IMG/VR virus record: IMGVR_UViG_3300028840_002623
Span: 1 to 64,000 of that record
DNA: 64,000 bases
DNA from: a virus
Reading direction: 5' to 3' (one strand)
Shown here: positions 1 through 64,000 of the stretch, piece by piece
Numbering within the stretch: the stretch's first letter is position 1
Layout: each line of letters starts with the position of its first letter
Program-made: the position numbers and the translations under genes
The notes under the pieces: generated by a model
Told to the model about the DNA's origin: nothing
Seen by the model: only the letters and a program-made list of their open reading frames with translations
Database searches by the model: none

Positions 1-12
1 AGGAGAAATAAA

Positions 13-219
13 ATGACCAAAGCCACAAGAGAAAGAGCCTTGACAATCAAACAGGAAATCGGTGCGGAGAAAGCAGGACAGGTCAGTGAATACCTTTCTA
101 TGTTATCCAAAACCAAACGCTCACCTGCCAGTGTTCTTGAGTGCGTAAAAGAGAAATTTGAACTCACTACCGAACAGGCTGGGGCTTGTTGGTACGCTTG
201 GCAAATATATCAGCTATAA
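13..219 (+). CDS. Small hypothetical protein (68 aa)
   Basis: An AGGAG Shine-Dalgarno at bases 1-5 sits 7 nt before the ATG. The product is a charged, mostly helical small protein with no domain I recognise. It is probably the last gene of an operon that begins left of the window, because a 100-nt non-coding gap with a possible promoter follows it. Function unknown. Confidence 0.6.
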   Translation: MTKATRERALTIKQEIGAEKAGQVSEYLSMLSKTKRSPASVLECVKEKFELTTEQAGACWYAWQIYQL

Positions 220-247
220 CGATGGGAAAAATATTTTTATTTTTTTC

Positions 248-276
248 TTTATTTCATAAAGGATTTTTGTTATAGT
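248..276 (+). promoter_or_regulatory. Possible extended -10 promoter for the replication operon
   Basis: The gap 220-320 is AT-rich and carries TGT-TATAGT (268-276), an extended -10 match. The -35 position (248-253, TTTATT) is poor. The same TGTTAT core appears in the better promoter near 22.8 kb, which is why I list it. It would drive the genes from 321 onwards. Seen: the motif. Inferred: the activity. Confidence 0.35.
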
Positions 277-320
277 TTATTTTCATTTATTAGTGAAAAC
301 ATTTGTACAGGAGATTGTTA

Positions 321-851
321 ATGAAACTGCGAAAAAGAGTTGTGATGACCCCGGATGACCTTTGGAATAAATATGGAAAGATGATAATGAAAGTGGCTCA
401 TAGACTGGGGGAGAAATATTCACGACCATACGATGAACTGCTATCTGAAGGAATATACCGGGTGCTGAAAAAACTTCCCAAGTGGGAGTCAGAGCGTTCC
501 AGCCTTTGCACTTACATTTATTGGTCAGCATATTATGGGATGCTTGATTACTGTCTCAAGACAAATAAAGAAATCCCGATGGATGCGTACAACCCAGATG
601 AAAACGCCAATCCATTTATACAAAAGGAAACAAAACCGAATTGGATTCAGAATTTTGTAAGCGAGTTGTCTGAAGAAACAAAACAGTTGGTGAAAATATT
701 TTTTGAAGCACCGGAAGAATTGTATGAAGCAATAAAGCCGAACCAACCCAAGACATCGCAGAAGTATCTCCGCAACTATATGGTTGACGTTGAACACTGG
801 ACATTTGACCAAGTTGACCGGGCATTTAAAGAAGTTGCGGAATGTCTCTGA
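321..851 (+). CDS. Sigma-factor region-2-like protein (176 aa)
   Basis: Residues about 25-75 resemble sigma-70 region 2: YDELLSEGIYRVLKKL, then a W/F-x-TY core (SSLCTYIYWSAYYGMLDY), the part that contacts core RNA polymerase and the -10 element. No region 4 helix-turn-helix is evident in the C-terminal half. The ATG at 321 is preferred because GGAG lies 8 nt upstream; an in-frame TTG at 303 lacks such a site. It overlaps the next gene by 10 nt. It could redirect host polymerase to phage promoters, or be a sigma-like protein with another role. The family call is moderate; the function is inferred. Confidence 0.55.
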   Translation: MKLRKRVVMTPDDLWNKYGKMIMKVAHRLGEKYSRPYDELLSEGIYRVLKKLPKWESERSSLCTYIYWSAYYGMLDYCLKTNKEIPMDAYNPDENANPFIQKETKPNWIQNFVSELSEETKQLVKIFFEAPEELYEAIKPNQPKTSQKYLRNYMVDVEHWTFDQVDRAFKEVAECL

Positions 852-2215
852 AATCCCGGCTACAGAAAAAACTAAAAACAAAACCTTATAAATTTCAATT
901 GGAGGGAATGCGCTTTTTAAAACAGGCTCACGGCAGAGCCTTAATTGGTGACGACATGGGGCTTGGAAAAACAATCCAAGCCCTTGGGTGGCTGGCGGTC
1001 AACCCTTCAAAGAGACCAGCAATAATCATTACTCCCGCAAACGCAAAGTACAATTGGGCAGAGCAAATCCAAGAACATACCCGGATGCCCTGTCAAGTCT
1101 GCTATGGGCGCAAGCCCTTTCCCCTTACAGAACCAATCATCATAATCAATTATGACATCGTCACATATTGGAAAAACAAATTGATAAAATTGAAACCACA
1201 AGTCGTGGTTATGGATGAATGTCATTATGTAAAAAACCGAACTGCCAAACGAACCAAAGCGTGCCGGGAAATTTCCCGGAAAGCCAAACACGTCATACCA
1301 ATGAGCGGCACTCCTATAATAAACCGCCCAATTGAATTTTTCCCCGTACTGAATATGATTGACCCGGTTGAGTTTTCCAGTTATTGGAAATATGCGATGC
1401 GTTATTGTAACCCCAAGAGGGGCTGGGGTGGTCGTGGTTGGGATTTTTCCGGGGCAAGCAATCTTGACGAATTGAAAGAGCGCATACAACCTTATTTTAT
1501 ACGCAGGATGAAGAAAGAAGTTTTGAAACAACTCCCGGATAAAATCCGAACAATCCTGCCCGTTGATATTTCCAACTCAGAGGAATACAGGAAAGCCACC
1601 ATACACTTTTTGCAGTGGTACAGAGAGAAAGCCGGGAACAAGAAAGCCCAAAAGGCAAAGAAGGCTCAAGCACTCGTCAAGTTGGGACAACTCAAGCAAT
1701 TAGTAGCAAGAGGGAAAATCAAAAACGCTTGCGAATGGATTGATGACTTTTTAACTGACTCAAACGGGAAGTTGGTTGTGTTTGTTTACCACCGGGAAGT
1801 TTTCAACGCTCTGGTTAAAAAATACAAACACATTGCCGCCATCGGGGGGAAAGCCGGAAAAGAAAGACAACAGCAGGTCAAAGCCTTTCAAACCAATCCC
1901 AAAAAACGTTTGTTCATCGGTACAATAAAAGCCGACAAAGAATCCATTACACTTACTGCCTCAAGCACTGTCCTGTTTCTTGAATTAGGTTGGACGCCAA
2001 GCGAACACGACCAAGCTGAAGACAGAGTGAACCGAATTGGACAAACAGATAATAAGGTAAATGTGTATTACATTTTAGGAAAAAATACCGTGGACCAATA
2101 TGTCTGGGAAGTTATTGAAGAGAAAAGAAAAGTGATTGACCAAGTTATAAATGGTAAAGAAATAAGGAATGAATTTGATATTAACAATGCTGTTAGATTT
2201 CTTGAAAGGGAATAA
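842..2215 (+). CDS. SNF2-family DNA helicase/translocase (457 aa)
   Basis: Superfamily 2 ATPase with a recognisable motif series: Walker A GDDMGLGKT (residues 36-44), DECH box (125-128), motif III SGTP (155-158) and a C-terminal motif VI-like DRVNRIGQT. GDDMGLGKT and RIGQ are typical of SNF2/RapA-type translocases. At 457 aa it is a minimal two-lobe core without accessory domains. Phage members of this group are usually annotated as SNF2-like or DEAD-like helicases and lie in replication modules, as here, next to the primase and DnaB-like helicase. The start overlaps the preceding gene. Likely acts on phage DNA during replication or recombination; the substrate is unknown. Confidence 0.9.
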   Translation: MSLKSRLQKKLKTKPYKFQLEGMRFLKQAHGRALIGDDMGLGKTIQALGWLAVNPSKRPAIIITPANAKYNWAEQIQEHTRMPCQVCYGRKPFPLTEPIIIINYDIVTYWKNKLIKLKPQVVVMDECHYVKNRTAKRTKACREISRKAKHVIPMSGTPIINRPIEFFPVLNMIDPVEFSSYWKYAMRYCNPKRGWGGRGWDFSGASNLDELKERIQPYFIRRMKKEVLKQLPDKIRTILPVDISNSEEYRKATIHFLQWYREKAGNKKAQKAKKAQALVKLGQLKQLVARGKIKNACEWIDDFLTDSNGKLVVFVYHREVFNALVKKYKHIAAIGGKAGKERQQQVKAFQTNPKKRLFIGTIKADKESITLTASSTVLFLELGWTPSEHDQAEDRVNRIGQTDNKVNVYYILGKNTVDQYVWEVIEEKRKVIDQVINGKEIRNEFDINNAVRFLERE

Positions 2216-2217
2216 AC

Positions 2218-2370
2218 GTGCCTCAAACCAAAGTGGATAAAGATTGTTGCGTTGTAATGATATGGAATGTGCCAATAAAAGTAAAACAAAAGTTTAAAGC
2301 GTGGTGTGCGAAACACGGGCTCACGATGAGAGAAGGATTTGAAAAACTTGTAAAACAAAATATAAAGTAG
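2218..2370 (+). CDS. Small ribbon-helix-helix-like protein (50 aa)
   Basis: GTG start with AAAGGGA about 6 nt upstream, beginning 2 nt after the helicase stop. The sequence VVMIWNVPIKVKQKFKAW, then a helix with HGLTMREGFEKLV, has the short beta-strand, helix, turn, helix pattern of Arc/MetJ-type ribbon-helix-helix DNA-binding proteins. It sits between helicase and primase with no spare bases on either side, which supports expression. It may be a small regulator or a replication accessory factor. The fold is proposed from pattern only. Confidence 0.55.
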   Translation: MPQTKVDKDCCVVMIWNVPIKVKQKFKAWCAKHGLTMREGFEKLVKQNIK

Positions 2371-2375
2371 ACACA

Positions 2376-3263
2376 ATGCTACACTTCACAAGGCTCTGTC
2401 AAGAATTAAACATTCAATATCTGGAAAGTGGTCACCACCATTGCGCAGAAGGCTGGGTACAAGTCAATTGTCCTTTTTGTACCGATGGAACCCACGGATG
2501 GCATTTGGGTTATGCCCTTGAAAAAGGAAGTATGAATTGCTGGCGTTGCGGTTCCCATTCTCTGTATGACTTCCTGAAAGTAAAATTCCCCGGAAAGTCA
2601 CCCAAGCGTATCATTCAACAATATGATGACGCAACATTCATCCCCGAAAAAAAGAAAGCCCAACCCCGCAGAAGGAAAGCGAAACAACCACCCGGTATGG
2701 AAGCCGTATCACGTGTACATAAAAAATACCTTGAACGGAAAAATTTTGACCCGGAAATAATAATTGAAGAGTGGGAGTTGATGGGAACAAAAGGATTGTC
2801 TGAAGGATGGTCTTGGAGATTGATTGCTCCCATTTGCGATATGAGGGGAACAATAACCGGGTATGCCGGAAGGTCACTCAGTGAGGATGTAAAGCCCCGG
2901 TGGAAATTTAGTCGCAATTCCGAAATGTCCGATGACCCGAAAAAAATGCTATATGGAATTGATAAAGTTCAAGACAGCGTACTGATTGTTGAAGGTGTTT
3001 CCGATGTATGGAGATTTGGACCGGGTGCGGTTGCTACTTTCGGAATAGATTGGAAGGTGGAACAGGCTCATATCTTGAGACAATTCACTCATCGCTTTAT
3101 AATGTTTGACCCCGAACCTCAAGCCCAAGCGAATGCCAAAGCATTGGCTGAATGGCTTTCCCCGTTTGGCGGTGAAACTGAAATCATATCCGGGTTGAAG
3201 AGTGACCCCGGTGATTTGTCTCAAACAAGAGCCGATAAAATAAAAAAGGAATTGGGAATATGA
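2376..3263 (+). CDS. DNA primase with zinc finger and TOPRIM domain (295 aa)
   Basis: The N-terminal zinc-binding module has cysteines C32/C35 (CPFC) and C55/C58 (CWRC), as in DnaG/gp4-type primases, where it reads the template trigger. The TOPRIM catalytic core is visible as LIVEGVSD (residues 203-210, metal-binding Glu206) followed by FIMFDPEP about 35 residues later (Asp245). It makes RNA primers for lagging-strand synthesis. There is no helicase domain; the partner DnaB-like helicase is two genes downstream. The stop overlaps the next start by 4 nt (ATGA). It is shorter than bacterial DnaG and like compact phage primases. Confidence 0.88.
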   Translation: MLHFTRLCQELNIQYLESGHHHCAEGWVQVNCPFCTDGTHGWHLGYALEKGSMNCWRCGSHSLYDFLKVKFPGKSPKRIIQQYDDATFIPEKKKAQPRRRKAKQPPGMEAVSRVHKKYLERKNFDPEIIIEEWELMGTKGLSEGWSWRLIAPICDMRGTITGYAGRSLSEDVKPRWKFSRNSEMSDDPKKMLYGIDKVQDSVLIVEGVSDVWRFGPGAVATFGIDWKVEQAHILRQFTHRFIMFDPEPQAQANAKALAEWLSPFGGETEIISGLKSDPGDLSQTRADKIKKELGI

Positions 3264-3970
3264 AAAAGGAAGCATACTATTTTTCCCACGATGCAAACGC
3301 AAGACATGACCCAAACATTTGCGAGATGAGAGCGGAATTTGGAATGGAAGGTTATGGATTGTATTGGGCTATCATTGAGATGTTACGGGAACAGGAGAAT
3401 TACAAACTGAGTATCAAAAGAGTAAATGCGATTGCTATGCAAACGTATTGCGAAAAATCATTAATTAAAAAATTCATTACTCAATGTATTGAAGAGTATG
3501 GGTTGTTTGAATCCGATGAGGAATGGTTCTGGAGTAAATCACTTTTGAGAAGGATGAAAGCACGGGAAGAAAAATCCAAGAAAGCCCGGAAGTCAGCTGA
3601 AGCCCGTTGGGGCAAAAATACGAACGCAATACGAACGCAATCCAACCGCAATGCTTTAAAGGAAAAGAAAAGAAAGGAAAGTAAAAAGAGTCCAGAGAAA
3701 AAACATTCAATCAAAATCAAAAAGAAAAAACCACAAAGAAAAAAATATGGAGAGTACCAACATGTGTTGTTAACTCCATCCCAATATAAAAACCTTCTCA
3801 AGAAATGGGGTCAAAAGAAATTGGACTTCATGATTAAAAGATTGGATGAAGGAATTGAAATGAAAGGTTACAGTTACAAGAACCATAACTTGGCAATACA
3901 AAATTGGGAAAAGAGACAAACGGATATTCCAAACAGTGAACCAACTGAATATGATATTGAGGATGAATAA
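3260..3970 (+). CDS. Replication-initiation-like protein, Lin1244/DUF4373-type N-terminus (236 aa)
   Basis: The first ~100 residues (YYFSHDANARHD, then FGMEGYGLYWAIIEML) match the Lin1244/Lin1753-like domain found in many phage DnaD-type replication proteins. This is a winged-helix-like module thought to bind DNA near the origin. A long Lys/Arg/Glu linker (about 105-165) follows, then a short C-terminal helical segment. Its position between primase and DnaB-like helicase fits a helicase-loader or initiator role. Overlaps both neighbours by 1-4 nt. The domain call is fairly secure, the role inferred. Confidence 0.7.
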   Translation: MKKEAYYFSHDANARHDPNICEMRAEFGMEGYGLYWAIIEMLREQENYKLSIKRVNAIAMQTYCEKSLIKKFITQCIEEYGLFESDEEWFWSKSLLRRMKAREEKSKKARKSAEARWGKNTNAIRTQSNRNALKEKKRKESKKSPEKKHSIKIKKKKPQRKKYGEYQHVLLTPSQYKNLLKKWGQKKLDFMIKRLDEGIEMKGYSYKNHNLAIQNWEKRQTDIPNSEPTEYDIEDE

Positions 3971-5385
3971 TGAAACGGGAAAAAGTCAACTCCATTGTTG
4001 AAGAAAAGATTATCACCGGAATGATAACATCCAAAGAGTTTTTGTCCCAGATAGCACCGGGGCTGGACGTGAATCTATTTTCAGCGAACCATTTCAGGAC
4101 AATAGCCGGATGGTGCGTAAAATATTTCAACCGATATCAAAAGGCTCCAGCACAGGAAATAGAAACAATGTACCACTCTTGGGTTGAGAAGGGGAAAGCG
4201 AAAGAGGAAGTTGTTGAAGCCGTTCACGATGTGTTAGAAAAACTTTCTGAGGATTATGATGACTCCACCCCTTCCAATATTCCGTACCTATTGGATGAAG
4301 CGTCTGAACACCTTTCTTTGCGCAAAATAGAGGTTTTACGGGATACACTGGATATATCCCTGTTAGAGAAAGATTGCCGTTCAGCAGAGACACATGTTAA
4401 TTCATTCCGTAACATCAAGTTGGGGGCAAATACAGGCATAGATATGTTTGCGGACACTGAAGCCCTTAAAACAGCTTTCTCCGAACAGCAAAAACCGCTG
4501 TTTTCCGTTGGGGATGTAGGGTGTCAAAGATTCTGGCAACACGCATTATGCCGGGACAACCTGATTGGGATTCTTGCCCCGGAGAAAAGAGGGAAGACAT
4601 TTTGGTGTTGCGAGTTTTCAATCCGGGCTTTAATGGCACGGAGAAAAGTTGCGATGTTCCAAGTTGGAGATATGAGTCAGAACCAAATCCTGAAAAGGAT
4701 GGCGGTGCGAATAACCGGAAAGCCGATGTTCAAGAATCAGTGCGGCTACATTAGTGTGCCCAAAAGAATAATCAAACAGGACAATGGGCGTGTCCGGGTA
4801 AAAAGAAAACAAATCAAAGCCGAACATCCTGTGTCGGAAAAAGCCAGCGCAGAAGCAATTAAAAAGTTTCAACGGAGATTTGGCATCTCAAACAAGCATC
4901 CAAGTTTTATGATTAGTTGTCATCCCAACTCTTCAGTTAATGTCCAAGACATATTCGGGATATTGGAGAAATGGGAATATGAAAATGATTTCGTGCCTGA
5001 CGTTATCATTATTGATTACGCAGACATTCTTGCCCCTGAACCCAACTCCGGGGGTTATGATAGCAGGGACAAGATAAATGAAACTTGGAAAGCGTTGAGA
5101 AGGCTGAGCCAAGAAAAACATTGCTTGGTAATTGCTCCAACGCAAGCAGATGCCGCTTCATATGACCTTGAAACTATCACGGCAAAAAACTTCTCAGAAG
5201 ACAAACGCAAATTGTCCCACGTTACAGGAATGTTAGGATTGAACCAAAACCCGGAAGAAAAGCAAGCCGGGATAATGAGATTGAATTGGGTTGTTTTACG
5301 TGAAGCCCCGTTTTCAACTGACAAATGCTTATACGTTGGTCAGTGCCTTGCACTTGCCCGTTCCTTCTGTTGCGGTTATTATTGA
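3970..5385 (+). CDS. dnaB: DnaB-like replicative helicase (471 aa)
   Basis: Two-part architecture of DnaB: an all-helical N-terminal domain (about 1-150), then a RecA-like motor. The Walker A is APEKRGKT (203-210), where the usual leading Gly is Ala. The Walker B is VIIIDYADIL (Asp349). IIDYAD and the later APTQAD are typical of phage DnaB-like helicases. It should unwind DNA at the fork with the primase encoded at 2376. The N-terminus overlaps the preceding stop by 1 nt. The unusual C-terminus (ends CCGYY) is followed immediately by a 33-codon reading frame. Confidence 0.87.
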   Translation: MKREKVNSIVEEKIITGMITSKEFLSQIAPGLDVNLFSANHFRTIAGWCVKYFNRYQKAPAQEIETMYHSWVEKGKAKEEVVEAVHDVLEKLSEDYDDSTPSNIPYLLDEASEHLSLRKIEVLRDTLDISLLEKDCRSAETHVNSFRNIKLGANTGIDMFADTEALKTAFSEQQKPLFSVGDVGCQRFWQHALCRDNLIGILAPEKRGKTFWCCEFSIRALMARRKVAMFQVGDMSQNQILKRMAVRITGKPMFKNQCGYISVPKRIIKQDNGRVRVKRKQIKAEHPVSEKASAEAIKKFQRRFGISNKHPSFMISCHPNSSVNVQDIFGILEKWEYENDFVPDVIIIDYADILAPEPNSGGYDSRDKINETWKALRRLSQEKHCLVIAPTQADAASYDLETITAKNFSEDKRKLSHVTGMLGLNQNPEEKQAGIMRLNWVVLREAPFSTDKCLYVGQCLALARSFCCGYY

Positions 5386-5487
5386 ATGGGTAAGTTTTTT
5401 CAAAAAAGATTTTCAAAACTGTGGATTGAAAAAGATAATAAAGGTGTAATTGATTTTTGGAAATGGTTTGAACTGCCACTTTTTTAA
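5386..5487 (+). CDS. Possible very small protein (33 aa)
   Basis: An ATG directly abuts the helicase stop (TGAATG), a common coupled arrangement. The frame encodes a basic, aromatic-rich peptide ending WFELPLF, just before the next gene's Shine-Dalgarno. Without it there would be a 116-nt gap in an operon that otherwise has almost none. No family recognised. It could also be untranslated spacer. Confidence 0.35.
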   Translation: MGKFFQKRFSKLWIEKDNKGVIDFWKWFELPLF

Positions 5488-5501
5488 AAAGGAGAAACAA
5501 G

Positions 5502-6035
5502 ATGGCAAAACCGAGCAAGAAAGTTGTATTGGCGATTTTGGACAAACTGAGTCTGGAGCATTCCTCAAAAATAACGCTTGAGCGTGCTCAGAAAAAACTT
5601 GAAGAAGCGATTGAGAGTGGAGGCATCCCGGAAGATGTCAACCTCACTGCCGCAGAAATCAAGGGGCTGGAACAGATGGGCTTTGAAATTGATATGGATG
5701 AAGAGCCTGAGCCCACAGACGCAGACCTGGATGAGATTGAGGATGAAGAACCTGCTCCGGCTAAAAAGAAGAAAGAGAAAAAGAAGAAAGAGCCCAAAGC
5801 CAAGAAGGAAAAAAAGCCGACAAAGAAAAGCAGGAGAACAATCACGTGCGACATCCTCAAGAAGAAAAAGAATCACTCAATGGAAGCCCTGATTGATGAT
5901 GCGAATAATGCATATGCGGAACAGGGTGGAAAAGACAACCACAAAGAAGCGGCATTCATTGTCCACCGGGTTGTTGACATCCTTGAGGATTTCGGAGTGC
6001 TGGAACGTAATGAGGATAAAATTAAAATCTCATAA
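5502..6035 (+). CDS. Hypothetical charged protein with C-terminal winged-helix-like domain (177 aa)
   Basis: Good AAAGGAG site before ATG 5502. Three parts are visible: an N-terminal helical segment (1-65), a highly charged Asp/Glu then Lys-rich linker (66-118), and a compact C-terminal segment (ITCDILKKKKNHSMEALIDD to the end) with helix-helix-strand periodicity, like a small winged helix. Such acidic/basic linkers are common in phage DNA-associated proteins. The stop overlaps the radical-SAM gene start (TAATG). Function unknown; a DNA-binding accessory role is a guess. Confidence 0.6.
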   Translation: MAKPSKKVVLAILDKLSLEHSSKITLERAQKKLEEAIESGGIPEDVNLTAAEIKGLEQMGFEIDMDEEPEPTDADLDEIEDEEPAPAKKKKEKKKKEPKAKKEKKPTKKSRRTITCDILKKKKNHSMEALIDDANNAYAEQGGKDNHKEAAFIVHRVVDILEDFGVLERNEDKIKIS

Positions 6036-7105
6036 TGAAGCGTTATAAATCTGCAGTGGGCATTAGGGGTGATTGTCTCTATTGCCCACTGCCACTTTCT
6101 ATAGATGGCTATTGGAATTGCGAACCCAATTGCCATCATTGTCCATTTCGGAGATTGAACCGGACATGGGGACAGGATTTGAGACCTGCTGACCCGGATG
6201 CCATTGCCCGGAAGTTAGAAAATGGACTGAAGAATAACAACCCCAAATCCGGGCTTGCTTATGCCTTGAAATTAAAAAAGACAATTCGGATTGGAAGCCG
6301 TACTGACCCCTTCCAACCTGCAGAAATAAAACACGGAGTGGTAAAGGAAATAATCAGGACACTTATCAAGTTGGAATGGACCTTTGTAATCCAAACCCGG
6401 TTTTTGCATAACCTGATTGAATACAAACCGCTGTTAGAGAAAGCCCGGAAGAAAAACCTCATAACAATCCTGCCTATAATTTCCCCCGGCTTGGATTGGG
6501 ATTTCTCCTTGCTGGAAAGAAAAACGACAACACCCATATCTGACCGGGGGAAAATCATCAAACAGTTATTGAAAAGAGATTTCCCGTTGGGGGTGAATGG
6601 AGAGCCATTCATACCCGGACACCATACAACGGAGATGTTCGCTGAAACAATAGATTGGTTGAAGAATATCGGAGTCAAGAGTTACAACACCTACAACCTA
6701 CACTTCAATGACGATGTCGCAAAGAAGATGCACGCCATTGGTTGCGATATAGAAAAGATTTGGGAAATGAATCAAGACCATCAATGGAGAATAATTCATC
6801 AACAACTTTGCCAGATTGCTCTTGAGAAGGGGATGAGGCTTGGTTGCCCGGATTTCGTCAATACGGGCTGGGGATGGAAAGAGAAAGCGAACACCTGTTG
6901 CGGAATAAATGTGCCCAACCCTTCCCGGTTCAACGCTCATAATTGGAAACACCTCATACAAAAAGGCTTGAGCCCGAAAGAAGCATATCAAAAAACTTGG
7001 GAAGGAATTGGCGACAGGGAGACAGCTCAAAAAATTCTCAGAGGTAACAAATGTGAATTCTATACCATAAAGGATATTGCAAATGAAAATCAAAGCCAAG
7101 AATAA
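6035..7105 (+). CDS. Radical SAM protein 1, SPL/COG1533-like (356 aa)
   Basis: The canonical CX3CX2C radical-SAM motif is present as C29-EPN-C33-HH-C36, which would ligate the [4Fe-4S] cluster that cleaves S-adenosylmethionine. The segment IRIGSRTDPFQPAE is the second-strand signature of the spore-photoproduct-lyase-like group. Extra cysteines (CLYC at 14-17, GCPDF, and TCC near residues 285-295) could hold an auxiliary cluster or bind substrate. It is the first gene of a cassette with a methyltransferase-like protein and a second enzyme of the same group, inside the replication operon. A DNA substrate is inferred from that context; a UV-lesion repair role is an alternative. Confidence 0.8.
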   Translation: MKRYKSAVGIRGDCLYCPLPLSIDGYWNCEPNCHHCPFRRLNRTWGQDLRPADPDAIARKLENGLKNNNPKSGLAYALKLKKTIRIGSRTDPFQPAEIKHGVVKEIIRTLIKLEWTFVIQTRFLHNLIEYKPLLEKARKKNLITILPIISPGLDWDFSLLERKTTTPISDRGKIIKQLLKRDFPLGVNGEPFIPGHHTTEMFAETIDWLKNIGVKSYNTYNLHFNDDVAKKMHAIGCDIEKIWEMNQDHQWRIIHQQLCQIALEKGMRLGCPDFVNTGWGWKEKANTCCGINVPNPSRFNAHNWKHLIQKGLSPKEAYQKTWEGIGDRETAQKILRGNKCEFYTIKDIANENQSQE

Positions 7106-7760
7106 CCGATTCAGTTTGGAACTAAAAATTCCAAGGAGTTGTGAGGCGACATATCCAAGTCTCAGAAAGTTAAAAAGAGGAAACACCCAAGAGTCAGAAG
7201 ACAAGTTGAACGGGGTTTGGACCTTGTTAAAAGGATGTCAGGTGAAGGGAAAGCGATATCACGAACCTTTTGGGGGTATAGGTTTGAGTGCGCAGGTGGC
7301 TAATTCACTCAGTATGAGCGTTTCAGTCAATGAGTTGGACTCCGGGTTGTATTCTTTCCTCTGTGAGCAATACGATGAAGTAACAAATGAGGATGCGGAC
7401 AAACTAATAATGGACCGGGTGCCATTCCGGTTTTTTGACCGCAACCATTTTACCTTCAACCATATTGGTCCGGCTTTCAATGAAGCCCTTATCAAAACGA
7501 CCAAGGTGCTCTTGTACACCGATGTGTTCCCATTTTCGCTGAAGCCATTTGATATGCTGAAACTAAAATTGTACTTGAAAAGATGTAAAGCCCGAATGGA
7601 AAAGGAAGGTTGGTATATACAAAAAGTTTTTCTGTATCGCAACCGCCACGTGATGATAGTAAAGATGACAAAAAATAAAAGTAAAAAACAGATAATAAAA
7701 GTAGAAACAGAACCGACAGACCCATTTGAAATGACAATTGATATAGGATTGTTCGGATGA
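7083..7760 (+). CDS. Rossmann methyltransferase-like protein (225 aa)
   Basis: EPFGGIGLSA (61-70) resembles the SAM-binding motif I of D12/Dam-type adenine methyltransferases, and VNELD (82-86) the acidic residue after strand 2. At the expected motif IV position the sequence is LLYTDVFPFS rather than DPPY/DPPF, so classic N6-adenine transfer is doubtful. The C-terminal FLYRNRHVMIVKM fits the last strands of this fold. ATG 7083 has AAGGA 9 nt upstream. Overlaps both radical-SAM genes (23 and 4 nt), so the three are translationally linked. It could bind SAM or a base without methylating. Confidence 0.55.
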   Translation: MKIKAKNNRFSLELKIPRSCEATYPSLRKLKRGNTQESEDKLNGVWTLLKGCQVKGKRYHEPFGGIGLSAQVANSLSMSVSVNELDSGLYSFLCEQYDEVTNEDADKLIMDRVPFRFFDRNHFTFNHIGPAFNEALIKTTKVLLYTDVFPFSLKPFDMLKLKLYLKRCKARMEKEGWYIQKVFLYRNRHVMIVKMTKNKSKKQIIKVETEPTDPFEMTIDIGLFG

Positions 7761-9178
7761 ACTATTATGAACTCAGGGATTTGATAACGGAAAAACTTGC
7801 TTACAGTTTTATGCCCAACAGACTGTACAAGGAAAAACGCCACCAGAGAGCGGTGGAAGAAAAAGGAAGAAAAACCGATTATATGGAATACAAGTTGGAC
7901 AGCCCCGGTGTGGCTGTTCCGCAGGAGCGGTTATTGAACACAGAGGAAATCAATTCATTTGTAGAGGTAAGTTGCCGTGCTGCAGCGTGCCCTATGCCGC
8001 TCAATATTGATACGTGGGATGGGTTGCTTTGCCCGTTCAATTGTTTGTATTGTTTTGCAAACGCTTTTCGGGCATCTCTATACACCGCATTTTTTGATAA
8101 CAGTAAAACAATGGGCTTCAGGCATTGCAATCCTTCCATGTACAAAAGGGAATTGGAAAAACTCTTCAAACTCCGGGGAACAAATCCGCACGATGTCAAA
8201 GGAGATGTCGCCAAGGCTATTGCTTTGGAAATTCCTCTCAGGTTTGGAATCCGGTTTGAAGATTTTCTTGAAGAGGAAGGCAACGAAAAAATAGCGTTGG
8301 AACTGCTTCAGTATCTTTCTGAAGTAGAATACCCCACGATGATAAATTCAAAGTCAGCACTCTTGGGAAGGGATGACTATTTGCGAGCACTGTCGGACAA
8401 CCCGGCTGGAACGGCAGTTCACGTCACACTAATCTCCTCAAACAATGATGTACTACAATTATTGGAGCCGGGTGCACCTTCATATGAAGAAAGGCTTGAG
8501 GCAATTCGCAGTATGTCCCAAGCCGGAATCAAAGTTGTTGCCCGCATTGAACCATTCCTTCCCTTCATTTGCGACCAAAAGGATTATGTCCACCAATATA
8601 TGTTAGAGGTTTGGGCTGCAGGTGTCCGCAGTATAACGTTTGACACCTACAGTTACACCGCTAAAAATCAAGGCATTCGCCAATCATTTATCAACAATGG
8701 ATATGACTGGGATAGAATATTCCACATTGGATGCGAGAGTCAGGGCTTTGGTTCTATACTCTTGGGCAAGTTTATGGAGATGTTCCGGGATTTTGGATTC
8801 AAGTGTTCCTCTTTTGATATGGGGAATGTCCCGGATAATGATGACGTCATTTGTTGTGAGGTTGGTGATGTGTTCAAAGATTATGGCTTCAATTACGGCT
8901 GTACAGTTTATGCCGCACGAATGATTGCGAACCGGGGAAAGAAAGGCAAGACAACCTCTTGGAAGCATTTCAAAAAATGGGTTGACAAAAAAGGTGGCTT
9001 TCTTTCCAAGGCTCTTGAGAGTGAAGTACATATGCTTTGGAACTGTCGAGGGAATGACGCATATTCCCATTATTGGGCAAAAGGATTACAGCCAATGGGC
9101 TATGATGAATATGGAATTGTATGGGGGTCAAATCTTGAATATGATTTTAGGAAGGATTTATTGGAATGTCTAAAATAA
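7757..9178 (+). CDS. Radical SAM protein 2, SplB/COG1533-like (473 aa)
   Basis: LLCPFNCLYCFANAF carries CX3CX2C (C92, C96, C99). INSKSALLGRDDYLRAL and LEPGAPSYEERLEAIRSM are family signatures of SplB-type DNA repair photolyases (substrate-strand and EPR-S loops). ARIEPFLPF follows as in that family. An N-terminal ~85-residue extension precedes the barrel, and the C-terminal ~120 residues are distinct from the family core. Known members such as spore photoproduct lyase act on thymine dimers by hydrogen abstraction. It pairs with radical SAM protein 1 and overlaps the previous gene by 4 nt. Family secure, substrate unknown. Confidence 0.82.
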   Translation: MNYYELRDLITEKLAYSFMPNRLYKEKRHQRAVEEKGRKTDYMEYKLDSPGVAVPQERLLNTEEINSFVEVSCRAAACPMPLNIDTWDGLLCPFNCLYCFANAFRASLYTAFFDNSKTMGFRHCNPSMYKRELEKLFKLRGTNPHDVKGDVAKAIALEIPLRFGIRFEDFLEEEGNEKIALELLQYLSEVEYPTMINSKSALLGRDDYLRALSDNPAGTAVHVTLISSNNDVLQLLEPGAPSYEERLEAIRSMSQAGIKVVARIEPFLPFICDQKDYVHQYMLEVWAAGVRSITFDTYSYTAKNQGIRQSFINNGYDWDRIFHIGCESQGFGSILLGKFMEMFRDFGFKCSSFDMGNVPDNDDVICCEVGDVFKDYGFNYGCTVYAARMIANRGKKGKTTSWKHFKKWVDKKGGFLSKALESEVHMLWNCRGNDAYSHYWAKGLQPMGYDEYGIVWGSNLEYDFRKDLLECLK

Positions 9179-9969
9179 ATGACCGTATTGAAGCGATTTT
9201 CTCTCACGCAGTAGCACTACAGCAGGATGGGAGATTCAGGAACACTGTTCATTGTTCCGGGAAAATGATTCACATTATGAATCAAGACGTGACTGTGATA
9301 CTCCGGTTCCCAATAAGACAATACGAAACAGAGTTCAAACAACCAGTCAGTTTTTACGCCAACGACTATGACAGCAAACAGTTTGAAGAGCGTGACGGGA
9401 GAATTTGTTTCATCCAAGGGAATGAGGATTATGAACGCACCAAGAGTTGTAAAGTGCCCTCAACTCAAAACAAGAACCCGGAGAAAATCTGGAAGGGCAT
9501 CAAGATGGAAAAAGATATCAATTGTGTTCAAATAAAATCATCCATCCTCAGCCTTCTTGAAGATGACCTGTCACATATTGAATTCAGTTGTACCGGGGGA
9601 AAGTTAAAAGTGGTTCAGCGGAATATCTTTTCAGGAGCGTTGATTGAGATAGAAAAGAAAGCCGCAAAAGGATTGCTTGCTGAGAAGGATTCAACCGGAG
9701 ATTTCCCGGTGCTGGCGATGAGGACAAATGACTTTACAGCGTTGTTCTCTTTCGTGGATACAATCAAATTTTATTTCTCTGGTAATGGTTATATTTATTT
9801 CCAGAGCATTTCCAAAAAACTTAAAATGGATGGCATTGTCAGTCAATGTGTCTATGAAGAAATGAAAGGACAAGACGATGGGAGGAAAAAGCAGAAAGTC
9901 AGGAGGGGTGTCAAAGGCTCTGATAAACCGAATAAAGGGAAAAGGAAAATCAAAAGGAAAAAAGGATGA
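9166..9969 (+). CDS. Possible sliding-clamp-like protein with basic tail (267 aa)
   Basis: The body is mostly beta-strand and helix in an order reminiscent of clamp domains: an N-terminal helix before strands (INDRIEAIFSHAVAL), and a late FYFSGNGYIYFQSISKK followed by GIVSQCVYEEM. The last ~35 residues are almost pure Lys/Arg/Gly and should bind nucleic acid. A clear DnaN-type clamp is encoded two genes later, so this would be a second or specialised clamp, or simply an unrelated DNA-binding protein. Overlaps the radical-SAM gene by 13 nt and the next gene by 4 nt. Fold assignment is weak. Confidence 0.4.
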   Translation: MSKINDRIEAIFSHAVALQQDGRFRNTVHCSGKMIHIMNQDVTVILRFPIRQYETEFKQPVSFYANDYDSKQFEERDGRICFIQGNEDYERTKSCKVPSTQNKNPEKIWKGIKMEKDINCVQIKSSILSLLEDDLSHIEFSCTGGKLKVVQRNIFSGALIEIEKKAAKGLLAEKDSTGDFPVLAMRTNDFTALFSFVDTIKFYFSGNGYIYFQSISKKLKMDGIVSQCVYEEMKGQDDGRKKQKVRRGVKGSDKPNKGKRKIKRKKG

Positions 9970-10721
9970 TAGCACTGTTGAACCCCGCAACCTATTTTCT
10001 GACACTGGTCCAACAAAGCGGAAAAAACCCAAACTTTTGGATGAGTGAAGAATATATTGAGTTGGCGCAATTGCGTTGGCTCAATTGTAACGGAATGTTA
10101 CAAGGATTCAAAGATGAATTTGACAATTGGTTCTTTCCGTATTACAGTACATCTTCCAAACAATTTTATTCCTTCAACAACGTGACCGGATTTCAGAATG
10201 AAGAGGTTGGTGAGTTTTGGGATTATGAATTCATCTATGACCCAAAAAACTTTTTGGACTTGTCCGGGGGAAAATGGAAAGTGTTCCGAAAGAATATCAG
10301 GAAGCACCAAGACAAGTCTTGGGAATATCGGAAATTGGAAGACAGCGATGTTGCTGATGCTGGTGCCTTGTTGTTAGATTGGTCTTGTGGTAAAACTTTA
10401 TTTGACCCTGAAACCTTTGCCACATTCGTATTGTTCGGGGAAAATCGGTTTGGTTTATTCTTGGATGGAGAATTGAAAGGGGTGAACATAGCCGATACAA
10501 ATTGGAAATACATCAACTACCGGATTTGTTTTGATTCCGGGGAATTGTACTTGAATGAATTTCTGCGTTGGAAATTTTATACATCTGAATGGGTTCAAGA
10601 GCAAAACAAACTTGTTAATGACGGTGGAAGTTTGGGCTCAGAAGGATTGTACAGGTTCAAGAAGAAATTAAACCCAGTTGACATAAAAGGAATTTTTACA
10701 GGAGTTGGAAATGAAAGTTAA
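9966..10721 (+). CDS. GNAT-like acyltransferase, DUF2156-like (251 aa)
   Basis: FLDLSGGKWKVFRKNIRKH (near residue 95) matches the strand-loop-helix of DUF2156/FemX-like GNAT domains, where LSG-K-R-N contacts the acyl or aminoacyl donor. FGLFLDGELKGVNIAD and then INYRICFDSGELYLNEFL fit the central GNAT strands and splay. The C-terminal region of MprF, which moves amino acids from tRNA, belongs to this group. Here it closes the radical-SAM cassette and overlaps the clamp gene by 11 nt, suggesting group transfer onto DNA or a protein. The donor and acceptor are unknown. Confidence 0.5.
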   Translation: MIALLNPATYFLTLVQQSGKNPNFWMSEEYIELAQLRWLNCNGMLQGFKDEFDNWFFPYYSTSSKQFYSFNNVTGFQNEEVGEFWDYEFIYDPKNFLDLSGGKWKVFRKNIRKHQDKSWEYRKLEDSDVADAGALLLDWSCGKTLFDPETFATFVLFGENRFGLFLDGELKGVNIADTNWKYINYRICFDSGELYLNEFLRWKFYTSEWVQEQNKLVNDGGSLGSEGLYRFKKKLNPVDIKGIFTGVGNES

Positions 10722-11712
10722 CAGACAGGATTTTTTAAAGGTACTGAACACTGTTATTTGCGGAGCACACCGACAGGAAGTATTGGAGCAATCCAACTGC
10801 TTCATTTTCCGGGAAGGGTTGGTGACATCCTTCAATGGTGAAATACTTGCCACCGCTGTACTGAAAGAGTCACCCGGAGAATTTGCTGTCCCGGCTCACG
10901 ACCTTATCAACCTGATTGCGAAATTTCCTGACGATGAAATAGAGTTAACAATCAAGGGGAATGAGTTGATGGTTGCAGGGAAGAAAAAAAGAGCCGGGCT
11001 GACTACCCAAAATGAAATACTCCTGCCCATTGAGGACATACCTGTTCCCAAGAAGTTTGGAAAGATAAAAGAAGGGGTGATGGAAGCACTCTCAATGGCG
11101 GCAAAGGTTTGTTCATCGTCCAATGAGGATTATAGAGTGAGCCATGTACAGATTGCCCCGGACAAAATCCAAGCCACCGACAAACTCAGATTTCTCCGGG
11201 TTACAATTGACACCGGGCTCAAAAAGATTCTTGTTCCTGCTGGACCGATAAATGCCGTGTCTGGTATCAATATCACTTCTGTTTCGCTTACAAAGGGATG
11301 GTTGTGGATTGGTAACAAGGAAGTCAAGTTGGGCATCTGTTGCACTGAAGAAGAATATTATGAGGATGCTCTTATTGACGGTGTAATAGATATGGACAAA
11401 CCGAACATTGTACAACTCCCGGAAGAAATGGAAAAGGTTTTGGACCGGGCTTTGATTATGGCCAAGGATGATTGTACCCGGATGTCAAAAATAAAACTGT
11501 CAAAGAAATCCATTACAGTACGCACCCAAAAGGAATCCGGGTGGTATGAAGAGCGTCAACCCGTCAAGTACAAGGGGGATGATATGGAATTGATGGTTGG
11601 GCTTTCGCTCTTCAAGGATTTGCTCAACAAGACAAATAAAGCGTATGTGTCGCAGGAAAAGATGAAGATGAAAAAAGACAATGTTGAATTTCTTGTTTGT
11701 CTGGGAGAATAA
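10711..11712 (+). CDS. dnaN: DNA polymerase III beta-like sliding clamp (333 aa)
   Basis: DnaN-like: an N-terminal MKVNRQDFLKVLN helix, FSFNGEILA-type strands and FAVPAHDLINLIAKFPDDEIEL, which matches the beta-clamp domain 1 edge (…L..lik.lpd.ei.l). Three repeats fit 333 aa, slightly shorter than bacterial DnaN (~366). ATG 10711 has AGGAG 6 nt upstream. It would encircle DNA and tether the family A polymerase at 12896, loaded by the ATPase at 14677. A phage-encoded DnaN with a Pol I-type polymerase implies a self-sufficient replisome. Confidence 0.75.
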   Translation: MKVNRQDFLKVLNTVICGAHRQEVLEQSNCFIFREGLVTSFNGEILATAVLKESPGEFAVPAHDLINLIAKFPDDEIELTIKGNELMVAGKKKRAGLTTQNEILLPIEDIPVPKKFGKIKEGVMEALSMAAKVCSSSNEDYRVSHVQIAPDKIQATDKLRFLRVTIDTGLKKILVPAGPINAVSGINITSVSLTKGWLWIGNKEVKLGICCTEEEYYEDALIDGVIDMDKPNIVQLPEEMEKVLDRALIMAKDDCTRMSKIKLSKKSITVRTQKESGWYEERQPVKYKGDDMELMVGLSLFKDLLNKTNKAYVSQEKMKMKKDNVEFLVCLGE

Positions 11713-11714
11713 AA

Positions 11715-12899
11715 GTGCCGGGATTTTTTAAGGGTCAGACTACCAAAACCAAAACCCCGAAATTGCCTCAATGCGGTAAATGTGGACTGTATAAGGATTG
11801 TATCAGTCCCAAGATGGAAGTCACGGGGGCTGGGAACCGCAAAGTGTTGTTTGTCGCTGAAGCCCCCGGTGAAGAGGAAGACAGACAAGGAACGCAGTTG
11901 ATTGGTCCGGCAGGGCAGTTGCTCCGGGATGCGTTGGAAGACATTGATGTTGAGATTGACGACTGTTACACGACCAATTCGGTTATTTGTCGTCCACATT
12001 CAAAAGTAGAACCATACATGATATCCTGTTGCAGACCAAATTTGCTCAAATCTATTTCACGTATAAAGCCGAATGTCATTGTGGTGATGGGCAAGAGTGC
12101 CTTGGAATCATTGATGTTCAAGGAGTGGAAAAGAGATTTGGGAACCATAAACCGATGGGTGGGTTGGACAATTCCTTCCGGGCAGTACAACGCTTGGCTG
12201 TGTCCAACTTTCCATCCTTCATACATTTTACGAATGAATGAAGACCAACAGTTGGTCAGGATTTTTAAAGAACACCTCAAACGGGCTTTTCAATATGAAC
12301 GGAAAAAAGTCACCAGCCATTCACTTGAGTCACTGAAAAGCAAAGTGGAAATTATTACAGACACCCGGAAGGGTGGTGAACGAATGAAAGGGTTGCTCAA
12401 GAAGAAAGGGGTGTTGGCTTTTGATTATGAAACAACCGGGTTGAAGCCGGATACACCTGAACATAAAATTGTGTCTTGTTCTTTTTGCTTGAATGGAAAA
12501 GATACGTTTGCCACGATGATTGACGAAAGCAATATGAAAATGCTTTCCCGAATACTCCAGACACCCACGCTCAAAAAAGTTGCCTCCAATATTAAGTTTG
12601 AGGAACGCTGGTCACGTGCAATGTTTGGACACGGAGTGAGGGGGTGGGTATGGGATACCATGCTTGCCGCCCACTGTCTTGATAACAGGTCCAAAATAAC
12701 TTCTATCAAATTCCAATCCTATGTACACTTGGGCATTCCAAGTTATGATTCAACCATTTACCCGTACCTGAAAAGCGGAAGTTCAAACGGCATTAATAGA
12801 ATAGAACAAGCTGACAAGCACGAACTGCTAATGTATAATGGGTTGGACAGTCTGTTGGAATACCTTGTAGCGAAAAAGCAAAGGAAACAATTCAAATGA
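11715..12899 (+). CDS. Uracil-DNA glycosylase (family 4-like) fused to 3'-5' exonuclease (394 aa)
   Basis: Residues 1-190 are a [4Fe-4S] family 4/5-type UDG: cluster cysteines C20/C23 (CGKC), C92 and C105/C106, active-site motif A EAPGEEED (49-56) and motif B HPSYIL (167-172). Residues 230-394 are a DnaQ/Pol I-type proofreading exonuclease: Exo I FDYETTG (236-242), Exo II SNIKFEE and Exo III Y-x3-D-SLLEYLV. GTG start at 11715 with GGGAG upstream, 2 nt after the clamp stop. The polymerase domain follows as a separate overlapping gene, so uracil removal, proofreading and synthesis look like one split machine. The fusion is directly visible. Confidence 0.85.
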   Translation: MPGFFKGQTTKTKTPKLPQCGKCGLYKDCISPKMEVTGAGNRKVLFVAEAPGEEEDRQGTQLIGPAGQLLRDALEDIDVEIDDCYTTNSVICRPHSKVEPYMISCCRPNLLKSISRIKPNVIVVMGKSALESLMFKEWKRDLGTINRWVGWTIPSGQYNAWLCPTFHPSYILRMNEDQQLVRIFKEHLKRAFQYERKKVTSHSLESLKSKVEIITDTRKGGERMKGLLKKKGVLAFDYETTGLKPDTPEHKIVSCSFCLNGKDTFATMIDESNMKMLSRILQTPTLKKVASNIKFEERWSRAMFGHGVRGWVWDTMLAAHCLDNRSKITSIKFQSYVHLGIPSYDSTIYPYLKSGSSNGINRIEQADKHELLMYNGLDSLLEYLVAKKQRKQFK

Positions 12900-14287
12900 T
12901 ACCATATAAAATGAAAGCGTATAAATTGCTTCATAACGGAGCAATTACACTTGCTGAAATTGAAGGCAACGGAATCAAAATTGACTCCGGGTATTTGAAG
13001 AAAGCCCGTGGCCAAACGGAAAAGAAAATCAAACAGTTACAATCCGAATTGGAAAGTGGAGATGTCTCAAAGGTATGGAAGAAAGTTTTCAAGAGCAAAA
13101 CCAACTTCAACTCCAACGACCAATTGGGAAAGGTACTGTTTGAGGAATTGGAGTTGACACCCCCGGCTCTAACACCAACCGGGAAATATAAAACTGATGA
13201 GAAATCTCTCATGACGGTTGAACATCCTTTTGTTGAGGCATATTTGCGTATTAAAAAACTCCAAAAGGCTCTGACAACATACCTCAAAGGAATTGAGAAG
13301 GAAGTTGTTGATGGGTTCCTGCATCCGTTTTTCAATCTGAATATTACCAAGACATTCCGCTCATCTTCTGACTCACCTAATTTCCAGAACATCCCGGTGC
13401 GTGACAAGGAGTTGGGTGAACTAATTCGGAAAGCCTTCATTGCCCGGAAAGGGAACCACCTTGTTGAAATAGATTATTCGGGAATTGAGGTTTGCGTTGC
13501 CGCCTGTTACCACCACGACCCAAGAATGATTGAGTACATCAGTGACCCGGAAAAAGATATGCACCGGGATATGGCAGTGGAGTGTTACAAACTCAGACCA
13601 AACCAAGTGACAAAGGACATTCGCTTTTATGGTAAGAACTGCTTTGTGTTCCCTCAATTTTACGGAAGTGCGTATGTAGACTGCGCCAAGAACCTTTGGG
13701 AAGCAATCGGCACTGCCAAACTCAAGACAGAAGGGGGAACACCGCTCAAACGTCATCTGAGGAAAAAAGGAATCAAAGAGTTGGGTGATTGTGATTGGGA
13801 AGAAAAGCCCCGGATTGGAACCTTTGAACGACACATTCAGCAGGTTGAGAAAAACTTTTGGGAAGAAAGATTCAAGGTGTATGCCAATTGGAAAAAGAAA
13901 TGGTACTATGAATACATTGACCGGGGCTGGATGCTGACCAAGACAGGATTTATTTGCCAAGGCTATATGAAGCGGAATGAAATAATAAATTACCCAGTGC
14001 AAGGCTCTGCGTTCCATTGCTTGCTCTGGTCCTTGATACGGCTCAACAAGGAGTTGAAAAAGAGAAAAATGAAAACACTTCTTGTGGGACAGATTCACGA
14101 CTCAATATTGGCTGATGTTCCTGAAGAGGAATTGGATGAGTTTTTAATTCTGGCCAACAATGTAATGACAAAGCAACTGATGAAGAGTTGGAAGTGGATA
14201 AATGTGCCGCTGGAAGTTGAAGCGGAAGTTTGCCCAATTGGAGGCAGTTGGTTTGATAAAAAGGAAATGGAGATACCAAATGAATAG
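12896..14287 (+). CDS. polA: Family A DNA polymerase, polymerase domain only (463 aa)
   Basis: Pol I palm and fingers motifs: FRSSSDSPNFQNIP (154-167), motif A DYSGIE (193-198), motif B R243-x3-K247 then QFYG, and motif C QIHDSI near residue 400, where Ser replaces the usual Glu after the catalytic Asp. There is no exonuclease domain; both exonucleases are separate genes (11715 and 19041). Starts within the UDG-exonuclease stop (ATGA). It should copy the phage genome with the DnaN-like clamp. Motif B has one extra residue relative to E. coli Pol I, as in several phage polymerases. Confidence 0.93.
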   Translation: MIPYKMKAYKLLHNGAITLAEIEGNGIKIDSGYLKKARGQTEKKIKQLQSELESGDVSKVWKKVFKSKTNFNSNDQLGKVLFEELELTPPALTPTGKYKTDEKSLMTVEHPFVEAYLRIKKLQKALTTYLKGIEKEVVDGFLHPFFNLNITKTFRSSSDSPNFQNIPVRDKELGELIRKAFIARKGNHLVEIDYSGIEVCVAACYHHDPRMIEYISDPEKDMHRDMAVECYKLRPNQVTKDIRFYGKNCFVFPQFYGSAYVDCAKNLWEAIGTAKLKTEGGTPLKRHLRKKGIKELGDCDWEEKPRIGTFERHIQQVEKNFWEERFKVYANWKKKWYYEYIDRGWMLTKTGFICQGYMKRNEIINYPVQGSAFHCLLWSLIRLNKELKKRKMKTLLVGQIHDSILADVPEEELDEFLILANNVMTKQLMKSWKWINVPLEVEAEVCPIGGSWFDKKEMEIPNE

Positions 14288-14684
14288 AAAATTGGTTGCC
14301 AAGTCAATCTCCGGGGATGATGGGTTTGGGAATAAAATAATTTGCAACCCCCCGGAGTTCAGTGTCATCTTAAAACTCAACACCGGGAAAAAACGAACAA
14401 TTGGAAAGTTGGTCAAGTATTCTGACAAAGTTTATTTCGTTATCAAACGGGACAAGAGCAAACATCTGTTGAGGAAAGCGAACAGTTGGGGCTTGAATGA
14501 TTCGGTTGTTCAGGCTCTGTCAGATGACTGTCATATAATCCTGAATGAAAAAGGTGGCTCAACCTATTACATCCCGGTCAAATCTGTAAAAGAAAATGGC
14601 TCATATCTCTGGTTCAAGAATCAGGGATTTGAAAGACAGATATTTGTTGAGTTGAAATATTGGAAAGAGGAATACAATGACTGA
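14280..14684 (+). CDS. Hypothetical protein (134 aa)
   Basis: ATG 14280 has GGAG 7 nt upstream and overlaps the polymerase stop by 8 nt. The protein is beta-rich with short repeats of basic residues (TGKKRTIGKLVKYSDKVY) and ends in a basic/aromatic helix. It may be an OB- or Tudor-like nucleic-acid-binding protein, but nothing diagnostic is visible. It overlaps the clamp-loader start by 8 nt, so it is co-expressed with polymerase and clamp loader. Confidence 0.6.
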   Translation: MNRKLVAKSISGDDGFGNKIICNPPEFSVILKLNTGKKRTIGKLVKYSDKVYFVIKRDKSKHLLRKANSWGLNDSVVQALSDDCHIILNEKGGSTYYIPVKSVKENGSYLWFKNQGFERQIFVELKYWKEEYND

Positions 14685-15582
14685 ACTGTATAAAAAATAC
14701 CGCCCAAAAAGTTTGAAGACTGTTATTGGAAATAAATCAACAATTGCGGCTCTAAAAAATATGCTTGACCGGGGAACATTGCCCCACACCATCTTGTTCC
14801 ATGGACCATCGGGTTGCGGCAAGACAACGCTTGCCCGGATTTTAAAAACTGAGCTGGAGTGTAATGATTTAGATTTCGTGGAGTTGAACTGTTCTGACTT
14901 TCGTGGAATTGATACTGTCCGGGAAATAAGAAACACGATGCAGTTGGCTCCGGTTGCCGGGAAATGCAGAGTGTGGCTAATGGATGAACTCCATATGATG
15001 ACTACTGCAGGACAAAATGCGGCATTAAAAATCTTTGAAGACACTCCGGCTCATGTTTACTTTTTCCTGTGTACGACTGACCCGCAAAAACTCCTGAAGA
15101 CAATCCGAACAAGGTGTTGCGAAATGCCCGTGGAATACCTTGGTGAACCGGAGATGAAAAAACTCCTAATGAGAGTATGCAAGAGGGAAAAGTTGGACAT
15201 AAACCGGGAATGCGCAGAACAGATATTTGATGTGTCTAACGGCTCAGCAAGGAAATGCCTGGTACTATTGGATAAAATAAGAAATGTCCCGGAGGCTGAG
15301 CGTATTCAAGCGATAACACAAGAGGAAGATGAACGGGAGGGAATAGATTTGTGCCGGGCTTTGATTAAAAGGGAAGGGTGGACAAAGATTGCAAAAATAC
15401 TCCGGGAAATAAAAGGTGACCCGGAATCCATACGATGGGCGGTGTTGGGTTATTGTACAGCCATACTCACCAAGAAAGCGGATGACCACGTGTACCACGT
15501 ACTGACTTGTTTTGAGAATCACTTTTATGATTCCAAAAAAGCCGGATTGGTTGGTGCTTGCTATGAAGCAATCAACGGCTAA
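14677..15582 (+). CDS. Clamp-loader AAA+ ATPase, DnaX/RFC-like (301 aa)
   Basis: Typical clamp-loader start LYKKYRPKSLKTVIGN, Walker A GPSGCGKT (43-50), Walker B VWLMDELHMM with DELH at 103-106, sensor 1 CTTDP (132-136) and an RTRCC arginine-finger (SRC-like) segment (144-148). A helical lid and collar follow. It would open the DnaN-like clamp encoded at 10711. There is a single gene and no separate delta-like subunit visible, so it may act as a homopentamer or borrow host subunits. Confidence 0.9.
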   Translation: MTELYKKYRPKSLKTVIGNKSTIAALKNMLDRGTLPHTILFHGPSGCGKTTLARILKTELECNDLDFVELNCSDFRGIDTVREIRNTMQLAPVAGKCRVWLMDELHMMTTAGQNAALKIFEDTPAHVYFFLCTTDPQKLLKTIRTRCCEMPVEYLGEPEMKKLLMRVCKREKLDINRECAEQIFDVSNGSARKCLVLLDKIRNVPEAERIQAITQEEDEREGIDLCRALIKREGWTKIAKILREIKGDPESIRWAVLGYCTAILTKKADDHVYHVLTCFENHFYDSKKAGLVGACYEAING

Positions 15583-15599
15583 AAAAGGATAATAAAGGT

Positions 15600-16109
15600 A
15601 TGAATGACTTTGAAAAAGATTTAGAGATTGATGTGATGAATTTAGATGTTGAGGCAATGCGTCAACCGGAATTGTATTTCAAATACAGTACACTTGCGAA
15701 AGAAGCCAGAGAAAAATTTGATATGATGAAAATGAAACTGAATGTTACGGAATCCGAATTGGCTCAAAAGGCACGACTGAAGCCCAGAGCGTTTGGGTTG
15801 ACAAAGGTGACTGAAGGGGCTGTGAGTGAAGCGGTCAAACTTCACCCCCGGTATCAGTCCGTGTATAAGAAAATGATACAGGCTAAAAATGAAGCAGACC
15901 TAATGTACCACGCACAAGAAGCGTTGAACCAAAAAAAGCGGATGATTGAGTTGTTGGTGAAGTTGCATGGGAGTGAATATTTTTCAGGACCAAGCGTGCC
16001 CCATACACCTCAAGAATTATGGAAAAAAGTTAAACAAAAAAGAGGAAGGAAGACACATGAGAAAATGGTAACAAAAACTCGCAAAAGGAAAAGCCGTGGA
16101 AAATCTTAA
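15600..16109 (+). CDS. Helical protein, possible UvsY-like recombination mediator (169 aa)
   Basis: The pattern ELYFKYSTLAKEAREKFD, then VTEGAVSEAVKLHPRYQ, then YHAQEALNQKKRMIELLVKL resembles a group of helical phage proteins annotated as UvsY-like recombination mediators or ssDNA-binding accessory factors. The C-terminus is strongly basic. Neighbours are an ssDNA-binding protein (16229) and a RecA/UvsX-like recombinase (17504), the partners expected for such a mediator. Start ATG 15600 with AAAGG upstream. Family call is tentative. Confidence 0.45.
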   Translation: MNDFEKDLEIDVMNLDVEAMRQPELYFKYSTLAKEAREKFDMMKMKLNVTESELAQKARLKPRAFGLTKVTEGAVSEAVKLHPRYQSVYKKMIQAKNEADLMYHAQEALNQKKRMIELLVKLHGSEYFSGPSVPHTPQELWKKVKQKRGRKTHEKMVTKTRKRKSRGKS

Positions 16110-16239
16110 AATCTTAATTGGTATTGTTGTAACAGGATTTATTGCCCTTGCATTCTTGTACATATCTGCGAGAGTGATTACAAGAGGGGTGATGCGTTCA
16201 ATTTCAGAATGGAAAGAGAGGAAGAAAAATGGCACGTAA
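16096..16239 (+). CDS. Small single-span membrane protein (47 aa)
   Basis: GTG start with AAAGGA upstream. Residues 5-25 (ILIGIVVTGFIALAFLYISA) form one hydrophobic helix, followed by a basic tail (RVITRGVMRSISEWKERKK). It overlaps both the preceding and the following genes, the usual style here. N-out or N-in topology is unknown. Possible roles include membrane tethering of replication proteins; nothing specific is visible. Confidence 0.5.
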   Translation: MENLKILIGIVVTGFIALAFLYISARVITRGVMRSISEWKERKKNGT

Positions 16240-17452
16240 AAAAGCAAAACGCAGAAGGGTGTCCCGTGAGGATGCAAAAAAGAGAATGGCGAGTGGTGGC
16301 AGTGGAGGTGATTGGTTTACACTGCCACAAGGAGTTGAGCGGTGGTTGCCAGATAAAAAAGGAACGTATATGCTTGACATACTTCCTTACGAAGTGTCAA
16401 CGGACAACCACCCGGAAGATGGCATTGAAGCCGGGGTGCTCTGGTTCAGAACCAACTTCAGGGTTCACCACGCAATCGGAGTCAAAGAACAGTCAGTGGT
16501 TTGTCCCCGTTCAATCGGTAAAAAATGCGCCATCTGTGATGAAGTGGACAGGTTGAGGAAAGAAGACAGAGATGCTAATGAGGACTTAATAAACAGTCTC
16601 AAAGGTCAGGTGTTTTCGTTAATGAATATAAAACATCCTGATGATGAAGATGCTGTGGCTGTCTTTGCTCTTTCATACGGGAAGTTTGACCGGGTGCTGA
16701 AAGCGGAATTGCAAGAGGAAGAAAATGAAGAACACCTTGACTTTTATCAGTGTGATGAAGGTGGCAGAACTATTCGGGTGAGATTCAGTGAAGCAACTTT
16801 CGCTGGCAACAAATATCTTCAGGCAACGAAAATGGAATTCAAGGAACGTGATGAGATGGATGAAGATGAGATACTTGAAAAGGTTGTTGACCTTGATACA
16901 GTGCTCAATGTCCTTCCATCGGAGAAAATCAAAGCGATGTTCCTTGAAGGTGAAGAGCCAGAGGATGAAGGGGATGAGGATGAAGAACCCAAACCCAAAC
17001 CCCGGAAGAAAGGTGACAAGAAAAAACCAGCCAAGAAGAAAGCCGCAAAGAAAAAACCCAAAGCCGAACCTGAAGAGGATGAGGATGATTGGGACGATGA
17101 CGATGATGAGGATGAAATCCCGGAAGGAATGTTTGAATGTAAAGCCTGTTCTGGTTCCGGGAAATCTTCAAAAGGAAAGAAGTGTACACCTTGCAAAGGA
17201 ACTGGATACCATCCTGAGCCTGAAGAGGAAGATGACAGCGATGAAGATGAAGATGACTGGTATGAGGATGGTGATGAAGAGGGTGACACTGATGACGATG
17301 ATGACTGGGACGATGACGATGATGATGCAGACGATGCAGACGATGCAGACGATGCAGACGATGCAGAGGAAGAAACAGACGATGCAGACGATGATGATGA
17401 TTGGGACGATGATGACGATGACGATGATGACTGGGACGATGACGATGAATAA
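16229..17452 (+). CDS. ssb: gp32-like single-stranded DNA-binding protein with zinc motifs and acidic tail (407 aa)
   Basis: A basic N-terminal arm (1-20) precedes an OB-like core with an embedded zinc site (C92, C100, C103, and possibly H81), as in T4 gp32. After a Lys/Pro linker comes a DnaJ-type motif CKACSGSGK…CTPCKGTG (about residues 293-317), then a ~85-residue tail of almost only Asp/Glu/Ala/Trp, partly coded by 9-bp tandem repeats. Acidic tails of ssDNA-binding proteins recruit partners. The extra DnaJ-like zinc motif is unusual for this family. An intrinsic terminator follows directly. Confidence 0.8.
   Translation: MARKKAKRRRVSREDAKKRMASGGSGGDWFTLPQGVERWLPDKKGTYMLDILPYEVSTDNHPEDGIEAGVLWFRTNFRVHHAIGVKEQSVVCPRSIGKKCAICDEVDRLRKEDRDANEDLINSLKGQVFSLMNIKHPDDEDAVAVFALSYGKFDRVLKAELQEEENEEHLDFYQCDEGGRTIRVRFSEATFAGNKYLQATKMEFKERDEMDEDEILEKVVDLDTVLNVLPSEKIKAMFLEGEEPEDEGDEDEEPKPKPRKKGDKKKPAKKKAAKKKPKAEPEEDEDDWDDDDDEDEIPEGMFECKACSGSGKSSKGKKCTPCKGTGYHPEPEEEDDSDEDEDDWYEDGDEEGDTDDDDDWDDDDDDADDADDADDADDAEEETDDADDDDDWDDDDDDDDDWDDDDE
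17324..17368 (+). repeat. 9-bp coding tandem repeat (GATGCAGAC x4-5)
   Basis: Four exact GATGCAGAC units and one GATGCAGAG unit encode the DADDADDADDADDA part of the acidic tail. The surrounding 17080-17450 is a looser GATGA/GACGA simple-sequence tract. Slippage could change tail length between isolates. Confidence 0.9.
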
Positions 17453-17462
17453 TTGACCCCAC

Positions 17463-17492
17463 GGGGGTGGGGCAACCCACCCCCATTTTTTT
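17463..17492 (+). terminator. Strong intrinsic terminator after ssb
   Basis: GGGGGTGGG (17463-17471), loop GCAA, perfect complement CCCACCCCC (17476-17484), then seven T (17486-17492). It lies between the ssb stop and the recA/uvsX Shine-Dalgarno. No obvious promoter sits between it and the recombinase start, so it probably reduces rather than abolishes read-through. Confidence 0.9.
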
Positions 17493-17503
17493 AAGGAATC
17501 AAA

Positions 17504-18586
17504 ATGAGCAAGTTGAAAAAAATCGCTGGACAAGTAAAGAAGAAAGCGAACAAAGAGCCGAAAAAGAAAAAGGAAAAAGTCAAAACAGAAAACATACTCT
17601 CATCAGGTTCAACGCTCTTGAATCTGGCGTGTACCAATAACCCATTCGGAGCATTTACAAAAGGGAAGTATTATTATTTGGTTGGGGATTCAGCGAGTGG
17701 CAAAACCTTTCTGTCCATGACCTGCTTTGCTGAAGCCTTGCGCCATCCTGAATTCCGGGATTACAGGCTCATATACGACAACGTGGAAGATGGTATGAAT
17801 ATTGATTTGGAAGGGTTGTTCAATAAGGAAGTTGCCGACAAGGTTGAACTACCGGGAGATGAGCCTTCATTCTCCATTGAGGAATTTTATTACCACTTGG
17901 ACGATGCTGTCAAAAACGGAAAGCCGTTCATATACGTTTTGGACAGTATGGACAGTCTGTCAAGCGTTGCTGAAGTTGAGAAGTTTGAAGAGCATAAAGA
18001 TGCCCACCGCAAAGGAACCAAAGCACCCGGAAGTTATGGTGACGGGAAAGCGAAAAAGAATTCAGAGGGAATCAGAAAGGTTTTGAAGGGGCTGAGGGAC
18101 ACCGGGTCAATCCTCATTATTATTTCCCAAACCAGAGACAACCTTGGTTTCGGGTTTGAAAAGAAATCAAGAGCCGGGGGACACTCACTCCGATTTTACG
18201 CCACCATTGAAATCTGGTCAAGTGTAGCCGGGGGAATCAAAAAGAACATCAAGGGGAAAAAGCGACAGATTGGTATTCACGCCATGCTGAAGGTAAAAAA
18301 GAACCGGACAACCGGAGAATTACATCAAGCCAATATGGACATCTATCCAACCTATGGTATTGATGACATCGGCTCCATTGTTGATTACCTTGTTGATGAA
18401 AAGTATTGGTCAAAAACCGGGCAAAAAATAGATGCCGATGACTTTGAAATTGTATGTACCAGAGACAAACTCATTAAACATATTGAGGAAAAAAGATTGT
18501 ATAAAAAACTTCAGGTCATAGCCGGGAGATGTTGGAAAGAAATCAGACAAGCGTATGACCTTGGACGCAAAGGAAGATACCAATGA
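17504..18586 (+). CDS. uvsX: RecA/UvsX-like recombinase (360 aa)
   Basis: Walker A GDSASGKT (61-68), Walker B FIYVLDSMDSLSS, and IISQTRDN, the glutamine-bearing L2-side switch typical of RecA/UvsX. The N-terminal 30 residues are Lys-rich. SSGSTLLNLACTNNP matches the start of phage RecA cores. It would form filaments on ssDNA with the upstream ssDNA-binding protein and mediator for recombination-dependent replication. Separated from ssb by the terminator at 17463. Confidence 0.87.
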   Translation: MSKLKKIAGQVKKKANKEPKKKKEKVKTENILSSGSTLLNLACTNNPFGAFTKGKYYYLVGDSASGKTFLSMTCFAEALRHPEFRDYRLIYDNVEDGMNIDLEGLFNKEVADKVELPGDEPSFSIEEFYYHLDDAVKNGKPFIYVLDSMDSLSSVAEVEKFEEHKDAHRKGTKAPGSYGDGKAKKNSEGIRKVLKGLRDTGSILIIISQTRDNLGFGFEKKSRAGGHSLRFYATIEIWSSVAGGIKKNIKGKKRQIGIHAMLKVKKNRTTGELHQANMDIYPTYGIDDIGSIVDYLVDEKYWSKTGQKIDADDFEIVCTRDKLIKHIEEKRLYKKLQVIAGRCWKEIRQAYDLGRKGRYQ

Positions 18587-19041
18587 TACATATGGACAAA
18601 TTACCTGTGTCATATGACGGCACTTGTTATGGTTGGACAAGAGTATCATATGAAGATGCAAAACAAATACTTGCTTATTATAAAACGGAAGCAAAAAAAC
18701 AAGGAAAAACAAAAGATGGAAAAATAAGAAAAACCCCCGAATTGTATTCATATAGAAAATGGAAAAAAAGATTGAAGTGGATAAAAGAAAAAGGAATACA
18801 AACATATAACATCCCTCCAAAAATTTATCCAATAAAAACTCTGTGCCATTTTCATAAACCTGACTTTCAACATCCACCTTATTTTATTGACCCAATATTT
18901 TGGGTGAACAAAGGTGGGTCAGGAATTGATTCAAAAATAAGAAATAAAGAATTGCGCAAGGTGGTAAACACTTGCATGTTCTGTATGCACCAATATTTAA
19001 TTTACATTTTGGAACATAAAGAATATAAGGAAAAATTTTAA
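18583..19041 (+). CDS. Hypothetical protein of atypical composition (152 aa)
   Basis: Clear reading frame overlapping recA/uvsX by 4 nt and the next gene by 1 nt. Codon use is markedly AT-rich (AAA, ATA, TAT) and the gene lacks the CCGG motif that peppers its neighbours, which suggests later arrival. Protein is basic and aromatic, with CHFHKPDF and a terminal CMFCMH motif that could bind zinc, loosely like HNH or zinc-ribbon proteins, though no HNH signature is clear. Function unknown. Confidence 0.65.
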   Translation: MIHMDKLPVSYDGTCYGWTRVSYEDAKQILAYYKTEAKKQGKTKDGKIRKTPELYSYRKWKKRLKWIKEKGIQTYNIPPKIYPIKTLCHFHKPDFQHPPYFIDPIFWVNKGGSGIDSKIRNKELRKVVNTCMFCMHQYLIYILEHKEYKEKF

Positions 19042-19931
19042 TGAAATGGGTTTTGATTGACCTCAGTTATTTGGCTCACCGGGCAAGATACGCAATGTCA
19101 GATTTGGAGTATGAAGACATTCCAACCGGAGTTATGTACGGCTTTTTTGAACAACTCCTTGCCACATGTAAGAACCCCCCTGTGTGTAGCAATAAAATCC
19201 TCATCTTCACTGACTCCAAAAAGAGTTACAGACAACGGGCTTTCCCGGATTACAAAAAGAAGCGGAAAGAAAACCGCACCCCGGAAGAACAAGAACAAAT
19301 CAGGATAATGTATCAGCAGGTGAACAAACTCCGTGACAAGATACTTCCCAAGTTGGGCATCCCGGTTTACAAACAAGTTGGTTTGGAATCCGATGACCTG
19401 ATTGCCGATGCTGCAAATATACTTACAGAGAGAAAAGAGGAAGCAGTCATCATTACCGCTGATGGAGATTTGTACCAATGTATCAGCCCCTATGTCAAAT
19501 GGTATGACCCAGGCAGGGAACTGCTAATGGATGAGAATGCCTTTCAAGAGAAATATGGCATTCACCCGGACCAATGGGGGCAGGTAAAATCTCTTGCTGG
19601 TTGTTCCTCTGACGGTGTTCCCGGCTTGCCGGGTATTGGAGAGAAAACCGCACTGAAGTATATCACCGGGGAAACAGTTACACCCAAGAGGAAAGAAACA
19701 ATTGACAACAGTCAAGAGGAAATAAAGAAATGGGAAAAATTAGTCATACTGCCTCACCATAAGACAAAGTCAGTAGAAATAAAAGAACCCGAATACAAGA
19801 GCAAACTGTTCTTCAAATTTGCGGAACACTATAACATCCTTACATATCTGAAGCCAGCCAAACGGGAACAATGGATAAAATTCTTCAGAGGAAATTTCAA
19901 AGGCAAAATCAAATTGAGGAAAAAGAAATGA
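19041..19931 (+). CDS. 5'-3' exonuclease / flap endonuclease (296 aa)
   Basis: PIN/FEN fold as in the Pol I N-terminal domain and T5/T4 exonucleases: LIDLSYLAHRA (first Asp), ESDDLIADAA, ITADGDLYQ (metal-binding Asp/Glu cluster), and a helix-hairpin-helix VPGLPGIGEKTALKYI that grips DNA. It would remove RNA primers and flaps. With the polymerase (12896) and proofreading exonuclease (11715) it completes a Pol I split over three genes. The C-terminal ~80 residues are basic. Confidence 0.92.
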   Translation: MKWVLIDLSYLAHRARYAMSDLEYEDIPTGVMYGFFEQLLATCKNPPVCSNKILIFTDSKKSYRQRAFPDYKKKRKENRTPEEQEQIRIMYQQVNKLRDKILPKLGIPVYKQVGLESDDLIADAANILTERKEEAVIITADGDLYQCISPYVKWYDPGRELLMDENAFQEKYGIHPDQWGQVKSLAGCSSDGVPGLPGIGEKTALKYITGETVTPKRKETIDNSQEEIKKWEKLVILPHHKTKSVEIKEPEYKSKLFFKFAEHYNILTYLKPAKREQWIKFFRGNFKGKIKLRKKK

Positions 19932-20401
19932 TTGTAGCAGGAATAGATGTTGGCTTAAAAGGAGCAGTTGCCTTTGTTAACGGGAAGAAAGCGAAAGTGT
20001 ATCCAATGCCCACTCTCAAACTCACCAAGTCCAAAAAAGGATATGATGACCGGGAAGTTTGCGAACTGTTAAAGAAATGGAAGGTTGGACACGTGTTCAT
20101 TGAGAAGGTATCAGCAATGCCCGGTCAGGGAGTAACAAGCACATTTAATTTCGGAATGGGCTTTGGAATCCTGATTGGGATTTGTTCGGCTCTTGGTTTG
20201 CCTTATACATTGGTCAGACCTCAGACGTGGAAAAAGGTAATGTGTAAGGATATGCCCAAGTCAAAAGAAGCGAGTATTATTGCCGCCAAAAGGATTTGGC
20301 CAAAAATCAATTTACTTCCTACCATTCGGAGCAGGAAGGAATCCGATGGAATGGCTGACGCTCTTTGTATAGCGGAATATGGCAGAAGGGAATTGGGTTG
20401 A
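19928..20401 (+). CDS. RuvC-like Holliday-junction resolvase (157 aa)
   Basis: RNase H-fold: GIDVGLKGAVAF (catalytic Asp7), a second acidic residue in VFIEKV, and the C-terminal ESDGMADALCIAEY with paired Asp. Length matches phage and poxviral RuvC-like resolvases. GPYTLVRPQTWKKVM-like segment (LPYTLVRPQTWKKV) is common in phage members. It would resolve branched DNA before packaging. ATG 19928 overlaps the exonuclease stop (AAATGA). Confidence 0.85.
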   Translation: MIVAGIDVGLKGAVAFVNGKKAKVYPMPTLKLTKSKKGYDDREVCELLKKWKVGHVFIEKVSAMPGQGVTSTFNFGMGFGILIGICSALGLPYTLVRPQTWKKVMCKDMPKSKEASIIAAKRIWPKINLLPTIRSRKESDGMADALCIAEYGRRELG

Positions 20402-21420
20402 TTAAAGAATTGATAATCAAAAACTTTGAAGCCCACGAAAGGTTCAGAACAAAACTTGACAAGCATATCACGACATTTACCGGGGCAACAGACGCAGGAA
20501 AGAGTTCAATCATCCGGGCTATCAAATGGCTGGTGATGAACAGACCTCTGGGTGACTCTTACATTCGGAATCCGGACAAGGTTGCGATGGTAGGAATCAG
20601 AACCGAAAAAGGAACTGTGACCCGGAAAAAAGGAAAGGGAATAAACCAATACAAAATCAACGGGCAGACCTTTGAAGCCTTTGGAACAAACGTGCCAGAG
20701 GAAGTACAACAATTTCTTAATATGCAGGAGTTGAACTTCCAATTTCAGTTTGATGCCCCGTATTGGTTTATGATTTCCCCGGCTGAGGTGAGTAAGCAAT
20801 TGAACCAAGTTGTTGACTTGGAAATAATAGACACCACCCTGTCCCGGCTTTCCGGGAAAGTGCGTAATGGGAAAGCGGAAGTCAAGGTGTCTGAAGAGCG
20901 GTTGGAAGGAATAGAAGCGGAATTGGGTCACCTGTCCTTTGCCAAACCGATGTTCGGTGAATACGATGAAGTTGAAAGGGTTGAATCGGAGTTGATTGAG
21001 GCTCAGGAGTATTACACCGCTCTCAAAGCAGACATATCGGATGTAGAAAGGTATACAGCGAGATATAAAAGCCTGAGAGGGGCTCATTCTGATGGCGAGA
21101 AAGTTGCGGAAATAGCCGATGAATACTTAAAACTGAGCCGTGAGGTGGATACGTTTGTCCGGCTTTTATCTAACCTGGAAAAGAGCACCGCAATAGCCGA
21201 TGCCGAAATGCCCAATTTGGAACCGCTGTTAACACTGAACCGAAAGCGAGATGAGAACCACCGGGAGTGTAACGAATTATTACCAATCATAAAACAATTG
21301 GAGATTGAGAAGGAAGAAAAATGCCCAAGGGAAGAAAAAATCAAAAGCCTAAAAAGAGAATTAAAAAGGCTAATGGGGAAAGCGTGCCCCCTTTGCGGGA
21401 GTGCACTGACAAAGTCATAG
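20398..21420 (+). CDS. sbcC: Rad50/SbcC-like ATPase, N-terminal half with zinc-hook motif (340 aa)
   Basis: Starts IKELIIKNFEAHERF, then Walker A TGATDAGKSS (28-37), as in SbcC/Rad50/gp46. A coiled coil follows (about 155-325) and the protein ends 7 residues after CPLC (330-333), the zinc-hook CXXC. There is no Walker B or signature motif: those are in the gene at 27731. TTG start at 20398 overlaps the resolvase stop (TTGA) and has AAGGGA upstream. The Mre11-like partner overlaps its 3' end by 100 nt. It looks like a Rad50 cut at the apex of its coiled coil. Confidence 0.82.
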   Translation: MIKELIIKNFEAHERFRTKLDKHITTFTGATDAGKSSIIRAIKWLVMNRPLGDSYIRNPDKVAMVGIRTEKGTVTRKKGKGINQYKINGQTFEAFGTNVPEEVQQFLNMQELNFQFQFDAPYWFMISPAEVSKQLNQVVDLEIIDTTLSRLSGKVRNGKAEVKVSEERLEGIEAELGHLSFAKPMFGEYDEVERVESELIEAQEYYTALKADISDVERYTARYKSLRGAHSDGEKVAEIADEYLKLSREVDTFVRLLSNLEKSTAIADAEMPNLEPLLTLNRKRDENHRECNELLPIIKQLEIEKEEKCPREEKIKSLKRELKRLMGKACPLCGSALTKS

Positions 21421-22334
21421 CAATACTTTGCGCAGACATACACCTCAGTCCTCACCCACCCAGAGCAAGAAGGGATGAGGACAAATACAAGGGTTGGTAT
21501 TGGGCTATGAAAAAGCCGTTGAATGATTTAGCCAAGTTGTCTAACCATTATGATGCTCCCATCCTCTGTGCTGGTGATATATTTGACCATTGGAAGGCTG
21601 AGCCTGTGCTGGTTAATTTCGCTCTTCAATACCTCCCGGAAATGTACGCTGTTCCCGGACAACATGATTTGCCGCTACACAATATTGAACTGATTGAGAA
21701 ATCGGCTTTTTGGACGATGTGTCTTGCTGACCGTATTATTCCGGTCATTACGGATGAGCCTGTAATGGTAAAAAACGACATTGTGCTTCACGGCTTTCCG
21801 TGGGGCAAGAAATTAAGCCCGGTTGAAAAACCAATCAAAGGAAAGCATCACGTGGCCATTGTCCACGATTATTTCTGGCGCAAAGGACACACCCATCCCA
21901 AAGCCCCCAAGAGCCACCATATGAATCAATACAAGGAGTTGGCTGAAGGATATCACGCAGTTGTATTTGGGGACAACCACAAGGGCTTTAAAACAAACCT
22001 CAACGGAGTGCCAACGTGGAACTGCGGAACACTGATGAGAAGAAAACAAGATGAGAAAGAGTATATGCCCCGGATTGGTCTGTTGTGCGAATCCGGGCAA
22101 ATCCTAACACACAATGTCAGTACCAAAAACGAAAGGTTCACTTCAACCAACGATGACTTCAACGTTGGCGTGTTGAGAAAGAGTACTGAGGATTTGGCTG
22201 ACCTTATGCACGGCTTAAAAGAAGCGCAAGCCCGTGAATTTGATTACGCTGAAGCCGTTGAATTCTTGATGACCCGGTATTCAGTAAAGAACCCGGTGAG
22301 GAAACATTTAATGGAGGCACTTGACCGTGGCTGA
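21321..22334 (+). CDS. sbcD: Mre11/SbcD-like nuclease (337 aa)
   Basis: Calcineurin-like metallophosphoesterase motifs in order: CADIHLS (D-x-H), AGDIFDHW (GDxxD), VPGQHDLP (GNHD equivalent with Gln), IVHDYF and FGDNHKG (GxxH equivalents). It forms the nuclease of the Mre11-Rad50 complex, which processes DNA ends. The ATG at 21321 has AAGGA upstream and gives a basic 33-residue extension that overlaps the Rad50 half; an in-frame GTG at 21384 is the alternative. It ends next to the small coiled-coil gene. Confidence 0.87.
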   Translation: MPKGRKNQKPKKRIKKANGESVPPLRECTDKVIAILCADIHLSPHPPRARRDEDKYKGWYWAMKKPLNDLAKLSNHYDAPILCAGDIFDHWKAEPVLVNFALQYLPEMYAVPGQHDLPLHNIELIEKSAFWTMCLADRIIPVITDEPVMVKNDIVLHGFPWGKKLSPVEKPIKGKHHVAIVHDYFWRKGHTHPKAPKSHHMNQYKELAEGYHAVVFGDNHKGFKTNLNGVPTWNCGTLMRRKQDEKEYMPRIGLLCESGQILTHNVSTKNERFTSTNDDFNVGVLRKSTEDLADLMHGLKEAQAREFDYAEAVEFLMTRYSVKNPVRKHLMEALDRG

Positions 22335-22572
22335 TTTAAAAACCATTGCTGAATTACAAGAGCAAGTCAAACAATTGGAGATGAAAAAGGAACAAGCCAA
22401 AGGAAGGGTTGCCCAATTGTTAACAACGCTCAAGGAACAATACAGTTGTACCACTCTCAAGCAAGCCAAGAGTGTACTCAAGCGAAAGAAAACTGAATTG
22501 AAAACTCTTGAAAAAGAGTACAGCGAGTTGCTTGAAAACTTCCTTGAAAAATGGGAAGAAAAATTGCTGTAA
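22327..22572 (+). CDS. Small coiled-coil protein (81 aa)
   Basis: GTG 22327 has GGAG 9 nt upstream and lies inside the 3' end of the nuclease gene. It is almost wholly heptad-like (LQEQVKQLEMKKEQAKG…LKTLEKEYSELLENF) with one short break at YSCTTL. Small proteins of this pattern commonly sit next to phage Rad50/Mre11 genes; it may be a detached part of the coiled-coil arm. Terminator at 22576 follows. Confidence 0.65.
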   Translation: MADLKTIAELQEQVKQLEMKKEQAKGRVAQLLTTLKEQYSCTTLKQAKSVLKRKKTELKTLEKEYSELLENFLEKWEEKLL

Positions 22573-22575
22573 TCT

Positions 22576-22598
22576 GTGTGTAAAAAACACACTTTTTT
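22576..22598 (+). terminator. Intrinsic terminator ending the replication operon
   Basis: GTGTGT (22576-22581), loop of A, ACACAC (22587-22592), then six T. It starts 4 nt after the coiled-coil gene stop and opens the only sizeable gap in the left arm. Confidence 0.8.
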
Positions 22599-22789
22599 AG
22601 ACTGCAGGAAAGTTGCAATTCTTTGTTAACTTTTTAAAAATTACATGTCACGATTGCAAAAACTTGCAAAGTTTTTTTGCAATGCGAAAACACAGATTCC
22701 ATATTGATATCAAAACACTCAGGGGGGCATACTTGCATTTACACATGTAAATTTTTTTGCAAGTTTTTGAAATTTTTTTGATTTTGATT
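22599..22789. other. AT-rich intergenic control region with TTGCA repeats and palindromes
   Basis: No gene fits in 22573-22879. It holds six TTGCA motifs in about 150 bp; an inverted repeat TTGCAAAAACTT (22654-22665) / AAGTTTTTTTGCAA (22669-22682) around GCA; a 10-bp palindrome TTGATATCAA (22704-22713); and ATTTAC-ACAT-GTAAAT (22737-22752). Repeats and palindromes next to a promoter suggest an operator array or replication origin. Which of the two cannot be told from sequence. Confidence 0.6.
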
Positions 22790-22817
22790 TTGACTTCTTA
22801 ATTATTGCTGTTATGAT
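22790..22817 (+). promoter_or_regulatory. Sigma-70-like promoter with extended -10
   Basis: TTGACT (22790-22795), 16-bp spacer, TATGAT (22812-22817), preceded by TGT (22809-22811), an extended -10. It lies downstream of the palindromes and about 60 nt before the next start, pointing into the small-gene block 22880-28297. Confidence 0.65.
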
Positions 22818-22879
22818 ACTAATAGTTTATTAAGTTTCTTATTTTCTATTTTCTATTTCCTTTTATGCGGGAGCAAACG

Positions 22880-23158
22880 ATGAATGAATTTGAATTGAAA
22901 GCCGGAATCAAAGTTATGTACACGCCCACTGGCAAGATATTTGAGCTGGCCAAAGTGACTGACAAACGGGTCAGTTGGTATACCGGGAATGTTTCAAAAG
23001 GTGGAAGCGGAAAAAACAATCTCAGAATGACTTGTACCAGCGTCAGAATTTTTAAGCGTGGGATTGAAAATGGAACCTACAAAATTATTTACCATCCGGA
23101 CAGGATGACTGAAACTGAAATCGCTTTTGTTAAAAAATTTATTGTGAAAGGAAATTAA
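22880..23158 (+). CDS. Hypothetical protein (92 aa)
   Basis: ATG 22880 has GGGAG 8 nt upstream; the earlier in-frame ATG at 22865 contains that site. Beta-rich start (KAGIKVMYTPTGKIFELAKVTDKRVSWYTG) looks like a small SH3/KOW-type barrel, and the C-terminus is helical. First gene after the promoter at 22790. Function unknown. Confidence 0.65.
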   Translation: MNEFELKAGIKVMYTPTGKIFELAKVTDKRVSWYTGNVSKGGSGKNNLRMTCTSVRIFKRGIENGTYKIIYHPDRMTETEIAFVKKFIVKGN

Positions 23159-23632
23159 ATGGAACCATGTATGTTGAATTGGGAAGAATATGAACACCTC
23201 AAACCCCGGTTTTTAAAAGATGCAAGTGAGATTGCTCAGATGCGTTGCTGGAATGTAAAGGGTTGTTCCAAGACTGACATGGCCAAGGAACTGAGGGCAC
23301 GGGGCTGGAAGGGAATGCGTGCGCATGAAGTGGCTTCCTTCTTGGAAGATGAAGAAGGCTTTTCAGTCAAACACCACGGGGCAACCGGGGGTGGTTGGTT
23401 TGAGACCATCCACTATGATGGACCGGAGATTGTAGTGGAAGGCTATGAATCTAAAAAGCCGGAAGAAAAACTCAGTATCATCCCCGGACCAGGTCACCCG
23501 GATTATGGCGTCAGGACCAAAGCAAAAATCCCGGCAACCCGGATTGAATGTTCTAATGATTCGGTTATACCAAGACCAAAATTGAAACTTGCCGCAATCT
23601 GTACGAAAAAAGAAAAAAAAGAAAACAAATAA
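23159..23632 (+). CDS. Hypothetical protein (157 aa)
   Basis: ATG immediately follows the previous stop, with AAAGGAAA upstream. The first ~70 residues contain a helix-turn-helix-like stretch (CSKTDMAKELRARGWKGMRAHEVASFL). The remainder is glycine/proline-rich (GATGGGW, PGPGHPDYG) and ends in a run of Lys. Possibly DNA-binding. No family recognised. Confidence 0.6.
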   Translation: MEPCMLNWEEYEHLKPRFLKDASEIAQMRCWNVKGCSKTDMAKELRARGWKGMRAHEVASFLEDEEGFSVKHHGATGGGWFETIHYDGPEIVVEGYESKKPEEKLSIIPGPGHPDYGVRTKAKIPATRIECSNDSVIPRPKLKLAAICTKKEKKENK

Positions 23633-23658
23633 TTCATTTTTAAAAAAAGGAGAATGCA

Positions 23659-23973
23659 ATGAGTGTAGCGAAAGAAATTATTGCCGTGTGTGAAGAGATT
23701 AGACTTGAGAAAAGAAAGACAGCCGCAGAAGTGCTGACCGAAATTGTGAACGCATATCCGGGTTGTTTTTACCGGATTGTGCAAGTGAACAAGAATGGTC
23801 ACTGGAATACTCTTGAAGACAATTTCGGGGGAATCCTTCTTGGCTGGGAAAAAGAATTGGGAAGTATCAACTGTTATGTGGATGGTGACTACCGGGGAAT
23901 CAGTATTGAAGTGCTTGATGCTGAAGGCTTTGTTAAAGCCCGGTGTGCCGATTTTTACCTGAACAAAAATTAA
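23659..23973 (+). CDS. Hypothetical protein (104 aa)
   Basis: Preceded by the block's standard initiation element AAAAAGGAGAATGCAATG. N-terminal helix (AKEIIAVCEEIRLEKRKTAAEVL), then a beta-rich part (HWNTLEDNFGGILLGWEKELG). No recognised domain. Confidence 0.6.
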   Translation: MSVAKEIIAVCEEIRLEKRKTAAEVLTEIVNAYPGCFYRIVQVNKNGHWNTLEDNFGGILLGWEKELGSINCYVDGDYRGISIEVLDAEGFVKARCADFYLNKN

Positions 23974-23986
23974 AGGAGATTTGAAA

Positions 23987-24976
23987 ATGAGTAACACGAA
24001 CACAAACAATGTAACTGAAACCACTACTGTAAACAAAAAGGAGAATGCAATGGAAACTATCAAAGCCGAAAGAGTAAATGATTTTGTAAAAGGTTCTACC
24101 AGTTATTGGACTATGAATGTCTCAGTGAAGGTTAAAAACAAAGTGTACGAAATTGAAATTGATTACAAAAAAGATTACAGCAGGGATAGTGACAATGATT
24201 ACAAAACAGATATAATGCCAATAACACGGGGAATTGCTGAAACTTTCGCTGAGCTGGATATTGAAGTGGACTATTCGGATATCATCGCTGAGTATCATAC
24301 GCTCAGAACTGAATGGAAGGCAGAAGTGGAAGCGGAAAGAATAGCCGAAAAGAAAAAAGAATGGAAGGAAAGTTGGGTTCACGGTTTCAAGAAAGAACTG
24401 AAGGATGACTATGACCTGGAAGTGACTTTTGTAACCGAAAAAGAATATGTGGAAAAAAATATTTGGAGTGTGCTTGCAATAGTACACTACAACGGCTATG
24501 AAGTATCTGTATCCTATGGGAACGTTTCTGGTACAAGGTATGGTTGCAAAGATATGCGCTACACGATGGACAATAGTATAACCAATTACAAAAGACGCAA
24601 TTACAAAAAGATAAAAAGCCTTGTCAAGAAACTTAAAGAATTGGTTGATGAGGATATTGATTCCAAAAAGCGTCAGAAGGAATATGAAGAGGAAAAGAAA
24701 CAGAAGAAAGAAGAAAGAGACAACCTGATTGAAAGGCTGAAAACGGATATGAAGGTGGATGGTGTTGAGATTGAAGTTGGGGTAAATGAAACCCGGAGTT
24801 CATATTCATACCATTCCCATGAAGATGGAATCAAGGTTGTTTATAAATGGGAAGGTGGATTGGTAAAGGCTGTCACCAGAGACAAAGCCGAAACATTCAA
24901 GGCAACTGTACTGACTGAGAATGTGGACGCTGATACGCTGAAACGTTTTGTCGCTCACGTAAAATCTTTTTCATAA
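23987..24976 (+). CDS. Hypothetical charged coiled-coil protein with two possible starts (329 aa)
   Basis: ATG 23987 has GGAG 8 nt upstream and begins a Ser/Thr/Asn-rich 21-residue lead (SNTNTNNVTETTT). A second in-frame ATG at 24050 is preceded by a perfect copy of the local cassette AAAAAGGAGAATGCAATG and would give a 308-residue form starting METIKAE. The rest alternates beta-rich segments with long Lys/Glu helices (about 200-245). Function unknown. Dual initiation is possible. Confidence 0.65.
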   Translation: MSNTNTNNVTETTTVNKKENAMETIKAERVNDFVKGSTSYWTMNVSVKVKNKVYEIEIDYKKDYSRDSDNDYKTDIMPITRGIAETFAELDIEVDYSDIIAEYHTLRTEWKAEVEAERIAEKKKEWKESWVHGFKKELKDDYDLEVTFVTEKEYVEKNIWSVLAIVHYNGYEVSVSYGNVSGTRYGCKDMRYTMDNSITNYKRRNYKKIKSLVKKLKELVDEDIDSKKRQKEYEEEKKQKKEERDNLIERLKTDMKVDGVEIEVGVNETRSSYSYHSHEDGIKVVYKWEGGLVKAVTRDKAETFKATVLTENVDADTLKRFVAHVKSFS

Positions 24977-25000
24977 ACAATAATCAAAAAGGAGAATGCA

Positions 25001-25687
25001 ATGGCTATTTCAAGAGAACAGGCGATTGAAAAAATTCAGAAACTGCTCGCACTGGCTAATGGAACGGACAAAGAAGGGGAAATGAAAAACGCTATGAGGC
25101 TTGCTCAGGCTTTTCTCCGCAGACACAATCTGGAAATGAGCGATGTAGAGTTGCAAGAAGAAATCGGAGACATGACCACGGAACAGGGAATGGAATTCAC
25201 CCGGACATATCAGTGGATGTGGAGCATCAGCAAAGCGATTGACTGTGTCTGCTCCACCAAGCACTTCCGTTCCGGGTATGGATGGAAATTTCGGATGCAC
25301 TTCTGCGGAACAAAAACGGATGTTGCCACGGCAATTGAACTCTTCAAATTTCTTTATGACACGATTCAGACGATGGGGAAAGCCGCACGCATGCCGAGCA
25401 TTCGTGAGCGGAATAGTTATTGTAACGGGATTGGTTACAGGCTTCTGCAGAGGGCTCAGGAGTTGGTCGTTGAAGAGCCTGAAGAAGAATTGAGCCAGCT
25501 TGACGGTGAGCGTTGTAAGGCTATTATGGTGGTCAAGGAAAAAGAGTTGAGCGAGTACGTTGAGCGAGAACACGACATCAAAACTGTAAGGACCAAAACC
25601 TCAAACGGGGACATGGGTGCGTTTATGCGTGGCGTTATGGATGGAGAAAATGTGCCCCTGTCTGTTTCCCCCAAACTGAAAGGATGA
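25001..25687 (+). CDS. DUF2786-domain protein (228 aa)
   Basis: AIEKIQKLLALANGTDKEGEMKNAMRLAQAFLRRHNLEM is the DUF2786 signature: a helical domain in which small clusters of Gly/Asn/Glu separate amphipathic helices (written here in part as KIQKLLALA and NAMRLAQAFLRRH). A central segment with KFRMHFCGTKTDVATA and the C-terminal helix follow the same family. Widespread in phages; biochemical role unknown. Starts after the standard initiation cassette at 24986-25001. Confidence 0.75.
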   Translation: MAISREQAIEKIQKLLALANGTDKEGEMKNAMRLAQAFLRRHNLEMSDVELQEEIGDMTTEQGMEFTRTYQWMWSISKAIDCVCSTKHFRSGYGWKFRMHFCGTKTDVATAIELFKFLYDTIQTMGKAARMPSIRERNSYCNGIGYRLLQRAQELVVEEPEEELSQLDGERCKAIMVVKEKELSEYVEREHDIKTVRTKTSNGDMGAFMRGVMDGENVPLSVSPKLKG

Positions 25688-25690
25688 ACA

Positions 25691-25942
25691 ATGATAAGGA
25701 TGATGAAAAAAGATGAAGTGATTGATGGCAAGTGGTTTTGGACTGCTTACCAAACGGCTGAGTGCGACATCAAATACTACCGGACAGTAAATGACTTTTG
25801 GCCATCAGTGGGACGTGTGTACAAATACTTTGCTGTGCTCACCATTCGCTCAACCGGAGAAAGAATGTACACGAATATGGCACGGCTTTTTGTAGCCCGG
25901 AATATTCGTGACCAACGTAAAAAACTTTTGGGCAGGAGATGA
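25691..25942 (+). CDS. Hypothetical protein (83 aa)
   Basis: Starts 3 nt after the preceding stop; AAAGGATGA overlaps the stop and serves as the Shine-Dalgarno. Basic, aromatic protein (WFWTAYQTAECDIKYYR) ending RRKLLGRR-like. No domain recognised. Overlaps the next Shine-Dalgarno. Confidence 0.55.
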   Translation: MIRMMKKDEVIDGKWFWTAYQTAECDIKYYRTVNDFWPSVGRVYKYFAVLTIRSTGERMYTNMARLFVARNIRDQRKKLLGRR

Positions 25943-25944
25943 AA

Positions 25945-26217
25945 ATGGACAAAGAAGAAAAATTGGTGGTTGAATTCCTAATGGCTCAAATGAAAGAGTG
26001 CGGTTGTTGCTTGGAGAAGTATGGGATGAGTTTGACTTCCGGCTATACAATCAAGGCGGTTGAGGTTGCGTACAATACGGCTTACACCGGGGAATTTGAT
26101 TACAGCAATGGCGTGAATTGCAAAGTGTATACTATTTCCCTTTGGTACAAGGATGAAGGCTATGATGAATGGCTCATAGCCACCAACGGGGAATCTTGTT
26201 GTCTTTGGGCAAACTAA
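25945..26217 (+). CDS. Hypothetical cysteine-containing protein (90 aa)
   Basis: ATG 25945 lies 6 nt after CAGGAG; the upstream ATG at 25939 overlaps that site. CGCC near residue 19 and two more cysteines at the end (SCCLW). A YTGEFDYSNGVNCKVY segment suggests beta structure. Unrecognised. Confidence 0.55.
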   Translation: MDKEEKLVVEFLMAQMKECGCCLEKYGMSLTSGYTIKAVEVAYNTAYTGEFDYSNGVNCKVYTISLWYKDEGYDEWLIATNGESCCLWAN

Positions 26218-26231
26218 AAAAGGAGATTGCT

Positions 26232-26483
26232 ATGAAACTGAAACTCAAATATGGAACGTGTAAGAACTGCGGAAAGAAAAACGTGGTTGTTGATAAGGGT
26301 GTCTGTGAGGAATGTTGGTATGAATTGGGATACCATATTGTAGATGAACCCCGGATGAAGCCTTGTAACGAATGCGGTGGAAAAGGTTTTTTGAACGGGG
26401 ATGGCTTCACTGAAGATACTGAGACCTGTTGGACTTGCGGTGGGGCTGGGGAAGTGAATTCAAATAAAGGAGAAATAAATTGA
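26232..26483 (+). CDS. Zinc-ribbon / DnaJ-type CXXC protein (83 aa)
   Basis: Start preceded by AAAAAAGGAGATTGCTATG. Four CXXC knuckles: CKNC, CEEC, CNECGGKG and CWTCGGAG. The last two have the CXXCXGXG form of the DnaJ cysteine-rich domain and the first two look like a zinc ribbon. It echoes the DnaJ-like motif in the ssDNA-binding protein at 16229. May bind nucleic acid or protein partners. Confidence 0.7.
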   Translation: MKLKLKYGTCKNCGKKNVVVDKGVCEECWYELGYHIVDEPRMKPCNECGGKGFLNGDGFTEDTETCWTCGGAGEVNSNKGEIN

Positions 26484-26623
26484 AACCAAAAAGGAAAATA
26501 AGAAAGAACAGATGTCCACATTGTTATGGGAATGTTCGGAAGGTTCCCAAGGGTGATTGGATGGCTGGATTGTATCGGTGTCAAGTTTGTGGTTCCAGTT
26601 TTTTAAAAGACCAACTTGTATAA
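26480..26623 (+). CDS. Small zinc-ribbon protein (47 aa)
   Basis: TTG start 7 nt after AAGGAG, overlapping the previous stop (TTGA). CPHC and CQVC, about 18 residues apart, form a classical zinc ribbon; the N-terminus is strongly basic (KPKRKIRKNR). Ends just before the next Shine-Dalgarno. Probably binds nucleic acid. Confidence 0.6.
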   Translation: MKPKRKIRKNRCPHCYGNVRKVPKGDWMAGLYRCQVCGSSFLKDQLV

Positions 26624-26634
26624 AGGAGATGTGT

Positions 26635-26862
26635 ATGTTGATTATCAATTTTTGCTTTCTTGGAAAAGATGTCAAATTGACCGTTGAAGGTGACCACTGT
26701 ATGAATTCGGAATATGAAGATGCCCCGGAATTGGCTCAGATAAAAAAGCTGAACAATTGCATCTTGGTAAAAGATGGACCAACTCAAACGGATTTATACA
26801 AGTGGTGTAAAAATCGGTTCCATAAAAGTGAACGTGGTCGTGACGTTTTTTTCGCTGTGTAA
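26635..26862 (+). CDS. Hypothetical protein (75 aa)
   Basis: ATG 26635 lies after AAAGGAGATGTGT; an ATG at 26629 sits too close to the GGAG. Beta-hairpin-like N-terminus (LIINFCFLGKDVKLTVEGD), then a helix and a basic end. No recognised family. Confidence 0.55.
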   Translation: MLIINFCFLGKDVKLTVEGDHCMNSEYEDAPELAQIKKLNNCILVKDGPTQTDLYKWCKNRFHKSERGRDVFFAV

Positions 26863-26888
26863 ACAGATAATAAAAAAAGGAGATTGCT

Positions 26889-27140
26889 ATGTTGAGAACC
26901 AAATTGGCTAAAAAGAAGTTAACAAAGAAGATGCAAAAGCATCTAACAGAAATGGACGTTCATTCAATGGCTGACTTTGAAAGGACACTCAAGCGACAAA
27001 GACAGTTGGCAAGAGAATATGAACGCAACACGACCATAATGATATGTGACATCTGTTTTTACGTTGCTGAAAGGCTTGGCATGAAAGAAAAGACTGACGC
27101 TGACTATGAGAGGAAATGCAATGCAAAAGATAAAAGCTGA
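26889..27140 (+). CDS. Hypothetical basic helical protein (83 aa)
   Basis: Start preceded by AAAAAAGGAGATTGCTATG. Lys/Arg-rich helices (KLAKKKLTKKMQKHL, FERTLKRQRQLAREYER), two cysteines in MICDICFY. Overlaps the next gene by 20 nt. Unknown. Confidence 0.55.
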   Translation: MLRTKLAKKKLTKKMQKHLTEMDVHSMADFERTLKRQRQLAREYERNTTIMICDICFYVAERLGMKEKTDADYERKCNAKDKS

Positions 27141-27432
27141 GCCGGAAAATTGCGTTCACTTCTACTGTGATGGTTGGAGGTATGGGGAGATTGTAAAACG
27201 CTCTTCAGAAAACCGCATCACAGTTCAAGATTGTACCGGGTCAAGATTCAGATGCAGAAAGCACCCAAACGGAAAATGGGTTGCCACCCGGAGTAAAGAA
27301 TTCAAAGAACAAAAGGACATTTACAAAGACAAACCCAAAAAGGAGAAAGCCAATGGGAAAAAGAAATTCAAAATCAAGCGTTCAAAACCATCTGGTAAAA
27401 GAAGGCTCAAGATTAAAATTAAAAAGCGGTGA
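27121..27432 (+). CDS. Hypothetical basic protein (103 aa)
   Basis: ATG 27121 is preceded by GAGGAAATGCA, a variant of the local initiation cassette; an upstream in-frame ATG at 27106 overlaps it. A beta-rich N-terminal half (HFYCDGWRYGEIVKRSSENRI) is followed by a Lys-rich tail of about 45 residues (KKKFKIKRSK). Its last 80 nt overlap the next gene in another frame. Possibly nucleic-acid-binding. Confidence 0.5.
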   Translation: MQKIKAEPENCVHFYCDGWRYGEIVKRSSENRITVQDCTGSRFRCRKHPNGKWVATRSKEFKEQKDIYKDKPKKEKANGKKKFKIKRSKPSGKRRLKIKIKKR

Positions 27433-27559
27433 GTTTGCAAAGGCTGAGGACAAAGTCAGAGGCACCACCGTGTTGGTGAAAGTATACACCAACAAAAAAT
27501 CCAATGACCCAATCAGGACCATTCCTGTGGGTCAGATTTCTGAAGTTGTGAGGTACTGA
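27353..27559 (+). CDS. Hypothetical small beta-rich protein (68 aa)
   Basis: ATG 27353 has AAAGGAG about 8 nt upstream, inside the preceding gene. The second half (GTTVLVKVYTNKKSNDPIRTI) looks like a small barrel with a basic N-terminus. The overlap of 80 nt is long for this genome, so either start could be mis-set. Confidence 0.5.
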   Translation: MGKRNSKSSVQNHLVKEGSRLKLKSGEFAKAEDKVRGTTVLVKVYTNKKSNDPIRTIPVGQISEVVRY

Positions 27560-27560
27560 T

Positions 27561-27731
27561 ATGGGATACACAATAGCCTTTTTCATAATCGGAATTGCTC
27601 TTGGTTGGGCAATCAAAGGGCTCACGAACAAAGACATTCATTGCACGGCTTGTAACAAGAAAGCGTACCAGCTGTTTATGTTCTGTCCGTATTGCGGTGA
27701 AAAAGATACTATGAAAGTGAGTTGGAAATAA
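27561..27731 (+). CDS. Membrane-anchored zinc-ribbon protein (56 aa)
   Basis: Residues 4-20 (TIAFFIIGIALGWAIKG) form one membrane helix. CTAC and CPYC then make a zinc ribbon facing one side of the membrane. ATG follows the previous stop by 1 nt and its own stop overlaps the next start (TAATG). Function unknown; such architectures often recruit partners to the membrane. Confidence 0.6.
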   Translation: MGYTIAFFIIGIALGWAIKGLTNKDIHCTACNKKAYQLFMFCPYCGEKDTMKVSWK

Positions 27732-28297
27732 TGAACACAGAGGAATTGAAAAACCGGGTCAACGCTCTGCGTCAAAAATATCAGGATACAAAAAAACTCC
27801 GGGGCACGGAGAAAGAGAAATTGAAAGAAGTCAAAGCCCGGTTGAACGACATTCTCCGTGCCCAAGAAATTGCTCAAGAAGCGGCAGAGCAAATTCAACA
27901 ACAAGTGCACAAACAAATTTCTGATATTGTCAACAAATGTCTACAGACAATATTTGATAATCCATATGAGTTCAAAATCCGTTTTGTTTCCAAACGGGGC
28001 AAGACTGAAGCTGAACTCATATTCATGCGAGATGGACGTGAGAGGAAAAACGTGGGGGGTGGGGTGGTTGATGTCGTTGCCTTCGCTCTGCGTTTGTCCT
28101 CTCTGCTCCTAACAAACAACCCTGTAGCCCCGGTGGAGATACTTGACCAACCCTTTGGCAACGTATCCAAGGCTCACGGCTATTTGGAACGTGTCCCCGA
28201 AATGCTCCTAATGTTAGCAGAGGAATTTGGGATACAATTCATTCAGGTCACCCACGTGGATGAACTCAAGATGGGAAAGATTGTCAATATAAAATAG
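27731..28297 (+). CDS. Rad50/SbcC-like ATPase, C-terminal half (188 aa)
   Basis: A coiled coil (residues 1-65) leads into the ABC signature region VGGGVVDVVAFALRL (108-122), then Walker B VEILDQPF (135-142) and the H-loop-like QVTHVDEL near 175. These are the motifs missing from the N-terminal half at 20398. The Walker B second acid, normally Glu (LDEP), is Gln139 (codon CAA). Glu-to-Gln at this place traps ABC ATPases in the ATP-bound dimer, so this half may hydrolyse slowly. Last gene of the + strand arm. Confidence 0.78.
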   Translation: MNTEELKNRVNALRQKYQDTKKLRGTEKEKLKEVKARLNDILRAQEIAQEAAEQIQQQVHKQISDIVNKCLQTIFDNPYEFKIRFVSKRGKTEAELIFMRDGRERKNVGGGVVDVVAFALRLSSLLLTNNPVAPVEILDQPFGNVSKAHGYLERVPEMLLMLAEEFGIQFIQVTHVDELKMGKIVNIK

Positions 28298-28364
28298 GTG
28301 AGGGCTCAAGCCTTTTTTAGAGCCGTGGCTGATGAACTCCGGGAAGGCACTTGAGCCCCCACCT
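28296..28364. terminator. Long inverted repeat / convergent terminator
   Basis: Arm AGGTGAGGGCTCAAGCCTT (28296-28314) and arm AAGGCACTTGAGCCCCCACCT (28344-28364) are near-perfect complements with a 2-nt bulge and one mismatch, spacer about 29 nt. The first arm also contains a short hairpin AGGGCT-CA-AGCCTT followed by T6, an intrinsic terminator for the + strand. It spans the stop codons of the two converging operons. Confidence 0.7.
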
Positions 28365-29229
28365 GTTTGTAAAACTCAATTGTGTCTTTCAATCCTTCTT
28401 TCAAACTCAATTCCGGTTCCCAACCCAATCTTAAAATCCGGGAGATGTTCGCACAACTATGGCGAATGTCATATTGTAATTGAGGAACGTGGTCTACAAA
28501 TAATTTCTTCCCAGACACGTTCACTAACATCAGAAGCAAATTCAAGAGCGTATGTGACACCCCGGTTCCAACGTTGTACACTCCGGTATGTCGGGATTTT
28601 CCCATCAACATAAGAGCCTTCACGACATCCTTCACGTGAACAAAATCCCGGCTCTGCATTCCATCCCCGTTGATTTGAATTCGGTTGCCCCGGAGAATGC
28701 TGAGCGTGAAGGAAGGAATTGCGGCTTGAAGGTTCATTTGTCCCGGTCCATATACGTTGAAGAGCCTTAAACAAACTGTAGAAAGCCCGTGAACCCTTCT
28801 GTATAATCCGGTATAGATTTCTGCGGCACGCTTATTCACCCCGTAAGGACAGACGATGTTGTCACCCAACACTTCCTCTTCAGAAATCTTTTGACTCAGG
28901 CTATGCCCATATATAGCTGCAGAGGAAGTGAATATGAACCGGATATCTGACCGGGAATCCCGGCTTGCCTCCAAAAGGTTCACCGTTGTCAGTAAATCAT
29001 CCCCCAAAGCCCTTTCCGGGAATTCAAATGAAGTGGACAGGTTTGTTTCCGATGCCAGGTGATATACCACATCCATCCCGTCAACTAATTCACAACACAA
29101 TTCCCCGTCAGTCAAATCCATTCCGGTTTTCTTATCAGCCCCCGTGACAACATCACCTTGTTCCCGCAAAGCCTGAATTAAATGTCCGGCTATAAATCCG
29201 CTTGAGCCTGTTACTAAACATTTGGCCAT
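28306..29229 (-). CDS. NAD-dependent nucleotide-sugar epimerase/dehydratase (307 aa)
   Basis: Extended SDR fold: TGSSGFIAGH (Gly-rich NAD site near residue 7), VYHLASET, FTSSAAIYG (Ser) and the YGVNKRAAE Tyr-x3-Lys catalytic pair. Closest in style to UDP-glucose 4-epimerases and related 4,6-dehydratases. It makes a sugar nucleotide for the adjacent glycosyltransferases. Last gene of the leftward operon; its 3' end forms part of the inverted repeat. Exact substrate not readable. Confidence 0.82.
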   Translation of the reverse strand: MAKCLVTGSSGFIAGHLIQALREQGDVVTGADKKTGMDLTDGELCCELVDGMDVVYHLASETNLSTSFEFPERALGDDLLTTVNLLEASRDSRSDIRFIFTSSAAIYGHSLSQKISEEEVLGDNIVCPYGVNKRAAEIYTGLYRRVHGLSTVCLRLFNVYGPGQMNLQAAIPSFTLSILRGNRIQINGDGMQSRDFVHVKDVVKALMLMGKSRHTGVYNVGTGVSHTLLNLLLMLVNVSGKKLFVDHVPQLQYDIRHSCANISRILRLGWEPELSLKEGLKDTIEFYKQVGAQVPSRSSSATALKKA

Positions 29230-29858
29230 ACTGCATTTCCCTTTTCATCATACTGTTGTCCGCAAAAGCCTTCCATAGCCGGGTGGTCAGGAAAAGGAAC
29301 ACTTGGCCATTTAGTCTCAACGGATGAATGGCGTAACAGAGAATGTTCTATCAAAGGATGAACCTTGTCCCTGAGCCAACGCATATCTTTTACACGTGGT
29401 TGATTTCTCCGGCAAAGCCTTAAAACTTCCCGGTGTAAATGTTTGGGCAAAACTCCGCATTTGATTCCCCACATCCCACCGGACATTGGAAGCCGGGAGT
29501 GGTGGGGGTGGTCTTTCATTTCGTGAGCGTTCAACCCGGATTGTTCCCAAGCCTTCACTGCTTCTGCTTCCTTCACGTTCAACCGGGAATCAGAGTCACG
29601 AAAAATTACACGCTCACCTTTAATGTCCCAAGCGGCAAGAAATCTCCAAAACATTCCTGAATGAATCCGGCTCTTGGGTTTGAAAACAATTTCACAACCC
29701 AAATTCCGCAACTCAGTTGCAACAATTCCCTTCTCACAATAATACCGAATTGTCCACCCCGGAAAAATCTCAGGAGCCAATTGGGCATTGCATAAAGCCC
29801 CGTTGTAATAAACGGGAGAATTGCCATACAAACTTATACTGATTATTTTTTTAGCCAT
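29214..29858 (-). CDS. Glycosyltransferase-like protein (214 aa)
   Basis: GT-A-like features: an N-terminal strand-rich segment (IISISLYGNSPVYYNGALCNA), then VIFRDSDSRLN with the DXD-type metal/sugar-nucleotide site near residue 88. HSRLPMSGGMWGIKCG resembles the acceptor loop of small phage and bacterial glycosyltransferases. Overlaps both neighbours by about 15 nt. Donor unknown; could use the sugar made by the epimerase at 28306. Confidence 0.6.
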   Translation of the reverse strand: MAKKIISISLYGNSPVYYNGALCNAQLAPEIFPGWTIRYYCEKGIVATELRNLGCEIVFKPKSRIHSGMFWRFLAAWDIKGERVIFRDSDSRLNVKEAEAVKAWEQSGLNAHEMKDHPHHSRLPMSGGMWGIKCGVLPKHLHREVLRLCRRNQPRVKDMRWLRDKVHPLIEHSLLRHSSVETKWPSVPFPDHPAMEGFCGQQYDEKGNAVWPNV

Positions 29859-30472
29859 TCGTCATCATACCCAAAATTGTCAAAATCCGGTTCTGCCCAT
29901 TTTATGATATTGTCTATTGTCTTCTGGTCAGCGTATAACTCCAACAAAGAAAGCCGTTCAATTTGTTCGCCTTCCACCTCTGCTTGAGCAACAATTTTTT
30001 CCGCTGTTGTATTGAGTTTGCTTATTTCAATACCATCCTTCCAAAACGGGAGTTGTATCAATTCCTTCTCAAGCCGTTCAAGATGAACAATGTGCAAAGG
30101 CTGAGCCGGGTTCAACCATTCGGTTTGGTTCTGTAACAGCGGTTGTTTTTGGCGTTCATTTTCCGAAACACTTAACATCCATTCTGTAAATTTCGGAAAG
30201 TCATTTTGGGCTCCGCTCAAAGCCCGGAATTTGTATTGGTCTAAATGAGCCAACCGACAAGCACTGTACCAGATACTTGAAGCACGAGTAAATGGATTGC
30301 GAACAACAGTCCAACGGAAGTATTTGTCATAGTGGTCTACAATCCGATTGTTGTGAAACCCGGCTTCCAATAAACCATCTGAAAAATGTTCGTTCAGAAT
30401 CCGGTAAATGGTATGTGTCCCGGCTTTTGGCGTTGACACATAAACAAATCTTTGTTTTTTATTTATTCTCAT
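29843..30472 (-). CDS. Sulfotransferase 1 (209 aa)
   Basis: Carries both PAPS-binding signatures: 5'-phosphosulfate loop VSTPKAGTHT (residues about 12-21) and 3'-phosphate motif VVRNPFTRASS (near 56-66). Length suits the carbohydrate sulfotransferase-2 family (HNK-1/chondroitin type). These transfer sulfate from PAPS to sugar hydroxyls. Sits between a glycosyltransferase and a second sulfotransferase, with 14-16 nt overlaps. A phage APS-kinase-like enzyme is encoded at 60887. Confidence 0.85.
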   Translation of the reverse strand: MRINKKQRFVYVSTPKAGTHTIYRILNEHFSDGLLEAGFHNNRIVDHYDKYFRWTVVRNPFTRASSIWYSACRLAHLDQYKFRALSGAQNDFPKFTEWMLSVSENERQKQPLLQNQTEWLNPAQPLHIVHLERLEKELIQLPFWKDGIEISKLNTTAEKIVAQAEVEGEQIERLSLLELYADQKTIDNIIKWAEPDFDNFGYDDEWLKK

Positions 30473-31073
30473 ATTCCCACCTCACTCCTATTTCATCCAA
30501 ATTGTCGCACACCCATTCCAAATACCTTCCCGGTATATATTCCTTCCAATAACCGGGGACAACTTGACCAATGTGGTCACCGTGAACTTGATATCGGTCC
30601 ACTTCATTAAAACTTTCCAATACATCGGCTCTTTTTTTATTTTGCTCAACGCTGAATTTGCCGCTGATGCGGTGTTGAATATTCGGGGGTGTTATAATCC
30701 CAAATGTATCTTCAATCATTTTATAAATTGGACTGTGGTCATTATAAAACTCTTCATACCGGAGAATTGGAGCATGAGGACCAACAAGCATTTCTTCCAA
30801 CAGATTGAAACTCATTATTGTTCGCCTGACAACGGTCACAATATCATCGTCAACAACTTCCCTTTCATCTCTGTATCGGCTCATCCTGACTCTCAAAAGG
30901 GATGCAGCAACATCGTGAGGTTCACGGACAGATGCTATGACCATTGAGCCATCTGGCTCCCAATCTATGGGATGTGTTTTCGGAATGTTCATTTTTGGAA
31001 ACACCGAATCCAATATTTGCCATACAACAGTTGACCCACTCCGGGGTATTCCGCACATTACAATATCTTGCAT
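30459..31073 (-). CDS. Sulfotransferase 2 (204 aa)
   Basis: 5'-phosphosulfate loop CGIPRSGSTVVW (residues about 7-18) and 3'-phosphate motif VIASVREPHDVAASLLR. Different enough from sulfotransferase 1 to suggest another acceptor. ATG 31073 is preferred (GAGGGA 7 nt upstream; it keeps the operon's 15-16 nt overlap); a start 14 codons earlier would intrude further into the next gene. Confidence 0.82.
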   Translation of the reverse strand: MQDIVMCGIPRSGSTVVWQILDSVFPKMNIPKTHPIDWEPDGSMVIASVREPHDVAASLLRVRMSRYRDEREVVDDDIVTVVRRTIMSFNLLEEMLVGPHAPILRYEEFYNDHSPIYKMIEDTFGIITPPNIQHRISGKFSVEQNKKRADVLESFNEVDRYQVHGDHIGQVVPGYWKEYIPGRYLEWVCDNLDEIGVRWEYENK

Positions 31074-31663
31074 AAATCTTCCCTCAGATAAAAAGTGTTC
31101 CCTCCAAGCCTGCAAAACTCTTTGTAACCATTCATCTGGTACTTACTGCCTTCCATACAAACCAACTTGGGTGTATAGGAAAACAGATTCAAACTTTGCC
31201 ACGCTTCATAATTCATTCCTTCAACGTCAATGGATAGAAAATCAATCTCACGTGGACAATTATATTCCTTCAACACTTGAGTCAAAGGTCTCATGAATAC
31301 TTTTGTTTCAGTGTAACTCACTCCGTGATTTACTTCAGCTGATATTTTCACTTCCTCTTTGAAGGTGGAAACTTGTTCGCAACAATAGAAAGTTTTTTCA
31401 CCTTCTGTAAGCCCAATTGCGCAATTGACACAACTGACTTGAGGATTGTCTTTGTACATCTCCTGTAACTTCTCAAATTGGGTGGGCTCAGGTTCAATAC
31501 AAATGCCACCCCAGCCCCCGGTGTTCAATAACCGAATTGAGTTTGAATTCCAAAACCCATCTGCGGCTCCAACATCAACTACAAAGCCTTCATCTTGGTC
31601 TTTGAATAGCCAATACAAGATTCTATCTTCACCGTGCTGTCCGCATCCTTCACCCTCTTTCAC
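31058..31663 (-). CDS. FkbM-family methyltransferase (201 aa)
   Basis: FkbM signature: FVVDVGAADGFWNSNS (SAM site), CIEPEPTQFEKL (acidic residue after strand 2), and IDFLSIDVEGMNYEAW (post-motif strand). These O-methylate sugars or polyketides; beside glycosyltransferases it probably caps a glycan hydroxyl. Overlaps neighbours by 14-16 nt. Confidence 0.88.
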   Translation of the reverse strand: MKEGEGCGQHGEDRILYWLFKDQDEGFVVDVGAADGFWNSNSIRLLNTGGWGGICIEPEPTQFEKLQEMYKDNPQVSCVNCAIGLTEGEKTFYCCEQVSTFKEEVKISAEVNHGVSYTETKVFMRPLTQVLKEYNCPREIDFLSIDVEGMNYEAWQSLNLFSYTPKLVCMEGSKYQMNGYKEFCRLGGNTFYLREDLCKIL

Positions 31664-32444
31664 TTGCTGTCTCCAATATCAAATCCTTCCAAAACTCAAA
31701 CCAGCATATGTCCATACGCTGACTGTGAAATAACTTCTTCAATTCCGGGTATTCCATCTTCAATCTTTCCGGGGTCACTTCACCCCAATGATTGACTTGA
31801 AGACAGGGCAAACCTTCCAACAACCGGGTTGCCGGGCTTTTCAATACAATCGGAATAGAGCCTAACAAAATTGACTCCCAATGGCGGTGACAATCTGGTC
31901 CTGCTCCCGGTGGGCTCAAAATAAAAGGATGGCTCAACATCTGTTCGTAAAATTGATTCATTGATACGTGGTCAAACCCACCTTCAGTTGTAACCCATTC
32001 TTTGTTCTCAAACATCTCATACAATCCGGCTCTTGGGTTGACTGGTCTGTCGTGGCGTTGAGGTATCTTTCTCCAGAAATTCATATACACTAAATTGCGT
32101 TCAGGCAATCTCCCAACCTCCATCGCCTTTCTCATTCTTTCTTCTCCATCAGGAGATGTCCTCAAGCCGATTGGAACCGCTGTAACACGGGGGCTGGACG
32201 TGGCCACATTATTACTGAACCACATTTTGACGTTTGAAGGAAGTTGTTCAGCCATTTCGTCAGTACAATCCGCATCCGAAAAACTTGTCACCAAAACGCA
32301 CTCCGGGTAATGGGACAAAATCCCGAATTGTTTGACCACAGTATGAGTCCGGGAATAGACAATTGGTCCTTCTTGGATTCTTTCCGATTTGAAAGTCACT
32401 CCGGCAAGTTCAGCCAGTCGTTGATTGTTGATAAAATTTTTCAT
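31650..32444 (-). CDS. Exostosin/GT47-like glycosyltransferase (264 aa)
   Basis: HPFILSPPGAGPDCHRHWE followed by LLGSIPIVLKSP is the exostosin-like donor-binding block (…F.LcP.G.g.ds.R.wEal..G.iPVi…). The N-terminal half (VLVTSFSDADCTDEM, VTAVPIGLRTS) fits the acceptor domain. Probably transfers a sugar in the phage-modified glycan. 4-nt overlap with the gene upstream. Confidence 0.7.
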   Translation of the reverse strand: MKNFINNQRLAELAGVTFKSERIQEGPIVYSRTHTVVKQFGILSHYPECVLVTSFSDADCTDEMAEQLPSNVKMWFSNNVATSSPRVTAVPIGLRTSPDGEERMRKAMEVGRLPERNLVYMNFWRKIPQRHDRPVNPRAGLYEMFENKEWVTTEGGFDHVSMNQFYEQMLSHPFILSPPGAGPDCHRHWESILLGSIPIVLKSPATRLLEGLPCLQVNHWGEVTPERLKMEYPELKKLFHSQRMDICWFEFWKDLILETASERG

Positions 32445-33190
32445 AGTGTCGCCTTGATTAATGTTTCCAAATTCTTATGTCTGTCCCACTGATGTATTAC
32501 CGCAGGAATGTCGCCATCCATATTTATTATCTTGTTGTCTTTTATCTTCACGTGCCCCCTGTGAATGTAACCGACAGTGTACACTTCACCCTCTTCATTA
32601 TCCCATACCCGGCAATCCAATTCTTCCCGGATTAAATAGTTGTGTGCGGCTTGGTCCTGAGGCTTGTCAGTCCGGGGTTGAATCCGCTGAACTTCCTCTA
32701 CAAGCCTTTTGAGGTAAAATAACACCGAATCCCGGTCACCGCAGGAACATCCTACGCATGATATAAAGCTGTTTGATAATTTTTCCAATACTTTCCCCGT
32801 ATAACCCAGTGAAATCCAGAGAGAATTGTAGGGGCATGTCCCTATAGACATGCTCTGGTCTTCCAGATATACGTTTAAGCCTTCCGGGGGCAGATATTCA
32901 CCCGGATTTTTCTGAAATACAACGTCTCTGGTATCGGTCAAGAATATGCCTTCACAGGGTATATCCCGGAGTGCTTCCTCAATACAAACAAACCGGGCAG
33001 AGTGCACTTTGATTCTTGGCTTGGGAACCGCTCTCAAATCAACATCCCACTTCTTGGCTTCCTCTGCCGCACCACCGTTGGCGAATAGTAAAATGCGCCC
33101 ATCAAACCCGGAGTTGCGGAGTGATTTGAGAAATGGTCTGATTTGCTCAGCGTTATATCCACGGGCATATCCGGCTACAACATCAATCAT
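32441..33190 (-). CDS. GT-A-type glycosyltransferase-like protein (249 aa)
   Basis: IFLTDTRDVVFQKNP has the D-T-R-D metal-binding motif near residue 85, as in transferases with the nucleotide-diphospho-sugar fold. Downstream QDQAAHNYL resembles the D-Q-x-hydrophobic acceptor motif of polysaccharide-modifying enzymes. Start ATG 33190. Several cysteines (CVGCSCG) lie mid-protein. Substrate unknown. Confidence 0.6.
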   Translation of the reverse strand: MIDVVAGYARGYNAEQIRPFLKSLRNSGFDGRILLFANGGAAEEAKKWDVDLRAVPKPRIKVHSARFVCIEEALRDIPCEGIFLTDTRDVVFQKNPGEYLPPEGLNVYLEDQSMSIGTCPYNSLWISLGYTGKVLEKLSNSFISCVGCSCGDRDSVLFYLKRLVEEVQRIQPRTDKPQDQAAHNYLIREELDCRVWDNEEGEVYTVGYIHRGHVKIKDNKIINMDGDIPAVIHQWDRHKNLETLIKATL

Positions 33191-33852
33191 TTTTTTATTT
33201 CCTCCAATGGAGTGAAGTCATTCCAAAGCCTTTCCGATTCAGGCTTCATTGCTTCATTAAGTTGGTCCAGAGGCAAGGGAGTTTTTGAGTACAATCCTGT
33301 CCACGGGATTTGATGACCATTCCCTACATATCCGAGTGGCTTGTGAATGTAACCTTTCCACTGTGATAAAAAATCATCCAAACGCTCCCATTCATATACC
33401 TCTGGACCGGGTGGTTCAAGGTCGTGAATGATAATTTGTTCCGCCAAATCTCCTAAATGAAGGACAGCCGGAACACGACACGCTGTAAAGGTGTCTACAA
33501 AAAGAAGGTTATGATGTCCCAATCCTTTTGCAATGAATTCATAATACGCATTCATGGCGTCAAATTCCCCCGGTGGCAATTCCGAAATCCTGGTTTGATT
33601 TTTGGCTTGGAACTGCTGAACAAGCCACTGGTGTGATACACCCGGAGAATAATGGTGGCGGATTTCGGTTGCCCACCGGGGGTCATGCTCTATGGTTGTC
33701 AAATGTTTCGCTGACCTTAAATGAGGTGTAGAATAATTCCCACAGCCGCACTCAACAATTGTTTCCGGTTTCAAAACTTCTAACACGGCTTTGAGAAGGG
33801 CTTGATGTGAGCCCCATGTCCGTTCTATGTCCCATTTTTTAGTCAGTCCCAT
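33187..33852 (-). CDS. Class I SAM-dependent methyltransferase-like protein (221 aa)
   Basis: ETIVECGCGNYSTPHL is a Rossmann motif I variant; LTTIEHDPRWA gives the acidic residue of strand 2; HNLLFVDTF the later strand. ATG 33852 has AAGGA 7-9 nt upstream; an in-frame ATG at 33882 would enlarge the overlap to 44 nt. Likely a small-molecule or sugar methyltransferase in the glycan cluster. Confidence 0.6.
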   Translation of the reverse strand: MGLTKKWDIERTWGSHQALLKAVLEVLKPETIVECGCGNYSTPHLRSAKHLTTIEHDPRWATEIRHHYSPGVSHQWLVQQFQAKNQTRISELPPGEFDAMNAYYEFIAKGLGHHNLLFVDTFTACRVPAVLHLGDLAEQIIIHDLEPPGPEVYEWERLDDFLSQWKGYIHKPLGYVGNGHQIPWTGLYSKTPLPLDQLNEAMKPESERLWNDFTPLEEIKK

Positions 33853-34492
33853 TTGGCCATCCTTTCTTTTTTCGCTCATCAAATATTCGTTTGTCCTTCA
33901 CCCATAATTTTTTCGCTTTGATTAGGTGAGGTGGTCTTTCCGGTTTTTCTTTCCGTTGCCAGTGGTCGTGGTATTGAATCAAATAATCCACCTGCTGGAA
34001 AGCGTTCATCTTGATTGCATACTCTTGTAACTCTTGGTCAGAGAAATAATGAAAATACTCTTCACGGTATGGACCATTGCCTTCATATGCTCTTTCTATG
34101 AATGAACGACCAATCCACGGGCTCACTGCGCACTTATGTGTCCAACCGAATTCATCGCCAATCGGTTGCATAACTCCGAATGTGTTCGGAAATCGGCTGA
34201 GGAATATATCACCAATCTGTTCCGCTGTACTGTTCGGGTCAGGATATAAATCATCACCTGCGCAAACAACGATGTTTCCGGGAACACTGCGACAAAGAAT
34301 ATTTGCAGCAGTAGGAAATCCCATCCACTCATTTTGAACAACAACAATTTCGGCTTCAGGGAAATCCTCATTGGACATCGGGGGGTTGACTAACACCGCA
34401 ACATTGTAACCGAAAGCGTGCCAGGTGTCAATCATCTCCCGGCTCTTTTCTAAATGAACAGTTGGCCATACAACCCATACATTCGGTTTCAT
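33839..34492 (-). CDS. Glycosyltransferase-like protein (217 aa)
   Basis: GT-A-type pattern: VWPTVHLEKSREMIDTW at the start, then IVVCAGDDLYPDPNS with a DD metal site near residue 80, and later FSDQELQEYA resembling the acidic catalytic loop. The C-terminus is basic. Overlaps the methyltransferase by 14 nt and the next gene by 4 nt. Donor unknown. Confidence 0.6.
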   Translation of the reverse strand: MKPNVWVVWPTVHLEKSREMIDTWHAFGYNVAVLVNPPMSNEDFPEAEIVVVQNEWMGFPTAANILCRSVPGNIVVCAGDDLYPDPNSTAEQIGDIFLSRFPNTFGVMQPIGDEFGWTHKCAVSPWIGRSFIERAYEGNGPYREEYFHYFSDQELQEYAIKMNAFQQVDYLIQYHDHWQRKEKPERPPHLIKAKKLWVKDKRIFDERKKKGWPNGTD

Positions 34493-35133
34493 TTCGCATA
34501 TCCTTTTTTACCATTGATGAGATTCTTAAAACGCTTTGCCCCTCTGGTGTGCATAATGACCGGGCTTTTTTCTTCTGGACATCTCCGTTGAGTCAGTCCT
34601 GTTATCCAAGTATAGGATTGAGGCAACTCTACATAATTGATTGTCATCCTTTGTATTGCCATCTCCAATGTTCGTTGGTCCCATGCTTCCCTTCCGTTGG
34701 GTAATGTATCTGGATATTTTTCATTCAACCGAATCCATTTGTCAACAAGCCGTTGACAAGCCATCGTGTTCCCCAAGTACAACGTGCCAGACAACAATTC
34801 CCTTCCCTTGGCGAAATGAACAGCGGCAATATCGGCTTCCAAATCATTTAACAATACCGGGGGTTCAACCATTATCGCATCAACGTCTAAATACAATAAA
34901 GGGTTGGGGGAAAATCTTTCCAGAGCGTATTGAATGAATAAGGCTTTGTACTGAGTATTCTTTTGCCAACTTCCCAAATTGGGAACCCCAGCAACCCAAT
35001 AACCATAGTCCAGCCCCTCCAAAGATTCTTTCAGTGTCTCTGCTTCGTGTTGGTATGGGGTGTCCACCGTATAATACGCTATGACCAAAGGGGTGTGCGA
35101 TGTTTTGTAAAAAGATTCAGCCACTATATCCAT
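34489..35133 (-). CDS. Nucleotide-diphospho-sugar transferase-like protein (214 aa)
   Basis: PLLYLDVDAIMVEPP is a clear DXD (residues about 78-80) and HFAKGRELLSGTLYLGN then WDQRTLEMAIQRM fit the downstream elements of GT77/GT8-like transferases. First gene of the nine-gene glycan cluster; a good AAGGAAC site precedes it. Probably adds the first or a core sugar. Confidence 0.65.
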   Translation of the reverse strand: MDIVAESFYKTSHTPLVIAYYTVDTPYQHEAETLKESLEGLDYGYWVAGVPNLGSWQKNTQYKALFIQYALERFSPNPLLYLDVDAIMVEPPVLLNDLEADIAAVHFAKGRELLSGTLYLGNTMACQRLVDKWIRLNEKYPDTLPNGREAWDQRTLEMAIQRMTINYVELPQSYTWITGLTQRRCPEEKSPVIMHTRGAKRFKNLINGKKGYAK

Positions 35134-35146
35134 TTTGTTCCTTCCC

Positions 35147-35485
35147 TTATTTGTCCCTCAAAAATAAATACTCCTGCACTTCAGCCAGAGTTGCAGTTTG
35201 TGTTTCAAATTTTTCTTTGAGTTCAACCATTCTTTTTCCCTCTGGGCTGGATTCCATTTCTGGTTCAATTGGGGGTGATGTCATTTCCTTTTTCTTTTCA
35301 TCCCACGTTCCACCACATTTTGCTTGAACATCTTCTTTGAATCTGGAAACATCAACATCATCTTCCATATCTGGAAATATATTATTCAATTCCTTTTTTA
35401 ATTCAATATCGTCAAGATGTTTTTTTGCGTTGTCATTTAAAACTCGCAAAATCTTTTTTGTACTTTTTTGATAATAAATAATCAT
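35147..35485 (-). CDS. Hypothetical protein (112 aa)
   Basis: Start 2 nt after the upstream stop with GGGGAG before it. Predicted helical with an acidic centre (FPDMEDDVDVSRF), a Pro/Glu-rich stretch (SPPIEPEMESSPEG) and a C-terminal helix. It sits between a fibre-like gene and the glycan cluster. Possibly a fibre chaperone or minor tail protein; no family recognised. Confidence 0.55.
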   Translation of the reverse strand: MIIYYQKSTKKILRVLNDNAKKHLDDIELKKELNNIFPDMEDDVDVSRFKEDVQAKCGGTWDEKKKEMTSPPIEPEMESSPEGKRMVELKEKFETQTATLAEVQEYLFLRDK

Positions 35486-35486
35486 T

Positions 35487-36083
35487 TTACGCTCCCCATA
35501 TCATTTGGTCATAATAAAGTGTGTAGCCACCCCAAGTTCCGGTCTGAGTTGTAATAGTAACACCACTTGAAGCCCATGCCGTAACATCTGCATATTCATT
35601 CCATCCGGTCACCACTACATAACCCACCCCACTTGTTTGTAAACCGCAAACGTGATTATCAACTCCCCATTGTTGTGGCACAGGTGGATTTGGAGCACTG
35701 AATTGATAATCTAAAACAGTACCATATTGGTCACTTGAACCTGTACCCATAGAAAAAGATAATCCATCATCAATTACACCACTCGCTAAATGAACCCAAC
35801 GGAAAGCCATAGCATAAGGGTCAAATCCCAAAGAACCCGTTGCAATACTCCAACCAGCACTTGTGGTAACTGTTCCTTGGGCAACATAAGTTGAAAGAGT
35901 TATTCGGGCTGAATTGGTTCCATCATGGTCGTGGTCTTGTGCCGCAGTATAGGAAAGCCCCAACCACTCTTCAAGATGTATATCATTGTCACGGAAATCC
36001 TCCATCAAATCTGCAGTGATGGGGGAATCAGCGTCAATTGCACTGTCTGCGATTATTGTAAATGGTTTACTTGGTGCAGCCAT
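35487..36083 (-). CDS. Fibre/appendage-like structural protein (198 aa)
   Basis: N-terminus ADSPITADLMEDFRDND, then AAQDHDHDGTNSARI: the DHDHDGTNS knot is a common element in phage tail fibres and head fibres, near trimerisation or metal sites. The rest is Gly/Ser/Thr-rich beta structure ending GGYTLYYDQMIWGA. Follows the tail-tip genes, so probably a receptor-binding or tail-tip appendage. Confidence 0.65.
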   Translation of the reverse strand: MAAPSKPFTIIADSAIDADSPITADLMEDFRDNDIHLEEWLGLSYTAAQDHDHDGTNSARITLSTYVAQGTVTTSAGWSIATGSLGFDPYAMAFRWVHLASGVIDDGLSFSMGTGSSDQYGTVLDYQFSAPNPPVPQQWGVDNHVCGLQTSGVGYVVVTGWNEYADVTAWASSGVTITTQTGTWGGYTLYYDQMIWGA

Positions 36084-36084
36084 T

Positions 36085-36555
36085 TTATACTCCTATTCTG
36101 TATTCAGGGGTTTCAATTGCTCTTGGCAATTGCTTTTCTTCATCTGTTATGATTCTATTTTTATACTTGTTTATGTCCTTCATCTTTGGGTAGTTTTTAA
36201 GGTCACCGGGGTAAACAATAAAGCGATATGCAATCGGTGTCCCACATTCCGGACATACAGTAATTTTCAAGGTGAATGGTTTGAATTCTTTCGGGAGATA
36301 TTTGATGAAGTATCTGATGGTGCGATTTTGAACACAGTTATGAAGACACAGTTTGGCTTTCCTGAAATCTTTTTCCCTCTCAAACCGGACAAACTCCATT
36401 TTGATTGGCATCTCCTTTATCAAATTATAGAACACCCGTGTCAGGAAAGGTTGGTCAATGCCTTTGCCTTCTTTAAACTTCAATTCAAATTCGCTGTCAC
36501 CCATCTCCGCAATTCTCTTTTGCATCTTTGGGTTCAAAGGTAAATTTGGAAACAT
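36085..36555 (-). CDS. Hypothetical protein with CPEC motif, tail-tip region (156 aa)
   Basis: ATG 36555 is chosen because AGGAG lies 8 nt upstream; an in-frame TTG 6 codons earlier overlaps that site. One CPEC motif (ITVCPECGTPIAY) and CLHNC earlier may form a zinc site. It overlaps nothing and follows the hub protein, so it may be a tail-tip assembly factor. Confidence 0.55.
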   Translation of the reverse strand: MFPNLPLNPKMQKRIAEMGDSEFELKFKEGKGIDQPFLTRVFYNLIKEMPIKMEFVRFEREKDFRKAKLCLHNCVQNRTIRYFIKYLPKEFKPFTLKITVCPECGTPIAYRFIVYPGDLKNYPKMKDINKYKNRIITDEEKQLPRAIETPEYRIGV

Positions 36556-36566
36556 GTCAGCCACTC

Positions 36567-38390
36567 CTACCAAATATATGTTACTGGTCCACCGTCACTC
36601 ATATACGGCTCACCACTACTATCAACTGCTGCAATATAAGCATATGCCCTTTCTTCATCCGTGATTGCGGAATAATCCCAATCAGGTAAAGTGTTTGGAC
36701 CAATGAAGCCATACTTCAAAGCAAATTTGGTCTCCAACGCTTTCATCTTAATAACACCACTTTGATTTTCGGCTTTGGAAAGTATCTGAAAATTCACCGT
36801 GTCATCTGAGCCATCATCGTCAACGAAAAACGGGCTTGTAAAATCTATAATGTCCGCTGTCTCAACATCTGAATCCGCTCTGTACACCCGGAAGGTTATT
36901 TCAGCAGGGGCTGTAGGTGAAAACCTTCTAATGTACCGGGATGCAAACCCCTTGGCTTCAGATATGGCATAAACCCAATCAACAAAAAATTCTATTTCAA
37001 CAGGGTCACTCCCCATACCATTCGCATTTTCTGCCGCTGCATTTATCCAAATCAAATGTTCACTGAATTCATCTTCATCGGTATGGTCTTTGGTTCCCCA
37101 AATATCATCCGGGGCAAAATGAACTGTGACCCGGCTGACCATTGTTTCTGTCTTGTTGTTTATCTTGAGAGAATCATCCAAAACATTTTCATCAGTTTTG
37201 AACTCAACCCTTGTAGCCCCCGGAGCAACTGGCACCAATCCTTTGAAAGTCAGTTTCTGTTCCTCATTCTGCCAAACGTTGGACATCATAATTTGATTGA
37301 GTTGTGATACCAATTTGTCGGCTTTGATTGGGCTTTCTATTATTCTGCGGATTCTCCAAACTGAATACCAATCATCCCGTTCACCGTCAAATTGATAGTC
37401 ATCAATGTCAGATGGGTCAATGCCAACCCAACCTTCCAAAATATGTTTAATGGCATCAACCGGATTCATACCAGAATCTGAAGCAATCCCGGTATCAGCT
37501 TCATCACAAAATGGAGCAACCTGAATAACCTTACAACCTGCTGGGTGGTCCACTTCCGTTGTTCCGAAAAATCCACGACCTGCCCCAAGTGGTAATGTTA
37601 AGGTATTTGGCGTTGAATCTATACCGACAAATTGTACATACTCATCGCCATTTGCATCATCAATAACTTTTATGTAAGATGGTTCACCATCAGCAAGCAG
37701 TTTGAATTCGCTTCCATCTGTAATGTAGACCAAAGATGAAGATGATGTAAGGGGCTGGGTCAGTACGTTGGTTGAACTGATAGCATTCGGGATTTTAATT
37801 GTCTTGGTTGTTCGGGTTTTGTCTGTGCCCGTAACACGGACACGTCCATCGCTCTGAAACTCTATATTGTTGACCAGTAACTCACGTTTGAGACTGAAGT
37901 CATTCAAGGAAGTATAACTGGCAAGCCCTTCATAAATCCTCATCTGACAATACTTGTAACTTTCCCGGTAAATGCGGGTGAAGATTCTCCAGAATGTTGA
38001 ATCCCGGTATTCATAAAACTTTCCCGCACCTTTGTCTGAGTCCATTGGAGGTGGGTCTGCGACATCTTCAAACGTCAACTGAACACGGGCATTCAGCGTT
38101 GTAGATTTGTCCGGGTTGATTTCAGTAGGAATATCACCCACAGATAACAACGTGGGCATAACTTCCGTTCCAATGAAAACGGGCATTCCCTTTTTGCTTG
38201 AAAACTTAAATGTCCGGGTTGTAAGGTCAAAGTTGTTTCTATCTTCACAAGTTGCCCAACTGTAACCGCATTGTCCCCCGGAAGCAGTACATGGAGCCGT
38301 TCCATATATCTCATCGCAGGTACGGGGTTCAATCTCAACGTACCAAACCCACTCTTGTCCTACTTTTCCCTTGTCATCGTCATACGCCAT
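36567..38390 (-). CDS. Tail-tip/hub protein (607 aa)
   Basis: Cysteine pattern CDEIYGTAPC…CGYSWATCEDR (C25, C34, C41, C48) recalls siphophage tail-tip proteins of the lambda gpL type, which carry a metal or Fe-S site. A central segment is strand-rich (LVNNIEFQSDGRVRVTGTD), and the C-terminal part (SRVTVHFAPDD, then AISEAKGFASRYI) resembles baseplate hub domains. It would link the tail tube to the fibre. Third gene after the tape measure, the expected place. Confidence 0.65.
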   Translation of the reverse strand: MAYDDDKGKVGQEWVWYVEIEPRTCDEIYGTAPCTASGGQCGYSWATCEDRNNFDLTTRTFKFSSKKGMPVFIGTEVMPTLLSVGDIPTEINPDKSTTLNARVQLTFEDVADPPPMDSDKGAGKFYEYRDSTFWRIFTRIYRESYKYCQMRIYEGLASYTSLNDFSLKRELLVNNIEFQSDGRVRVTGTDKTRTTKTIKIPNAISSTNVLTQPLTSSSSLVYITDGSEFKLLADGEPSYIKVIDDANGDEYVQFVGIDSTPNTLTLPLGAGRGFFGTTEVDHPAGCKVIQVAPFCDEADTGIASDSGMNPVDAIKHILEGWVGIDPSDIDDYQFDGERDDWYSVWRIRRIIESPIKADKLVSQLNQIMMSNVWQNEEQKLTFKGLVPVAPGATRVEFKTDENVLDDSLKINNKTETMVSRVTVHFAPDDIWGTKDHTDEDEFSEHLIWINAAAENANGMGSDPVEIEFFVDWVYAISEAKGFASRYIRRFSPTAPAEITFRVYRADSDVETADIIDFTSPFFVDDDGSDDTVNFQILSKAENQSGVIKMKALETKFALKYGFIGPNTLPDWDYSAITDEERAYAYIAAVDSSGEPYMSDGGPVTYIW

Positions 38391-38399
38391 CGGGCATCC

Positions 38400-39212
38400 T
38401 TACCTGAACTTGTCTTGACGAACACCGTTTGCTATCAGTGTCCAATTCCGAAAGCCAATATCATCTTCATATACCGGAAGTTCAATTGTTGGGTTATCAG
38501 GGGCAGTCAAGTAATGTAATTTGGTAACACCACCGGAAGTAAAAACCTGTCCGGGGTCAGGTACAAAGAAAAATGGTAACATTGCCCCGTAATGGTCTTC
38601 AAGAAATGGTCTCAAATCGGAATCAATAAATGTTTCGCTCAGCCTTCTGAACGGCACATTCATTCTTCTTTCCGCATACTTCACCGCAGATGAAACCATT
38701 CTCCCGGAATAACTGTTGAACTTTTCTGATTTGATATCCTGTCTGTCCGGGTCAAATGAAAACTCCGGTCCAACGGGCAATTCCAATTTCGTTCCAAGGT
38801 AAGCAACCGCAATAAACGGAGCAACTGAACCTGAACCAATTCTGATTCGGTTGTAACGCTGGGAACCGGAAGTCAAGTTGATATAATATGGACCATCGTA
38901 TGCAAAAGCGTCAGAACCCAAAGTTGTAGGTGAAGTAAATCCGGGGTTGTCATCCTCATACACAGTAACATTCGCCATTACATAATCCATATTGTGGCCA
39001 AGCAAAGCCAACGTGTCAACCGAAATCCCGGTTGTTCCTTTGTCAATGTCTATGTCCTGTTGAGCCGTGCTTGAGGCTTTCCAATATGTCCAATCTTTCC
39101 AGTCATACAAATTCTCTTTCGGAAATCCCGATGCTTCAGAAGTGACTGTAATGGAAGTATTTGACCTGTTTAAAATATTGTCGTACAAAATAAAAGGAAG
39201 TTCATATGTCAT
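38400..39212 (-). CDS. Distal tail / tail-tip protein (270 aa)
   Basis: Immediately downstream of the tape-measure gene. Beta-rich (SDTLALLGHNMDYVMANVTVYEDD), with a terminal part FVPDPGQVFTSGGVTKLHYL typical of tail-tip proteins. Together with the gene at 36567 it should form the tip complex. Family assignment by position more than by motif. Confidence 0.6.
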   Translation of the reverse strand: MTYELPFILYDNILNRSNTSITVTSEASGFPKENLYDWKDWTYWKASSTAQQDIDIDKGTTGISVDTLALLGHNMDYVMANVTVYEDDNPGFTSPTTLGSDAFAYDGPYYINLTSGSQRYNRIRIGSGSVAPFIAVAYLGTKLELPVGPEFSFDPDRQDIKSEKFNSYSGRMVSSAVKYAERRMNVPFRRLSETFIDSDLRPFLEDHYGAMLPFFFVPDPGQVFTSGGVTKLHYLTAPDNPTIELPVYEDDIGFRNWTLIANGVRQDKFR

Positions 39213-39221
39213 AACAATTCC

Positions 39222-42155
39222 TTACCTGGTTGTAGTTTCAAAACCAAATTCACGACCATCGCCACTTCTGTCAGCAATTTTTTCGGCTAACATATCAGCA
39301 AACTCTTCATCAGCAGAGCCGTGGATGTTCTCAATAATGATAGTATATTTATCAGGCTTGTCCATTCTTTCTTCTTCATCCTGTCCAAGCAATCCACCTG
39401 CTGGTGGGCGTGCTCCGAAATTGGTTGTGGCTCCGCCACCTCCACCTCCACCGCCAATACCCGTGCCAGGTTGCATCATAGCAATCTGTCTGACTTTCGC
39501 AAGACCCATAACAAGGATTGAAGCCGCAAGCGGAATTGTCGCAGGTGGTCCGGGGGGTGCTGCAAGGGCTTTATTGTACGCTGAATAGGTAGCAATCCCG
39601 GCTTCAGCGATGGCCAAGGCTTTATAAAGTTTGAACTGCTTTTTTCCTCCACTGGCTAACAACGACAACCCGGCTGAGAGCAAGGAAGCAACCCCGGATA
39701 ACATTACAGCACGTTTGTGGTCTTCAATTGCCATCTCTTTTGCGGCTTGCTTTTCCTGAACAGAAAGTGAACTTGTCGCAATCTGTTCCAATATTTCCTT
39801 ATGGCGGTCACCATAGGTTTTTACCATTTCAAGCCGGGCTTCAAAGATGCTAAACATTTGCTGATTCGCCTGTCCCATTGCTTGAACATCCGGGTCAGTT
39901 GCCATTTCAAATATCTGTCCTAATGTCCCCTGTATAAATTCAGTCATTGAAGGAGCAAGTGTTTGAAATTTCTCAGCCAACATCTGAGTGTCATTTGAAA
40001 CTGAAGCAGTAGTGTCTTTGTATTTGTCTTTTATTTCGTCAAGCATTTTTTGATAATCAAAACCACCCAACAATCCGGCTATATCAAATCCACCACCTTC
40101 CGGCTTTTGTGGTCCTGCTTGCTTCCGGTCATCCTGCATAAATATTCTGTTTCTGGTCTCCTGCCACTTCTTGGTATTCTCTGTATGCTTCTGGTCCAAC
40201 TCTGCTACCTTGTTGTAATAGCCTTCCCAATCCTTCTTTGAATTGCCAAGGCTCTTTTTAAGTGCAGCATTGTAATTTTGGTTGCTGTTCTTTCTCATCT
40301 TTCTAACTTTTTGTTCCAGCTTCATTGCACCCGCAATTATTTCACCCCTTTTTTTCCGGGTCAACAGACTGACACTAACCAATCCATCAGTGACATCCCT
40401 TATCATAGCTGTAAAGCCCTGTGCAAGTTTTTGAACCACTGCCCAAAAGAAATCGGAAATACCTTTTCCAACTCTGAGAAAAAATCGCAATACCAACCTT
40501 CCTGATTCCCTTGCAGCAAACCAATAGGTTTTCCAACCCAAAGCAAGTTTGTTTACGACATAGTCCCATACCTGCCACATATACGTTCCAAGAGCATCCC
40601 ACCAAGCACCAACAGATGTCCCAGCAACAGTCATACTCCTGAACCAATTTTGTATCCCCAAGTCAGCCGCAGTGAATGCGTCAACAATCATCCAAACCGA
40701 AAGAGCAATGGCGGTGAACACTGCAATAAATGGGAGATATGGCAACAAGGCTTTTATTCCTGCCCAAAGCAATTTGACCATTGACTTCAAGCCCCATATC
40801 AGTACCTTGAAAGCCACCTTGGCAACTTTTGTAAACACTCCCAATAATTTTATAAAAGTGTTCCACATCCAAATCAAAGGACCAAGTCCACGAATTGCAA
40901 ACCTTATCAAATTAACAAAGGTGCCAAAAGCAAGAAGTGTAGGTCCAATTGCCGCAAGGAACAAACCAGTATACACAATAAACTTCCGGGTGCCTTCATT
41001 CAATGTACGGAACCAAGTCACTGCTCCTTTTAAAGCATCAGCAAGTTTGCGTATCCATGGCTCTAATATTGAACCAATCCCGATGCCCGCAACTTTGATA
41101 TTGTTCCAAAGTATTTTCATTTGGGCATTGAAAGATTTTAATTGCTTGTTTGCAATTTCATCCGTTGTTCCTGAAGCCCCATCCAATTCATGATTGTAAT
41201 TTCGGATTTCGTTTTGAAGTCCAAGCAACGGGAGAATGGCTTGCTGACTCCGGGCTTGGAATCCTAACATATCCAACGCTGCAGCCTTCTGTGCAGCACC
41301 CATATTTTTCGTATGGTTGGTCAAACCTTCTATGATGTCAGCCAATGGGAGCAGATTGCCTTGTGCGTCAGTTGTCGCTATTCCCCACGCATCCCATTGC
41401 TGTTTATTTTCATTGATACTCTTAATCAAAAGCCTCAACATTCGGTCAAACATATTTCCCGCAAGTTCAGCTTTGATACCTTGGTCAGCGTATGCCGCAA
41501 GGACTGCAACACCTTCCTCCAATTCAATATTGTATGACTTCATAGCCGTACCTGCTTTGGAAGTCAGTGCAGTAGAAAACTGTTCCACCGTTGCATTGGC
41601 CAAGGTGTTAGCCTTGACCAATACATCGGATACACGTTTCATATTCTCCATGTTCTTCACGGAGTCATCTACAGTCAGTCCAAGAGCCGATTGCGCATCA
41701 GTTAGCAAGTCTGTTGCTTGAGCCATATCAAACATACCAGCTGTTGCGAAATTGGTAACAACCGGGAGTGCCGCCATTGATTGTTCAACGGTGAACCCGG
41801 CTGACGCAAGGAAGAAATAAGATTCAGCGAGTTCAGTTGCGGATTTTATACTGTTGGTGGATATTTCCTTTGCAACATCCTCCATTTGCTTTCTCATCTG
41901 TTCCCCCTTCTGTCCCATTATGGCGACAGATTGGGTCATTGCACTATCAAAATCCGCAAAAGCCTTTACAGATGCTGCAGCAACCGCTGTAACTGGTACA
42001 GTGACATATTTGGTCAACGCTTTGCCAACCATTTTCGCATTCTTTGAAATGTTTTTTAGGTTATGGTCAACATTGCGTAATTTCTTTTTGAACTTCTTGT
42101 CATTGAGGTCCAAATGAATCTCTAAATTACCAAGACTCAGATTCCACAGACCCAT
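39222..42155 (-). CDS. Tail tape-measure protein (977 aa)
   Basis: Begins with a helical LHLDLNDKKFKKKLRNVDHNL-type region and the PhageMin_Tail-like block (residues 80-330: MTQSVAIMGQKGEQMRKQMEDV, ATDLLTDAQSALGL). Hydrophobic helices near 385-480 (FIVYTGLFLAAIGPTLLAFG; LPYLPFIAVFTAIAL) probably insert in the host membrane during DNA delivery. Its length sets the tail length: about 1.5 Å per residue predicts roughly 145 nm. Lies directly after the chaperone pair, as expected. Confidence 0.93.
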   Translation of the reverse strand: MGLWNLSLGNLEIHLDLNDKKFKKKLRNVDHNLKNISKNAKMVGKALTKYVTVPVTAVAAASVKAFADFDSAMTQSVAIMGQKGEQMRKQMEDVAKEISTNSIKSATELAESYFFLASAGFTVEQSMAALPVVTNFATAGMFDMAQATDLLTDAQSALGLTVDDSVKNMENMKRVSDVLVKANTLANATVEQFSTALTSKAGTAMKSYNIELEEGVAVLAAYADQGIKAELAGNMFDRMLRLLIKSINENKQQWDAWGIATTDAQGNLLPLADIIEGLTNHTKNMGAAQKAAALDMLGFQARSQQAILPLLGLQNEIRNYNHELDGASGTTDEIANKQLKSFNAQMKILWNNIKVAGIGIGSILEPWIRKLADALKGAVTWFRTLNEGTRKFIVYTGLFLAAIGPTLLAFGTFVNLIRFAIRGLGPLIWMWNTFIKLLGVFTKVAKVAFKVLIWGLKSMVKLLWAGIKALLPYLPFIAVFTAIALSVWMIVDAFTAADLGIQNWFRSMTVAGTSVGAWWDALGTYMWQVWDYVVNKLALGWKTYWFAARESGRLVLRFFLRVGKGISDFFWAVVQKLAQGFTAMIRDVTDGLVSVSLLTRKKRGEIIAGAMKLEQKVRKMRKNSNQNYNAALKKSLGNSKKDWEGYYNKVAELDQKHTENTKKWQETRNRIFMQDDRKQAGPQKPEGGGFDIAGLLGGFDYQKMLDEIKDKYKDTTASVSNDTQMLAEKFQTLAPSMTEFIQGTLGQIFEMATDPDVQAMGQANQQMFSIFEARLEMVKTYGDRHKEILEQIATSSLSVQEKQAAKEMAIEDHKRAVMLSGVASLLSAGLSLLASGGKKQFKLYKALAIAEAGIATYSAYNKALAAPPGPPATIPLAASILVMGLAKVRQIAMMQPGTGIGGGGGGGGATTNFGARPPAGGLLGQDEEERMDKPDKYTIIIENIHGSADEEFADMLAEKIADRSGDGREFGFETTTR

Positions 42156-42158
42156 ATA

Positions 42159-42521
42159 TCACTCCTTCTTTTTAAATGGCATTGGCAACTTCTTTTTCTT
42201 CTGATTCCTTTTGTTTCCGATTACACCTGTGACGCTCAACCAATGTTGTTTGCTCTTTCTCATTTGGTCGTTGGAATCTTGACTTGACCGATTGTGAAAT
42301 TTGAGGATGTAATTTTCCAGCTTGATTTTCCGGGGGTGTTTTACATTCCCCCGGTCCACCGATGCCGCAATGTTCGCCAAATAAAAATCTTGGCGGTTGA
42401 ATTCTTCTACATCTCTCCAATGCAAGTACCAAGCCCATTCCAAAAACTCCGATGAAGTTATTTTTGCCTGTGCCTCTTGAACAGTCATACACAGGTGAGA
42501 AGCCAGTCTGTACCAGACCAA
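42159..42521 (-). CDS. Tail assembly chaperone, frameshifted T part (about 120 codons)
   Basis: This frame has no convincing own start (a TTG at 42521 without Shine-Dalgarno). Continuing the -1 frame from the slippery heptamer at 42539-42545 gives the T extension of a G-T fusion. VQEAQAKITSSEFLEWAWYL is typical of the T part, which binds the tape measure during assembly in lambda-like phages. The C-terminus is basic. Ends 4 nt before the tape-measure start region. Confidence 0.75.
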   Translation of the reverse strand: MVWYRLASHLCMTVQEAQAKITSSEFLEWAWYLHWRDVEEFNRQDFYLANIAASVDRGNVKHPRKIKLENYILKFHNRSSQDSNDQMRKSKQHWLSVTGVIGNKRNQKKKKLPMPFKKKE

Positions 42522-42532
42522 CCTCTCACCCT

Positions 42533-42895
42533 CTATTCGTTTTTTTCTTCTTCATCCACTGTCATATCAAGTCCAGACAGTTTCTGGGCACACTCAAAGA
42601 TTTCCTGCTGAGTGGATGCGGGCAAATCCTCAATCATTTCTTCAGTGACGGGATTTTCCTCATCATCAAACAGACAGAGTTTCAGCAAGTCAGCTTGAAA
42701 GCCATCAAAGGATTTTATCCCCATTGCTTTCCCTGACCTGTCAGTCTTCACTCTGTTCGTCATCTTGTTGAGATACTTATTGCGCTCAGCCCCGGACAAT
42801 TCTTTCAGTGTGTACTTCTTTTCCTGTCCGTTCTCATCTTCAAGCACAACGGGTATCTCTTTCCGATTCAGTTTCAATCTCAGTTCATCAGCCAT
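42533..42895 (-). CDS. Tail assembly chaperone G (120 aa)
   Basis: Small protein between tail tube and tape measure: beta-rich N-terminus (LKLNRKEIPVVLEDENGQEKK), helical body (LSGAERNKYLNKMTNRV) and acidic C-terminus (VDEEEKNE), typical of gpG-like chaperones. Its last codons carry A AAA AAC, the classic -1 slippery heptamer, giving a G-T product with the 42159 frame. Confidence 0.75.
   Translation of the reverse strand: MADELRLKLNRKEIPVVLEDENGQEKKYTLKELSGAERNKYLNKMTNRVKTDRSGKAMGIKSFDGFQADLLKLCLFDDEENPVTEEMIEDLPASTQQEIFECAQKLSGLDMTVDEEEKNE
42539..42545 (-). promoter_or_regulatory. Programmed -1 ribosomal frameshift site (A AAA AAC)
   Basis: On the coding strand the G gene reads GAA AAA AAC GAA TAG, so the heptamer A AAA AAC is in the right phase (X XXY YYZ). 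Slipping back one base enters the open T frame, which stays open to 42159. In lambda and relatives G/T frameshifting at this position in the gene order is established. Confidence 0.8.
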
Positions 42896-42948
42896 CTTTC
42901 ATTCCTTCCCAAAAAAATTAAAACAATTTCACTCAACAACAAAACAAC

Positions 42949-43371
42949 TCACGGAGAATATACCGGAGCAACCTCAGTACCAGAAGCATTCTGGTTGGAT
43001 GGGATAATGGTAACATCCGCTGTCGGCTGTTCGCCTTCAACGTTTGCTCCCGGAGTGAACTCATCTATCCATCCCCAAAACGCCAGCGTGCTTGAATCCG
43101 GGAAAGTGATTGTAACCAGCTGATTGACATTCAGCATTGCTACAATTTCGTCAAACACAGCCGGGTCATAAGCCACGCTGAGTGAACTCTCAGAAAGAGT
43201 TATCAGCGACTTGGGTGCCCTTGTCCGCCATGTAGTGTTACGCATAGTGGAGGTGTCATTTTCTCCGCCACCGGACATTCCGGGGGGTGTCACTTCTTTT
43301 TCCCACATCTGCACATCACTGTCTTCTGCAAATTCAATAATTGTACTAAAACCATCATCAATTCTTGCCAT
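42949..43371 (-). CDS. Major tail tube protein (140 aa)
   Basis: Phage tail-tube-like: FSTIIEFAEDSDVQMWEKEVTPPGM, then VTITFPDSSTLAFWGWIDEF and EGEQPTADVTIIPSNQN. The final pattern, a strand with E-x-P-x-A-D-V-T, is common in siphophage tube proteins. Good AAAGGAG before the ATG. Upstream of the chaperones, downstream of the terminator protein. Confidence 0.82.
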   Translation of the reverse strand: MARIDDGFSTIIEFAEDSDVQMWEKEVTPPGMSGGGENDTSTMRNTTWRTRAPKSLITLSESSLSVAYDPAVFDEIVAMLNVNQLVTITFPDSSTLAFWGWIDEFTPGANVEGEQPTADVTIIPSNQNASGTEVAPVYSP

Positions 43372-43372
43372 T

Positions 43373-43813
43373 TCATATCTCCTTTAAAGTTACAAGAAAA
43401 TTGACTGAAAATAATTCACGCCTTTTTGAACCATCCTCTTGCCCCAATAACAACAACCCTGTTGTCTGGGTAACATTGTCCAATCTATATGTAGTGCCGG
43501 ACACAACAACTGTGTCCCGGTTTATTGTCTCCAAATTCAGAGCCAATTCCTGAGCCTTTGCATAGCAAGTATTATAAGCAGTTGCCCGAATAAGCAACTG
43601 AAATCCGTAATGAAAAATGTTTTCACCTGTTTCAAAAATCCTTCCATCTTTCAACGGGTCAGTATCAACACAAGCAACGACATCATCTTTGACAACATCG
43701 TCATCCGGTAACATACCAACGTATATTGGCCAGTCACCGCTGTCTTGCGGGTCAACAACAAGCCCTTCTCCAATAAGGAATTGAGCCATAATATATGCTG
43801 GGGAATAATCCAT
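43373..43813 (-). CDS. Tail terminator / minor tail protein (146 aa)
   Basis: Position between the HK97 gp10-like gene and the tube gene is that of tail terminators. The sequence YVGMLPDDDVVKDDVVACVDT, then LLIRATAYNTCYAKAQELALNLE fits the alpha/beta fold of this group, which forms a ring that stops tube growth. Overlaps the upstream gene by 1 nt. Confidence 0.7.
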   Translation of the reverse strand: MDYSPAYIMAQFLIGEGLVVDPQDSGDWPIYVGMLPDDDVVKDDVVACVDTDPLKDGRIFETGENIFHYGFQLLIRATAYNTCYAKAQELALNLETINRDTVVVSGTTYRLDNVTQTTGLLLLGQEDGSKRRELFSVNFLVTLKEI

Positions 43814-44178
43814 TATGGTTCCACCTCTCCGGCTATAATTCTTACAATCCTAATTTGATACATTCTCGCAGGTTTTTCTAAAAACTTGGCACTCTTACCT
43901 TTCTTGTGCTTCAACTCTGTTCTCTCGTGAACGTACACTGCGTATGAAGCTGTATAATAGACAACGACAGATGAATTCCACCCCCACCCCAAAGCCTTTG
44001 TCTGACCGGAGTTTTTGAGATTGGAAGTTTCAATAGGAACAATCTTTTTACTTTCCCTCAAAAGGAACAACCCGGCTTTTATCAAACCACGTCTGGCTTG
44101 GTCACCCATCTTGACGTGGGCTCTTTTAAGCCGTGCCATTATTCGTTTTGCTCCAATAACTTTTACAACTTGTGCCAT
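43813..44178 (-). CDS. HK97 gp10-like neck protein (121 aa)
   Basis: Residues ARLKRAHVKMGDQARRGLIKAGLFLLRESKKIVPIETSNLKNS are typical of HK97_gp10 neck proteins (shown here in part: KIVPIETSNLKNS), with the later AVYVHERTELKHKK. It probably bridges connector and tail. Overlaps both neighbours by 1 nt. Confidence 0.83.
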   Translation of the reverse strand: MAQVVKVIGAKRIMARLKRAHVKMGDQARRGLIKAGLFLLRESKKIVPIETSNLKNSGQTKALGWGWNSSVVVYYTASYAVYVHERTELKHKKGKSAKFLEKPARMYQIRIVRIIAGEVEP

Positions 44179-45449
44179 TACAGATATACCTGCCTCAAAT
44201 ATTTATTTCCCCGAAAGTTGGGTGTCTTCTTTGTCTGTAAGATTTCCCACGCATTCGGATTGTTCTTGGGAACAATAGCGTCAACGACATCTACCAATTC
44301 CCCAAGCCATACAACTCCTTTGATTTCCAAATCCCGGTCAACAATCAACTTGGCACGGGACAATTCCCTTTCCCCAAGTGGGTTTATGAACTCTTCAATT
44401 TCATCGGTCCAACGACAATCAATCTCAACCGGAGTATGCCAGGTGGGCTTTCCGAAATCATCAAGCGTTGAAGGTGCCCAATATACACACCTCTGACGCA
44501 TTGCACGAACCGCTACAGGTACGTTATCATCAGCTGCACCCGGGACATCAGAGGACACCACTATGCTGTATACGTTTGAAGGCGGTGATTGGTCTAATGT
44601 AGGTGAACCTGACCGGGATGCAACCCCGTAAAAACTATATGAGCCTTCACCCAGTCCGGTGATTTGTATATCTCCTGAACCAGTCCGGGTTGTACCAAAC
44701 AAAGTCCAAGTGCCTCCACTGATTTGATAATAGGTATAAATGACGTCCAACGGATTGTCTGCGACATACGTCAATGTTACGCTTGTTCCCGTTCCATCAT
44801 TCACCCCGTTTGTAATTGTCGGTGCATTAGCCGGGATTGGTAATTGGTACTTCCATCTGCCTTGGGTTCCTTGTTTGATTAATGTGGGATGAATAAGGTC
44901 AACAAAATAGTCACCCTCATTATCCGCACTTTGGATTTCAAACTCAAACAGATATTGTCCGGCTTCCAATTCAACCAGCCCCGGTGTTACACTCCCGGAA
45001 ATTTCGTCCATATCCGGGTCATACACTCTCACTTCAGAGAAATCCCCAATGACAACCCCGGTTGCGGGTGAGCCATCTATTTCCCGGATTATAATTTCAA
45101 GTTGGGCACTTTGGTCACCCACATCGCCTTCAATCTGATTGTAAGCCCGAAAAATACAAGTGCGCTTCCGGCTCAACGGGTCAGTGACAACCAACGTGTA
45201 TGAACCTTCATCCCCGGTGGAAGGAATGGGAACAGAAAATCTGTAAGCCCCGGTAGCAATTGAGCCATCGTAAAATTCATCCATCGTGATTGTCACTGTA
45301 CCTGTTATGTCCGTACCATCCGGGTCATAGAACACAATTGTAAAATCTCCTATCACATGCCCTGTTTGTCTTGCATACGATGCATCTACAACTGTAACAT
45401 AAGCGTATGCAGTTGTTCCAAGAAGTTCATATGAATAGGATGTTTCCAT
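44178..45449 (-). CDS. Ig/FN3-like domains fused to a head-tail stopper-like domain (423 aa)
   Basis: Residues 1-205 hold two similar Ig-like repeats (each begins with VIGDF and then YDPD, ends with a D/EG-YTLVV- or EGDYFVDL-type strand). A fibronectin-III-like domain follows (208-300; ends SPPSNVYSIVV). The C-terminal ~110 residues (RQRCVYWAPSTLDDFGKPTWH, then ELVDVVDAIVPKNN, NPNAWEILQTKKTPNF) resemble head-tail joining/stopper proteins. Ig domains on virion proteins usually bind glycans or other surfaces. Fusion to a neck protein is unusual. Confidence 0.65.
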   Translation of the reverse strand: METSYSYELLGTTAYAYVTVVDASYARQTGHVIGDFTIVFYDPDGTDITGTVTITMDEFYDGSIATGAYRFSVPIPSTGDEGSYTLVVTDPLSRKRTCIFRAYNQIEGDVGDQSAQLEIIIREIDGSPATGVVIGDFSEVRVYDPDMDEISGSVTPGLVELEAGQYLFEFEIQSADNEGDYFVDLIHPTLIKQGTQGRWKYQLPIPANAPTITNGVNDGTGTSVTLTYVADNPLDVIYTYYQISGGTWTLFGTTRTGSGDIQITGLGEGSYSFYGVASRSGSPTLDQSPPSNVYSIVVSSDVPGAADDNVPVAVRAMRQRCVYWAPSTLDDFGKPTWHTPVEIDCRWTDEIEEFINPLGERELSRAKLIVDRDLEIKGVVWLGELVDVVDAIVPKNNPNAWEILQTKKTPNFRGNKYLRQVYL

Positions 45450-45451
45450 TT

Positions 45452-45925
45452 TTATTCCTGTTCCTTTTCATCTTCAGGTTCTGATTCAGGCTCTTCATCC
45501 GGGTCAACACCTTCATAGTCATCATCAGAAATGACGCCACTCTGAAGGTCAATCATATCTGGCCATACATTAAGCTGTTTGCAAAGTTTGTCCCGGAAGT
45601 CAACCATTTCTTTATCAATCTTTTTCAAGTCATTGGCTTTCGCTTTATGCTCCCGGAGCACCTCATGTGGAAGCCTATCAATGATGTGACCATTTACAAC
45701 CACACCATCCTTGATTTCGGCTTTGGGGTCAACAATGACTCCGGTCACCCAATTGATTTGGTCCGGGTACAGTCCCAACTCTTCACATTTCTTTTCTTCC
45801 CATTCGGACAGTTCCTCCTGCCACTTGCGGATTTTCTTTTCAAAACTTTTCAGCTTCCAAAAAGCATCACCTCTGATTCTGCGTTTTTTCTTTTCCACTT
45901 TCTCTTTCTTGTCAGCCACGTTCAT
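45452..45925 (-). CDS. Hypothetical helical protein (157 aa)
   Basis: Basic first 25 residues (KKEKVEKKKRRIRGDAF), central coiled-coil segments and an acidic C-terminus (YEGVDPDEEPESEPEDE). Starts 22 nt after the gene above with AAAAAGGAGAATGAAC. It lies between the fibre and the neck genes; possibly a virion accessory or scaffolding factor. Confidence 0.55.
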   Translation of the reverse strand: MNVADKKEKVEKKKRRIRGDAFWKLKSFEKKIRKWQEELSEWEEKKCEELGLYPDQINWVTGVIVDPKAEIKDGVVVNGHIIDRLPHEVLREHKAKANDLKKIDKEMVDFRDKLCKQLNVWPDMIDLQSGVISDDDYEGVDPDEEPESEPEDEKEQE

Positions 45926-45946
45926 TCTCCTTTTTCAACAATTCTA

Positions 45947-46228
45947 TTATTCAGGCTCTTCAGGGGCAAGTTTTGTTTCCAATTCTGCCGATGCTGATTC
46001 AACTGTAATAGTTGATTCAGGGTCAGCCTTTTTAATCAACTTGACCATAAGCCTGTTATAAACACTTTTCAAATCAGCGAGTTCATCGGCAATTTCTTCC
46101 TTTTCAAGAGTTGCCTTTTTCCCGGCTGTTGTCAGGAGCCCAACAACCATCTCTTCACTGACCTGTATGCCCTTTGCAATAACTGGTCTCTTGATACTTT
46201 CTTCAAACTCAAAAACGGATTCAGACAT
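45947..46228 (-). CDS. Hypothetical small acidic protein (93 aa)
   Basis: Shine-Dalgarno GGAGAAAT precedes the ATG. Helical and acidic (KEEIADELADLKSVYNRLMVKLI). Directly downstream of the giant fibre gene, so it may be a fibre assembly chaperone; this is inference from position. Confidence 0.55.
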   Translation of the reverse strand: MSESVFEFEESIKRPVIAKGIQVSEEMVVGLLTTAGKKATLEKEEIADELADLKSVYNRLMVKLIKKADPESTITVESASAELETKLAPEEPE

Positions 46229-46238
46229 TTAATTTCTC

Positions 46239-49200
46239 CTATTGATAAAGTGAAACTTCATTCAAATATAAATCATGTGCCGCATTCCCAGCAATTGGGT
46301 GATTGAATCTTATTCTCACGTCACCTTCCTCTGAACTATCAACTCCGATATAATCAGACGTGTCCGCACTGGCAAAGCAATCGTGGTTTCCAAAGGATGC
46401 CCCTGAATTGCTTTCCCCGGATTGCATACAATCTATTTTGTCCCAAGCATCAGTTGTCCAATTATAAATTTCAATATCAACGTTATGGGTTGCTGAACCA
46501 TCATACGTTCCAAGAACCCGAACAAAGTTAAAATTGTCCACATTAATAAAATCTACAATCAACTGAATTCCCGGTGTTCCTGCCGCTTCATTCACTTGGT
46601 AAGTATTTCCATCATTAGCCGTTCTCAAATCTGCAACGGCATCTGAAGATGTTCCATCATTAAGTGTAACCGAATCAGCTTGGATTTTAGTCCACTCAAT
46701 CTTTCCATCATCAGTAAAGGTTACATCACCCTGATGCTCAACATCACCACCAAAGAAGTTTGGTATGTCATCCTTTTGGTAAATCGCATAATCAAAATCA
46801 GGTGTTCCCAATTTTTCAATATAAAGCAAGTAAGCAAGCGATGTAGATGCCCGTGTCAAACCCGTTCCCATTTGCCCGGTTATTTTTGAAACTATTAAAT
46901 CACCATCCAATGTTCCCGAAAAAGCATAAGCATAATTCCACAAACCAAGTATATCACCACCCACATCCATATTTTGAGAAACAGTATAATTGCGAAAGCC
47001 TATGAGGTCATTGCCTGCTCTTAATTCTCCGTTTTCAATAAGAGTGGTATTGTACAAACCCGTGCAAGAAGCAAAAGCATTTGCTCCCACAGCCCCACTA
47101 TCTGTAAGTTTTGTTTGTATTCTTACACCTGTAAGGTATGAACCTGAAGTGTGGGTTCCCCCTGTAACTATAAATTCATAATCATGAGGATAAATCGCAC
47201 CCCCGGTATCAGACCAACTCCCTGAAAAATATGTTTTAAAAATCTGGTCAGGAAAATCTCTCCAAGCCGTTGGATTATTTCCCACATACAACGCTACAGT
47301 ATCAAAATATGCCGGAGTGTCAATGGTCAAATAATCTCCAGACACTACAAACTGCAAATGGTCAATTTCATAACCTGAAGAACCAATCATCATTTCATTT
47401 GCCTGGGTGGTGGTCGCTGACCTTCCGATTGCAATACTTGAATTGTGAGCAATTACAGTTCCATCACCAATACCAACTGCATCTATTCCGGTCATGGTAT
47501 TGTAACCACCAACGTTTACAGAATTGGCAGTTGCTTCTGAATTTCTTCCAAATGTAATTGCCCTTCCACCTGTTCCTTCTGCTGACCTTCCAATTATAAC
47601 GCAAGAGGCATTTGTGTTTCCATCAGCACCAGCCCCAATTACAACTGAATCATTATCTGATACTGCTGAATTTCCAATTACAACTACATCACCACCAACC
47701 GCCTGTGCGTTGTTTCCAATTATAATTGTATTGCCGGAAGTTGTTGTTATGGAATTTCCAATTGCAATGGCATTTCCTGCATCAGTTCCTTCACCAACTA
47801 TAATTCCACTTCCAAATGAATTTCTTCCAATTATAGTTGCATCACTTCCTGTTGTATATGAACTTTCACCTATTACAACTGCGTTCCTGTATTCTGAATA
47901 AGCACTTGCACCAATAACAGTTTGATGGTCAGCACCAACTGCGTAGGCTTCATATCCTATTACAACTGAATCTTCACCCCCAGCAGAATTACCAATAAAA
48001 GCATTATACCCAATTACAATTCCACGGTCATCATCTACAATGGCTCCATGACCAATAGCAATTGAACCTGTAAATTCTACAATGGCACTATACCCAATAG
48101 CAACACCATAATTTACATTCGCATCCGCATCTCTTCCAATAGCCACAGCTCTGTAAGAAGCAATCGCACTTCTACCAACAATTACAGCATCTCCATTTGT
48201 TGAGGAAGCGTCTTGACCTATCACAACACAACTGATAGAAGCAGAAGCGGAATCACCAATTGCTATTCCACCAGAATTAGTTACAATTGCCCCACCCCCA
48301 ATTGCTATTGAACTTGAACTTTGAACATCACAATTCCTACCAATAGCAATTGAATTTGAAGCACCTGTTCCTGATACCTGAGCACCTGCTCCCACTACTA
48401 CATTATAAAAAGATAAAGCAGTAGCATTATAACCTATAACAACCGATTCACTTTGTCCTGTTGCTTGTGGTGCTGAAGCCCCATTTCCTATTACAACTGA
48501 ATTAGATTGTGCACTTGAAGCACCTGCTCCTATTACTTCTGAATTACTTCCTGAACCTGTAGGTTGAAAACTGAATAAAGTTTGTACTGTCAATTCGGTT
48601 CCTGAAATTGTAAAATTCAAATAATCAATTTCATAAGAAGTGCCACCAACCATCATTTCATTTACTTGGGTAACAGTCGCACCCCTTCCAAGAGCAATAG
48701 CAGTTCCACCGACAGTTGCATCTGCTTCAACTCCAATCGCCATGCCGGAAGTTGAACTTGCAGATGAATTATAACCAACCGCCATACCATAATCATTTCC
48801 CGCACTGGCGTTCGCACCAATTGCCATTGACCTGTTTCCGGTTCCACTGGCATTATATCCAATTATTACTCCATACCTTCTTGTATATGAAGCACCAGAA
48901 CCTATTACAACTGAACCCGGTTCATTAAGAGTTATACCATCCCCAATTGCAATTCCACTTGTTGCTCCCGAATTTGAAGTTGAACCCAAACCAATTACAA
49001 TTGAAGTATTTCCCGAACCTTCCGAACCACTACCAATGACGATTGCTTCATCACCATAAACACTTGCTTGATATCCTATAGCAACACAATTATCAGCACC
49101 CAAAGAATTACCCACTTCAACTTCAAAACCAATCCCAATAGAATTGTCACCTTGAAGCGTGGCATCTTCCCCAAAAATAATTCCATAAGAACCAAGAGCA

Positions 49201-51149
49201 GTAATATTATGTCCAATTATATATGTATCTATTTCACCAAGATTTGTAGATGAATTTCCTATTACCAAACCTGAGTTTGTTCCCACGGCTGTATTTCCAA
49301 TTGCTATTGTTCCACTTCCGATAGCATTGCTTCCAATCGCAATCCCGGAAGATGAATTGGCACTTGTTCCTATAGATGTCCCAGCTGTCCCCACAACGGC
49401 TGAATGACCAATAGCAACTCCGGTCTGATTCACTGAAGCCCCATACCCGATTGCTACTGAGTTGTTAAAAGAAATTGAAGCCCCGGTTCCAATAAGAACA
49501 GAAGAGTTTGCGGTGCCAGTTATACTGGAGCCAAGGACTACAGTATTTGTTCCAGTTGAACTTGAACCTGCTCCGATAACTTCTGAGCCTGCTCCTGAAC
49601 CTGAGGGCTGAAAACTAAAAAGAGTTTGAACAATAGTTTCTGTTCCACTGTTTATTATACTCAAATAATCTATTTCATAACTTGTGGCTCCAATAACCAT
49701 TTCATTCGCTTGGGTAGTATCTGCGTGTCTTCCAAGTGCTATTGAAGAATCATAATTGCTGATTGCCCCTGCTCCAATTACAGTTGTATTGGTTGCGTTT
49801 GCATCCGCACTAAATCCCAAGGCAACTGTATAGTTAGCAGTACATTGTGCCTGCCATCCAAGTGTTACAGAATAAGAACCTGTGACTGTGATTCCTGTTC
49901 CCATTGCCACTGAGTTCAATACGGAAATAGTACCAATAGAACCTTGCCCAACCAAAACTGTTCCACCACCTGTTACAGTACCAGCACCAATTGAAATATT
50001 GGTGGGATTACTTACAGAAATTCCATCACCAATTGCTATCCCTGCATTTGCCGTTGCATTATATCCAATAGCAATTCCATCATTGCCTGTAACTCTTGCC
50101 CCGTTACCTACGGCAACCCCATCTTCAGCCGTGGCACTTGCCCCACTTCCGAATGCTTCTGAATTTGTTCCTGTTCCTGTTGGGCGTGCGGATATATTTG
50201 TATCAGTGAAAACTATTTCGCCTGTTGTATAATCAAAAACAATTCTATCACCGGAATCACTTTCACCAATATAAGCCCCATCAACCAAAATCATATAAGC
50301 CCGATTGACCCAAGCATTGGCTCCAGAATCCCATTGAAGAATATCATTGTCAGCAAGAAGCGAATCAAAATCACCTTCAACAGGTTGTCCAGTCATTGAA
50401 CCCAAATAACCCCACTGAGCATTTGAAATCGTGACTGAATCTATATTTTGTAACTGTTGTATTTCAGCGTCAGTAAGTGACTTCAATTCTGTGCTCAGCG
50501 AAAGATTTCCAAGAGCAGTATCAACATCAGCCAAATCAGAAAGGTTATTTGAAGCAACTAAATATCCGGCAAGAGCGTGGTCACCCCATCCGTATGCGGT
50601 ATTCCAATTTGAAATATCAGTGGAAGTTATAACAGCGAAATCCTCAACACTCCAATCACCCCATCCGTATGCGGTATTCCAATTTGAAATATCCGTTGAA
50701 GTTATGGAAGCGAAATCTTCAACACTCCAATCACCCCACCCATAAGCCGTATTCCAATTTGAAATATCGGTGGAAGTTATGACAGCGAAATCCTGCGTGC
50801 TCCAATCACCCCAACTGTAAGCCGTGTTCCAATTGCTAATATCTCCTGCCGCAATTCCGAATGCCGGGTGAGCCGTGAATATTGGGTCTGTTTCGGTTTC
50901 AACGGGCTGGCCAGACATTGCTCCCAAATATCCCCATTGTGAGTTTGAAATCGTGACTGAATCTATATTTTGAACTTGCTGTATTTCTGCATCGTCAAGA
51001 CCCAACAGCTGAGAAGGTAATGGAGCAAGAGTGTCCAACGCTTTCTGAACTGTCGTGTCATTGGAATCAAGTATGCCACTGGTCCATCCCGACACATCCG
51101 CTAAAATATCAGATGCAAACAAGACTGAAGGGTTCATTACAGGGCTCAT
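46239..51149 (-). CDS. Giant fibre with YadA-head-like beta-roll repeats (1636 aa)
   Basis: The N-terminal ~100 residues bind the virion; four 25-residue WNTAYGWGDW repeats follow (about 108-200), a unit known from phage tail fibres. Residues about 310-1310 consist of dozens of 14-16-residue turns of the type xAIGxxAxxxGxxS/VVIGxGA, the left-handed beta-roll of YadA-like trimeric adhesins. Three connector blocks (NEMVIGATSYEID and variants) split the roll into three segments. The C-terminal ~110 residues form a separate beta-domain (VRVLGTYDGSATHNVDIEIY). It lies among head and neck genes, so it could be a head or neck fibre rather than a tail fibre. Confidence 0.85.
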   Translation of the reverse strand: MSPVMNPSVLFASDILADVSGWTSGILDSNDTTVQKALDTLAPLPSQLLGLDDAEIQQVQNIDSVTISNSQWGYLGAMSGQPVETETDPIFTAHPAFGIAAGDISNWNTAYSWGDWSTQDFAVITSTDISNWNTAYGWGDWSVEDFASITSTDISNWNTAYGWGDWSVEDFAVITSTDISNWNTAYGWGDHALAGYLVASNNLSDLADVDTALGNLSLSTELKSLTDAEIQQLQNIDSVTISNAQWGYLGSMTGQPVEGDFDSLLADNDILQWDSGANAWVNRAYMILVDGAYIGESDSGDRIVFDYTTGEIVFTDTNISARPTGTGTNSEAFGSGASATAEDGVAVGNGARVTGNDGIAIGYNATANAGIAIGDGISVSNPTNISIGAGTVTGGGTVLVGQGSIGTISVLNSVAMGTGITVTGSYSVTLGWQAQCTANYTVALGFSADANATNTTVIGAGAISNYDSSIALGRHADTTQANEMVIGATSYEIDYLSIINSGTETIVQTLFSFQPSGSGAGSEVIGAGSSSTGTNTVVLGSSITGTANSSVLIGTGASISFNNSVAIGYGASVNQTGVAIGHSAVVGTAGTSIGTSANSSSGIAIGSNAIGSGTIAIGNTAVGTNSGLVIGNSSTNLGEIDTYIIGHNITALGSYGIIFGEDATLQGDNSIGIGFEVEVGNSLGADNCVAIGYQASVYGDEAIVIGSGSEGSGNTSIVIGLGSTSNSGATSGIAIGDGITLNEPGSVVIGSGASYTRRYGVIIGYNASGTGNRSMAIGANASAGNDYGMAVGYNSSASSTSGMAIGVEADATVGGTAIALGRGATVTQVNEMMVGGTSYEIDYLNFTISGTELTVQTLFSFQPTGSGSNSEVIGAGASSAQSNSVVIGNGASAPQATGQSESVVIGYNATALSFYNVVVGAGAQVSGTGASNSIAIGRNCDVQSSSSIAIGGGAIVTNSGGIAIGDSASASISCVVIGQDASSTNGDAVIVGRSAIASYRAVAIGRDADANVNYGVAIGYSAIVEFTGSIAIGHGAIVDDDRGIVIGYNAFIGNSAGGEDSVVIGYEAYAVGADHQTVIGASAYSEYRNAVVIGESSYTTGSDATIIGRNSFGSGIIVGEGTDAGNAIAIGNSITTTSGNTIIIGNNAQAVGGDVVVIGNSAVSDNDSVVIGAGADGNTNASCVIIGRSAEGTGGRAITFGRNSEATANSVNVGGYNTMTGIDAVGIGDGTVIAHNSSIAIGRSATTTQANEMMIGSSGYEIDHLQFVVSGDYLTIDTPAYFDTVALYVGNNPTAWRDFPDQIFKTYFSGSWSDTGGAIYPHDYEFIVTGGTHTSGSYLTGVRIQTKLTDSGAVGANAFASCTGLYNTTLIENGELRAGNDLIGFRNYTVSQNMDVGGDILGLWNYAYAFSGTLDGDLIVSKITGQMGTGLTRASTSLAYLLYIEKLGTPDFDYAIYQKDDIPNFFGGDVEHQGDVTFTDDGKIEWTKIQADSVTLNDGTSSDAVADLRTANDGNTYQVNEAAGTPGIQLIVDFINVDNFNFVRVLGTYDGSATHNVDIEIYNWTTDAWDKIDCMQSGESNSGASFGNHDCFASADTSDYIGVDSSEEGDVRIRFNHPIAGNAAHDLYLNEVSLYQ
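50575..50850 (-). repeat. 75-bp tandem repeats coding for WNTAYGWGDW units
   Basis: Four units of about 75 bp encode (ST)DISNWNTAYGWGDWSVEDFA. The first and last units diverge. The three inner units are nearly identical at DNA level, suggesting recent duplication or conversion. Confidence 0.85.
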
Positions 51150-51158
51150 ATTTTGTCC

Positions 51159-51533
51159 TTACAATACACCATTTGACTTCAGCCACGAAATCAGACCAAG
51201 ACCAAACAACATCAGTATCCATGGTCCCCATGAAATGATAAATCTAATAGCAACATCACCCCAATCTCTTTTTCCGTTTTCATTTTTCTTTATTCCGTTT
51301 GTTCTGGGTTTTACCGATGCTGCACCTTCCATAAATGCAAACTTTTTATCAATGTTACCTATTGCACCCATTACAGTCTGATGCTGGGTGTCCATTTTGC
51401 TTTCCATTTTTTCTCTCTGGTCATCTATCTTGTCAAAGATTTCCTTTTGACATTTTTCTCTCAACTCAGAGCATCCACGAACACTCTGTGATTCGGGTTT
51501 TACTCCCGGGTGCAGTCCTGAACCTTCACTCAT
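51159..51533 (-). CDS. XhlA-like membrane protein with coiled coil (124 aa)
   Basis: An N-terminal polar part, a coiled-coil (EKCQKEIFDKIDDQREKMESKMD), and one C-terminal membrane helix (IISWGPWILMLFGLGLISWL). This is the architecture of phage haemolysin XhlA-type or accessory lysis proteins. It follows the connector gene and precedes the fibre gene on the - strand. May cooperate with the holin at 52300. Confidence 0.55.
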   Translation of the reverse strand: MSEGSGLHPGVKPESQSVRGCSELREKCQKEIFDKIDDQREKMESKMDTQHQTVMGAIGNIDKKFAFMEGAASVKPRTNGIKKNENGKRDWGDVAIRFIISWGPWILMLFGLGLISWLKSNGVL

Positions 51534-51536
51534 TCA

Positions 51537-51947
51537 TTATTCCTCATCACTTGTATAATCTTCACCCATCCAAACAATGCTGACAGTCTTGCTTTCACCG
51601 TCAATTATTCGTTTGTTAAGTTGGGCAAGATTTCCTGCTGTGTCAAGAACCATCGCCTGTTGTCCATACTTTGTTACGTTCAAAGCCAATTCAACCTTGT
51701 ACTGATAACTCACGGCAACATCTCCGGCTTTTTCATTGGCCACCTGTTGGTCATCTATATGGTAAAAATGAGCCGACAACCAACGCTCAATTTCTGTCAA
51801 GCGTTCATCATCATAATCCGAATCAGTACAAAGTTCAGTAACAAGCTGATTGGCCACCTCAATAAATGGGTCCAATTCAATCGTGTCATCGTATTGGATT
51901 ATTGCTTCAACTTCCGCAGGAGTAACACGCCAATTGCTTTCAGCCAT
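51537..51947 (-). CDS. Head-tail connector, DUF4054/HK97 gp6-like (136 aa)
   Basis: WRVTPAEVEAIIQYDDTIELDPFIEVANQLV is the helical start of adaptor proteins that bind under the portal; then LTEIERWLSAHFYHI and QYKVELALNVTKYGQQAMVLD (shown in parts) match DUF4054. ATG 51947 and 51950 are adjacent; either could serve, with GAGGAAG just upstream. Confidence 0.78.
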   Translation of the reverse strand: MAESNWRVTPAEVEAIIQYDDTIELDPFIEVANQLVTELCTDSDYDDERLTEIERWLSAHFYHIDDQQVANEKAGDVAVSYQYKVELALNVTKYGQQAMVLDTAGNLAQLNKRIIDGESKTVSIVWMGEDYTSDEE

Positions 51948-52221
51948 CATCTTCCTCTTTCAAAACATCCTCTGGTTTAGAACCTTTGTACAATCCACCG
52001 GGATGAAGGACACCCCATCCGATGTCCTCCCATTCTCCTGTTTCCGGGTTTTTCCTTGCACAACGGGCTTTCACTGGTTCCAAAAGCCGGAGTGCGGGAG
52101 CATCTTTCAACTCTATGAAGTAAAATTTTTTCTCCTTGATAGCAACGGGTTGCAAAAAGCAACCATTACCAATCAGAAGCAGAGAAATAATCGTCAGGAT
52201 TATCATATGTCGCATTGACAT
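51940..52221 (-). CDS. Possible lipoprotein, lysis region (93 aa)
   Basis: N-terminal hydrophobic stretch MIILTIISLLLIGNGC ends in a lipobox-like LIGNGC (imperfect consensus), so Cys21 may be lipidated. The soluble part is basic then acidic (CARKNPETGEWEDIGW). Such small lipoproteins can be outer spanins, yet no paired inner spanin is evident. Overlaps the connector gene by 8 nt. AAGGAG lies 8 nt before the ATG. Confidence 0.55.
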   Translation of the reverse strand: MSMRHMIILTIISLLLIGNGCFLQPVAIKEKKFYFIELKDAPALRLLEPVKARCARKNPETGEWEDIGWGVLHPGGLYKGSKPEDVLKEEDDG

Positions 52222-52303
52222 CTATGTACTCCTTTTTTTCTTCAATAGGATTATCCATGAGCACCCGGAAAAATTCCGCAATGAGTTTTATCAACCAACT
52301 CAT
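52166..52303 (-). CDS. Small amphipathic protein overlapping the lipoprotein gene (45 aa)
   Basis: ATG at 52303 overlaps the holin stop (ATGA), with GGAAAG upstream, and the frame runs to a TAA at 52166. Residues 2-16 (SWLIKLIAEFFRVLM) are amphipathic or membrane-associating; the rest is acidic and Asn/Tyr-rich. It overlaps the lipoprotein gene by 56 nt in another frame. Nested genes are typical of lysis regions. Confidence 0.45.
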   Translation of the reverse strand: MSWLIKLIAEFFRVLMDNPIEEKKEYIDVNATYDNPDDYFSASDW

Positions 52304-52767
52304 TTGCTTTCCAAGTTTCCATTCGCCTCAGCCGATGAATGCACGGCAGAAATAGCCGTTTTCAAATCACCATCGGCAACCACTTTCAATTTCGGTTCAA
52401 TCTCAATAAGGTATTTCAGGGCTTCATCAAGCCTTGCCAGACCTTTGTTTTCAGTACTGTCTGGGATTTTCTTCTCAGCAGTTTTTATGGCTCTCATAAT
52501 AGATGGACCATACTTCAGTACCAGTGCTTTCCATTTCGGCTTTGAGGTGAATATCTTACCCAATATGAAGGAAAGAATAAACACGACTATGGAAACACCT
52601 ATATTTGAGTTTAGAAAGCCCCAAATAGAGAAGCCATCGGAAGGGGTGGCAACTGCCTCTCCGGCTGAATCTGCCACCACTTCTGCTGCAGGAAGTGTGT
52701 CGTCTGCCAGAACGAACACCGTGAAAAGGCTCAGAATGAATACGAAAACAAAAAGATACTTCCTCAT
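52300..52767 (-). CDS. LLH-family-like holin (155 aa)
   Basis: Hydrophobic start (KYLFVFVFILSLFTVFVLA) resembling a signal sequence or first helix, then a membrane helix (IGVSIVVFILSFILGKIF, residues about 55-73), and a basic C-terminal domain (KYGPSIMRAIKTAEKKIP, LDEALKYLIEIEPKL) as in LLH-type holins. It would permeabilise the inner membrane at lysis. No endolysin is recognised in the window. Confidence 0.6.
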   Translation of the reverse strand: MRKYLFVFVFILSLFTVFVLADDTLPAAEVVADSAGEAVATPSDGFSIWGFLNSNIGVSIVVFILSFILGKIFTSKPKWKALVLKYGPSIMRAIKTAEKKIPDSTENKGLARLDEALKYLIEIEPKLKVVADGDLKTAISAVHSSAEANGNLESK

Positions 52768-53417
52768 GTCACAAACTCCTTCAAAAAATGTTCCTTCAAA
52801 CTTTGTTTCGGAAAATCTTTCAATGCGCTTGTACCATCCTCCAAATTGATGACTTCGTGACCCGGAAATAGTTTGTGCAAATCACGGGTCACGAAAGTCA
52901 TACCACGGAGAAATCTTTCATATGAACGGGAGTTTGGTTTGTCGCTGTAAGCGTTGTGAAAGTTTTTCTCACCTTTCGGGGACAACTGCATATCATACCC
53001 CAAAAGGAATATTGGATTGGCTCTAAAAATAAGAGCAAGGTTGATAGCACAGGCACCTGTACTTGAATTCCAACCCAAGCCGTCAGTCCCAAGCCCCCTG
53101 TTATATTTTTTCATCACCTTTAAATATTCCGGGGGGTCAAAACGCTTGAGCGAGTTTGAGTTGGATATTACCTGTCCACCTTCCTGAACGTAATCATCCA
53201 GAGCGACACGATGTTGTTTAAAAAATACACCGTCACCGAAAACAGTAATTGGAACAATGTCAGCACCCAGATAGAATGCCGCATTACATCCAAGGATATT
53301 TCTGCCCCGGAGTTTGTTCCAATCAAAGCCTTCCAAAGATGGACCACCTCCAATTATGTAACAGGGTTCATCCTGCCAAATGGGGTGGTCTGGTAACCAA
53401 TAGGTGCCATCGTTCAC
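52764..53417 (-). CDS. DUF115/sialyltransferase-like protein (217 aa)
   Basis: CYIIGGGPSLEGFDWNKLRGRNILGCNAAF and the following VFGDGVFF match the DUF115/GT42-like group (Gly-rich GGGPSL and LGCNAAF motifs), which includes flagellin- and glycan-modifying transferases. GTG start at 53417 with AAAGG upstream. It sits between structural and lysis genes, another glycan-type enzyme in the virion operon. Overlaps the holin by 4 nt. Confidence 0.65.
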   Translation of the reverse strand: MNDGTYWLPDHPIWQDEPCYIIGGGPSLEGFDWNKLRGRNILGCNAAFYLGADIVPITVFGDGVFFKQHRVALDDYVQEGGQVISNSNSLKRFDPPEYLKVMKKYNRGLGTDGLGWNSSTGACAINLALIFRANPIFLLGYDMQLSPKGEKNFHNAYSDKPNSRSYERFLRGMTFVTRDLHKLFPGHEVINLEDGTSALKDFPKQSLKEHFLKEFVT

Positions 53418-53421
53418 TTGT

Positions 53422-53871
53422 TTAGCCTTTCAAATACTTTTTGATGTAGGCTTCAACTTTGTCTTTCTTGAGACCTTTTTTATTAAGTGCAGTGAACGGG
53501 TCATCAGCCTCAGTGACATAATAACCTTTCCCCCTTGCATAGAACACGCTCAGGTCATTCTCTCCAGCAAGCGGAAATTTGTCTGTGGCATCTTTTCCTA
53601 ATGGTTCCGGCTCTTCATCCGGTTCATCCTCATCCTCTTCAGGTTCATCCGGGATTTCTTCTTCAGGGATTTCTTCTTCAGGGATTTCTTCCTCTGGTAC
53701 TTCCTGAACAGGGGCTTTTGTCTGAACACGAACAAACTTGTCCGGAAATTTGGCTGCAAGGTCAACATTTGATTTAATGACCTTGCCTTCTTTCGCTCTG
53801 TAGATGGTTACATTTCCATCTGCATCTGTTTCAGCGTGATTTCCCACGCCTTCTTTTAATTTGAAATACAT
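53422..53871 (-). CDS. Hypothetical acidic protein with EEIPE repeats (149 aa)
   Basis: Begins with a small beta-rich domain (FKLKEGVGNHAETDADGNVTIY), then three EEIPE repeats and an acidic linker, then a C-terminal domain (LSVFYARGKGYYVTEADDPF). Located just after the major capsid gene, a place for head-completion or decoration proteins. Shine-Dalgarno AAGGAGAAATTG. Confidence 0.6.
   Translation of the reverse strand: MYFKLKEGVGNHAETDADGNVTIYRAKEGKVIKSNVDLAAKFPDKFVRVQTKAPVQEVPEEEIPEEEIPEEEIPDEPEEDEDEPDEEPEPLGKDATDKFPLAGENDLSVFYARGKGYYVTEADDPFTALNKKGLKKDKVEAYIKKYLKG
53651..53695 (-). repeat. 15-bp tandem repeat (EEIPE x3)
   Basis: Three 15-bp units (GGGATTTCTTCTTCA on the + strand, the last diverging at the end) code for EEIPE repeats in the acidic linker. 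Confidence 0.9.
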
Positions 53872-53923
53872 TCAATTTCTCCTTCCCAAGAGATACAAAA
53901 AAGTTCCAGCCACAAAACCATCA

Positions 53924-53948
53924 CCGGGGGGAAAACAGCCCCCCCCGG
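53924..53948 (-). terminator. GC-rich hairpin after the major capsid gene
   Basis: CCGGGGGG (53924-53931) pairs with CCCCCCGG (53941-53948), an 8-bp G/C stem with a 9-nt loop, 15-40 nt downstream of the capsid stop on the - strand. The immediate T-run is lacking; a T6 appears about 25 nt later. It may be a weak terminator or an RNA-protecting 3' end of an abundant capsid message. Confidence 0.55.
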
Positions 53949-53963
53949 CTCTGGTTGCTCTTT

Positions 53964-55037
53964 TTAGACAGTACCGTGAACAATCCCGGTATTGTCGTTG
54001 ATGTCTGCCCTCAACTGAGGTACCATTATTGCCATTACCTTGAAGTTGAGCTGCATGCCACCTCTGGTTTCCCACTGAACAGTGGTAATGTCCATGCCCA
54101 TGACTTCACGTATAACGTCAGAGGTCATCTGAACAAGGAGCATTACATAATCAGTAGCAGAACCCGGAGTGGTGTCAAGATAATCAAGAGTGCGAACATC
54201 CTGAATATCGGTTATTGCTTTGAGGCGGTCACGCAGTGTGTTGTCGCCTTTCGCTGAACTGTAATCTTCATCAAGCGTTTTGTCCCACTTAATGGAAGTG
54301 TACAGCATGTAAGGACCATAATGATATGCGGCTTTCGCCTGTTCAATCATGGCCAGTACGTCAGTGACCGTGTCCGCAGGAGTATAACCACCTGCCGCTG
54401 GGCTGGTCATTGTCTTGGTGAGACGTTTTGGATAATTGGTATATCCATAGATGGTGCCTCCACCGAAAGCATATGTGCCATAAGTACCACACAGAAGTTT
54501 TTCAGCGGTTTCAGCAACCCTTCTTGCCGCAAGTTCAGCAGTGGTCGTGTCAAGCGGTGAACCGCCATTACGTGATACCATTACCTGACGTGCACTGAAG
54601 TTGAAATCCTTATGAATGATAGGCAGGGGCAGGTTGGTGAGTTCAAACACCGGGCGGTCAGCTGTACTCTCCCGGAGCCCATCCATACTGATATCAGCTT
54701 CACTGATGTCACTCTGGGTCTCAGTTTCAAGCACTGTCTTTGCCATCCCATTAGGTATATTGAACGTGAGTCCCATCCCACGCAGGTCAGCAACGGCTTT
54801 GAGTCTGGGCTTTGCCGCTTTAACAATAGCTGAATCCAGAAGTTTCCAGTCATCCTTTCTGAGCGATGCTGTTGCATTTGTCAGCGGCACGGCTTCTGGT
54901 CCATTGTCCCCGTTGACTGTGATATAATGCCTGTTGTCGTCACCGATGTACGGTCTCAGAACATTGGCGTCCATTCCGGCTTCCATGAGGGTTGCGGCAA
55001 CACTCCCGTGACCCTGTCCGTTCATAATAAAATCCAT
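53964..55037 (-). CDS. Major capsid protein, encapsulin/linocin-like (357 aa)
   Basis: HK97-fold capsid of the encapsulin-like group: the block PLPIIHKDFNFSARQVMVS, then DTTTAELAARRVAETAEKLL (the segment around the spine helix), and YTNYPKR. AAAAGGAGATTGATATG provides strong initiation. Placed between decoration protein and the acidic protein. It would assemble with the protease/scaffold at 55612. Confidence 0.85.
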   Translation of the reverse strand: MDFIMNGQGHGSVAATLMEAGMDANVLRPYIGDDNRHYITVNGDNGPEAVPLTNATASLRKDDWKLLDSAIVKAAKPRLKAVADLRGMGLTFNIPNGMAKTVLETETQSDISEADISMDGLRESTADRPVFELTNLPLPIIHKDFNFSARQVMVSRNGGSPLDTTTAELAARRVAETAEKLLCGTYGTYAFGGGTIYGYTNYPKRLTKTMTSPAAGGYTPADTVTDVLAMIEQAKAAYHYGPYMLYTSIKWDKTLDEDYSSAKGDNTLRDRLKAITDIQDVRTLDYLDTTPGSATDYVMLLVQMTSDVIREVMGMDITTVQWETRGGMQLNFKVMAIMVPQLRADINDNTGIVHGTV

Positions 55038-55108
55038 ATCAATCTCCTTTTAAAAGTTTTGGATTTTCGTTTGTCATCTTCTTCATCAACCCCTTCATTG
55101 GGATTTGT

Positions 55109-55534
55109 TTAATGAAGCATAACACGCATGAGAGTGTCAACTGCACCTGAACCACTCAGGTCCAACGCTTCACGTGCGGTGGCAATCGGTGTTCCCGTGG
55201 TGACTGCCTGAAGTGTGCCATCTCCTGCACTCTCAAGGTCAGCCCCTATGGCAACATTTTCTCCGGCTTTGAGGAACATCTGAACTTCATTGCCCGGAAG
55301 TTCAACATTCATAGAACAAAGGTCACCGGATGAATAGTCATCGTCAAGAGTGTTTCCCTGAAGTGCATCAATCTCAGCAATGAGACGCTGAGCCGCACCG
55401 CCTGCAGTGGAATGAACCACGCAAGTTCCAGAAGAATCTTCTTCAACAAGATGACCGGGGGAAATTGTCCCGGCTGCAACAATTTCTTCTCTGCGAAAGG
55501 TTCCAATCAGATGAACCTGATTTTCAGTACTCAT
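55109..55534 (-). CDS. Capsid decoration / stabilisation protein (141 aa)
   Basis: GTISPGHLVEEDSSGTCVVHSTAG and later VQMFLKAGENVAIGADLES resemble phage head-decoration proteins (DUF2190-like: G-x-L, LAGA-x-V-x-x-G-x-L). ATG 55534 lies after AAAGGAGATTGAAT; an in-frame TTG 2 codons earlier overlaps the site. Between protease and capsid, as usual. Confidence 0.7.
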   Translation of the reverse strand: MSTENQVHLIGTFRREEIVAAGTISPGHLVEEDSSGTCVVHSTAGGAAQRLIAEIDALQGNTLDDDYSSGDLCSMNVELPGNEVQMFLKAGENVAIGADLESAGDGTLQAVTTGTPIATAREALDLSGSGAVDTLMRVMLH

Positions 55535-55611
55535 ATTCAATCTCCTTTATAAGTGAGTAACTAAAATTTTTTCAGTTTGAGCCATATTGTGTAAGGGAAT
55601 AGACACAGTGT

Positions 55612-57246
55612 CTATTCTTCTGAACCGAAATTCATTGTGGGAGCCTGAAGAGGCTCTTCAGCACTGTCATTGACTGCCGGGGCAACCACCTCTGCCTGAC
55701 CTCCGAAAAAAGCCGGGGGTGCAACGGGCTGTTTGGGTTTTTCCGGTTCCACTTCCGCAAGAGTGGCCAGCTGTTTCAGTTCGCTGAGACCTTTCGCCTG
55801 CAGCTGTTCTTTACTGAACGGATTCTTTTTGTTGGCGGTGATTTTCTCAATCAGTTTCGCTTTCTCTGCCTTGTGAGCATCAAGCCCTGACCGGAGAACA
55901 TCACGCATACCTTCAGGAGCGTTTGCGATGAATTCATCAACAGACTGTTCCTTGTTCTCTGCAGGTTTTTCTTCCTCTTCATCAGCAGGTTTTTCTTCTG
56001 CAGGTTTTTCTTCAGCAGGTTTTTCCTCTGCTGGTTTTTCCTCTTCAGGCTTTTCTTCCTCTTCATTTGACAAAAGCGCAAACTTGTCGTCAGAAAGCCC
56101 CATGAGCAGTTCCCTGTCATCTTCTGTCCAGGGTGATTTCTCGTTTGAAATCATACCATTTACAATTTCTTCTCTTTTCATCTTGTTTTCCTTATCAAAA
56201 GAATTTTCAAAAACAACACTTCCTTTATTTCCAATCAAAGTACCATCATTCATCTGGTACTGGATAATTTTTTCCACCTCATTCTTGACGCCAACTAATT
56301 TCACTTCACCTTCCTTTGTTTCATAGGGCTGGTGAAACATTTTGTCGCCCATTTCGTAAATGAAGAAGTCATCGTACACATCTGTCACCCACGCTTCATC
56401 TCCTATTTCATTACTGAGCCCACGCCATATTTCGTTATGGCTGAGTTCATTTACAATAGCGACATAATGCGCTGACAACCTTCCTTCCGGGGTGTTCTCT
56501 TCAGCTTGGTTTCGGAGCAACCCGGCTCCATCATCTATAGAACAAGCACCCCTTTGGTCAGGAAGTATAGCAAGGTGGTCTGGTCTGTAATTCCGGGCAA
56601 TGGCTTCAAACTGTTCCCCGTTCCATTCCCCTTCCACAACTTCATTATCGGTAAAAAGCCCGGTGCTGACCTCCATCATCTGACCGCTTAATATTGCGTT
56701 CATAACTCTGTCGTCAACTTGGTTCGCTTTTTCCTCATCAATCCAGCATTCGGTTTTTAGTTTGCCATCTTCCCACCGGGTGTTAAACAACTGTCCGATT
56801 TTTTGAGTTTCAAATACATCCGGGTCACAAGCCGATATACTCTGGCCATTAAACTGCGGATGATAAACAACAACGGGCTTTCCGTTCCAGATTGCCGGAG
56901 TTTTGGACAATTCCTCTTGTGGATAATATAATGGACCCATGGAGCCATAATGGACACCTTCAGTCATCATTACGCAAGGCACAACAAGGTATTCTTTTCC
57001 TTCCAGTGTTTCGTATCTCGTGCGGGCTTTTTCGGATTTGATATTGGAAGTGATATTGGAGAAGGAATTGTTCTTAAAAAATTCAACTTGTGCCAGCCTT
57101 TTTTCGGCTTCAGCACGGGTGTCGTAAGGACCACCAAGGTTTTTTCCTGATTCGGATTCTACAAAAAATTTGCCATCTCTTTTTACAATAACGTTTGCGA
57201 CCATTTCTGCAACTTCATTCGTTACAAGATTGGTTTTTGTTTCCAT
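55612..57246 (-). CDS. Prohead protease (DUF2213-like) fused to scaffold (544 aa)
   Basis: Residues about 75-245 match the DUF2213 protease domain: VPCVMMTEGVHYGSMG, WNGKPVVVYHP and NYRPDHLAILPDQRGACS. Residues about 355-544 are scaffold-like: acidic, Lys/Glu/Pro repeats (EEKPAEEKPAEEKPA), then helices. It would mature the capsid and be cleaved away. The N-terminal ~50 residues (LGGPYDTRAEAEKRLAQVEFF) are a small extra domain. ATG 57246 has GGGAGG upstream. Follows a bidirectional terminator. Confidence 0.8.
   Translation of the reverse strand: METKTNLVTNEVAEMVANVIVKRDGKFFVESESGKNLGGPYDTRAEAEKRLAQVEFFKNNSFSNITSNIKSEKARTRYETLEGKEYLVVPCVMMTEGVHYGSMGPLYYPQEELSKTPAIWNGKPVVVYHPQFNGQSISACDPDVFETQKIGQLFNTRWEDGKLKTECWIDEEKANQVDDRVMNAILSGQMMEVSTGLFTDNEVVEGEWNGEQFEAIARNYRPDHLAILPDQRGACSIDDGAGLLRNQAEENTPEGRLSAHYVAIVNELSHNEIWRGLSNEIGDEAWVTDVYDDFFIYEMGDKMFHQPYETKEGEVKLVGVKNEVEKIIQYQMNDGTLIGNKGSVVFENSFDKENKMKREEIVNGMISNEKSPWTEDDRELLMGLSDDKFALLSNEEEEKPEEEKPAEEKPAEEKPAEEKPADEEEEKPAENKEQSVDEFIANAPEGMRDVLRSGLDAHKAEKAKLIEKITANKKNPFSKEQLQAKGLSELKQLATLAEVEPEKPKQPVAPPAFFGGQAEVVAPAVNDSAEEPLQAPTMNFGSEE
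55964..56066 (-). repeat. Tandem repeats coding for EEKPA units in the scaffold
   Basis: About five imperfect 15-bp units code for EEKPA/EEKPE repeats between protease and scaffold. Likely a flexible linker; unit number may vary between isolates. Confidence 0.85.
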
Positions 57247-57262
57247 TACATCCTCCCAATAA

Positions 57263-57298
57263 AAAAAGGACCACCTCAATCAAGAAGTGGTCCTTTTT
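57263..57298. terminator. Bidirectional intrinsic terminator before the capsid module
   Basis: Perfect 12-bp stem AAAAAGGACCAC (57263-57274) / GTGGTCCTTTTT (57287-57298) with a 12-nt loop. The A/T tails make it usable in either direction. On the - strand it lies between a possible promoter (57327-57354) and the protease start at 57246, so it could act as an attenuator. Confidence 0.85.
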
Positions 57299-57326
57299 AC
57301 ACAATGGCTCCTACATTCAAAAGGTA

Positions 57327-57354
57327 TTATTACAGATAATTCATTAAAAGTAAA
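57327..57354 (-). promoter_or_regulatory. Possible promoter for the capsid module
   Basis: On the - strand TTTACT (57354-57349), 16-bp spacer, TAATAA (57332-57327). It sits in the 122-nt AT-rich gap between genes at 57368 and 57246. Match is moderate, and the terminator downstream complicates its use. Confidence 0.35.
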
Positions 57355-57367
57355 GAAAAAAATAAAA

Positions 57368-57559
57368 TTATTTTTCATCCGGCTCTTTCGGGGGCTTCAA
57401 TGTCTCTTCATTTCGGATGATGTCAATCATCCCATTCTTGAACTCAATTGTCATCTTCCCGTACCATCTCCGTTTTTGAGCTGACACCAACAGTCCGTTT
57501 GTCCAATTCAATTCTTCCTCTTGTTTCTGTAACACTTTCGGGTTTTTAATTGTTTCCAT
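57368..57559 (-). CDS. Hypothetical small protein (63 aa)
   Basis: Overlaps the GDP-fucose synthase stop by 14 nt. Helix (KNPKVLQKQEEELNWTNGLL), then a beta-hairpin-like segment (YGKMTIEFKNGMIDIIR). Possibly a small DNA- or RNA-binding protein; unrecognised. Confidence 0.55.
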   Translation of the reverse strand: METIKNPKVLQKQEEELNWTNGLLVSAQKRRWYGKMTIEFKNGMIDIIRNEETLKPPKEPDEK

Positions 57560-58472
57560 TTTTCCTCCACCATTTGATTGTTCTTTGCAAACCTTTATGC
57601 AGTTCTGTTTTTGGTTCCCAATTTATTTCTTTCTGGGCTTTTGAAATGTCCAATTCTCTTGCTGGTTGTCCATCCGGTTTGCTTCTGTCCCATATTATTC
57701 CTCCATCATACCCCATCAACTCCCGTATCAAATAAACCAACTCATGTATTGCAACGCTTTTTCCCGTTCCCAAATTCATTGGTTCAGGACTGTCATACAT
57801 TTCCATAGCGTCAACAATTCCTTCAGCACAATCATCTACAAATAAAAATTCACGGGTTGCTTCCCCTGTCCCCCAAACTTCCACCGTTGGCAGATTATTT
57901 TTTATTGCTTCATCAAACTTCCGAATCAAAGCCGGAATGACATGTGATGACTCCGGGTTGAAATTGTCTTCAGGTCCATACAGGTTGACCGGAATGAGAT
58001 AAATGCCGGGAAAATTATATTGTTCCCGGTATGCCTGTGTCTGAACCAACAACGCTTTTTTCGCAATGCCGTATGGCGCATTTGTTTCTTCCGGGTATCC
58101 CTTCCAAATGTCTTCCTCTTTGAATGGAACCGGAGTGTATTTCGGATATGAACAAACTGTGCCAATTGTTACAAACTTCTTCAATGGTTTATTTGACCAA
58201 CAGGCTGCATCTATCAACTGAACTCCCATCATCAAATTATTATAAAAGAATTCAGCAGGGTGTTCCCGGTTTGCTCCAATCCCACCACACATTGCGGCAA
58301 GATGAATAATTGCTTCCGGTTGAAACTTGTCAAGATAAGAAATTACTTGGTCAGGATATAACAAGTCAACCTCATTGTGAGTTGGTATTCCCACCTCATG
58401 CCCTCTTTGCACCAAATGAAAATTTACATACTTTCCTAAAAAACCATGCCCACCTGTCACCCATACTTTCAT
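57546..58472 (-). CDS. fcl: GDP-L-fucose synthase (308 aa)
   Basis: SDR epimerase/reductase: TGGHGFLGKYV (NADPH site), AAMCGGIGANREHPAEF (family signature of GDP-4-keto-6-deoxymannose epimerase/reductase), FVTIGTVCSYPK (catalytic Ser), and APYGIAKKAL (Tyr-x3-Lys). Converts GDP-4-keto-6-deoxy-mannose to GDP-L-fucose. Overlaps the gmd gene by 4 nt, the classical pair. Confidence 0.92.
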   Translation of the reverse strand: MKVWVTGGHGFLGKYVNFHLVQRGHEVGIPTHNEVDLLYPDQVISYLDKFQPEAIIHLAAMCGGIGANREHPAEFFYNNLMMGVQLIDAACWSNKPLKKFVTIGTVCSYPKYTPVPFKEEDIWKGYPEETNAPYGIAKKALLVQTQAYREQYNFPGIYLIPVNLYGPEDNFNPESSHVIPALIRKFDEAIKNNLPTVEVWGTGEATREFLFVDDCAEGIVDAMEMYDSPEPMNLGTGKSVAIHELVYLIRELMGYDGGIIWDRSKPDGQPARELDISKAQKEINWEPKTELHKGLQRTIKWWRKNGNN

Positions 58473-59419
58473 TTCAATGCCTCCATTTCTGAATTTAAGA
58501 TTTCCATCAACATTAAATCAAACGGCAGAATGGGCTCCCAATCCAACTTTTCTTTCGCTTTGCTTGCATCACCACAAAGGTATGGAACCTCAAGTGGTCG
58601 TTTCAATCGGGGTGATTCAACTGTATAATCTCTCCAATCTAATTTGACCAATTCAAAAGCCCGTTGACACAATTGCCAAACTGTATGTGTTTCCCCGGTT
58701 GCTAATACATAGTCATCCGGTTCAGGCTGTTGAAGCATCAACCACATTCCCCGAACATAGTCAGGAGCATAGCCCCAATCCCTAATACCTCCTAAATTTC
58801 CCACTTCAAGTTTGTCCTGTAACCCGGCTTTTATTCGGGCAACCGCACGGCAGACTTTCCTTGTAATGAACGTTGGACCACGTCTGGGACTTTCGTGATT
58901 GAAAAGTATTCCGCAAGACACATGCAGTCCGTATGCCATCCGGTATGTTTGGGCCAAACGGTGTGCCGCAAGTTTGGCAATTCCATACGGGGAAACAGGA
59001 GCAAATTCATTCTCTTCATTCATTGTCCCTTCTACATCTCCATACATTTCGGAAGTTGAAGCCTGATACATTCGGATTTCTCTTGGACTGTCTTTTATCG
59101 CTTCCAAAAGCCGGAGTGTTCCAAGAGCGTTTACATCCATGGTATATTCTGAACACTCAAAACTGACCTTCACATGCGATTGAGCGGCAAGATTGTACAC
59201 CTCATCGGCTTGGCTTTCATACAACACGTGTCTCAGGCTTGTACCATCGGTCATATCTCCAAAATGTAAGTGAAGGTTATCAAATACATGGTCAATCCGT
59301 TGAGTGTTGAACTGTGATGCCCTTCTGACAATTCCGTGGACTTCATACCCCTTGTCCAAGAGCAGTTCAGCCAAATAGGAACCATCTTGTCCGGTGATTC
59401 CGGTAATGAGGGCTTTCAT
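58469..59419 (-). CDS. gmd: GDP-mannose 4,6-dehydratase (316 aa)
   Basis: LITGITGQDGSYLAELLLD is the near-invariant Gmd start; then VYNLAAQSHVKVSFE, YQASTSEMYGDV (catalytic Thr/Ser-Glu), PYGIAKLAAH (Tyr-x3-Lys), FNHESPRRGPTFITRK (GDP site). First committed step from GDP-mannose to GDP-fucose; GDP-mannose must come from the host. Placed between head genes. Confidence 0.95.
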   Translation of the reverse strand: MKALITGITGQDGSYLAELLLDKGYEVHGIVRRASQFNTQRIDHVFDNLHLHFGDMTDGTSLRHVLYESQADEVYNLAAQSHVKVSFECSEYTMDVNALGTLRLLEAIKDSPREIRMYQASTSEMYGDVEGTMNEENEFAPVSPYGIAKLAAHRLAQTYRMAYGLHVSCGILFNHESPRRGPTFITRKVCRAVARIKAGLQDKLEVGNLGGIRDWGYAPDYVRGMWLMLQQPEPDDYVLATGETHTVWQLCQRAFELVKLDWRDYTVESPRLKRPLEVPYLCGDASKAKEKLDWEPILPFDLMLMEILNSEMEALK

Positions 59420-59841
59420 TTGTCTTTCTTTTCTTCCGGCTTAATGTTTGACACAAAAGTTTTACCACCCTCACCTTCTTTAGTACGGCTCAAATCTTCC
59501 ATTTTTTTCAATTCTTTTTTTCGGGTATCAATATCAATACTTTTTAATTCTTCCATACTTATTTTGTCTTCTTTCAATACATTCTTTCCGGGCATCATAT
59601 CAAGACATGTGCCGATATTTTTCAAGGCTTCACCCATCTCCATATACTGCATTAAAATCCGGTTGTGTACTTCCGGGACAGTTGACTTGGAAAACATCGG
59701 ATGTGTCATCGCTTTACTCTGTAATGAAAATAATTTGCCCATCTGCTCATACTGAGCACACAGGGTTCTGAATTGCTCTTTTGTTTCAGTTGACAATTCC
59801 AAATTGTTGAACGCCATTCCTTTTTTCTTCTTGGTTCCCAT
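59416..59841 (-). CDS. Hypothetical helical protein (141 aa)
   Basis: AAGGAGAATGTAAATG initiates it. Charged helical protein (FRTLCAQYEQMGKLFSLQSKAM; KNIGTCLDMMPGKNVL). Between the gp7-like head protein and gmd. May be a virion or scaffold accessory protein; no family recognised. Confidence 0.55.
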   Translation of the reverse strand: MGTKKKKGMAFNNLELSTETKEQFRTLCAQYEQMGKLFSLQSKAMTHPMFSKSTVPEVHNRILMQYMEMGEALKNIGTCLDMMPGKNVLKEDKISMEELKSIDIDTRKKELKKMEDLSRTKEGEGGKTFVSNIKPEEKKDK

Positions 59842-59853
59842 TTACATTCTCCT

Positions 59854-60903
59854 TCAAAATAATTCTTTACCAACCCACGTACTGCGTCGTTTTGCTTCCC
59901 TTACAGTTTGTGGTATTCTTTTGAACTCATCTCCCACATGGGATTTTCTTGGCAACTCTGACCTCAATGAGTCGTTGACATTTTTCTTCTTTTCTCTTAA
60001 TGACCGGGCTTGTCCCTTTTGCACTTCTCCAACGCTGGCTGGAAGCCATGCACAACGACAATTCGGATGTCTGGGTATCAGCCCCCGTGCCTCATCAATA
60101 GTGAATACAGTTCCTTCCAAATCTGCACATTGGTCGCAAACCTTCTCATCTTCAGCGGTGCTCCATTCTACATCCGCTGTCACTCCTTCAACTCCCAACT
60201 GTTGAAGAGCATCCAGCTGTCCTTCCGAATGTGCGTAAATGATTTCAGTCCGGGCTAATGTCATTGCCCGTTGTCTTGTAATCCCGGTAATGGTCTCTGT
60301 CATATTCCGGGCAATCATTCTTGGACTCAAACCGTTGGCCATTCCATCCGCCAATACCCGGCTCAACTGTTGGGACATTGCCGCTGTAATCCCTTTCAAC
60401 TCTTCAAATGACCGGGTATACAACAACTGTACTTTGCTTGTCATCTCCGGTTGAGCGAATGATGACTCAATAAACTGTTGTCTGCTTCCTTGGTAAAAAT
60501 CCGGATTTTCAGCCATTATCTCCGGGTGCATTTCCGTATAACTCCGAACAGCACCCCTTCTGTACGATGAATGGACATAAGGGGCTGTCCACGGGTCACC
60601 CACTATGGGGTCAACAAACAACGGGGCATTTGGTTCAGCGAGTTGTTCTGTAAGCCACGATTGAAATGAGGTTATTTTTTCGGCATCAGTTCTGAACCTC
60701 CACGCTTGTCTTTCCGGGAGTTGGTTTGCAACCAATAACTCCCGGTTGAAGGCAAATGGTTCGCTTTCCTCAAGCCCCAAAACATCCAACTTCCATATTG
60801 CTTGGATTATCAAACTGCGGATATAATAAAACCGCTTGCGCATTTCGGCTTCATATGCCCTGCGCAATGTTGTTGTCCGGGTTGGGTCAAGTTTGAGTAC
60901 CAT
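59854..60903 (-). CDS. SPP1 gp7/Mu F-like head morphogenesis protein (349 aa)
   Basis: The C-terminal third shows the family signature: RAMTLARTEIIYAHSEGQL, WSTAEDEKVCDQCADLEGTVF and PRHPNCRCAWLP. The N-terminal half is helical. These proteins enter the prohead with the portal and may travel with DNA at ejection. Overlaps the APS-kinase fusion by 17 nt, where a portal-gp7 neighbourhood is normally unbroken. Confidence 0.9.
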   Translation of the reverse strand: MVLKLDPTRTTTLRRAYEAEMRKRFYYIRSLIIQAIWKLDVLGLEESEPFAFNRELLVANQLPERQAWRFRTDAEKITSFQSWLTEQLAEPNAPLFVDPIVGDPWTAPYVHSSYRRGAVRSYTEMHPEIMAENPDFYQGSRQQFIESSFAQPEMTSKVQLLYTRSFEELKGITAAMSQQLSRVLADGMANGLSPRMIARNMTETITGITRQRAMTLARTEIIYAHSEGQLDALQQLGVEGVTADVEWSTAEDEKVCDQCADLEGTVFTIDEARGLIPRHPNCRCAWLPASVGEVQKGQARSLREKKKNVNDSLRSELPRKSHVGDEFKRIPQTVREAKRRSTWVGKELF

Positions 60904-61645
60904 GTTTTTCCCTTATAGCAGTTGCACTTATTGCCTCTGTGTCCATATCCAATCGGATTTCTCTGATGCCCCACCCTACTTTGCGTCCATAACACACCTC
61001 TTTCACGTCAGGCACGACAATAACTTTTATTCTGTCCCCGAATACATCTTGTATCATCTTCTTTCGCTCTGCTGTGGTGTACGGATTTGAAGGTGTTATC
61101 ATTGTATCCCGGAGTGCAACACAAACATCTTTCCCTTCATCCAATACCGATTGAAACAATTTGATATGACCTTCGTGTAATGGTTGGTATCTGCCTATGA
61201 AATAACTGTACTCATAATTGTCTTCTTTTAACACCAACATTAAACTCCGCAAAGATTCCATCGGCAAAAGATGATTGTGGTCAACTTTGTAATGGTATTC
61301 TTCCTCTGAAGGCTCTTCATAAAAATGTCCTTCACGCTCTGGCATATCCCGTTTTACATACACCCAAATCGGATGACACACTTCATCAATTTCTTTTCTC
61401 ACTTCCTCCATTGGAGCAATTACAGATACAACAACGGGTTTTTGTTCACTGAGAACCTTGGCAAGCCGGGCAACACGTAAGTTATGCTCACGCCTATCAT
61501 CCCGGCTGAACCCGGCTCCCAGTGATATTGAATCCCGCATTTCGTCACCATCTAACAAAACACCATCCAAGCAATCCGCCAGCGGTCTGCCCACTGTAGT
61601 TTTTCCCGCACCGCTTTGTCCTGTCAGCCACACAATCTTATTCAT
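60887..61645 (-). CDS. APS kinase-like / nucleotidyltransferase fusion (252 aa)
   Basis: Residues 1-~140: APS kinase-like P-loop WLTGQSGAGKTTV (6-18), LLDGDEMRDS and GAGFSRDDRREHN, conserved in adenylylsulfate kinases that make PAPS. Residues ~145-252: an HxGH cytidylyl/adenylyltransferase module, GRYQPLHEGHIKLF, ending ISATAIREKHG. Domain order equals that of animal PAPS synthase, but the second domain is too short for ATP sulfurylase and looks more like NadM-type transferases. GGAGGA precedes the ATG. Nested between portal and gp7 genes. APS-kinase role likely, second activity open. Confidence 0.75.
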   Translation of the reverse strand: MNKIVWLTGQSGAGKTTVGRPLADCLDGVLLDGDEMRDSISLGAGFSRDDRREHNLRVARLAKVLSEQKPVVVSVIAPMEEVRKEIDEVCHPIWVYVKRDMPEREGHFYEEPSEEEYHYKVDHNHLLPMESLRSLMLVLKEDNYEYSYFIGRYQPLHEGHIKLFQSVLDEGKDVCVALRDTMITPSNPYTTAERKKMIQDVFGDRIKVIVVPDVKEVCYGRKVGWGIREIRLDMDTEAISATAIREKHGTQT

Positions 61646-63146
61646 TGTTCATTTCCTCCTGAGGTTCAGTTGTTCCATTTGCTTCCTCTTCAGCCACAGC
61701 GGCATCAAGTTCAGCTTGCTCATCTTCAAATTCCTTCTGACGCTTTTCTGCCGCCTTGATAATTTCTTTGATTTCGGCTTCATCAAGGTCCATAAACATC
61801 TTGAAGAATATCTCCGGTGGGATGAGCAGGTCAACTCCGCCAGCAACATACTTGCTGAACGCTTCCACCCGTGCCTTCAGCACTGTCGCCTTGTCCAATT
61901 CGGAAGGCTGAGCAAGGTCAGGCCAAATTATTTCATATTTTTTCGGCTCTGGCAACACGCCATACGCTATGAGCCTGTCAACCAATGGTCTGATAATGTA
62001 CGGGGAAAGATACTTGTTCTGTCTCCGGGCAATTCGCTTGTTCCAATTCCGGGCATCTTCCTCTGCCGCAAGTTTTGCTTGTTCAGAGCCCATAAAAATC
62101 CGCTTGGGCACTCCCATCGCAATCGCAATTATTTCCAACTGAACATCCACGTGGGCTTTCGGTTCAGCAACTTGGGGATTGAGACTGTTGACGGATATTC
62201 CTTGAAGCCTCAAATACCTCTGAAGCCCGTTTGCATAACTTGTTATCTGTTCGGTCAGTGCGGCATCTTCATCTGAGCCTGCAACCGGGGCTTGGGCTTG
62301 TGGGTCCATTTCAAATGCATAGCCGGGGAATCCACCCTTCCAAAACATCTCAGCAGAACCACCACAGATTTTTCTCAGGTCATAAAGCCGATTGAATAAT
62401 GATTGCATCCGGGGAACACCGAACACTTCTGAACTTTCCCGGTTGTCCGCCACGTGAATCAATCTTGTCCAATGGACCAACTCACCTTTCCCGGTATCAA
62501 TTTTGGAATCACCCGTGCTGGCTTGCGGTTGTGCAGCATCCCCGAATGTGATTTCATACATCACGGGCTTTCCATACCGTGGGTTCATCTTGTCACGTTG
62601 GGTGCTTTTTACTTTGACAACTGATTCGGAGAAAGCCCGGAGAAAAAGCAATTCATATTCCGGTCTGTTTTCGGTCACATCACCTTTCTCATCTATTCCT
62701 TCCACGGGGTCACTCAATTTCTTTCCATCATTCAACCCCAAAAGCAATACACCAAACCTTCCAATGCCGGACAGTCTGTCAATCCTGAGCATGAATGCAT
62801 TGAGGTTGCGTTGCTGTTCCAAATCCTTCCAACTCTTTTCAAACTCAGTGTCATCCCCTTTAACATCCTCAACAATCTGAGGTTCATCTGCCCAACTTTC
62901 TTCCGGGAACAAACTCACGACACGGGTTGCCAGCCCTTCCCGGTCATACATCAACTGATATTGGTCTGTGGTCAACTCTTTCGGGTATCCACATTCATCG
63001 TCAATGTCCCTTCTTGGGTCAATAAGGTTGCTCAACAACGATGAACGGCTCATACTGGCGTTCAGCATCATATCCCGAATCACCTGTTTGTCTTTTTCAT
63101 TGAGCACAACAGGGGGCTCAACTTTTTCTTTCTTTCGTATCTTCAT
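61638..63146 (-). CDS. Portal protein, DUF1073-like (502 aa)
   Basis: IRDMMLNASMSRSSLLSNLID, LYDREGLATRVVSLFPEESW (DREG…V..p…w) and RIFMGSEQAKLAAEEDARNW are typical of DUF1073/SPP1-type portals. The C-terminal ~90 residues are acidic and helical, as in portal crowns. It is directly downstream of the terminase large subunit, and overlaps the next gene by 8 nt. Confidence 0.88.
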   Translation of the reverse strand: MKIRKKEKVEPPVVLNEKDKQVIRDMMLNASMSRSSLLSNLIDPRRDIDDECGYPKELTTDQYQLMYDREGLATRVVSLFPEESWADEPQIVEDVKGDDTEFEKSWKDLEQQRNLNAFMLRIDRLSGIGRFGVLLLGLNDGKKLSDPVEGIDEKGDVTENRPEYELLFLRAFSESVVKVKSTQRDKMNPRYGKPVMYEITFGDAAQPQASTGDSKIDTGKGELVHWTRLIHVADNRESSEVFGVPRMQSLFNRLYDLRKICGGSAEMFWKGGFPGYAFEMDPQAQAPVAGSDEDAALTEQITSYANGLQRYLRLQGISVNSLNPQVAEPKAHVDVQLEIIAIAMGVPKRIFMGSEQAKLAAEEDARNWNKRIARRQNKYLSPYIIRPLVDRLIAYGVLPEPKKYEIIWPDLAQPSELDKATVLKARVEAFSKYVAGGVDLLIPPEIFFKMFMDLDEAEIKEIIKAAEKRQKEFEDEQAELDAAVAEEEANGTTEPQEEMNNE

Positions 63147-63147
63147 A

Positions 63148-64000
63148 TCAAAAAACTCCTATTCTGCCACGCTGTGAAAACGTAAGTAAAGTGAACGCAC
63201 CGCTGGTCGCATCCACTTGGTCCTTGTATTTTGAATTCGGGAACAATGTTAATTCATTCATATAGGTATTATTCCACTCAGCTGATATCAGGTATACATT
63301 CCCTACATTCACCTGTGCGGAGAAAGGCATTGCCCGAATCACCTTGTCACCCGATGGTCGTTGAACCTCCACATTATACCCCCGGAGATTCTTCACTGTG
63401 TTTTGTGCTGATTCTTTTCCACCACTTCCCGGCTCTTGCTCAATCCCAATCTTGACGCCAATCCCATCCATCTGTGCCGTCAACTTGACCAGCTTTTCTC
63501 TTTCCCCGGTATCCAACTGAACCCGGATTACATCCAGAATCCAAAAGCGGTGTTCCTTGTCCTCACCCATTAACACCCCTGCTGTAAACGCACCGCCACC
63601 TTCCGTACCTGCTTTGTCCCAATACCGGATTTTCTGAATCCAATCCGCTGGTGCTGTCGGTGCGACATCCACTTTCAACCGGGCTGTCTTGAACATACCA
63701 CCTTCCAACGGGACAGGCAATTGCAAAAACTGACCTGCATACCCGTATTCAAGCAACTTGGACAATGCCTCATCCAACGCTCTCCGGGAAAGCCGAATGG
63801 GGTCAAGCAATCGCACCCCTTTCTTCTTGGGGTCAGGTACATATTTCTGTCGCAGTGCTTTGGGCTTAATGGTCTTGTATGATTTCCGATTCACTTCTGC
63901 GGGCAGGTTGATGTGTTTCACCCGTACCTTTTTCTGCCCTAACATATCAGCGGTTGGGTCATCTTCATGCAACCGCTGCATTATCAAAATCGTGGGTGTA
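63148..64000 (-). CDS. terL: Terminase large subunit, C-terminal part (cut by window edge)
   Basis: The reading frame is open across the window end: TPTILIMQRLHEDDPTADML (coupling motif region), then the RNase H-type nuclease with YWDKAGTEGGGAFTAGV (first Asp), IGIEQEPGSGGKES (Glu) and SKYKDQVDATSGAF (last Asp). The ATPase half lies beyond 64000. It cuts and packages concatemeric DNA through the portal encoded next. Stops 2 nt before the portal start. Confidence 0.93.
   Translation of the reverse strand, partial: TPTILIMQRLHEDDPTADMLGQKKVRVKHINLPAEVNRKSYKTIKPKALRQKYVPDPKKKGVRLLDPIRLSRRALDEALSKLLEYGYAGQFLQLPVPLEGGMFKTARLKVDVAPTAPADWIQKIRYWDKAGTEGGGAFTAGVLMGEDKEHRFWILDVIRVQLDTGEREKLVKLTAQMDGIGVKIGIEQEPGSGGKESAQNTVKNLRGYNVEVQRPSGDKVIRAMPFSAQVNVGNVYLISAEWNNTYMNELTLFPNSKYKDQVDATSGAFTLLTFSQRGRIGVF

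Follow-up and report, generated by a model that had tools for sequence, protein, structure and literature searches.

Known elaborate phage DNA modifications mostly begin at a hydroxymethyl pyrimidine. The cassette of phage M6 and the yuaviruses contains a TS-like hydroxymethylase, HMUDK, ADDT, the SPL-like radical-SAM (rSAM) enzyme gp053, annotated as 'DNA repair photolyase', and the PLP enzyme gp052, whose gene has those for ADDT, rSAM, HMUDK and thymidylate synthase as neighbours. In the PaMx11-type cassette the FAD enzyme gp47 adjoins a small acetyltransferase (gp48) of approximately 140 aa, with a thymidylate synthase gene (gp51) in the same cassette layout, neighbours in M6 layout, and a hydroxymethyl-dU entry gene. 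The reactions of the PLP decarboxylase, rSAM isomerase, flavin lyase and acetyltransferase are reportedly described by Lee et al. 2022 ('Pathways of thymidine hypermodification'). Outside DNA, Elp3 pairs radical SAM with a GNAT for base modification (cm5U34 of tRNA). For the M6-like phage SN1, an rSAM and a PLP enzyme are listed within the thymidine-modification cassette (PMC9476957). In the CmoA/CmoX/CmoY system of Synechococcus phage S-B43, a handle is placed on a base in DNA via SAM-derived chemistry and a group is then ligated onto it, CmoY acting on the carboxyl handle in the 5-carboxymethylcytosine pathway (PMC12783734).

The locus described here lies in a stretch of 64,000 nt (the window) from a virus record of 69,880 bases, which is apparently complete since it carries a 134-bp terminal direct repeat. 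The preliminary description had claimed five serially overlapping genes between a helicase and a DNA clamp, and the ORF coordinates agree with this: neighbouring ORFs of the cassette overlap by 29, 4, 13, and 4 bases in series, and the gene of the DnaN-like clamp overlaps the GNAT gene by 17 bases (Table 1). The replication genes around the cassette include one for a UDG-exonuclease protein. The charged protein encoded upstream of rSAM1 is possibly part of the cassette; it matched no family above threshold. A weak similarity of this protein to M6 gp049 was also seen.

Table 1. Genes of the cassette and its surroundings (positions in the 64,000-nt window).
Feature	Coordinates	Strand	Basis and remarks
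DnaB-like helicase	3970..5385	+	PHROG match 7e-36; context, left border
Charged linker protein	5502..6035	+	C-terminal domain conserved; very often directly 5' of rSAM1 or DUF362 in loci
rSAM1, SPL-like radical-SAM enzyme, 356 aa	6035..7105	+	Family matches, cysteine motif
MTL ('Dam-like'), divergent class-I methyltransferase fold, 227 aa	7077..7760	+	Predicted structure; accessory
rSAM2, SPL-like radical-SAM enzyme, 473 aa	7757..9178	+	Family matches, cysteine motif
Second sliding-clamp-like protein (PCNA/T4 gp45 fold), 267 aa	9166..9969	+	Predicted structure; core
GNAT-type acyltransferase, LPG_synthase_C/DUF2156-like, 251 aa	9966..10721	+	PF09924 match slightly below cut-off; core
DnaN-like replicative clamp	10705..11712	+	Context; directly overlaps GNAT gene

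Both rSAM proteins were found to match SPL-like (PA0069/Rv2578c) families and to contain an invariant CX3CX2C motif in their alignments (C29/C33/C36 in rSAM1 and C92/C96/C99 in rSAM2), as expected from the earlier claim of two SPL-like rSAM enzymes. The NCBIfam matches to PA0069/Rv2578c were weak and far below their cut-offs, and neither protein matched the sporelyase NCBIfam family that would indicate curated SPL membership. The motif and the family matches are common to SPL and the SPL-like COG1533 proteins (PA0069, Rv2578c), whereas the cassette rSAMs also have an invariant CP motif on the N-terminal side, an invariant CC motif on the C-terminal side, and fixed partner genes. Further motifs of rSAM1 are an invariant C17-P-L upstream of CX3CX2C and a C-terminal NTCCG. 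The two proteins were shown to be related to each other (hhalign E 9e-12). The best conserved cassette protein was rSAM2; most of the first 34 relatives were 55-62% identical to it, and its many invariant residues include C78, the cluster cysteines C92/C96/C99, and C366-C367. Inteins are usually located in essential active sites, and those present in the rSAM2 of relatives were inserted exactly at C92 and C99.

The 267-aa protein was predicted to have the two-domain PCNA/gp45 clamp fold (model pLDDT 87; Foldseek PCNA E 5e-10), with a TM of up to 0.68 by target length against viral sliding clamps, so structure prediction and Foldseek bear out the clamp-like gene proposed for the set. The GNAT matched PF09924 (LPG_synthase_C) with an E of 9e-6 and 25.5 bits, 2 bits below the cut-off of 27.5. 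In addition, 10 of 23 members of the GNAT family matched PF09924 at E<0.01, and the motifs FRKNxRKWP and VNDGGxLGxxGLERFKDKLNP were conserved. A PDB profile search with the rSAM1, rSAM2, clamp and GNAT alignments gave no significant sequence relative. For the methyltransferase-like gene (MTL), the preliminary description of a Dam-like fold lacking DPPY was upheld in part. A class-I methyltransferase fold was predicted (AlphaFold pLDDT 90; Foldseek to class-I methyltransferases E 2e-8), and motif IV reads LDFDxFTL/FDRNHFTF, with no DPPY, across the 18 aligned family members. The identification as 'Dam' was rejected as too specific, the fold being generic class-I, DPPY missing, and no Pfam match, hence no MethyltransfD12 domain match, being obtained. 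Nor is MTL a constant partner: 18 of about 80 loci carry it, and it is a swappable accessory outside the conserved core.

The arrangement is not due to chance: the core order rSAM1, rSAM2, second clamp, GNAT recurs in dozens of IMG/VR virus contigs and was kept even where DnaN was only 22-33% identical. Singly occurring genes had been named beforehand as evidence against the proposal and were looked for: among 160 further IMG/VR loci fetched by GNAT, rSAM1 and clamp alignments, many of which share contigs, the linkage held, as 142 carried rSAM2, clamp and GNAT and every one of the remaining 18 was cut off by a contig end. This linkage partly reflects descent, since the related loci represent one virus assemblage. 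No cultivated representative and no host were found, as neither rSAM2 nor the GNAT had a tblastn match among 50,697 phage records and the GTDB genomes yielded only two MAG contigs. A search of the literature retrieved no paper describing this cassette, and the statement that no known pathway has this set holds within what could be searched.

In relatives, the accessory slot was found to be occupied by a PLP enzyme, an aldo/keto reductase (AKR), an FAD oxidoreductase or DUF362, and occasionally by an amidoligase (inside the cassette of locus L003) or a TAGT glycosyltransferase (Pfam E 3e-43; near that of L017). These accessories were repeatedly swapped, with at least 32 changes of state on the rSAM2 tree. 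The PLP enzyme, present in about 30 related loci, proved homologous to M6 gp052 along its full length, with 33% identity over 99% and an E of 5e-38, both sharing the conserved FSKxRG lysine and the FWNIG C-terminus. It gave 66 isolate-phage matches, mostly to M6-like Pseudomonas phages, but also to Bordetella, Rhizobium, Stenotrophomonas, Sphaerotilus, and Pseudanabaena phages. A homologue of the FAD enzyme PaMx11 gp47 was found in three related loci, each time alongside GNAT. The AKR was always accompanied by MTL or FAD (11 of 11; Fisher p 1e-6) and seldom by PLP, an association that is not significant after correction for relatedness because there are too few independent pairs; in phages, only generic and uninformative AKR matches were obtained.

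The record of this virus itself contains neither a PLP nor an FAD homologue, so its link to the known systems runs through its core genes and its relatives. Of the tailoring set of 5-hmdU-derived thymidine hypermodification it has an rSAM and a GNAT as candidates, and the PLP and FAD homologues belong to relatives only. It is like M6 in the SPL-like rSAM, in the position beside replication genes and, in relatives, in the PLP family. The gene order and the rSAMs are only distantly alike (rSAM1 to gp053, hhalign E 3e-9), and the constant core consists here of two rSAMs, the second clamp and the DUF2156-like GNAT, with no hydroxymethylase, kinase or ADDT. With PaMx11 the relatives share the FAD family together with a GNAT; the PaMx11 acetyltransferase seems to have no sequence relationship to the 251-aa GNAT, and the hydroxymethyl-dU entry gene of PaMx11 has no equivalent in this virus. 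In contrast to the C5-methyltransferase with Cx-SAM of the CmoA/CmoX/CmoY system (PMC12783734), the cassette would rely on radical SAM, and no counterparts of the three proteins were recognised in the window.

The known entry enzymes were likewise missing. HMUDK (PF18723) and ADDT (PF18724) were each found in none of 29 related records, with the positive controls M6, ViI, and phiW-14 detected in three of three cases for both. Thymidylate synthase (PF00303) was absent from this virus's own record; among the 29 related records it was found in 3 and absent from 26. TET/JBP (PF12851) as a source of hydroxymethyl gave no match in the 29 records, a weak result given that no positive control responded either. 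Absences outside the virus's own genome are soft, because most related records are fragments. Since the known finishing enzymes are shared and all known starting enzymes are missing, a new way to begin is possible.

In our view, the cassette probably serves a widespread group of uncultivated tailed viruses to hypermodify DNA bases after replication, by a pathway with a different and likely radical-initiated entry step. Compared with known thymidine hypermodification, this pathway does without dUMP hydroxymethylase, without amino acid:DNA transferase and without 5-hmdU DNA kinase. The analogy to phage thymidine hypermodification had been drawn before, and the PLP and FAD homologues of relatives together with the SPL-like M6 rSAM give it strong independent support. 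Judging from its fold and linkage, the second clamp, loaded by the viral clamp loader, would hold the enzymes on newly made DNA, where rSAM2 and rSAM1, with their cysteine motifs, would generate 5'-deoxyadenosyl radicals. These may activate a base within the polymer, most likely at the pyrimidine C5 or methyl position, where an amino-acid-like or alkyl group would then be attached, with SPL and the M6 rSAM as precedents. The side chain would be reshaped by exchangeable tailoring enzymes, MTL in this virus and PLP, FAD, AKR, DUF362 or, rarely, amidoligase or glycosyltransferase in relatives, by reactions suggested by the M6 and PaMx11 homologues. The GNAT might finally acylate the resulting amine or other handle, and DNA modified in this way would be shielded from host nucleases. 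A narrower version, in which the clamp-held rSAM pair makes the hypermodified base at the fork directly from a canonical base in duplex DNA, with GNAT finishing, is held tentatively, at slightly under an even chance. By analogy to T4 gp45, the clamp-fold protein could instead serve replication or late transcription.

Within base modification, GNAT could also stand at the start of the pathway instead of at the end, as in a split Elongator-type carboxymethylation, with rSAM and GNAT adding an acyl-derived carbon to pyrimidine C5 in DNA before tailoring. An rSAM plus a GNAT is the exact domain pair of Elp3, and GNAT is core here and not accessory. However, Elp3 has both domains in one chain and a different cysteine spacing, while the cassette rSAM and GNAT are separate genes at all loci seen, belong to other subfamilies and lie in a replication context. 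The GNAT resembles LPG_synthase_C and not the Elp3 KAT domain, and the PLP and FAD homologues work in amino-acid-based pathways. Thus, this order of events appears unlikely, even if the L003 amidoligase would suit a carboxyl handle in the way that CmoY does for 5-carboxymethylcytosine (PMC12783734).

A module for DNA repair, offered as the alternative in the preliminary description, would have the SPL-like pair reversing UV or other lesions, the clamp recruiting it, and the remaining genes as bystanders. SPL is a repair enzyme for thymine photoproducts that works on duplex DNA, the cassette sits among replication genes with a UDG-exonuclease protein, and the M6 rSAM bears a photolyase annotation too. 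That same M6 rSAM is, however, counted in a hypermodification cassette in the near relative SN1 (PMC9476957), and the sporelyase family is unmatched. Repair also fits poorly with the partner genes: PLP and FAD enzymes are hypermodification families, and neither a constant GNAT nor exchangeable PLP, FAD, AKR, amidoligase, and glycosyltransferase have a role in photolesion reversal, which makes this reading very improbable. It is also quite improbable that the target is not DNA but a tRNA, a small molecule or a viral protein such as the clamp. Genes for rSAM, PLP, AKR, amidoligase, and GNAT are indeed known from RiPP and metabolite pathways and from tRNA modification; against such a target, the cassette keeps a constant position inside the replication operon together with a second clamp, no tRNA gene was found in the 64,000-nt window and no obvious precursor peptide was seen, and the PLP, FAD, and TAGT relatives indicate DNA bases.

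A virus group known only from metagenomic data has tailoring enzymes in common with known systems but none of their entry steps, and possesses a conserved radical-SAM/clamp/GNAT core instead. This pattern suggests that side chains are built on DNA by a route not described before, which may be coupled to the replication fork. The gene set is small enough for expression and testing. If the narrower version is correct, a DNA hypermodification route would for the first time dispense with a 5-hydroxymethyl or carboxymethyl handle, and a whole family of side chains would be made in relatives via swapped PLP, FAD, AKR, and DUF362 modules. Such new bases would be relevant to evasion of restriction and CRISPR and to biotechnology, and might explain any difficulty in cloning or sequencing such viruses.

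ORF calling confirmed the five serially overlapping genes of the preliminary description, with the same coordinates, and established their replication context between a DnaB-like helicase and a DnaN-like clamp, beyond which a UDG-exonuclease fusion, a family-A polymerase and a clamp loader are encoded (see table). Several relatives showed a single longer polymerase ORF in place of the fusion and the separate polymerase domain. The source record of the window is a 69,880-base IMG/VR virus record that looks complete, since a 134-base direct repeat is common to both of its ends. Elsewhere in this genome, the APS kinase-domain protein and the sulfotransferase-like proteins possibly yield a sulfated product.

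Positions of the cassette genes, flanking genes and other genes of this virus in the window (unless another record is named), and related loci with variant cassettes
Feature	Position or loci	Remark
DnaB-like helicase	3970-5385	One flank of cassette
rSAM1	6035-7105	
Methyltransferase-like protein (MTL)	7077-7760	
rSAM2	7757-9178	
Clamp-like protein	9166-9969	
GNAT	9966-10721	
DnaN-like clamp	10705-11712	Other flank of cassette
UDG + 3'-5' exonuclease fusion	11697-12899 (+)	
Separate family-A polymerase domain	12896-14287 (+)	
Glycosyltransferase-like and NDP-sugar epimerase-like run	28306-35133 (-), 57546-59419 (-)	Among structural genes; two genes GDP-mannose dehydratase-like and GDP-fucose synthase-like by eye
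P-loop sulfotransferase-like proteins	29843-30472 (-), 30459-31115 (-)	By eye
1636-aa protein	46239-51149 (-)	Dozens of AIGxxA-type repeats; trimeric adhesin head/tail fibre-like by eye
APS kinase domain + cytidylyltransferase-like domain	60887-61645 (-)	
Amidoligase (PF12224, E 2e-29) beside AIG2-like gamma-glutamyl cyclotransferase (E 8e-14)	Genome record G000, 67162-68748 (L250:7162-8745)	Outside window
PAPS-reductase/DndC-like protein	L051:13290-14165	Between GNAT and DnaN
DUF362-type loci	L010, L034, L044, L048, L054, L075, L078	rSAM1 replaced
Intein-bearing rSAM2 genes	L027, L028, L031, L032, L051, L064, L068, L069, L072	Before C92 and/or C99

Families and folds were established for the five proteins. 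The radical-SAM enzymes rSAM1 and rSAM2 were shown to be paralogous (hhalign E 9e-12); their best curated families were the SPL-like PA0069 and Rv2578c radical-SAM families, with scores far under the family cut-offs. The CX3CX2C cluster cysteines were invariant in the rSAM alignments (20 and 19 sequences), and so were a CP motif upstream of them and a CC pair in the C-terminal region. The MTL showed no match in Pfam; its AlphaFold model (pLDDT 90) resembled class-I methyltransferases (E 2e-8) in general and not Dam specifically. Motif IV of the MTL is LDFDxFTL-like. For the clamp-like protein no sequence relatives were found in PDB or Pfam, and its model (pLDDT 87) had PCNA as a structural match (E 5e-10), along with viral sliding clamps. 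The match of the GNAT to PF09924 (LPG_synthase_C) fell slightly short of the threshold; among 23 members of its family, 10 matched PF09924.

The rSAM2 sequence and its alignment retrieved 77 IMG/VR loci and, from GTDB genomes, two MAG contigs; a search of 50,697 isolate phages gave zero matches. The gene order rSAM1-[accessory]-rSAM2-clamp-GNAT-DnaN was nearly constant among the loci. Scans with GNAT, rSAM1 and clamp added 160 further loci, many from the same contigs, and rSAM2, clamp and GNAT were all present in 142 of these, the remaining 18 being interrupted by contig ends. Constant linkage of the core (all cassette genes except MTL) is established. On three contigs (L104/L229, L124 and L178) a partner was missing from 1.4-2.9 kb beside a core gene; similar partner-free stretches were also found in intact loci with inserted genes, e.g., L070 and L078. 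In the first set rSAM2 identity (55-62%) exceeded that of the family-A polymerase (38-61%) and DnaN (22-33%) from the same loci.

In some relatives, rSAM2 contained inteins, often split, immediately before the cluster cysteines C92 and C99. Both sites were occupied in L028 and L069. Across the intein-bearing genes, many inteins were divided between two ORFs, in some cases separated by a NUMOD3/DUF559 endonuclease ORF. Inteins are usually located in active sites of indispensable proteins, and this placement thus fits an essential role of rSAM2 in its viruses.

The Dam-like gene did not hold up as a constant cassette partner, as other modules replaced or accompanied it in relatives: a fold-II PLP enzyme, represented by 30 distinct full-length sequences, an aldo/keto reductase (12) and an FAD oxidoreductase (3). 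In seven loci DUF362 and a second rSAM2-like protein (~395 aa) stood in for rSAM1, and none of the seven contained the PLP enzyme. Besides, an amidoligase was found in the cassette of a single locus (L003) and a TAGT glycosyltransferase in L017 (E 3e-43), with a weak match in L006. Accessory states changed at least 32 times on the rSAM2 tree and were hardly more clustered than shuffled labels, so the modules swap freely while the core stays the same. The virus studied here encodes MTL, and its genome contained no homologues of the PLP, aldo/keto reductase, FAD or DUF362 proteins.

The exchangeable parts were homologous to tailoring enzymes of thymidine hypermodification. The accessory PLP enzyme matched 66 isolate-phage records, mostly M6-like Pseudomonas phages, but also Bordetella, Rhizobium, Stenotrophomonas, Sphaerotilus and Pseudanabaena phages. 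Its homologue in phage M6 (gp052), which aligns from end to end and retains both the lysine of FSKxRG and the FWNIG terminus, lies between the amino acid:DNA transferase ADDT (gp051) and an SPL-like radical-SAM protein (gp053), followed by two 5-hmdU DNA kinase (HMUDK) proteins and thymidylate synthase. This radical-SAM protein and the PLP enzyme were counted in the thymidine-modification cassette of M6-like phages in the SN1 genome paper (PMC9476957). The accessory FAD enzyme matched 18 phage records including PaMx11, where its homologue adjoins an acetyltransferase, with thymidylate synthase a few genes further on. Such enzymes reportedly (Lee and co-workers, 2022) decarboxylate, isomerise, cleave or acetylate the thymidine-attached amino acid.

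The known attachment route runs from 5-hydroxymethyl-dU over a phosphorylated intermediate to ADDT. A set of 29 related virus records, with this virus among them, contained neither HMUDK (PF18723) nor ADDT (PF18724), while the M6, ViI and phiW-14 controls were positive. Thymidylate synthase was missing from 26 of the 29, again with this virus among them; the viral genes thus lack the known attachment route. A TET/JBP search, run without a positive control, gave no match.

Taken together, the cassette is likely to be a DNA-base hypermodification system, a kind of viral system already known. The entry chemistry would then come from the core, with the clamp-like protein holding the enzymes on newly made DNA. 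Side-chain synthesis would begin with a radical at a C-H position of a base, most probably C5 or the methyl group of a pyrimidine, and an amine or other handle may be acylated by the GNAT. Elp3, in which a radical-SAM domain is paired with a GNAT, is a second precedent, and on that model the GNAT would act early. A radical-based, hydroxymethyl-independent entry step is put forward more tentatively, as a serious possibility. The papers that were searched contained no description of the entry chemistry, a dedicated clamp, the two-rSAM core or this virus group, and there is a real chance that the entry reaction is new.

Follow-up and report, generated by a model that had tools for sequence, protein, structure and literature searches.

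The question raised by this locus is why a gene for a kinase fused to a nucleotidyltransferase (NT) should lie between two head genes of a phage, and what its product would make. The window, by which we mean the whole stretch of DNA analysed, comprises bases 1-64,000 of a 69,880-bp IMG/VR virus record, and the three genes concerned are:

61638-63146, minus strand: portal protein (PF06381 E 1.6e-31; PHROG 146 E 7e-69).
60887-61645, minus strand: kinase-nucleotidyltransferase fusion of 252 aa, a putative minimal PAPS synthase (full-length homologues; model pLDDT 88.5).
59854-60903, minus strand: MuF/SPP1 gp7-like head protein (PF04233 E 3.6e-18; TIGR01641 E 9e-16).

The open-reading frame of the fusion shares 8 nt with the end of the portal gene and 17 nt with the beginning of MuF, precisely the overlaps that an earlier note on this DNA had described, and the MuF start is consistent with relatives; the overlaps suggest that portal, kinase/NT and MuF genes may be translationally coupled. 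The flanking genes are terminase, portal, MuF and a DUF2213/protease-like gene, the terminase being complete once the full 69,880-bp record is read beyond the window end. This is not a chance open-reading frame, as full-length homologues occur in isolated phages and a relative is encoded in 254 IMG/VR stretches, which were recovered with an alignment query (a scan with the single protein gave no matches). PHROG 10255 is the sole family found to span the whole protein (residues 4-249, E 3e-27), and its annotation is 'kinase', nothing further.

Portal and MuF genes were said in the earlier note to be normally adjacent, which was true of roughly half (gap <~150 nt) of the 70 portal relatives whose MuF could be detected, the others being separated by 0.2-2 kb. 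The same locus in related phages gave a divided answer: in L193 and L194, the closest of 80 portal-found relatives (portal 80%, gmd 91-95% identical), portal leads directly to MuF with a 10-nt gap and the site is empty of the kinase/NT gene, while L195 has a 50% identical kinase copy near its own portal. Other phages carry the gene in different structural regions, one example being a position behind apparent capsid genes, as judged by our reading of the neighbours. Given the empty site in the closest relatives and the other locations elsewhere, the portal-MuF position looks like an insertion site, incidental and not a clue to function, and the loci compared gave no sign of a role in head assembly.

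Of the protein's two halves, the N-terminal one exhibits these features:

61226-61645, minus strand: APS-kinase-like domain, residues 1-140, with a shortened lid (PF01583 E 3e-17; structure compared with APS kinase 2yvu).
61595-61621, minus strand: P-loop GQSGAGKTT, residues 9-17 (G9, G14 and K15 invariant in 35 sequences).
61493-61552, minus strand: DGDxxR and GFSxxDR motifs containing D34, R37, F46 and R51 (conservation in 35 sequences).

The assignment to APS kinase made in the earlier note withstood both profile and structural comparison. The PF01583 match covers residues 3-98 at 63.5 bits, passing the gathering cut-off of 21.1, and the protein model aligns best with APS kinase 2yvu (VIA-align 2 Z 19.9, rmsd 2.1, 142 aligned); no other small-molecule kinase matches better, APS kinases (Z 19.9) ranking above gluconate kinase (16.9) and shikimate kinase (14.2). 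Relatives have kept the P-loop and the DGD region: among the 35 sequences R37 and R51 are present in 35, F46 in 34 and D34 in 33. The Mycobacterium tuberculosis enzyme CysC binds APS through residues that include Asp480, Arg483, Phe492 and Arg497 (PMC4373884), and D34, R37, F46 and R51 repeat the spacing of these four residues identically. The P-loop lysine (K15) and this APS-binding Asp/Arg/Phe/Arg set, one of our criteria for an APS kinase, are all found here.

The kinase assignment is weakest at the lid, which is shortened, and in its score of 61.1 bits against the apsK equivalog TIGR00455, below the cut-off of 138.7. The lid is cut to ...REGHFYEEP and has no counterparts of CysC Lys562 and Arg559, so the full set of Arg559/Lys562/Phe576 equivalents is missing in the window kinase, where H107-F108 might replace CysC His575-Phe576; disturbance of the lid abolishes CysC activity (PMC4373884). 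Several kinases partnered with the same small domain in other loci score above the TIGR00455 cut-off (L029 174 bits, L037 201, L018 152, L014 156), and the L014 gene at 10001-10843 is a 280-aa phage open-reading frame in which a curated-level APS kinase and the small adenylyltransferase form one chain. Phosphorylation of APS by the kinase half is a well supported prediction.

The C-terminal half is a compact domain with its own set of motifs:

60890-61222, minus strand: small adenylyltransferase domain, residues 142-252 (PF01467; hhalign to NadM prob 99.8; model pLDDT 90.9).
61166-61195, minus strand: GRYQPLHEGH nucleotidyltransferase motif, residues 151-160 (R152, Q154, H157 and H160 invariant).
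60974-60991, minus strand: YGRKVG family signature, residues 219-224, beside the deleted NadM Trp stretch (G220, R221, V223 and G224 in 35/35).
60911-60931, minus strand: ISATAIR motif, residues 239-245 (R245 invariant).

The CTP_transf_like profile PF01467 matches residues 148-213 above its cut-off (E 1.6e-7), and the domain is ~105-110 aa in size, in agreement with the HxGH domain of only ~110 aa first recognised. Across 76 sequences GRxQPxHxGH, an Arg (R179), NP, YGRxVG and ISATxIR are held in common, and the HxGH and ISxTxxR motifs together with the fold place the domain in the nucleotidyltransferase superfamily. By fold it is equally near PPAT, glycerol-3-phosphate cytidylyltransferase and NadM (PPAT 5h16: VIA Z 10.5, rmsd 3.4, 110 aligned; NMNAT 1f9a: Z 9.5, rmsd 2.9, 106 aligned). 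The comparison with ATP sulfurylase and NadM that the earlier note proposed came out on the side of NadM by profile (hhalign prob 99.8, E 5e-29, vs Sat prob 3.8), with the NMNAT fold also matched. Close homology to Sat was rejected on this profile comparison, the superfamily fold being common to both; ATP sulfurylase was absent among the structure matches listed for the small domain alone, an absence compatible with some likeness. The window protein has no PF01747 match and neither the QxRN nor the GRDHAG motif of Sat, and a Pelagibacter relative has a weak PF01747 match on the NT gene itself (17.8 bits, below cut-off).

Against the NadM equivalog TIGR01527 the domain scores 29.9 bits, the cut-off being 181.2. 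In NadM structures an invariant Trp stacks on NMN; this residue (W85 of A8, invariant in 14 NadM) falls in a stretch of ~27 aa that is absent from the NT family alignment, as is the NadM C-terminal part, while the adenylyl-transfer motifs are intact. Relative to NadM, R179 and R221 are new invariant arginines. On the evidence of these alignments the small domain appears to derive from NadM and not from a classical ATP sulfurylase, and a compact acceptor site with R179 and R221 would fit a small anion, sulfate for instance.

The two parts travel together. We found the kinase followed by the NT in one chain in 54 loci, the reverse order in one chain in 6, and the parts as neighbouring genes in 39 (NT then kinase in 24, kinase then NT in 15), with 13 loci in which only the NT half was recognised; these counts include near-identical records, ~83 being distinct at 85% identity. 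Both parts are paired in some 80 distinct relatives, from phages, Patescibacteria, Pelagibacter and Alphaproteobacteria. That they are fused repeatedly in either order, and recur as neighbours, is good evidence of consecutive enzymatic steps. The observation that the fusion mirrors animal PAPS synthase survives for the domain order of the window protein, not for the family, in which both orders occur, nor for the second domain, whose profile cannot usefully be matched to classical ATP sulfurylase. In L019 the APS kinase open-reading frame (10544-11386) starts with an HNH/IscB-like segment (NF040563 match, residues 93-172), which may be a homing-endonuclease insertion or reflect a misplaced start.

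Genes around the pairs point to sulfation. Among 128 proteins within ~2 genes of window-type pairs, Sulfotransfer_3 (16) and Sulfotransfer_1 (12, overlapping sets) were the two commonest families, followed by glycosyltransferases, whereas the families listed for NadM control loci included nicotinate phosphoribosyltransferase, NAD synthase and NrtR, and no sulfotransferase. A sulfotransferase open-reading frame directly adjoins the pair in L016, L019, L034, L029, L066, L078, L012 and L015; in the surroundings of many NT loci none was recognised. Sulfotransfer_3 was present in 12 of 32 phage records with a window-type pair vs 2 of 39 portal-related records (p 8e-4, ignoring shared ancestry, with unequal record lengths and many fragments), and among 380 Patescibacteria a sulfotransferase was present in 6 of 9 NT genomes vs 29 of the 371 others (p 3e-5, shared ancestry again ignored). 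A sulfotransferase-motif regular expression hit 1 of 17 cellular genomes, probably a false match, being too crude there and merely indicative in phages.

Class II relatives, found in Alphaproteobacteria, marine phages and Casjensviridae, have more divergent kinases, and their neighbours include some sulfotransferases and also adenylosuccinate synthetase, QueC and NADAR genes; their role may differ from that of the window type. In Casjensviridae (L001 7565-8747, L003 7565-8741) the class II fusion overlaps a NADAR-domain gene, with MazG and a cysteine dioxygenase annotation nearby, where again the role may be a different one. In the marine phage loci L032-L068, genes for adenylosuccinate synthetase, QueC and 2OG-Fe(II) oxygenase are frequent in the vicinity of class II fusions, which suggests a nucleotide or DNA modification context.

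The window phage itself encodes candidate users of PAPS, two sulfotransferase-like genes, along with genes for glycan and GDP-fucose synthesis:

29843-30472, minus strand: sulfotransferase, Sulfotransfer_2 type (PF03567 E 2.5e-6, above cut-off; KAGTHT and RNPFTR motifs).
30459-31115, minus strand: second sulfotransferase-like open-reading frame, Sulfotransfer_3 type (PF13469 E 4.3e-5, just below cut-off; RSGST motif).
31058-31663, minus strand: FkbM-type methyltransferase (PF05050 E 1.7e-14).
31650-32444, minus strand: exostosin GT47-like glycosyltransferase (PF03016 E 9.8e-5, below cut-off).
28306-29229, minus strand: NDP-sugar epimerase/dehydratase (PF01370 E 7e-48).
58469-59419, minus strand: GDP-mannose 4,6-dehydratase, gmd (TIGR01472, above equivalog cut-off).
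57546-58472, minus strand: GDP-L-fucose synthase-like, fcl (NF047922 E 1e-86, below strict cut-off).

The glycan cluster around the sulfotransferase genes contains further glycosyltransferase-like open-reading frames beside those named. The two sulfotransferase genes, ~30 kb from the kinase/NT gene, are the strongest local clue to its function, and together with the glycan cluster and gmd/fcl they give PAPS an obvious use in this phage; the sulfotransferase matches are weak, one falling below cut-off, and phmmer against the PDB found no solved relative of either. The gmd and fcl genes (57546-59419, GDP-fucose pathway) sit inside the head region, between MuF and the protease-like gene, and at 91-95% identity in L193/L194 are more conserved than the portal (80%). 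Elsewhere in the window one gene (11697-12899) joins a uracil-DNA glycosylase superfamily domain with a DNA polymerase 3'-5' exonuclease domain, a family A polymerase being encoded separately after it (12896-14287), and the replication region at 7757-10721 has a radical SAM protein near an open-reading frame weakly similar to the LPG synthase C-terminal domain.

Where would the APS come from? In the pair-bearing genomes of 14 Patescibacteria and 3 Pelagibacter, no match to Sat (PF01747) passed the cut-off and CysD (TIGR02039) was not detected, a soft absence as the genomes are drafts; Patescibacteria are in general not known to assimilate sulfate. These 17 genomes carry an APS-kinase-like gene, which in several of them lies beside sulfotransferases, and as they show no further origin for its APS, the pattern points to the small domain as the source; we infer APS formation from this pairing and genome complementation. 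We think it probable that the 252-aa protein is a minimal bifunctional PAPS synthase feeding the phage sulfotransferases, the first of two options in the earlier note and the one favoured by the APS kinase pairing, the sulfotransferase neighbours, the 17 carriers with no other ATP sulfurylase detected and the APS-binding residues. The ~105-aa C-terminal domain would convert ATP and sulfate, the presumed acceptor, to APS and pyrophosphate, the N-terminal domain would phosphorylate the 3'-OH of APS to give PAPS, and PAPS would pass to the sulfotransferases encoded at 29843-31115. The sulfated target is probably a glycan made with the neighbouring glycosyltransferase-like, epimerase and GDP-fucose genes, presumably on the virion or host surface. 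The adenylyltransferase would have originated as a NadM-like enzyme that lost its NMN-binding part, independently of Sat and CysDN.

A different division of labour, which we consider unlikely, is that the kinase makes PAPS from host APS while the small domain activates another precursor of the same sulfated glycan, such as a sugar phosphate or polyol phosphate that would become an ADP- or CDP-linked donor. The glycosyltransferases so common near the pairs would fit, as would a fold no closer to NadM than to PPAT and glycerol-3-phosphate cytidylyltransferase, and phage hosts may have CysDN, which is present in the alphaproteobacterial carriers of the pair; yet the pair persists in the 17 genomes with no detected Sat/CysD and no other evident APS source, and fusion in both orders with recurrent neighbours favours consecutive steps. 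Less probable still, and in our view distinctly so, is a kinase acting on a small molecule other than APS, whose product the NT adenylylates to an ADP-linked glycan donor in the manner of HldE or NadR. The shortened lid, the good structural match to gluconate kinase (Z 16.9) and the divergence of class II kinases lean this way, against which stand the retained APS-binding residues, the pairing or fusion of the same NT with curated-level APS kinases in several relatives, and the sulfotransferase context.

The second option raised in the earlier note, APS kinase joined to NAD-type adenylyl transfer, was right about NadM ancestry and finds no support for function, the NMN-Trp stretch being lost and NAD genes being absent nearby. 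The related case of NAD salvage by a nicotinamide riboside kinase and NMN adenylyltransferase is very improbable: a NadM-derived domain and the NADAR gene beside the Casjensviridae relatives speak for it, but the NadM C-terminal part is missing as well as the Trp stretch, the neighbourhoods have none of the NAD genes of true NadM loci, and profile and structure searches matched the kinase to no NR kinase family. That the gene is a recently acquired or decaying moron with no selected function is barely credible, as the empty site of L193 and L194 is outweighed by an intact frame with all catalytic motifs, the 50% identical copy near the portal in L195 and motifs invariant across divergent phages.

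As a minimal PAPS synthase the protein would resemble animal PAPSS1/2 in joining an APS kinase and then an HxGH adenylyltransferase in a single chain, and human PAPSS1 (1xjq_B) is the top Foldseek match of the full model (E 1.7e-8). It differs in that the second domain is ~105 aa and NadM-derived, not a full Sat, and has neither QxRN nor GRDHAG, and in domain arrangement, 240 residues aligning at an rmsd of 9.8. With the Aquifex-type fused ATP sulfurylase-APS kinase and with CysDN/CysC it shares a homologous APS kinase (2gks: Z 19.5, rmsd 1.9, 142 aligned) and, as proposed here, sulfate activation, but it has no recognisable Sat or CysD/CysN part. NadM remains the closest profile, with the GRxQPxHxGH and IS.T.IR motifs in common, and is set apart by the Trp stretch and C-terminal part that are gone here, the new invariant R179 and YGR, and a sulfotransferase in place of a NAD context.

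Viral cysC has been described, without validation, as assimilatory sulfate reduction (PMC10914622, PMC12713726), and the function of phage sulfotransferases has been called unclear (PMC10580990); we found no earlier description of the kinase/small-NT pair in the open-access literature. We lean towards the wider view that the small domain is, besides Sat and CysDN, a third ATP sulfurylase of independent evolution, ~105 aa long and NadM-derived, which stands beside or is joined to APS kinase in phages, Patescibacteria, Pelagibacter and Alphaproteobacteria, and that phages use it to make PAPS for virion or host glycan sulfation. If so, sulfate activation would have one more evolutionary origin and its smallest form yet, and a PAPS synthase this compact, in one chain, would be of use in enzymatic sulfation. 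It would also show how phages and streamlined bacteria with no known ATP sulfurylase could supply their sulfotransferases, at least some viral 'cysC' genes would be sulfation genes and not genes of assimilatory sulfate reduction, and the function of phage sulfotransferases (PMC10580990) would become a testable question.
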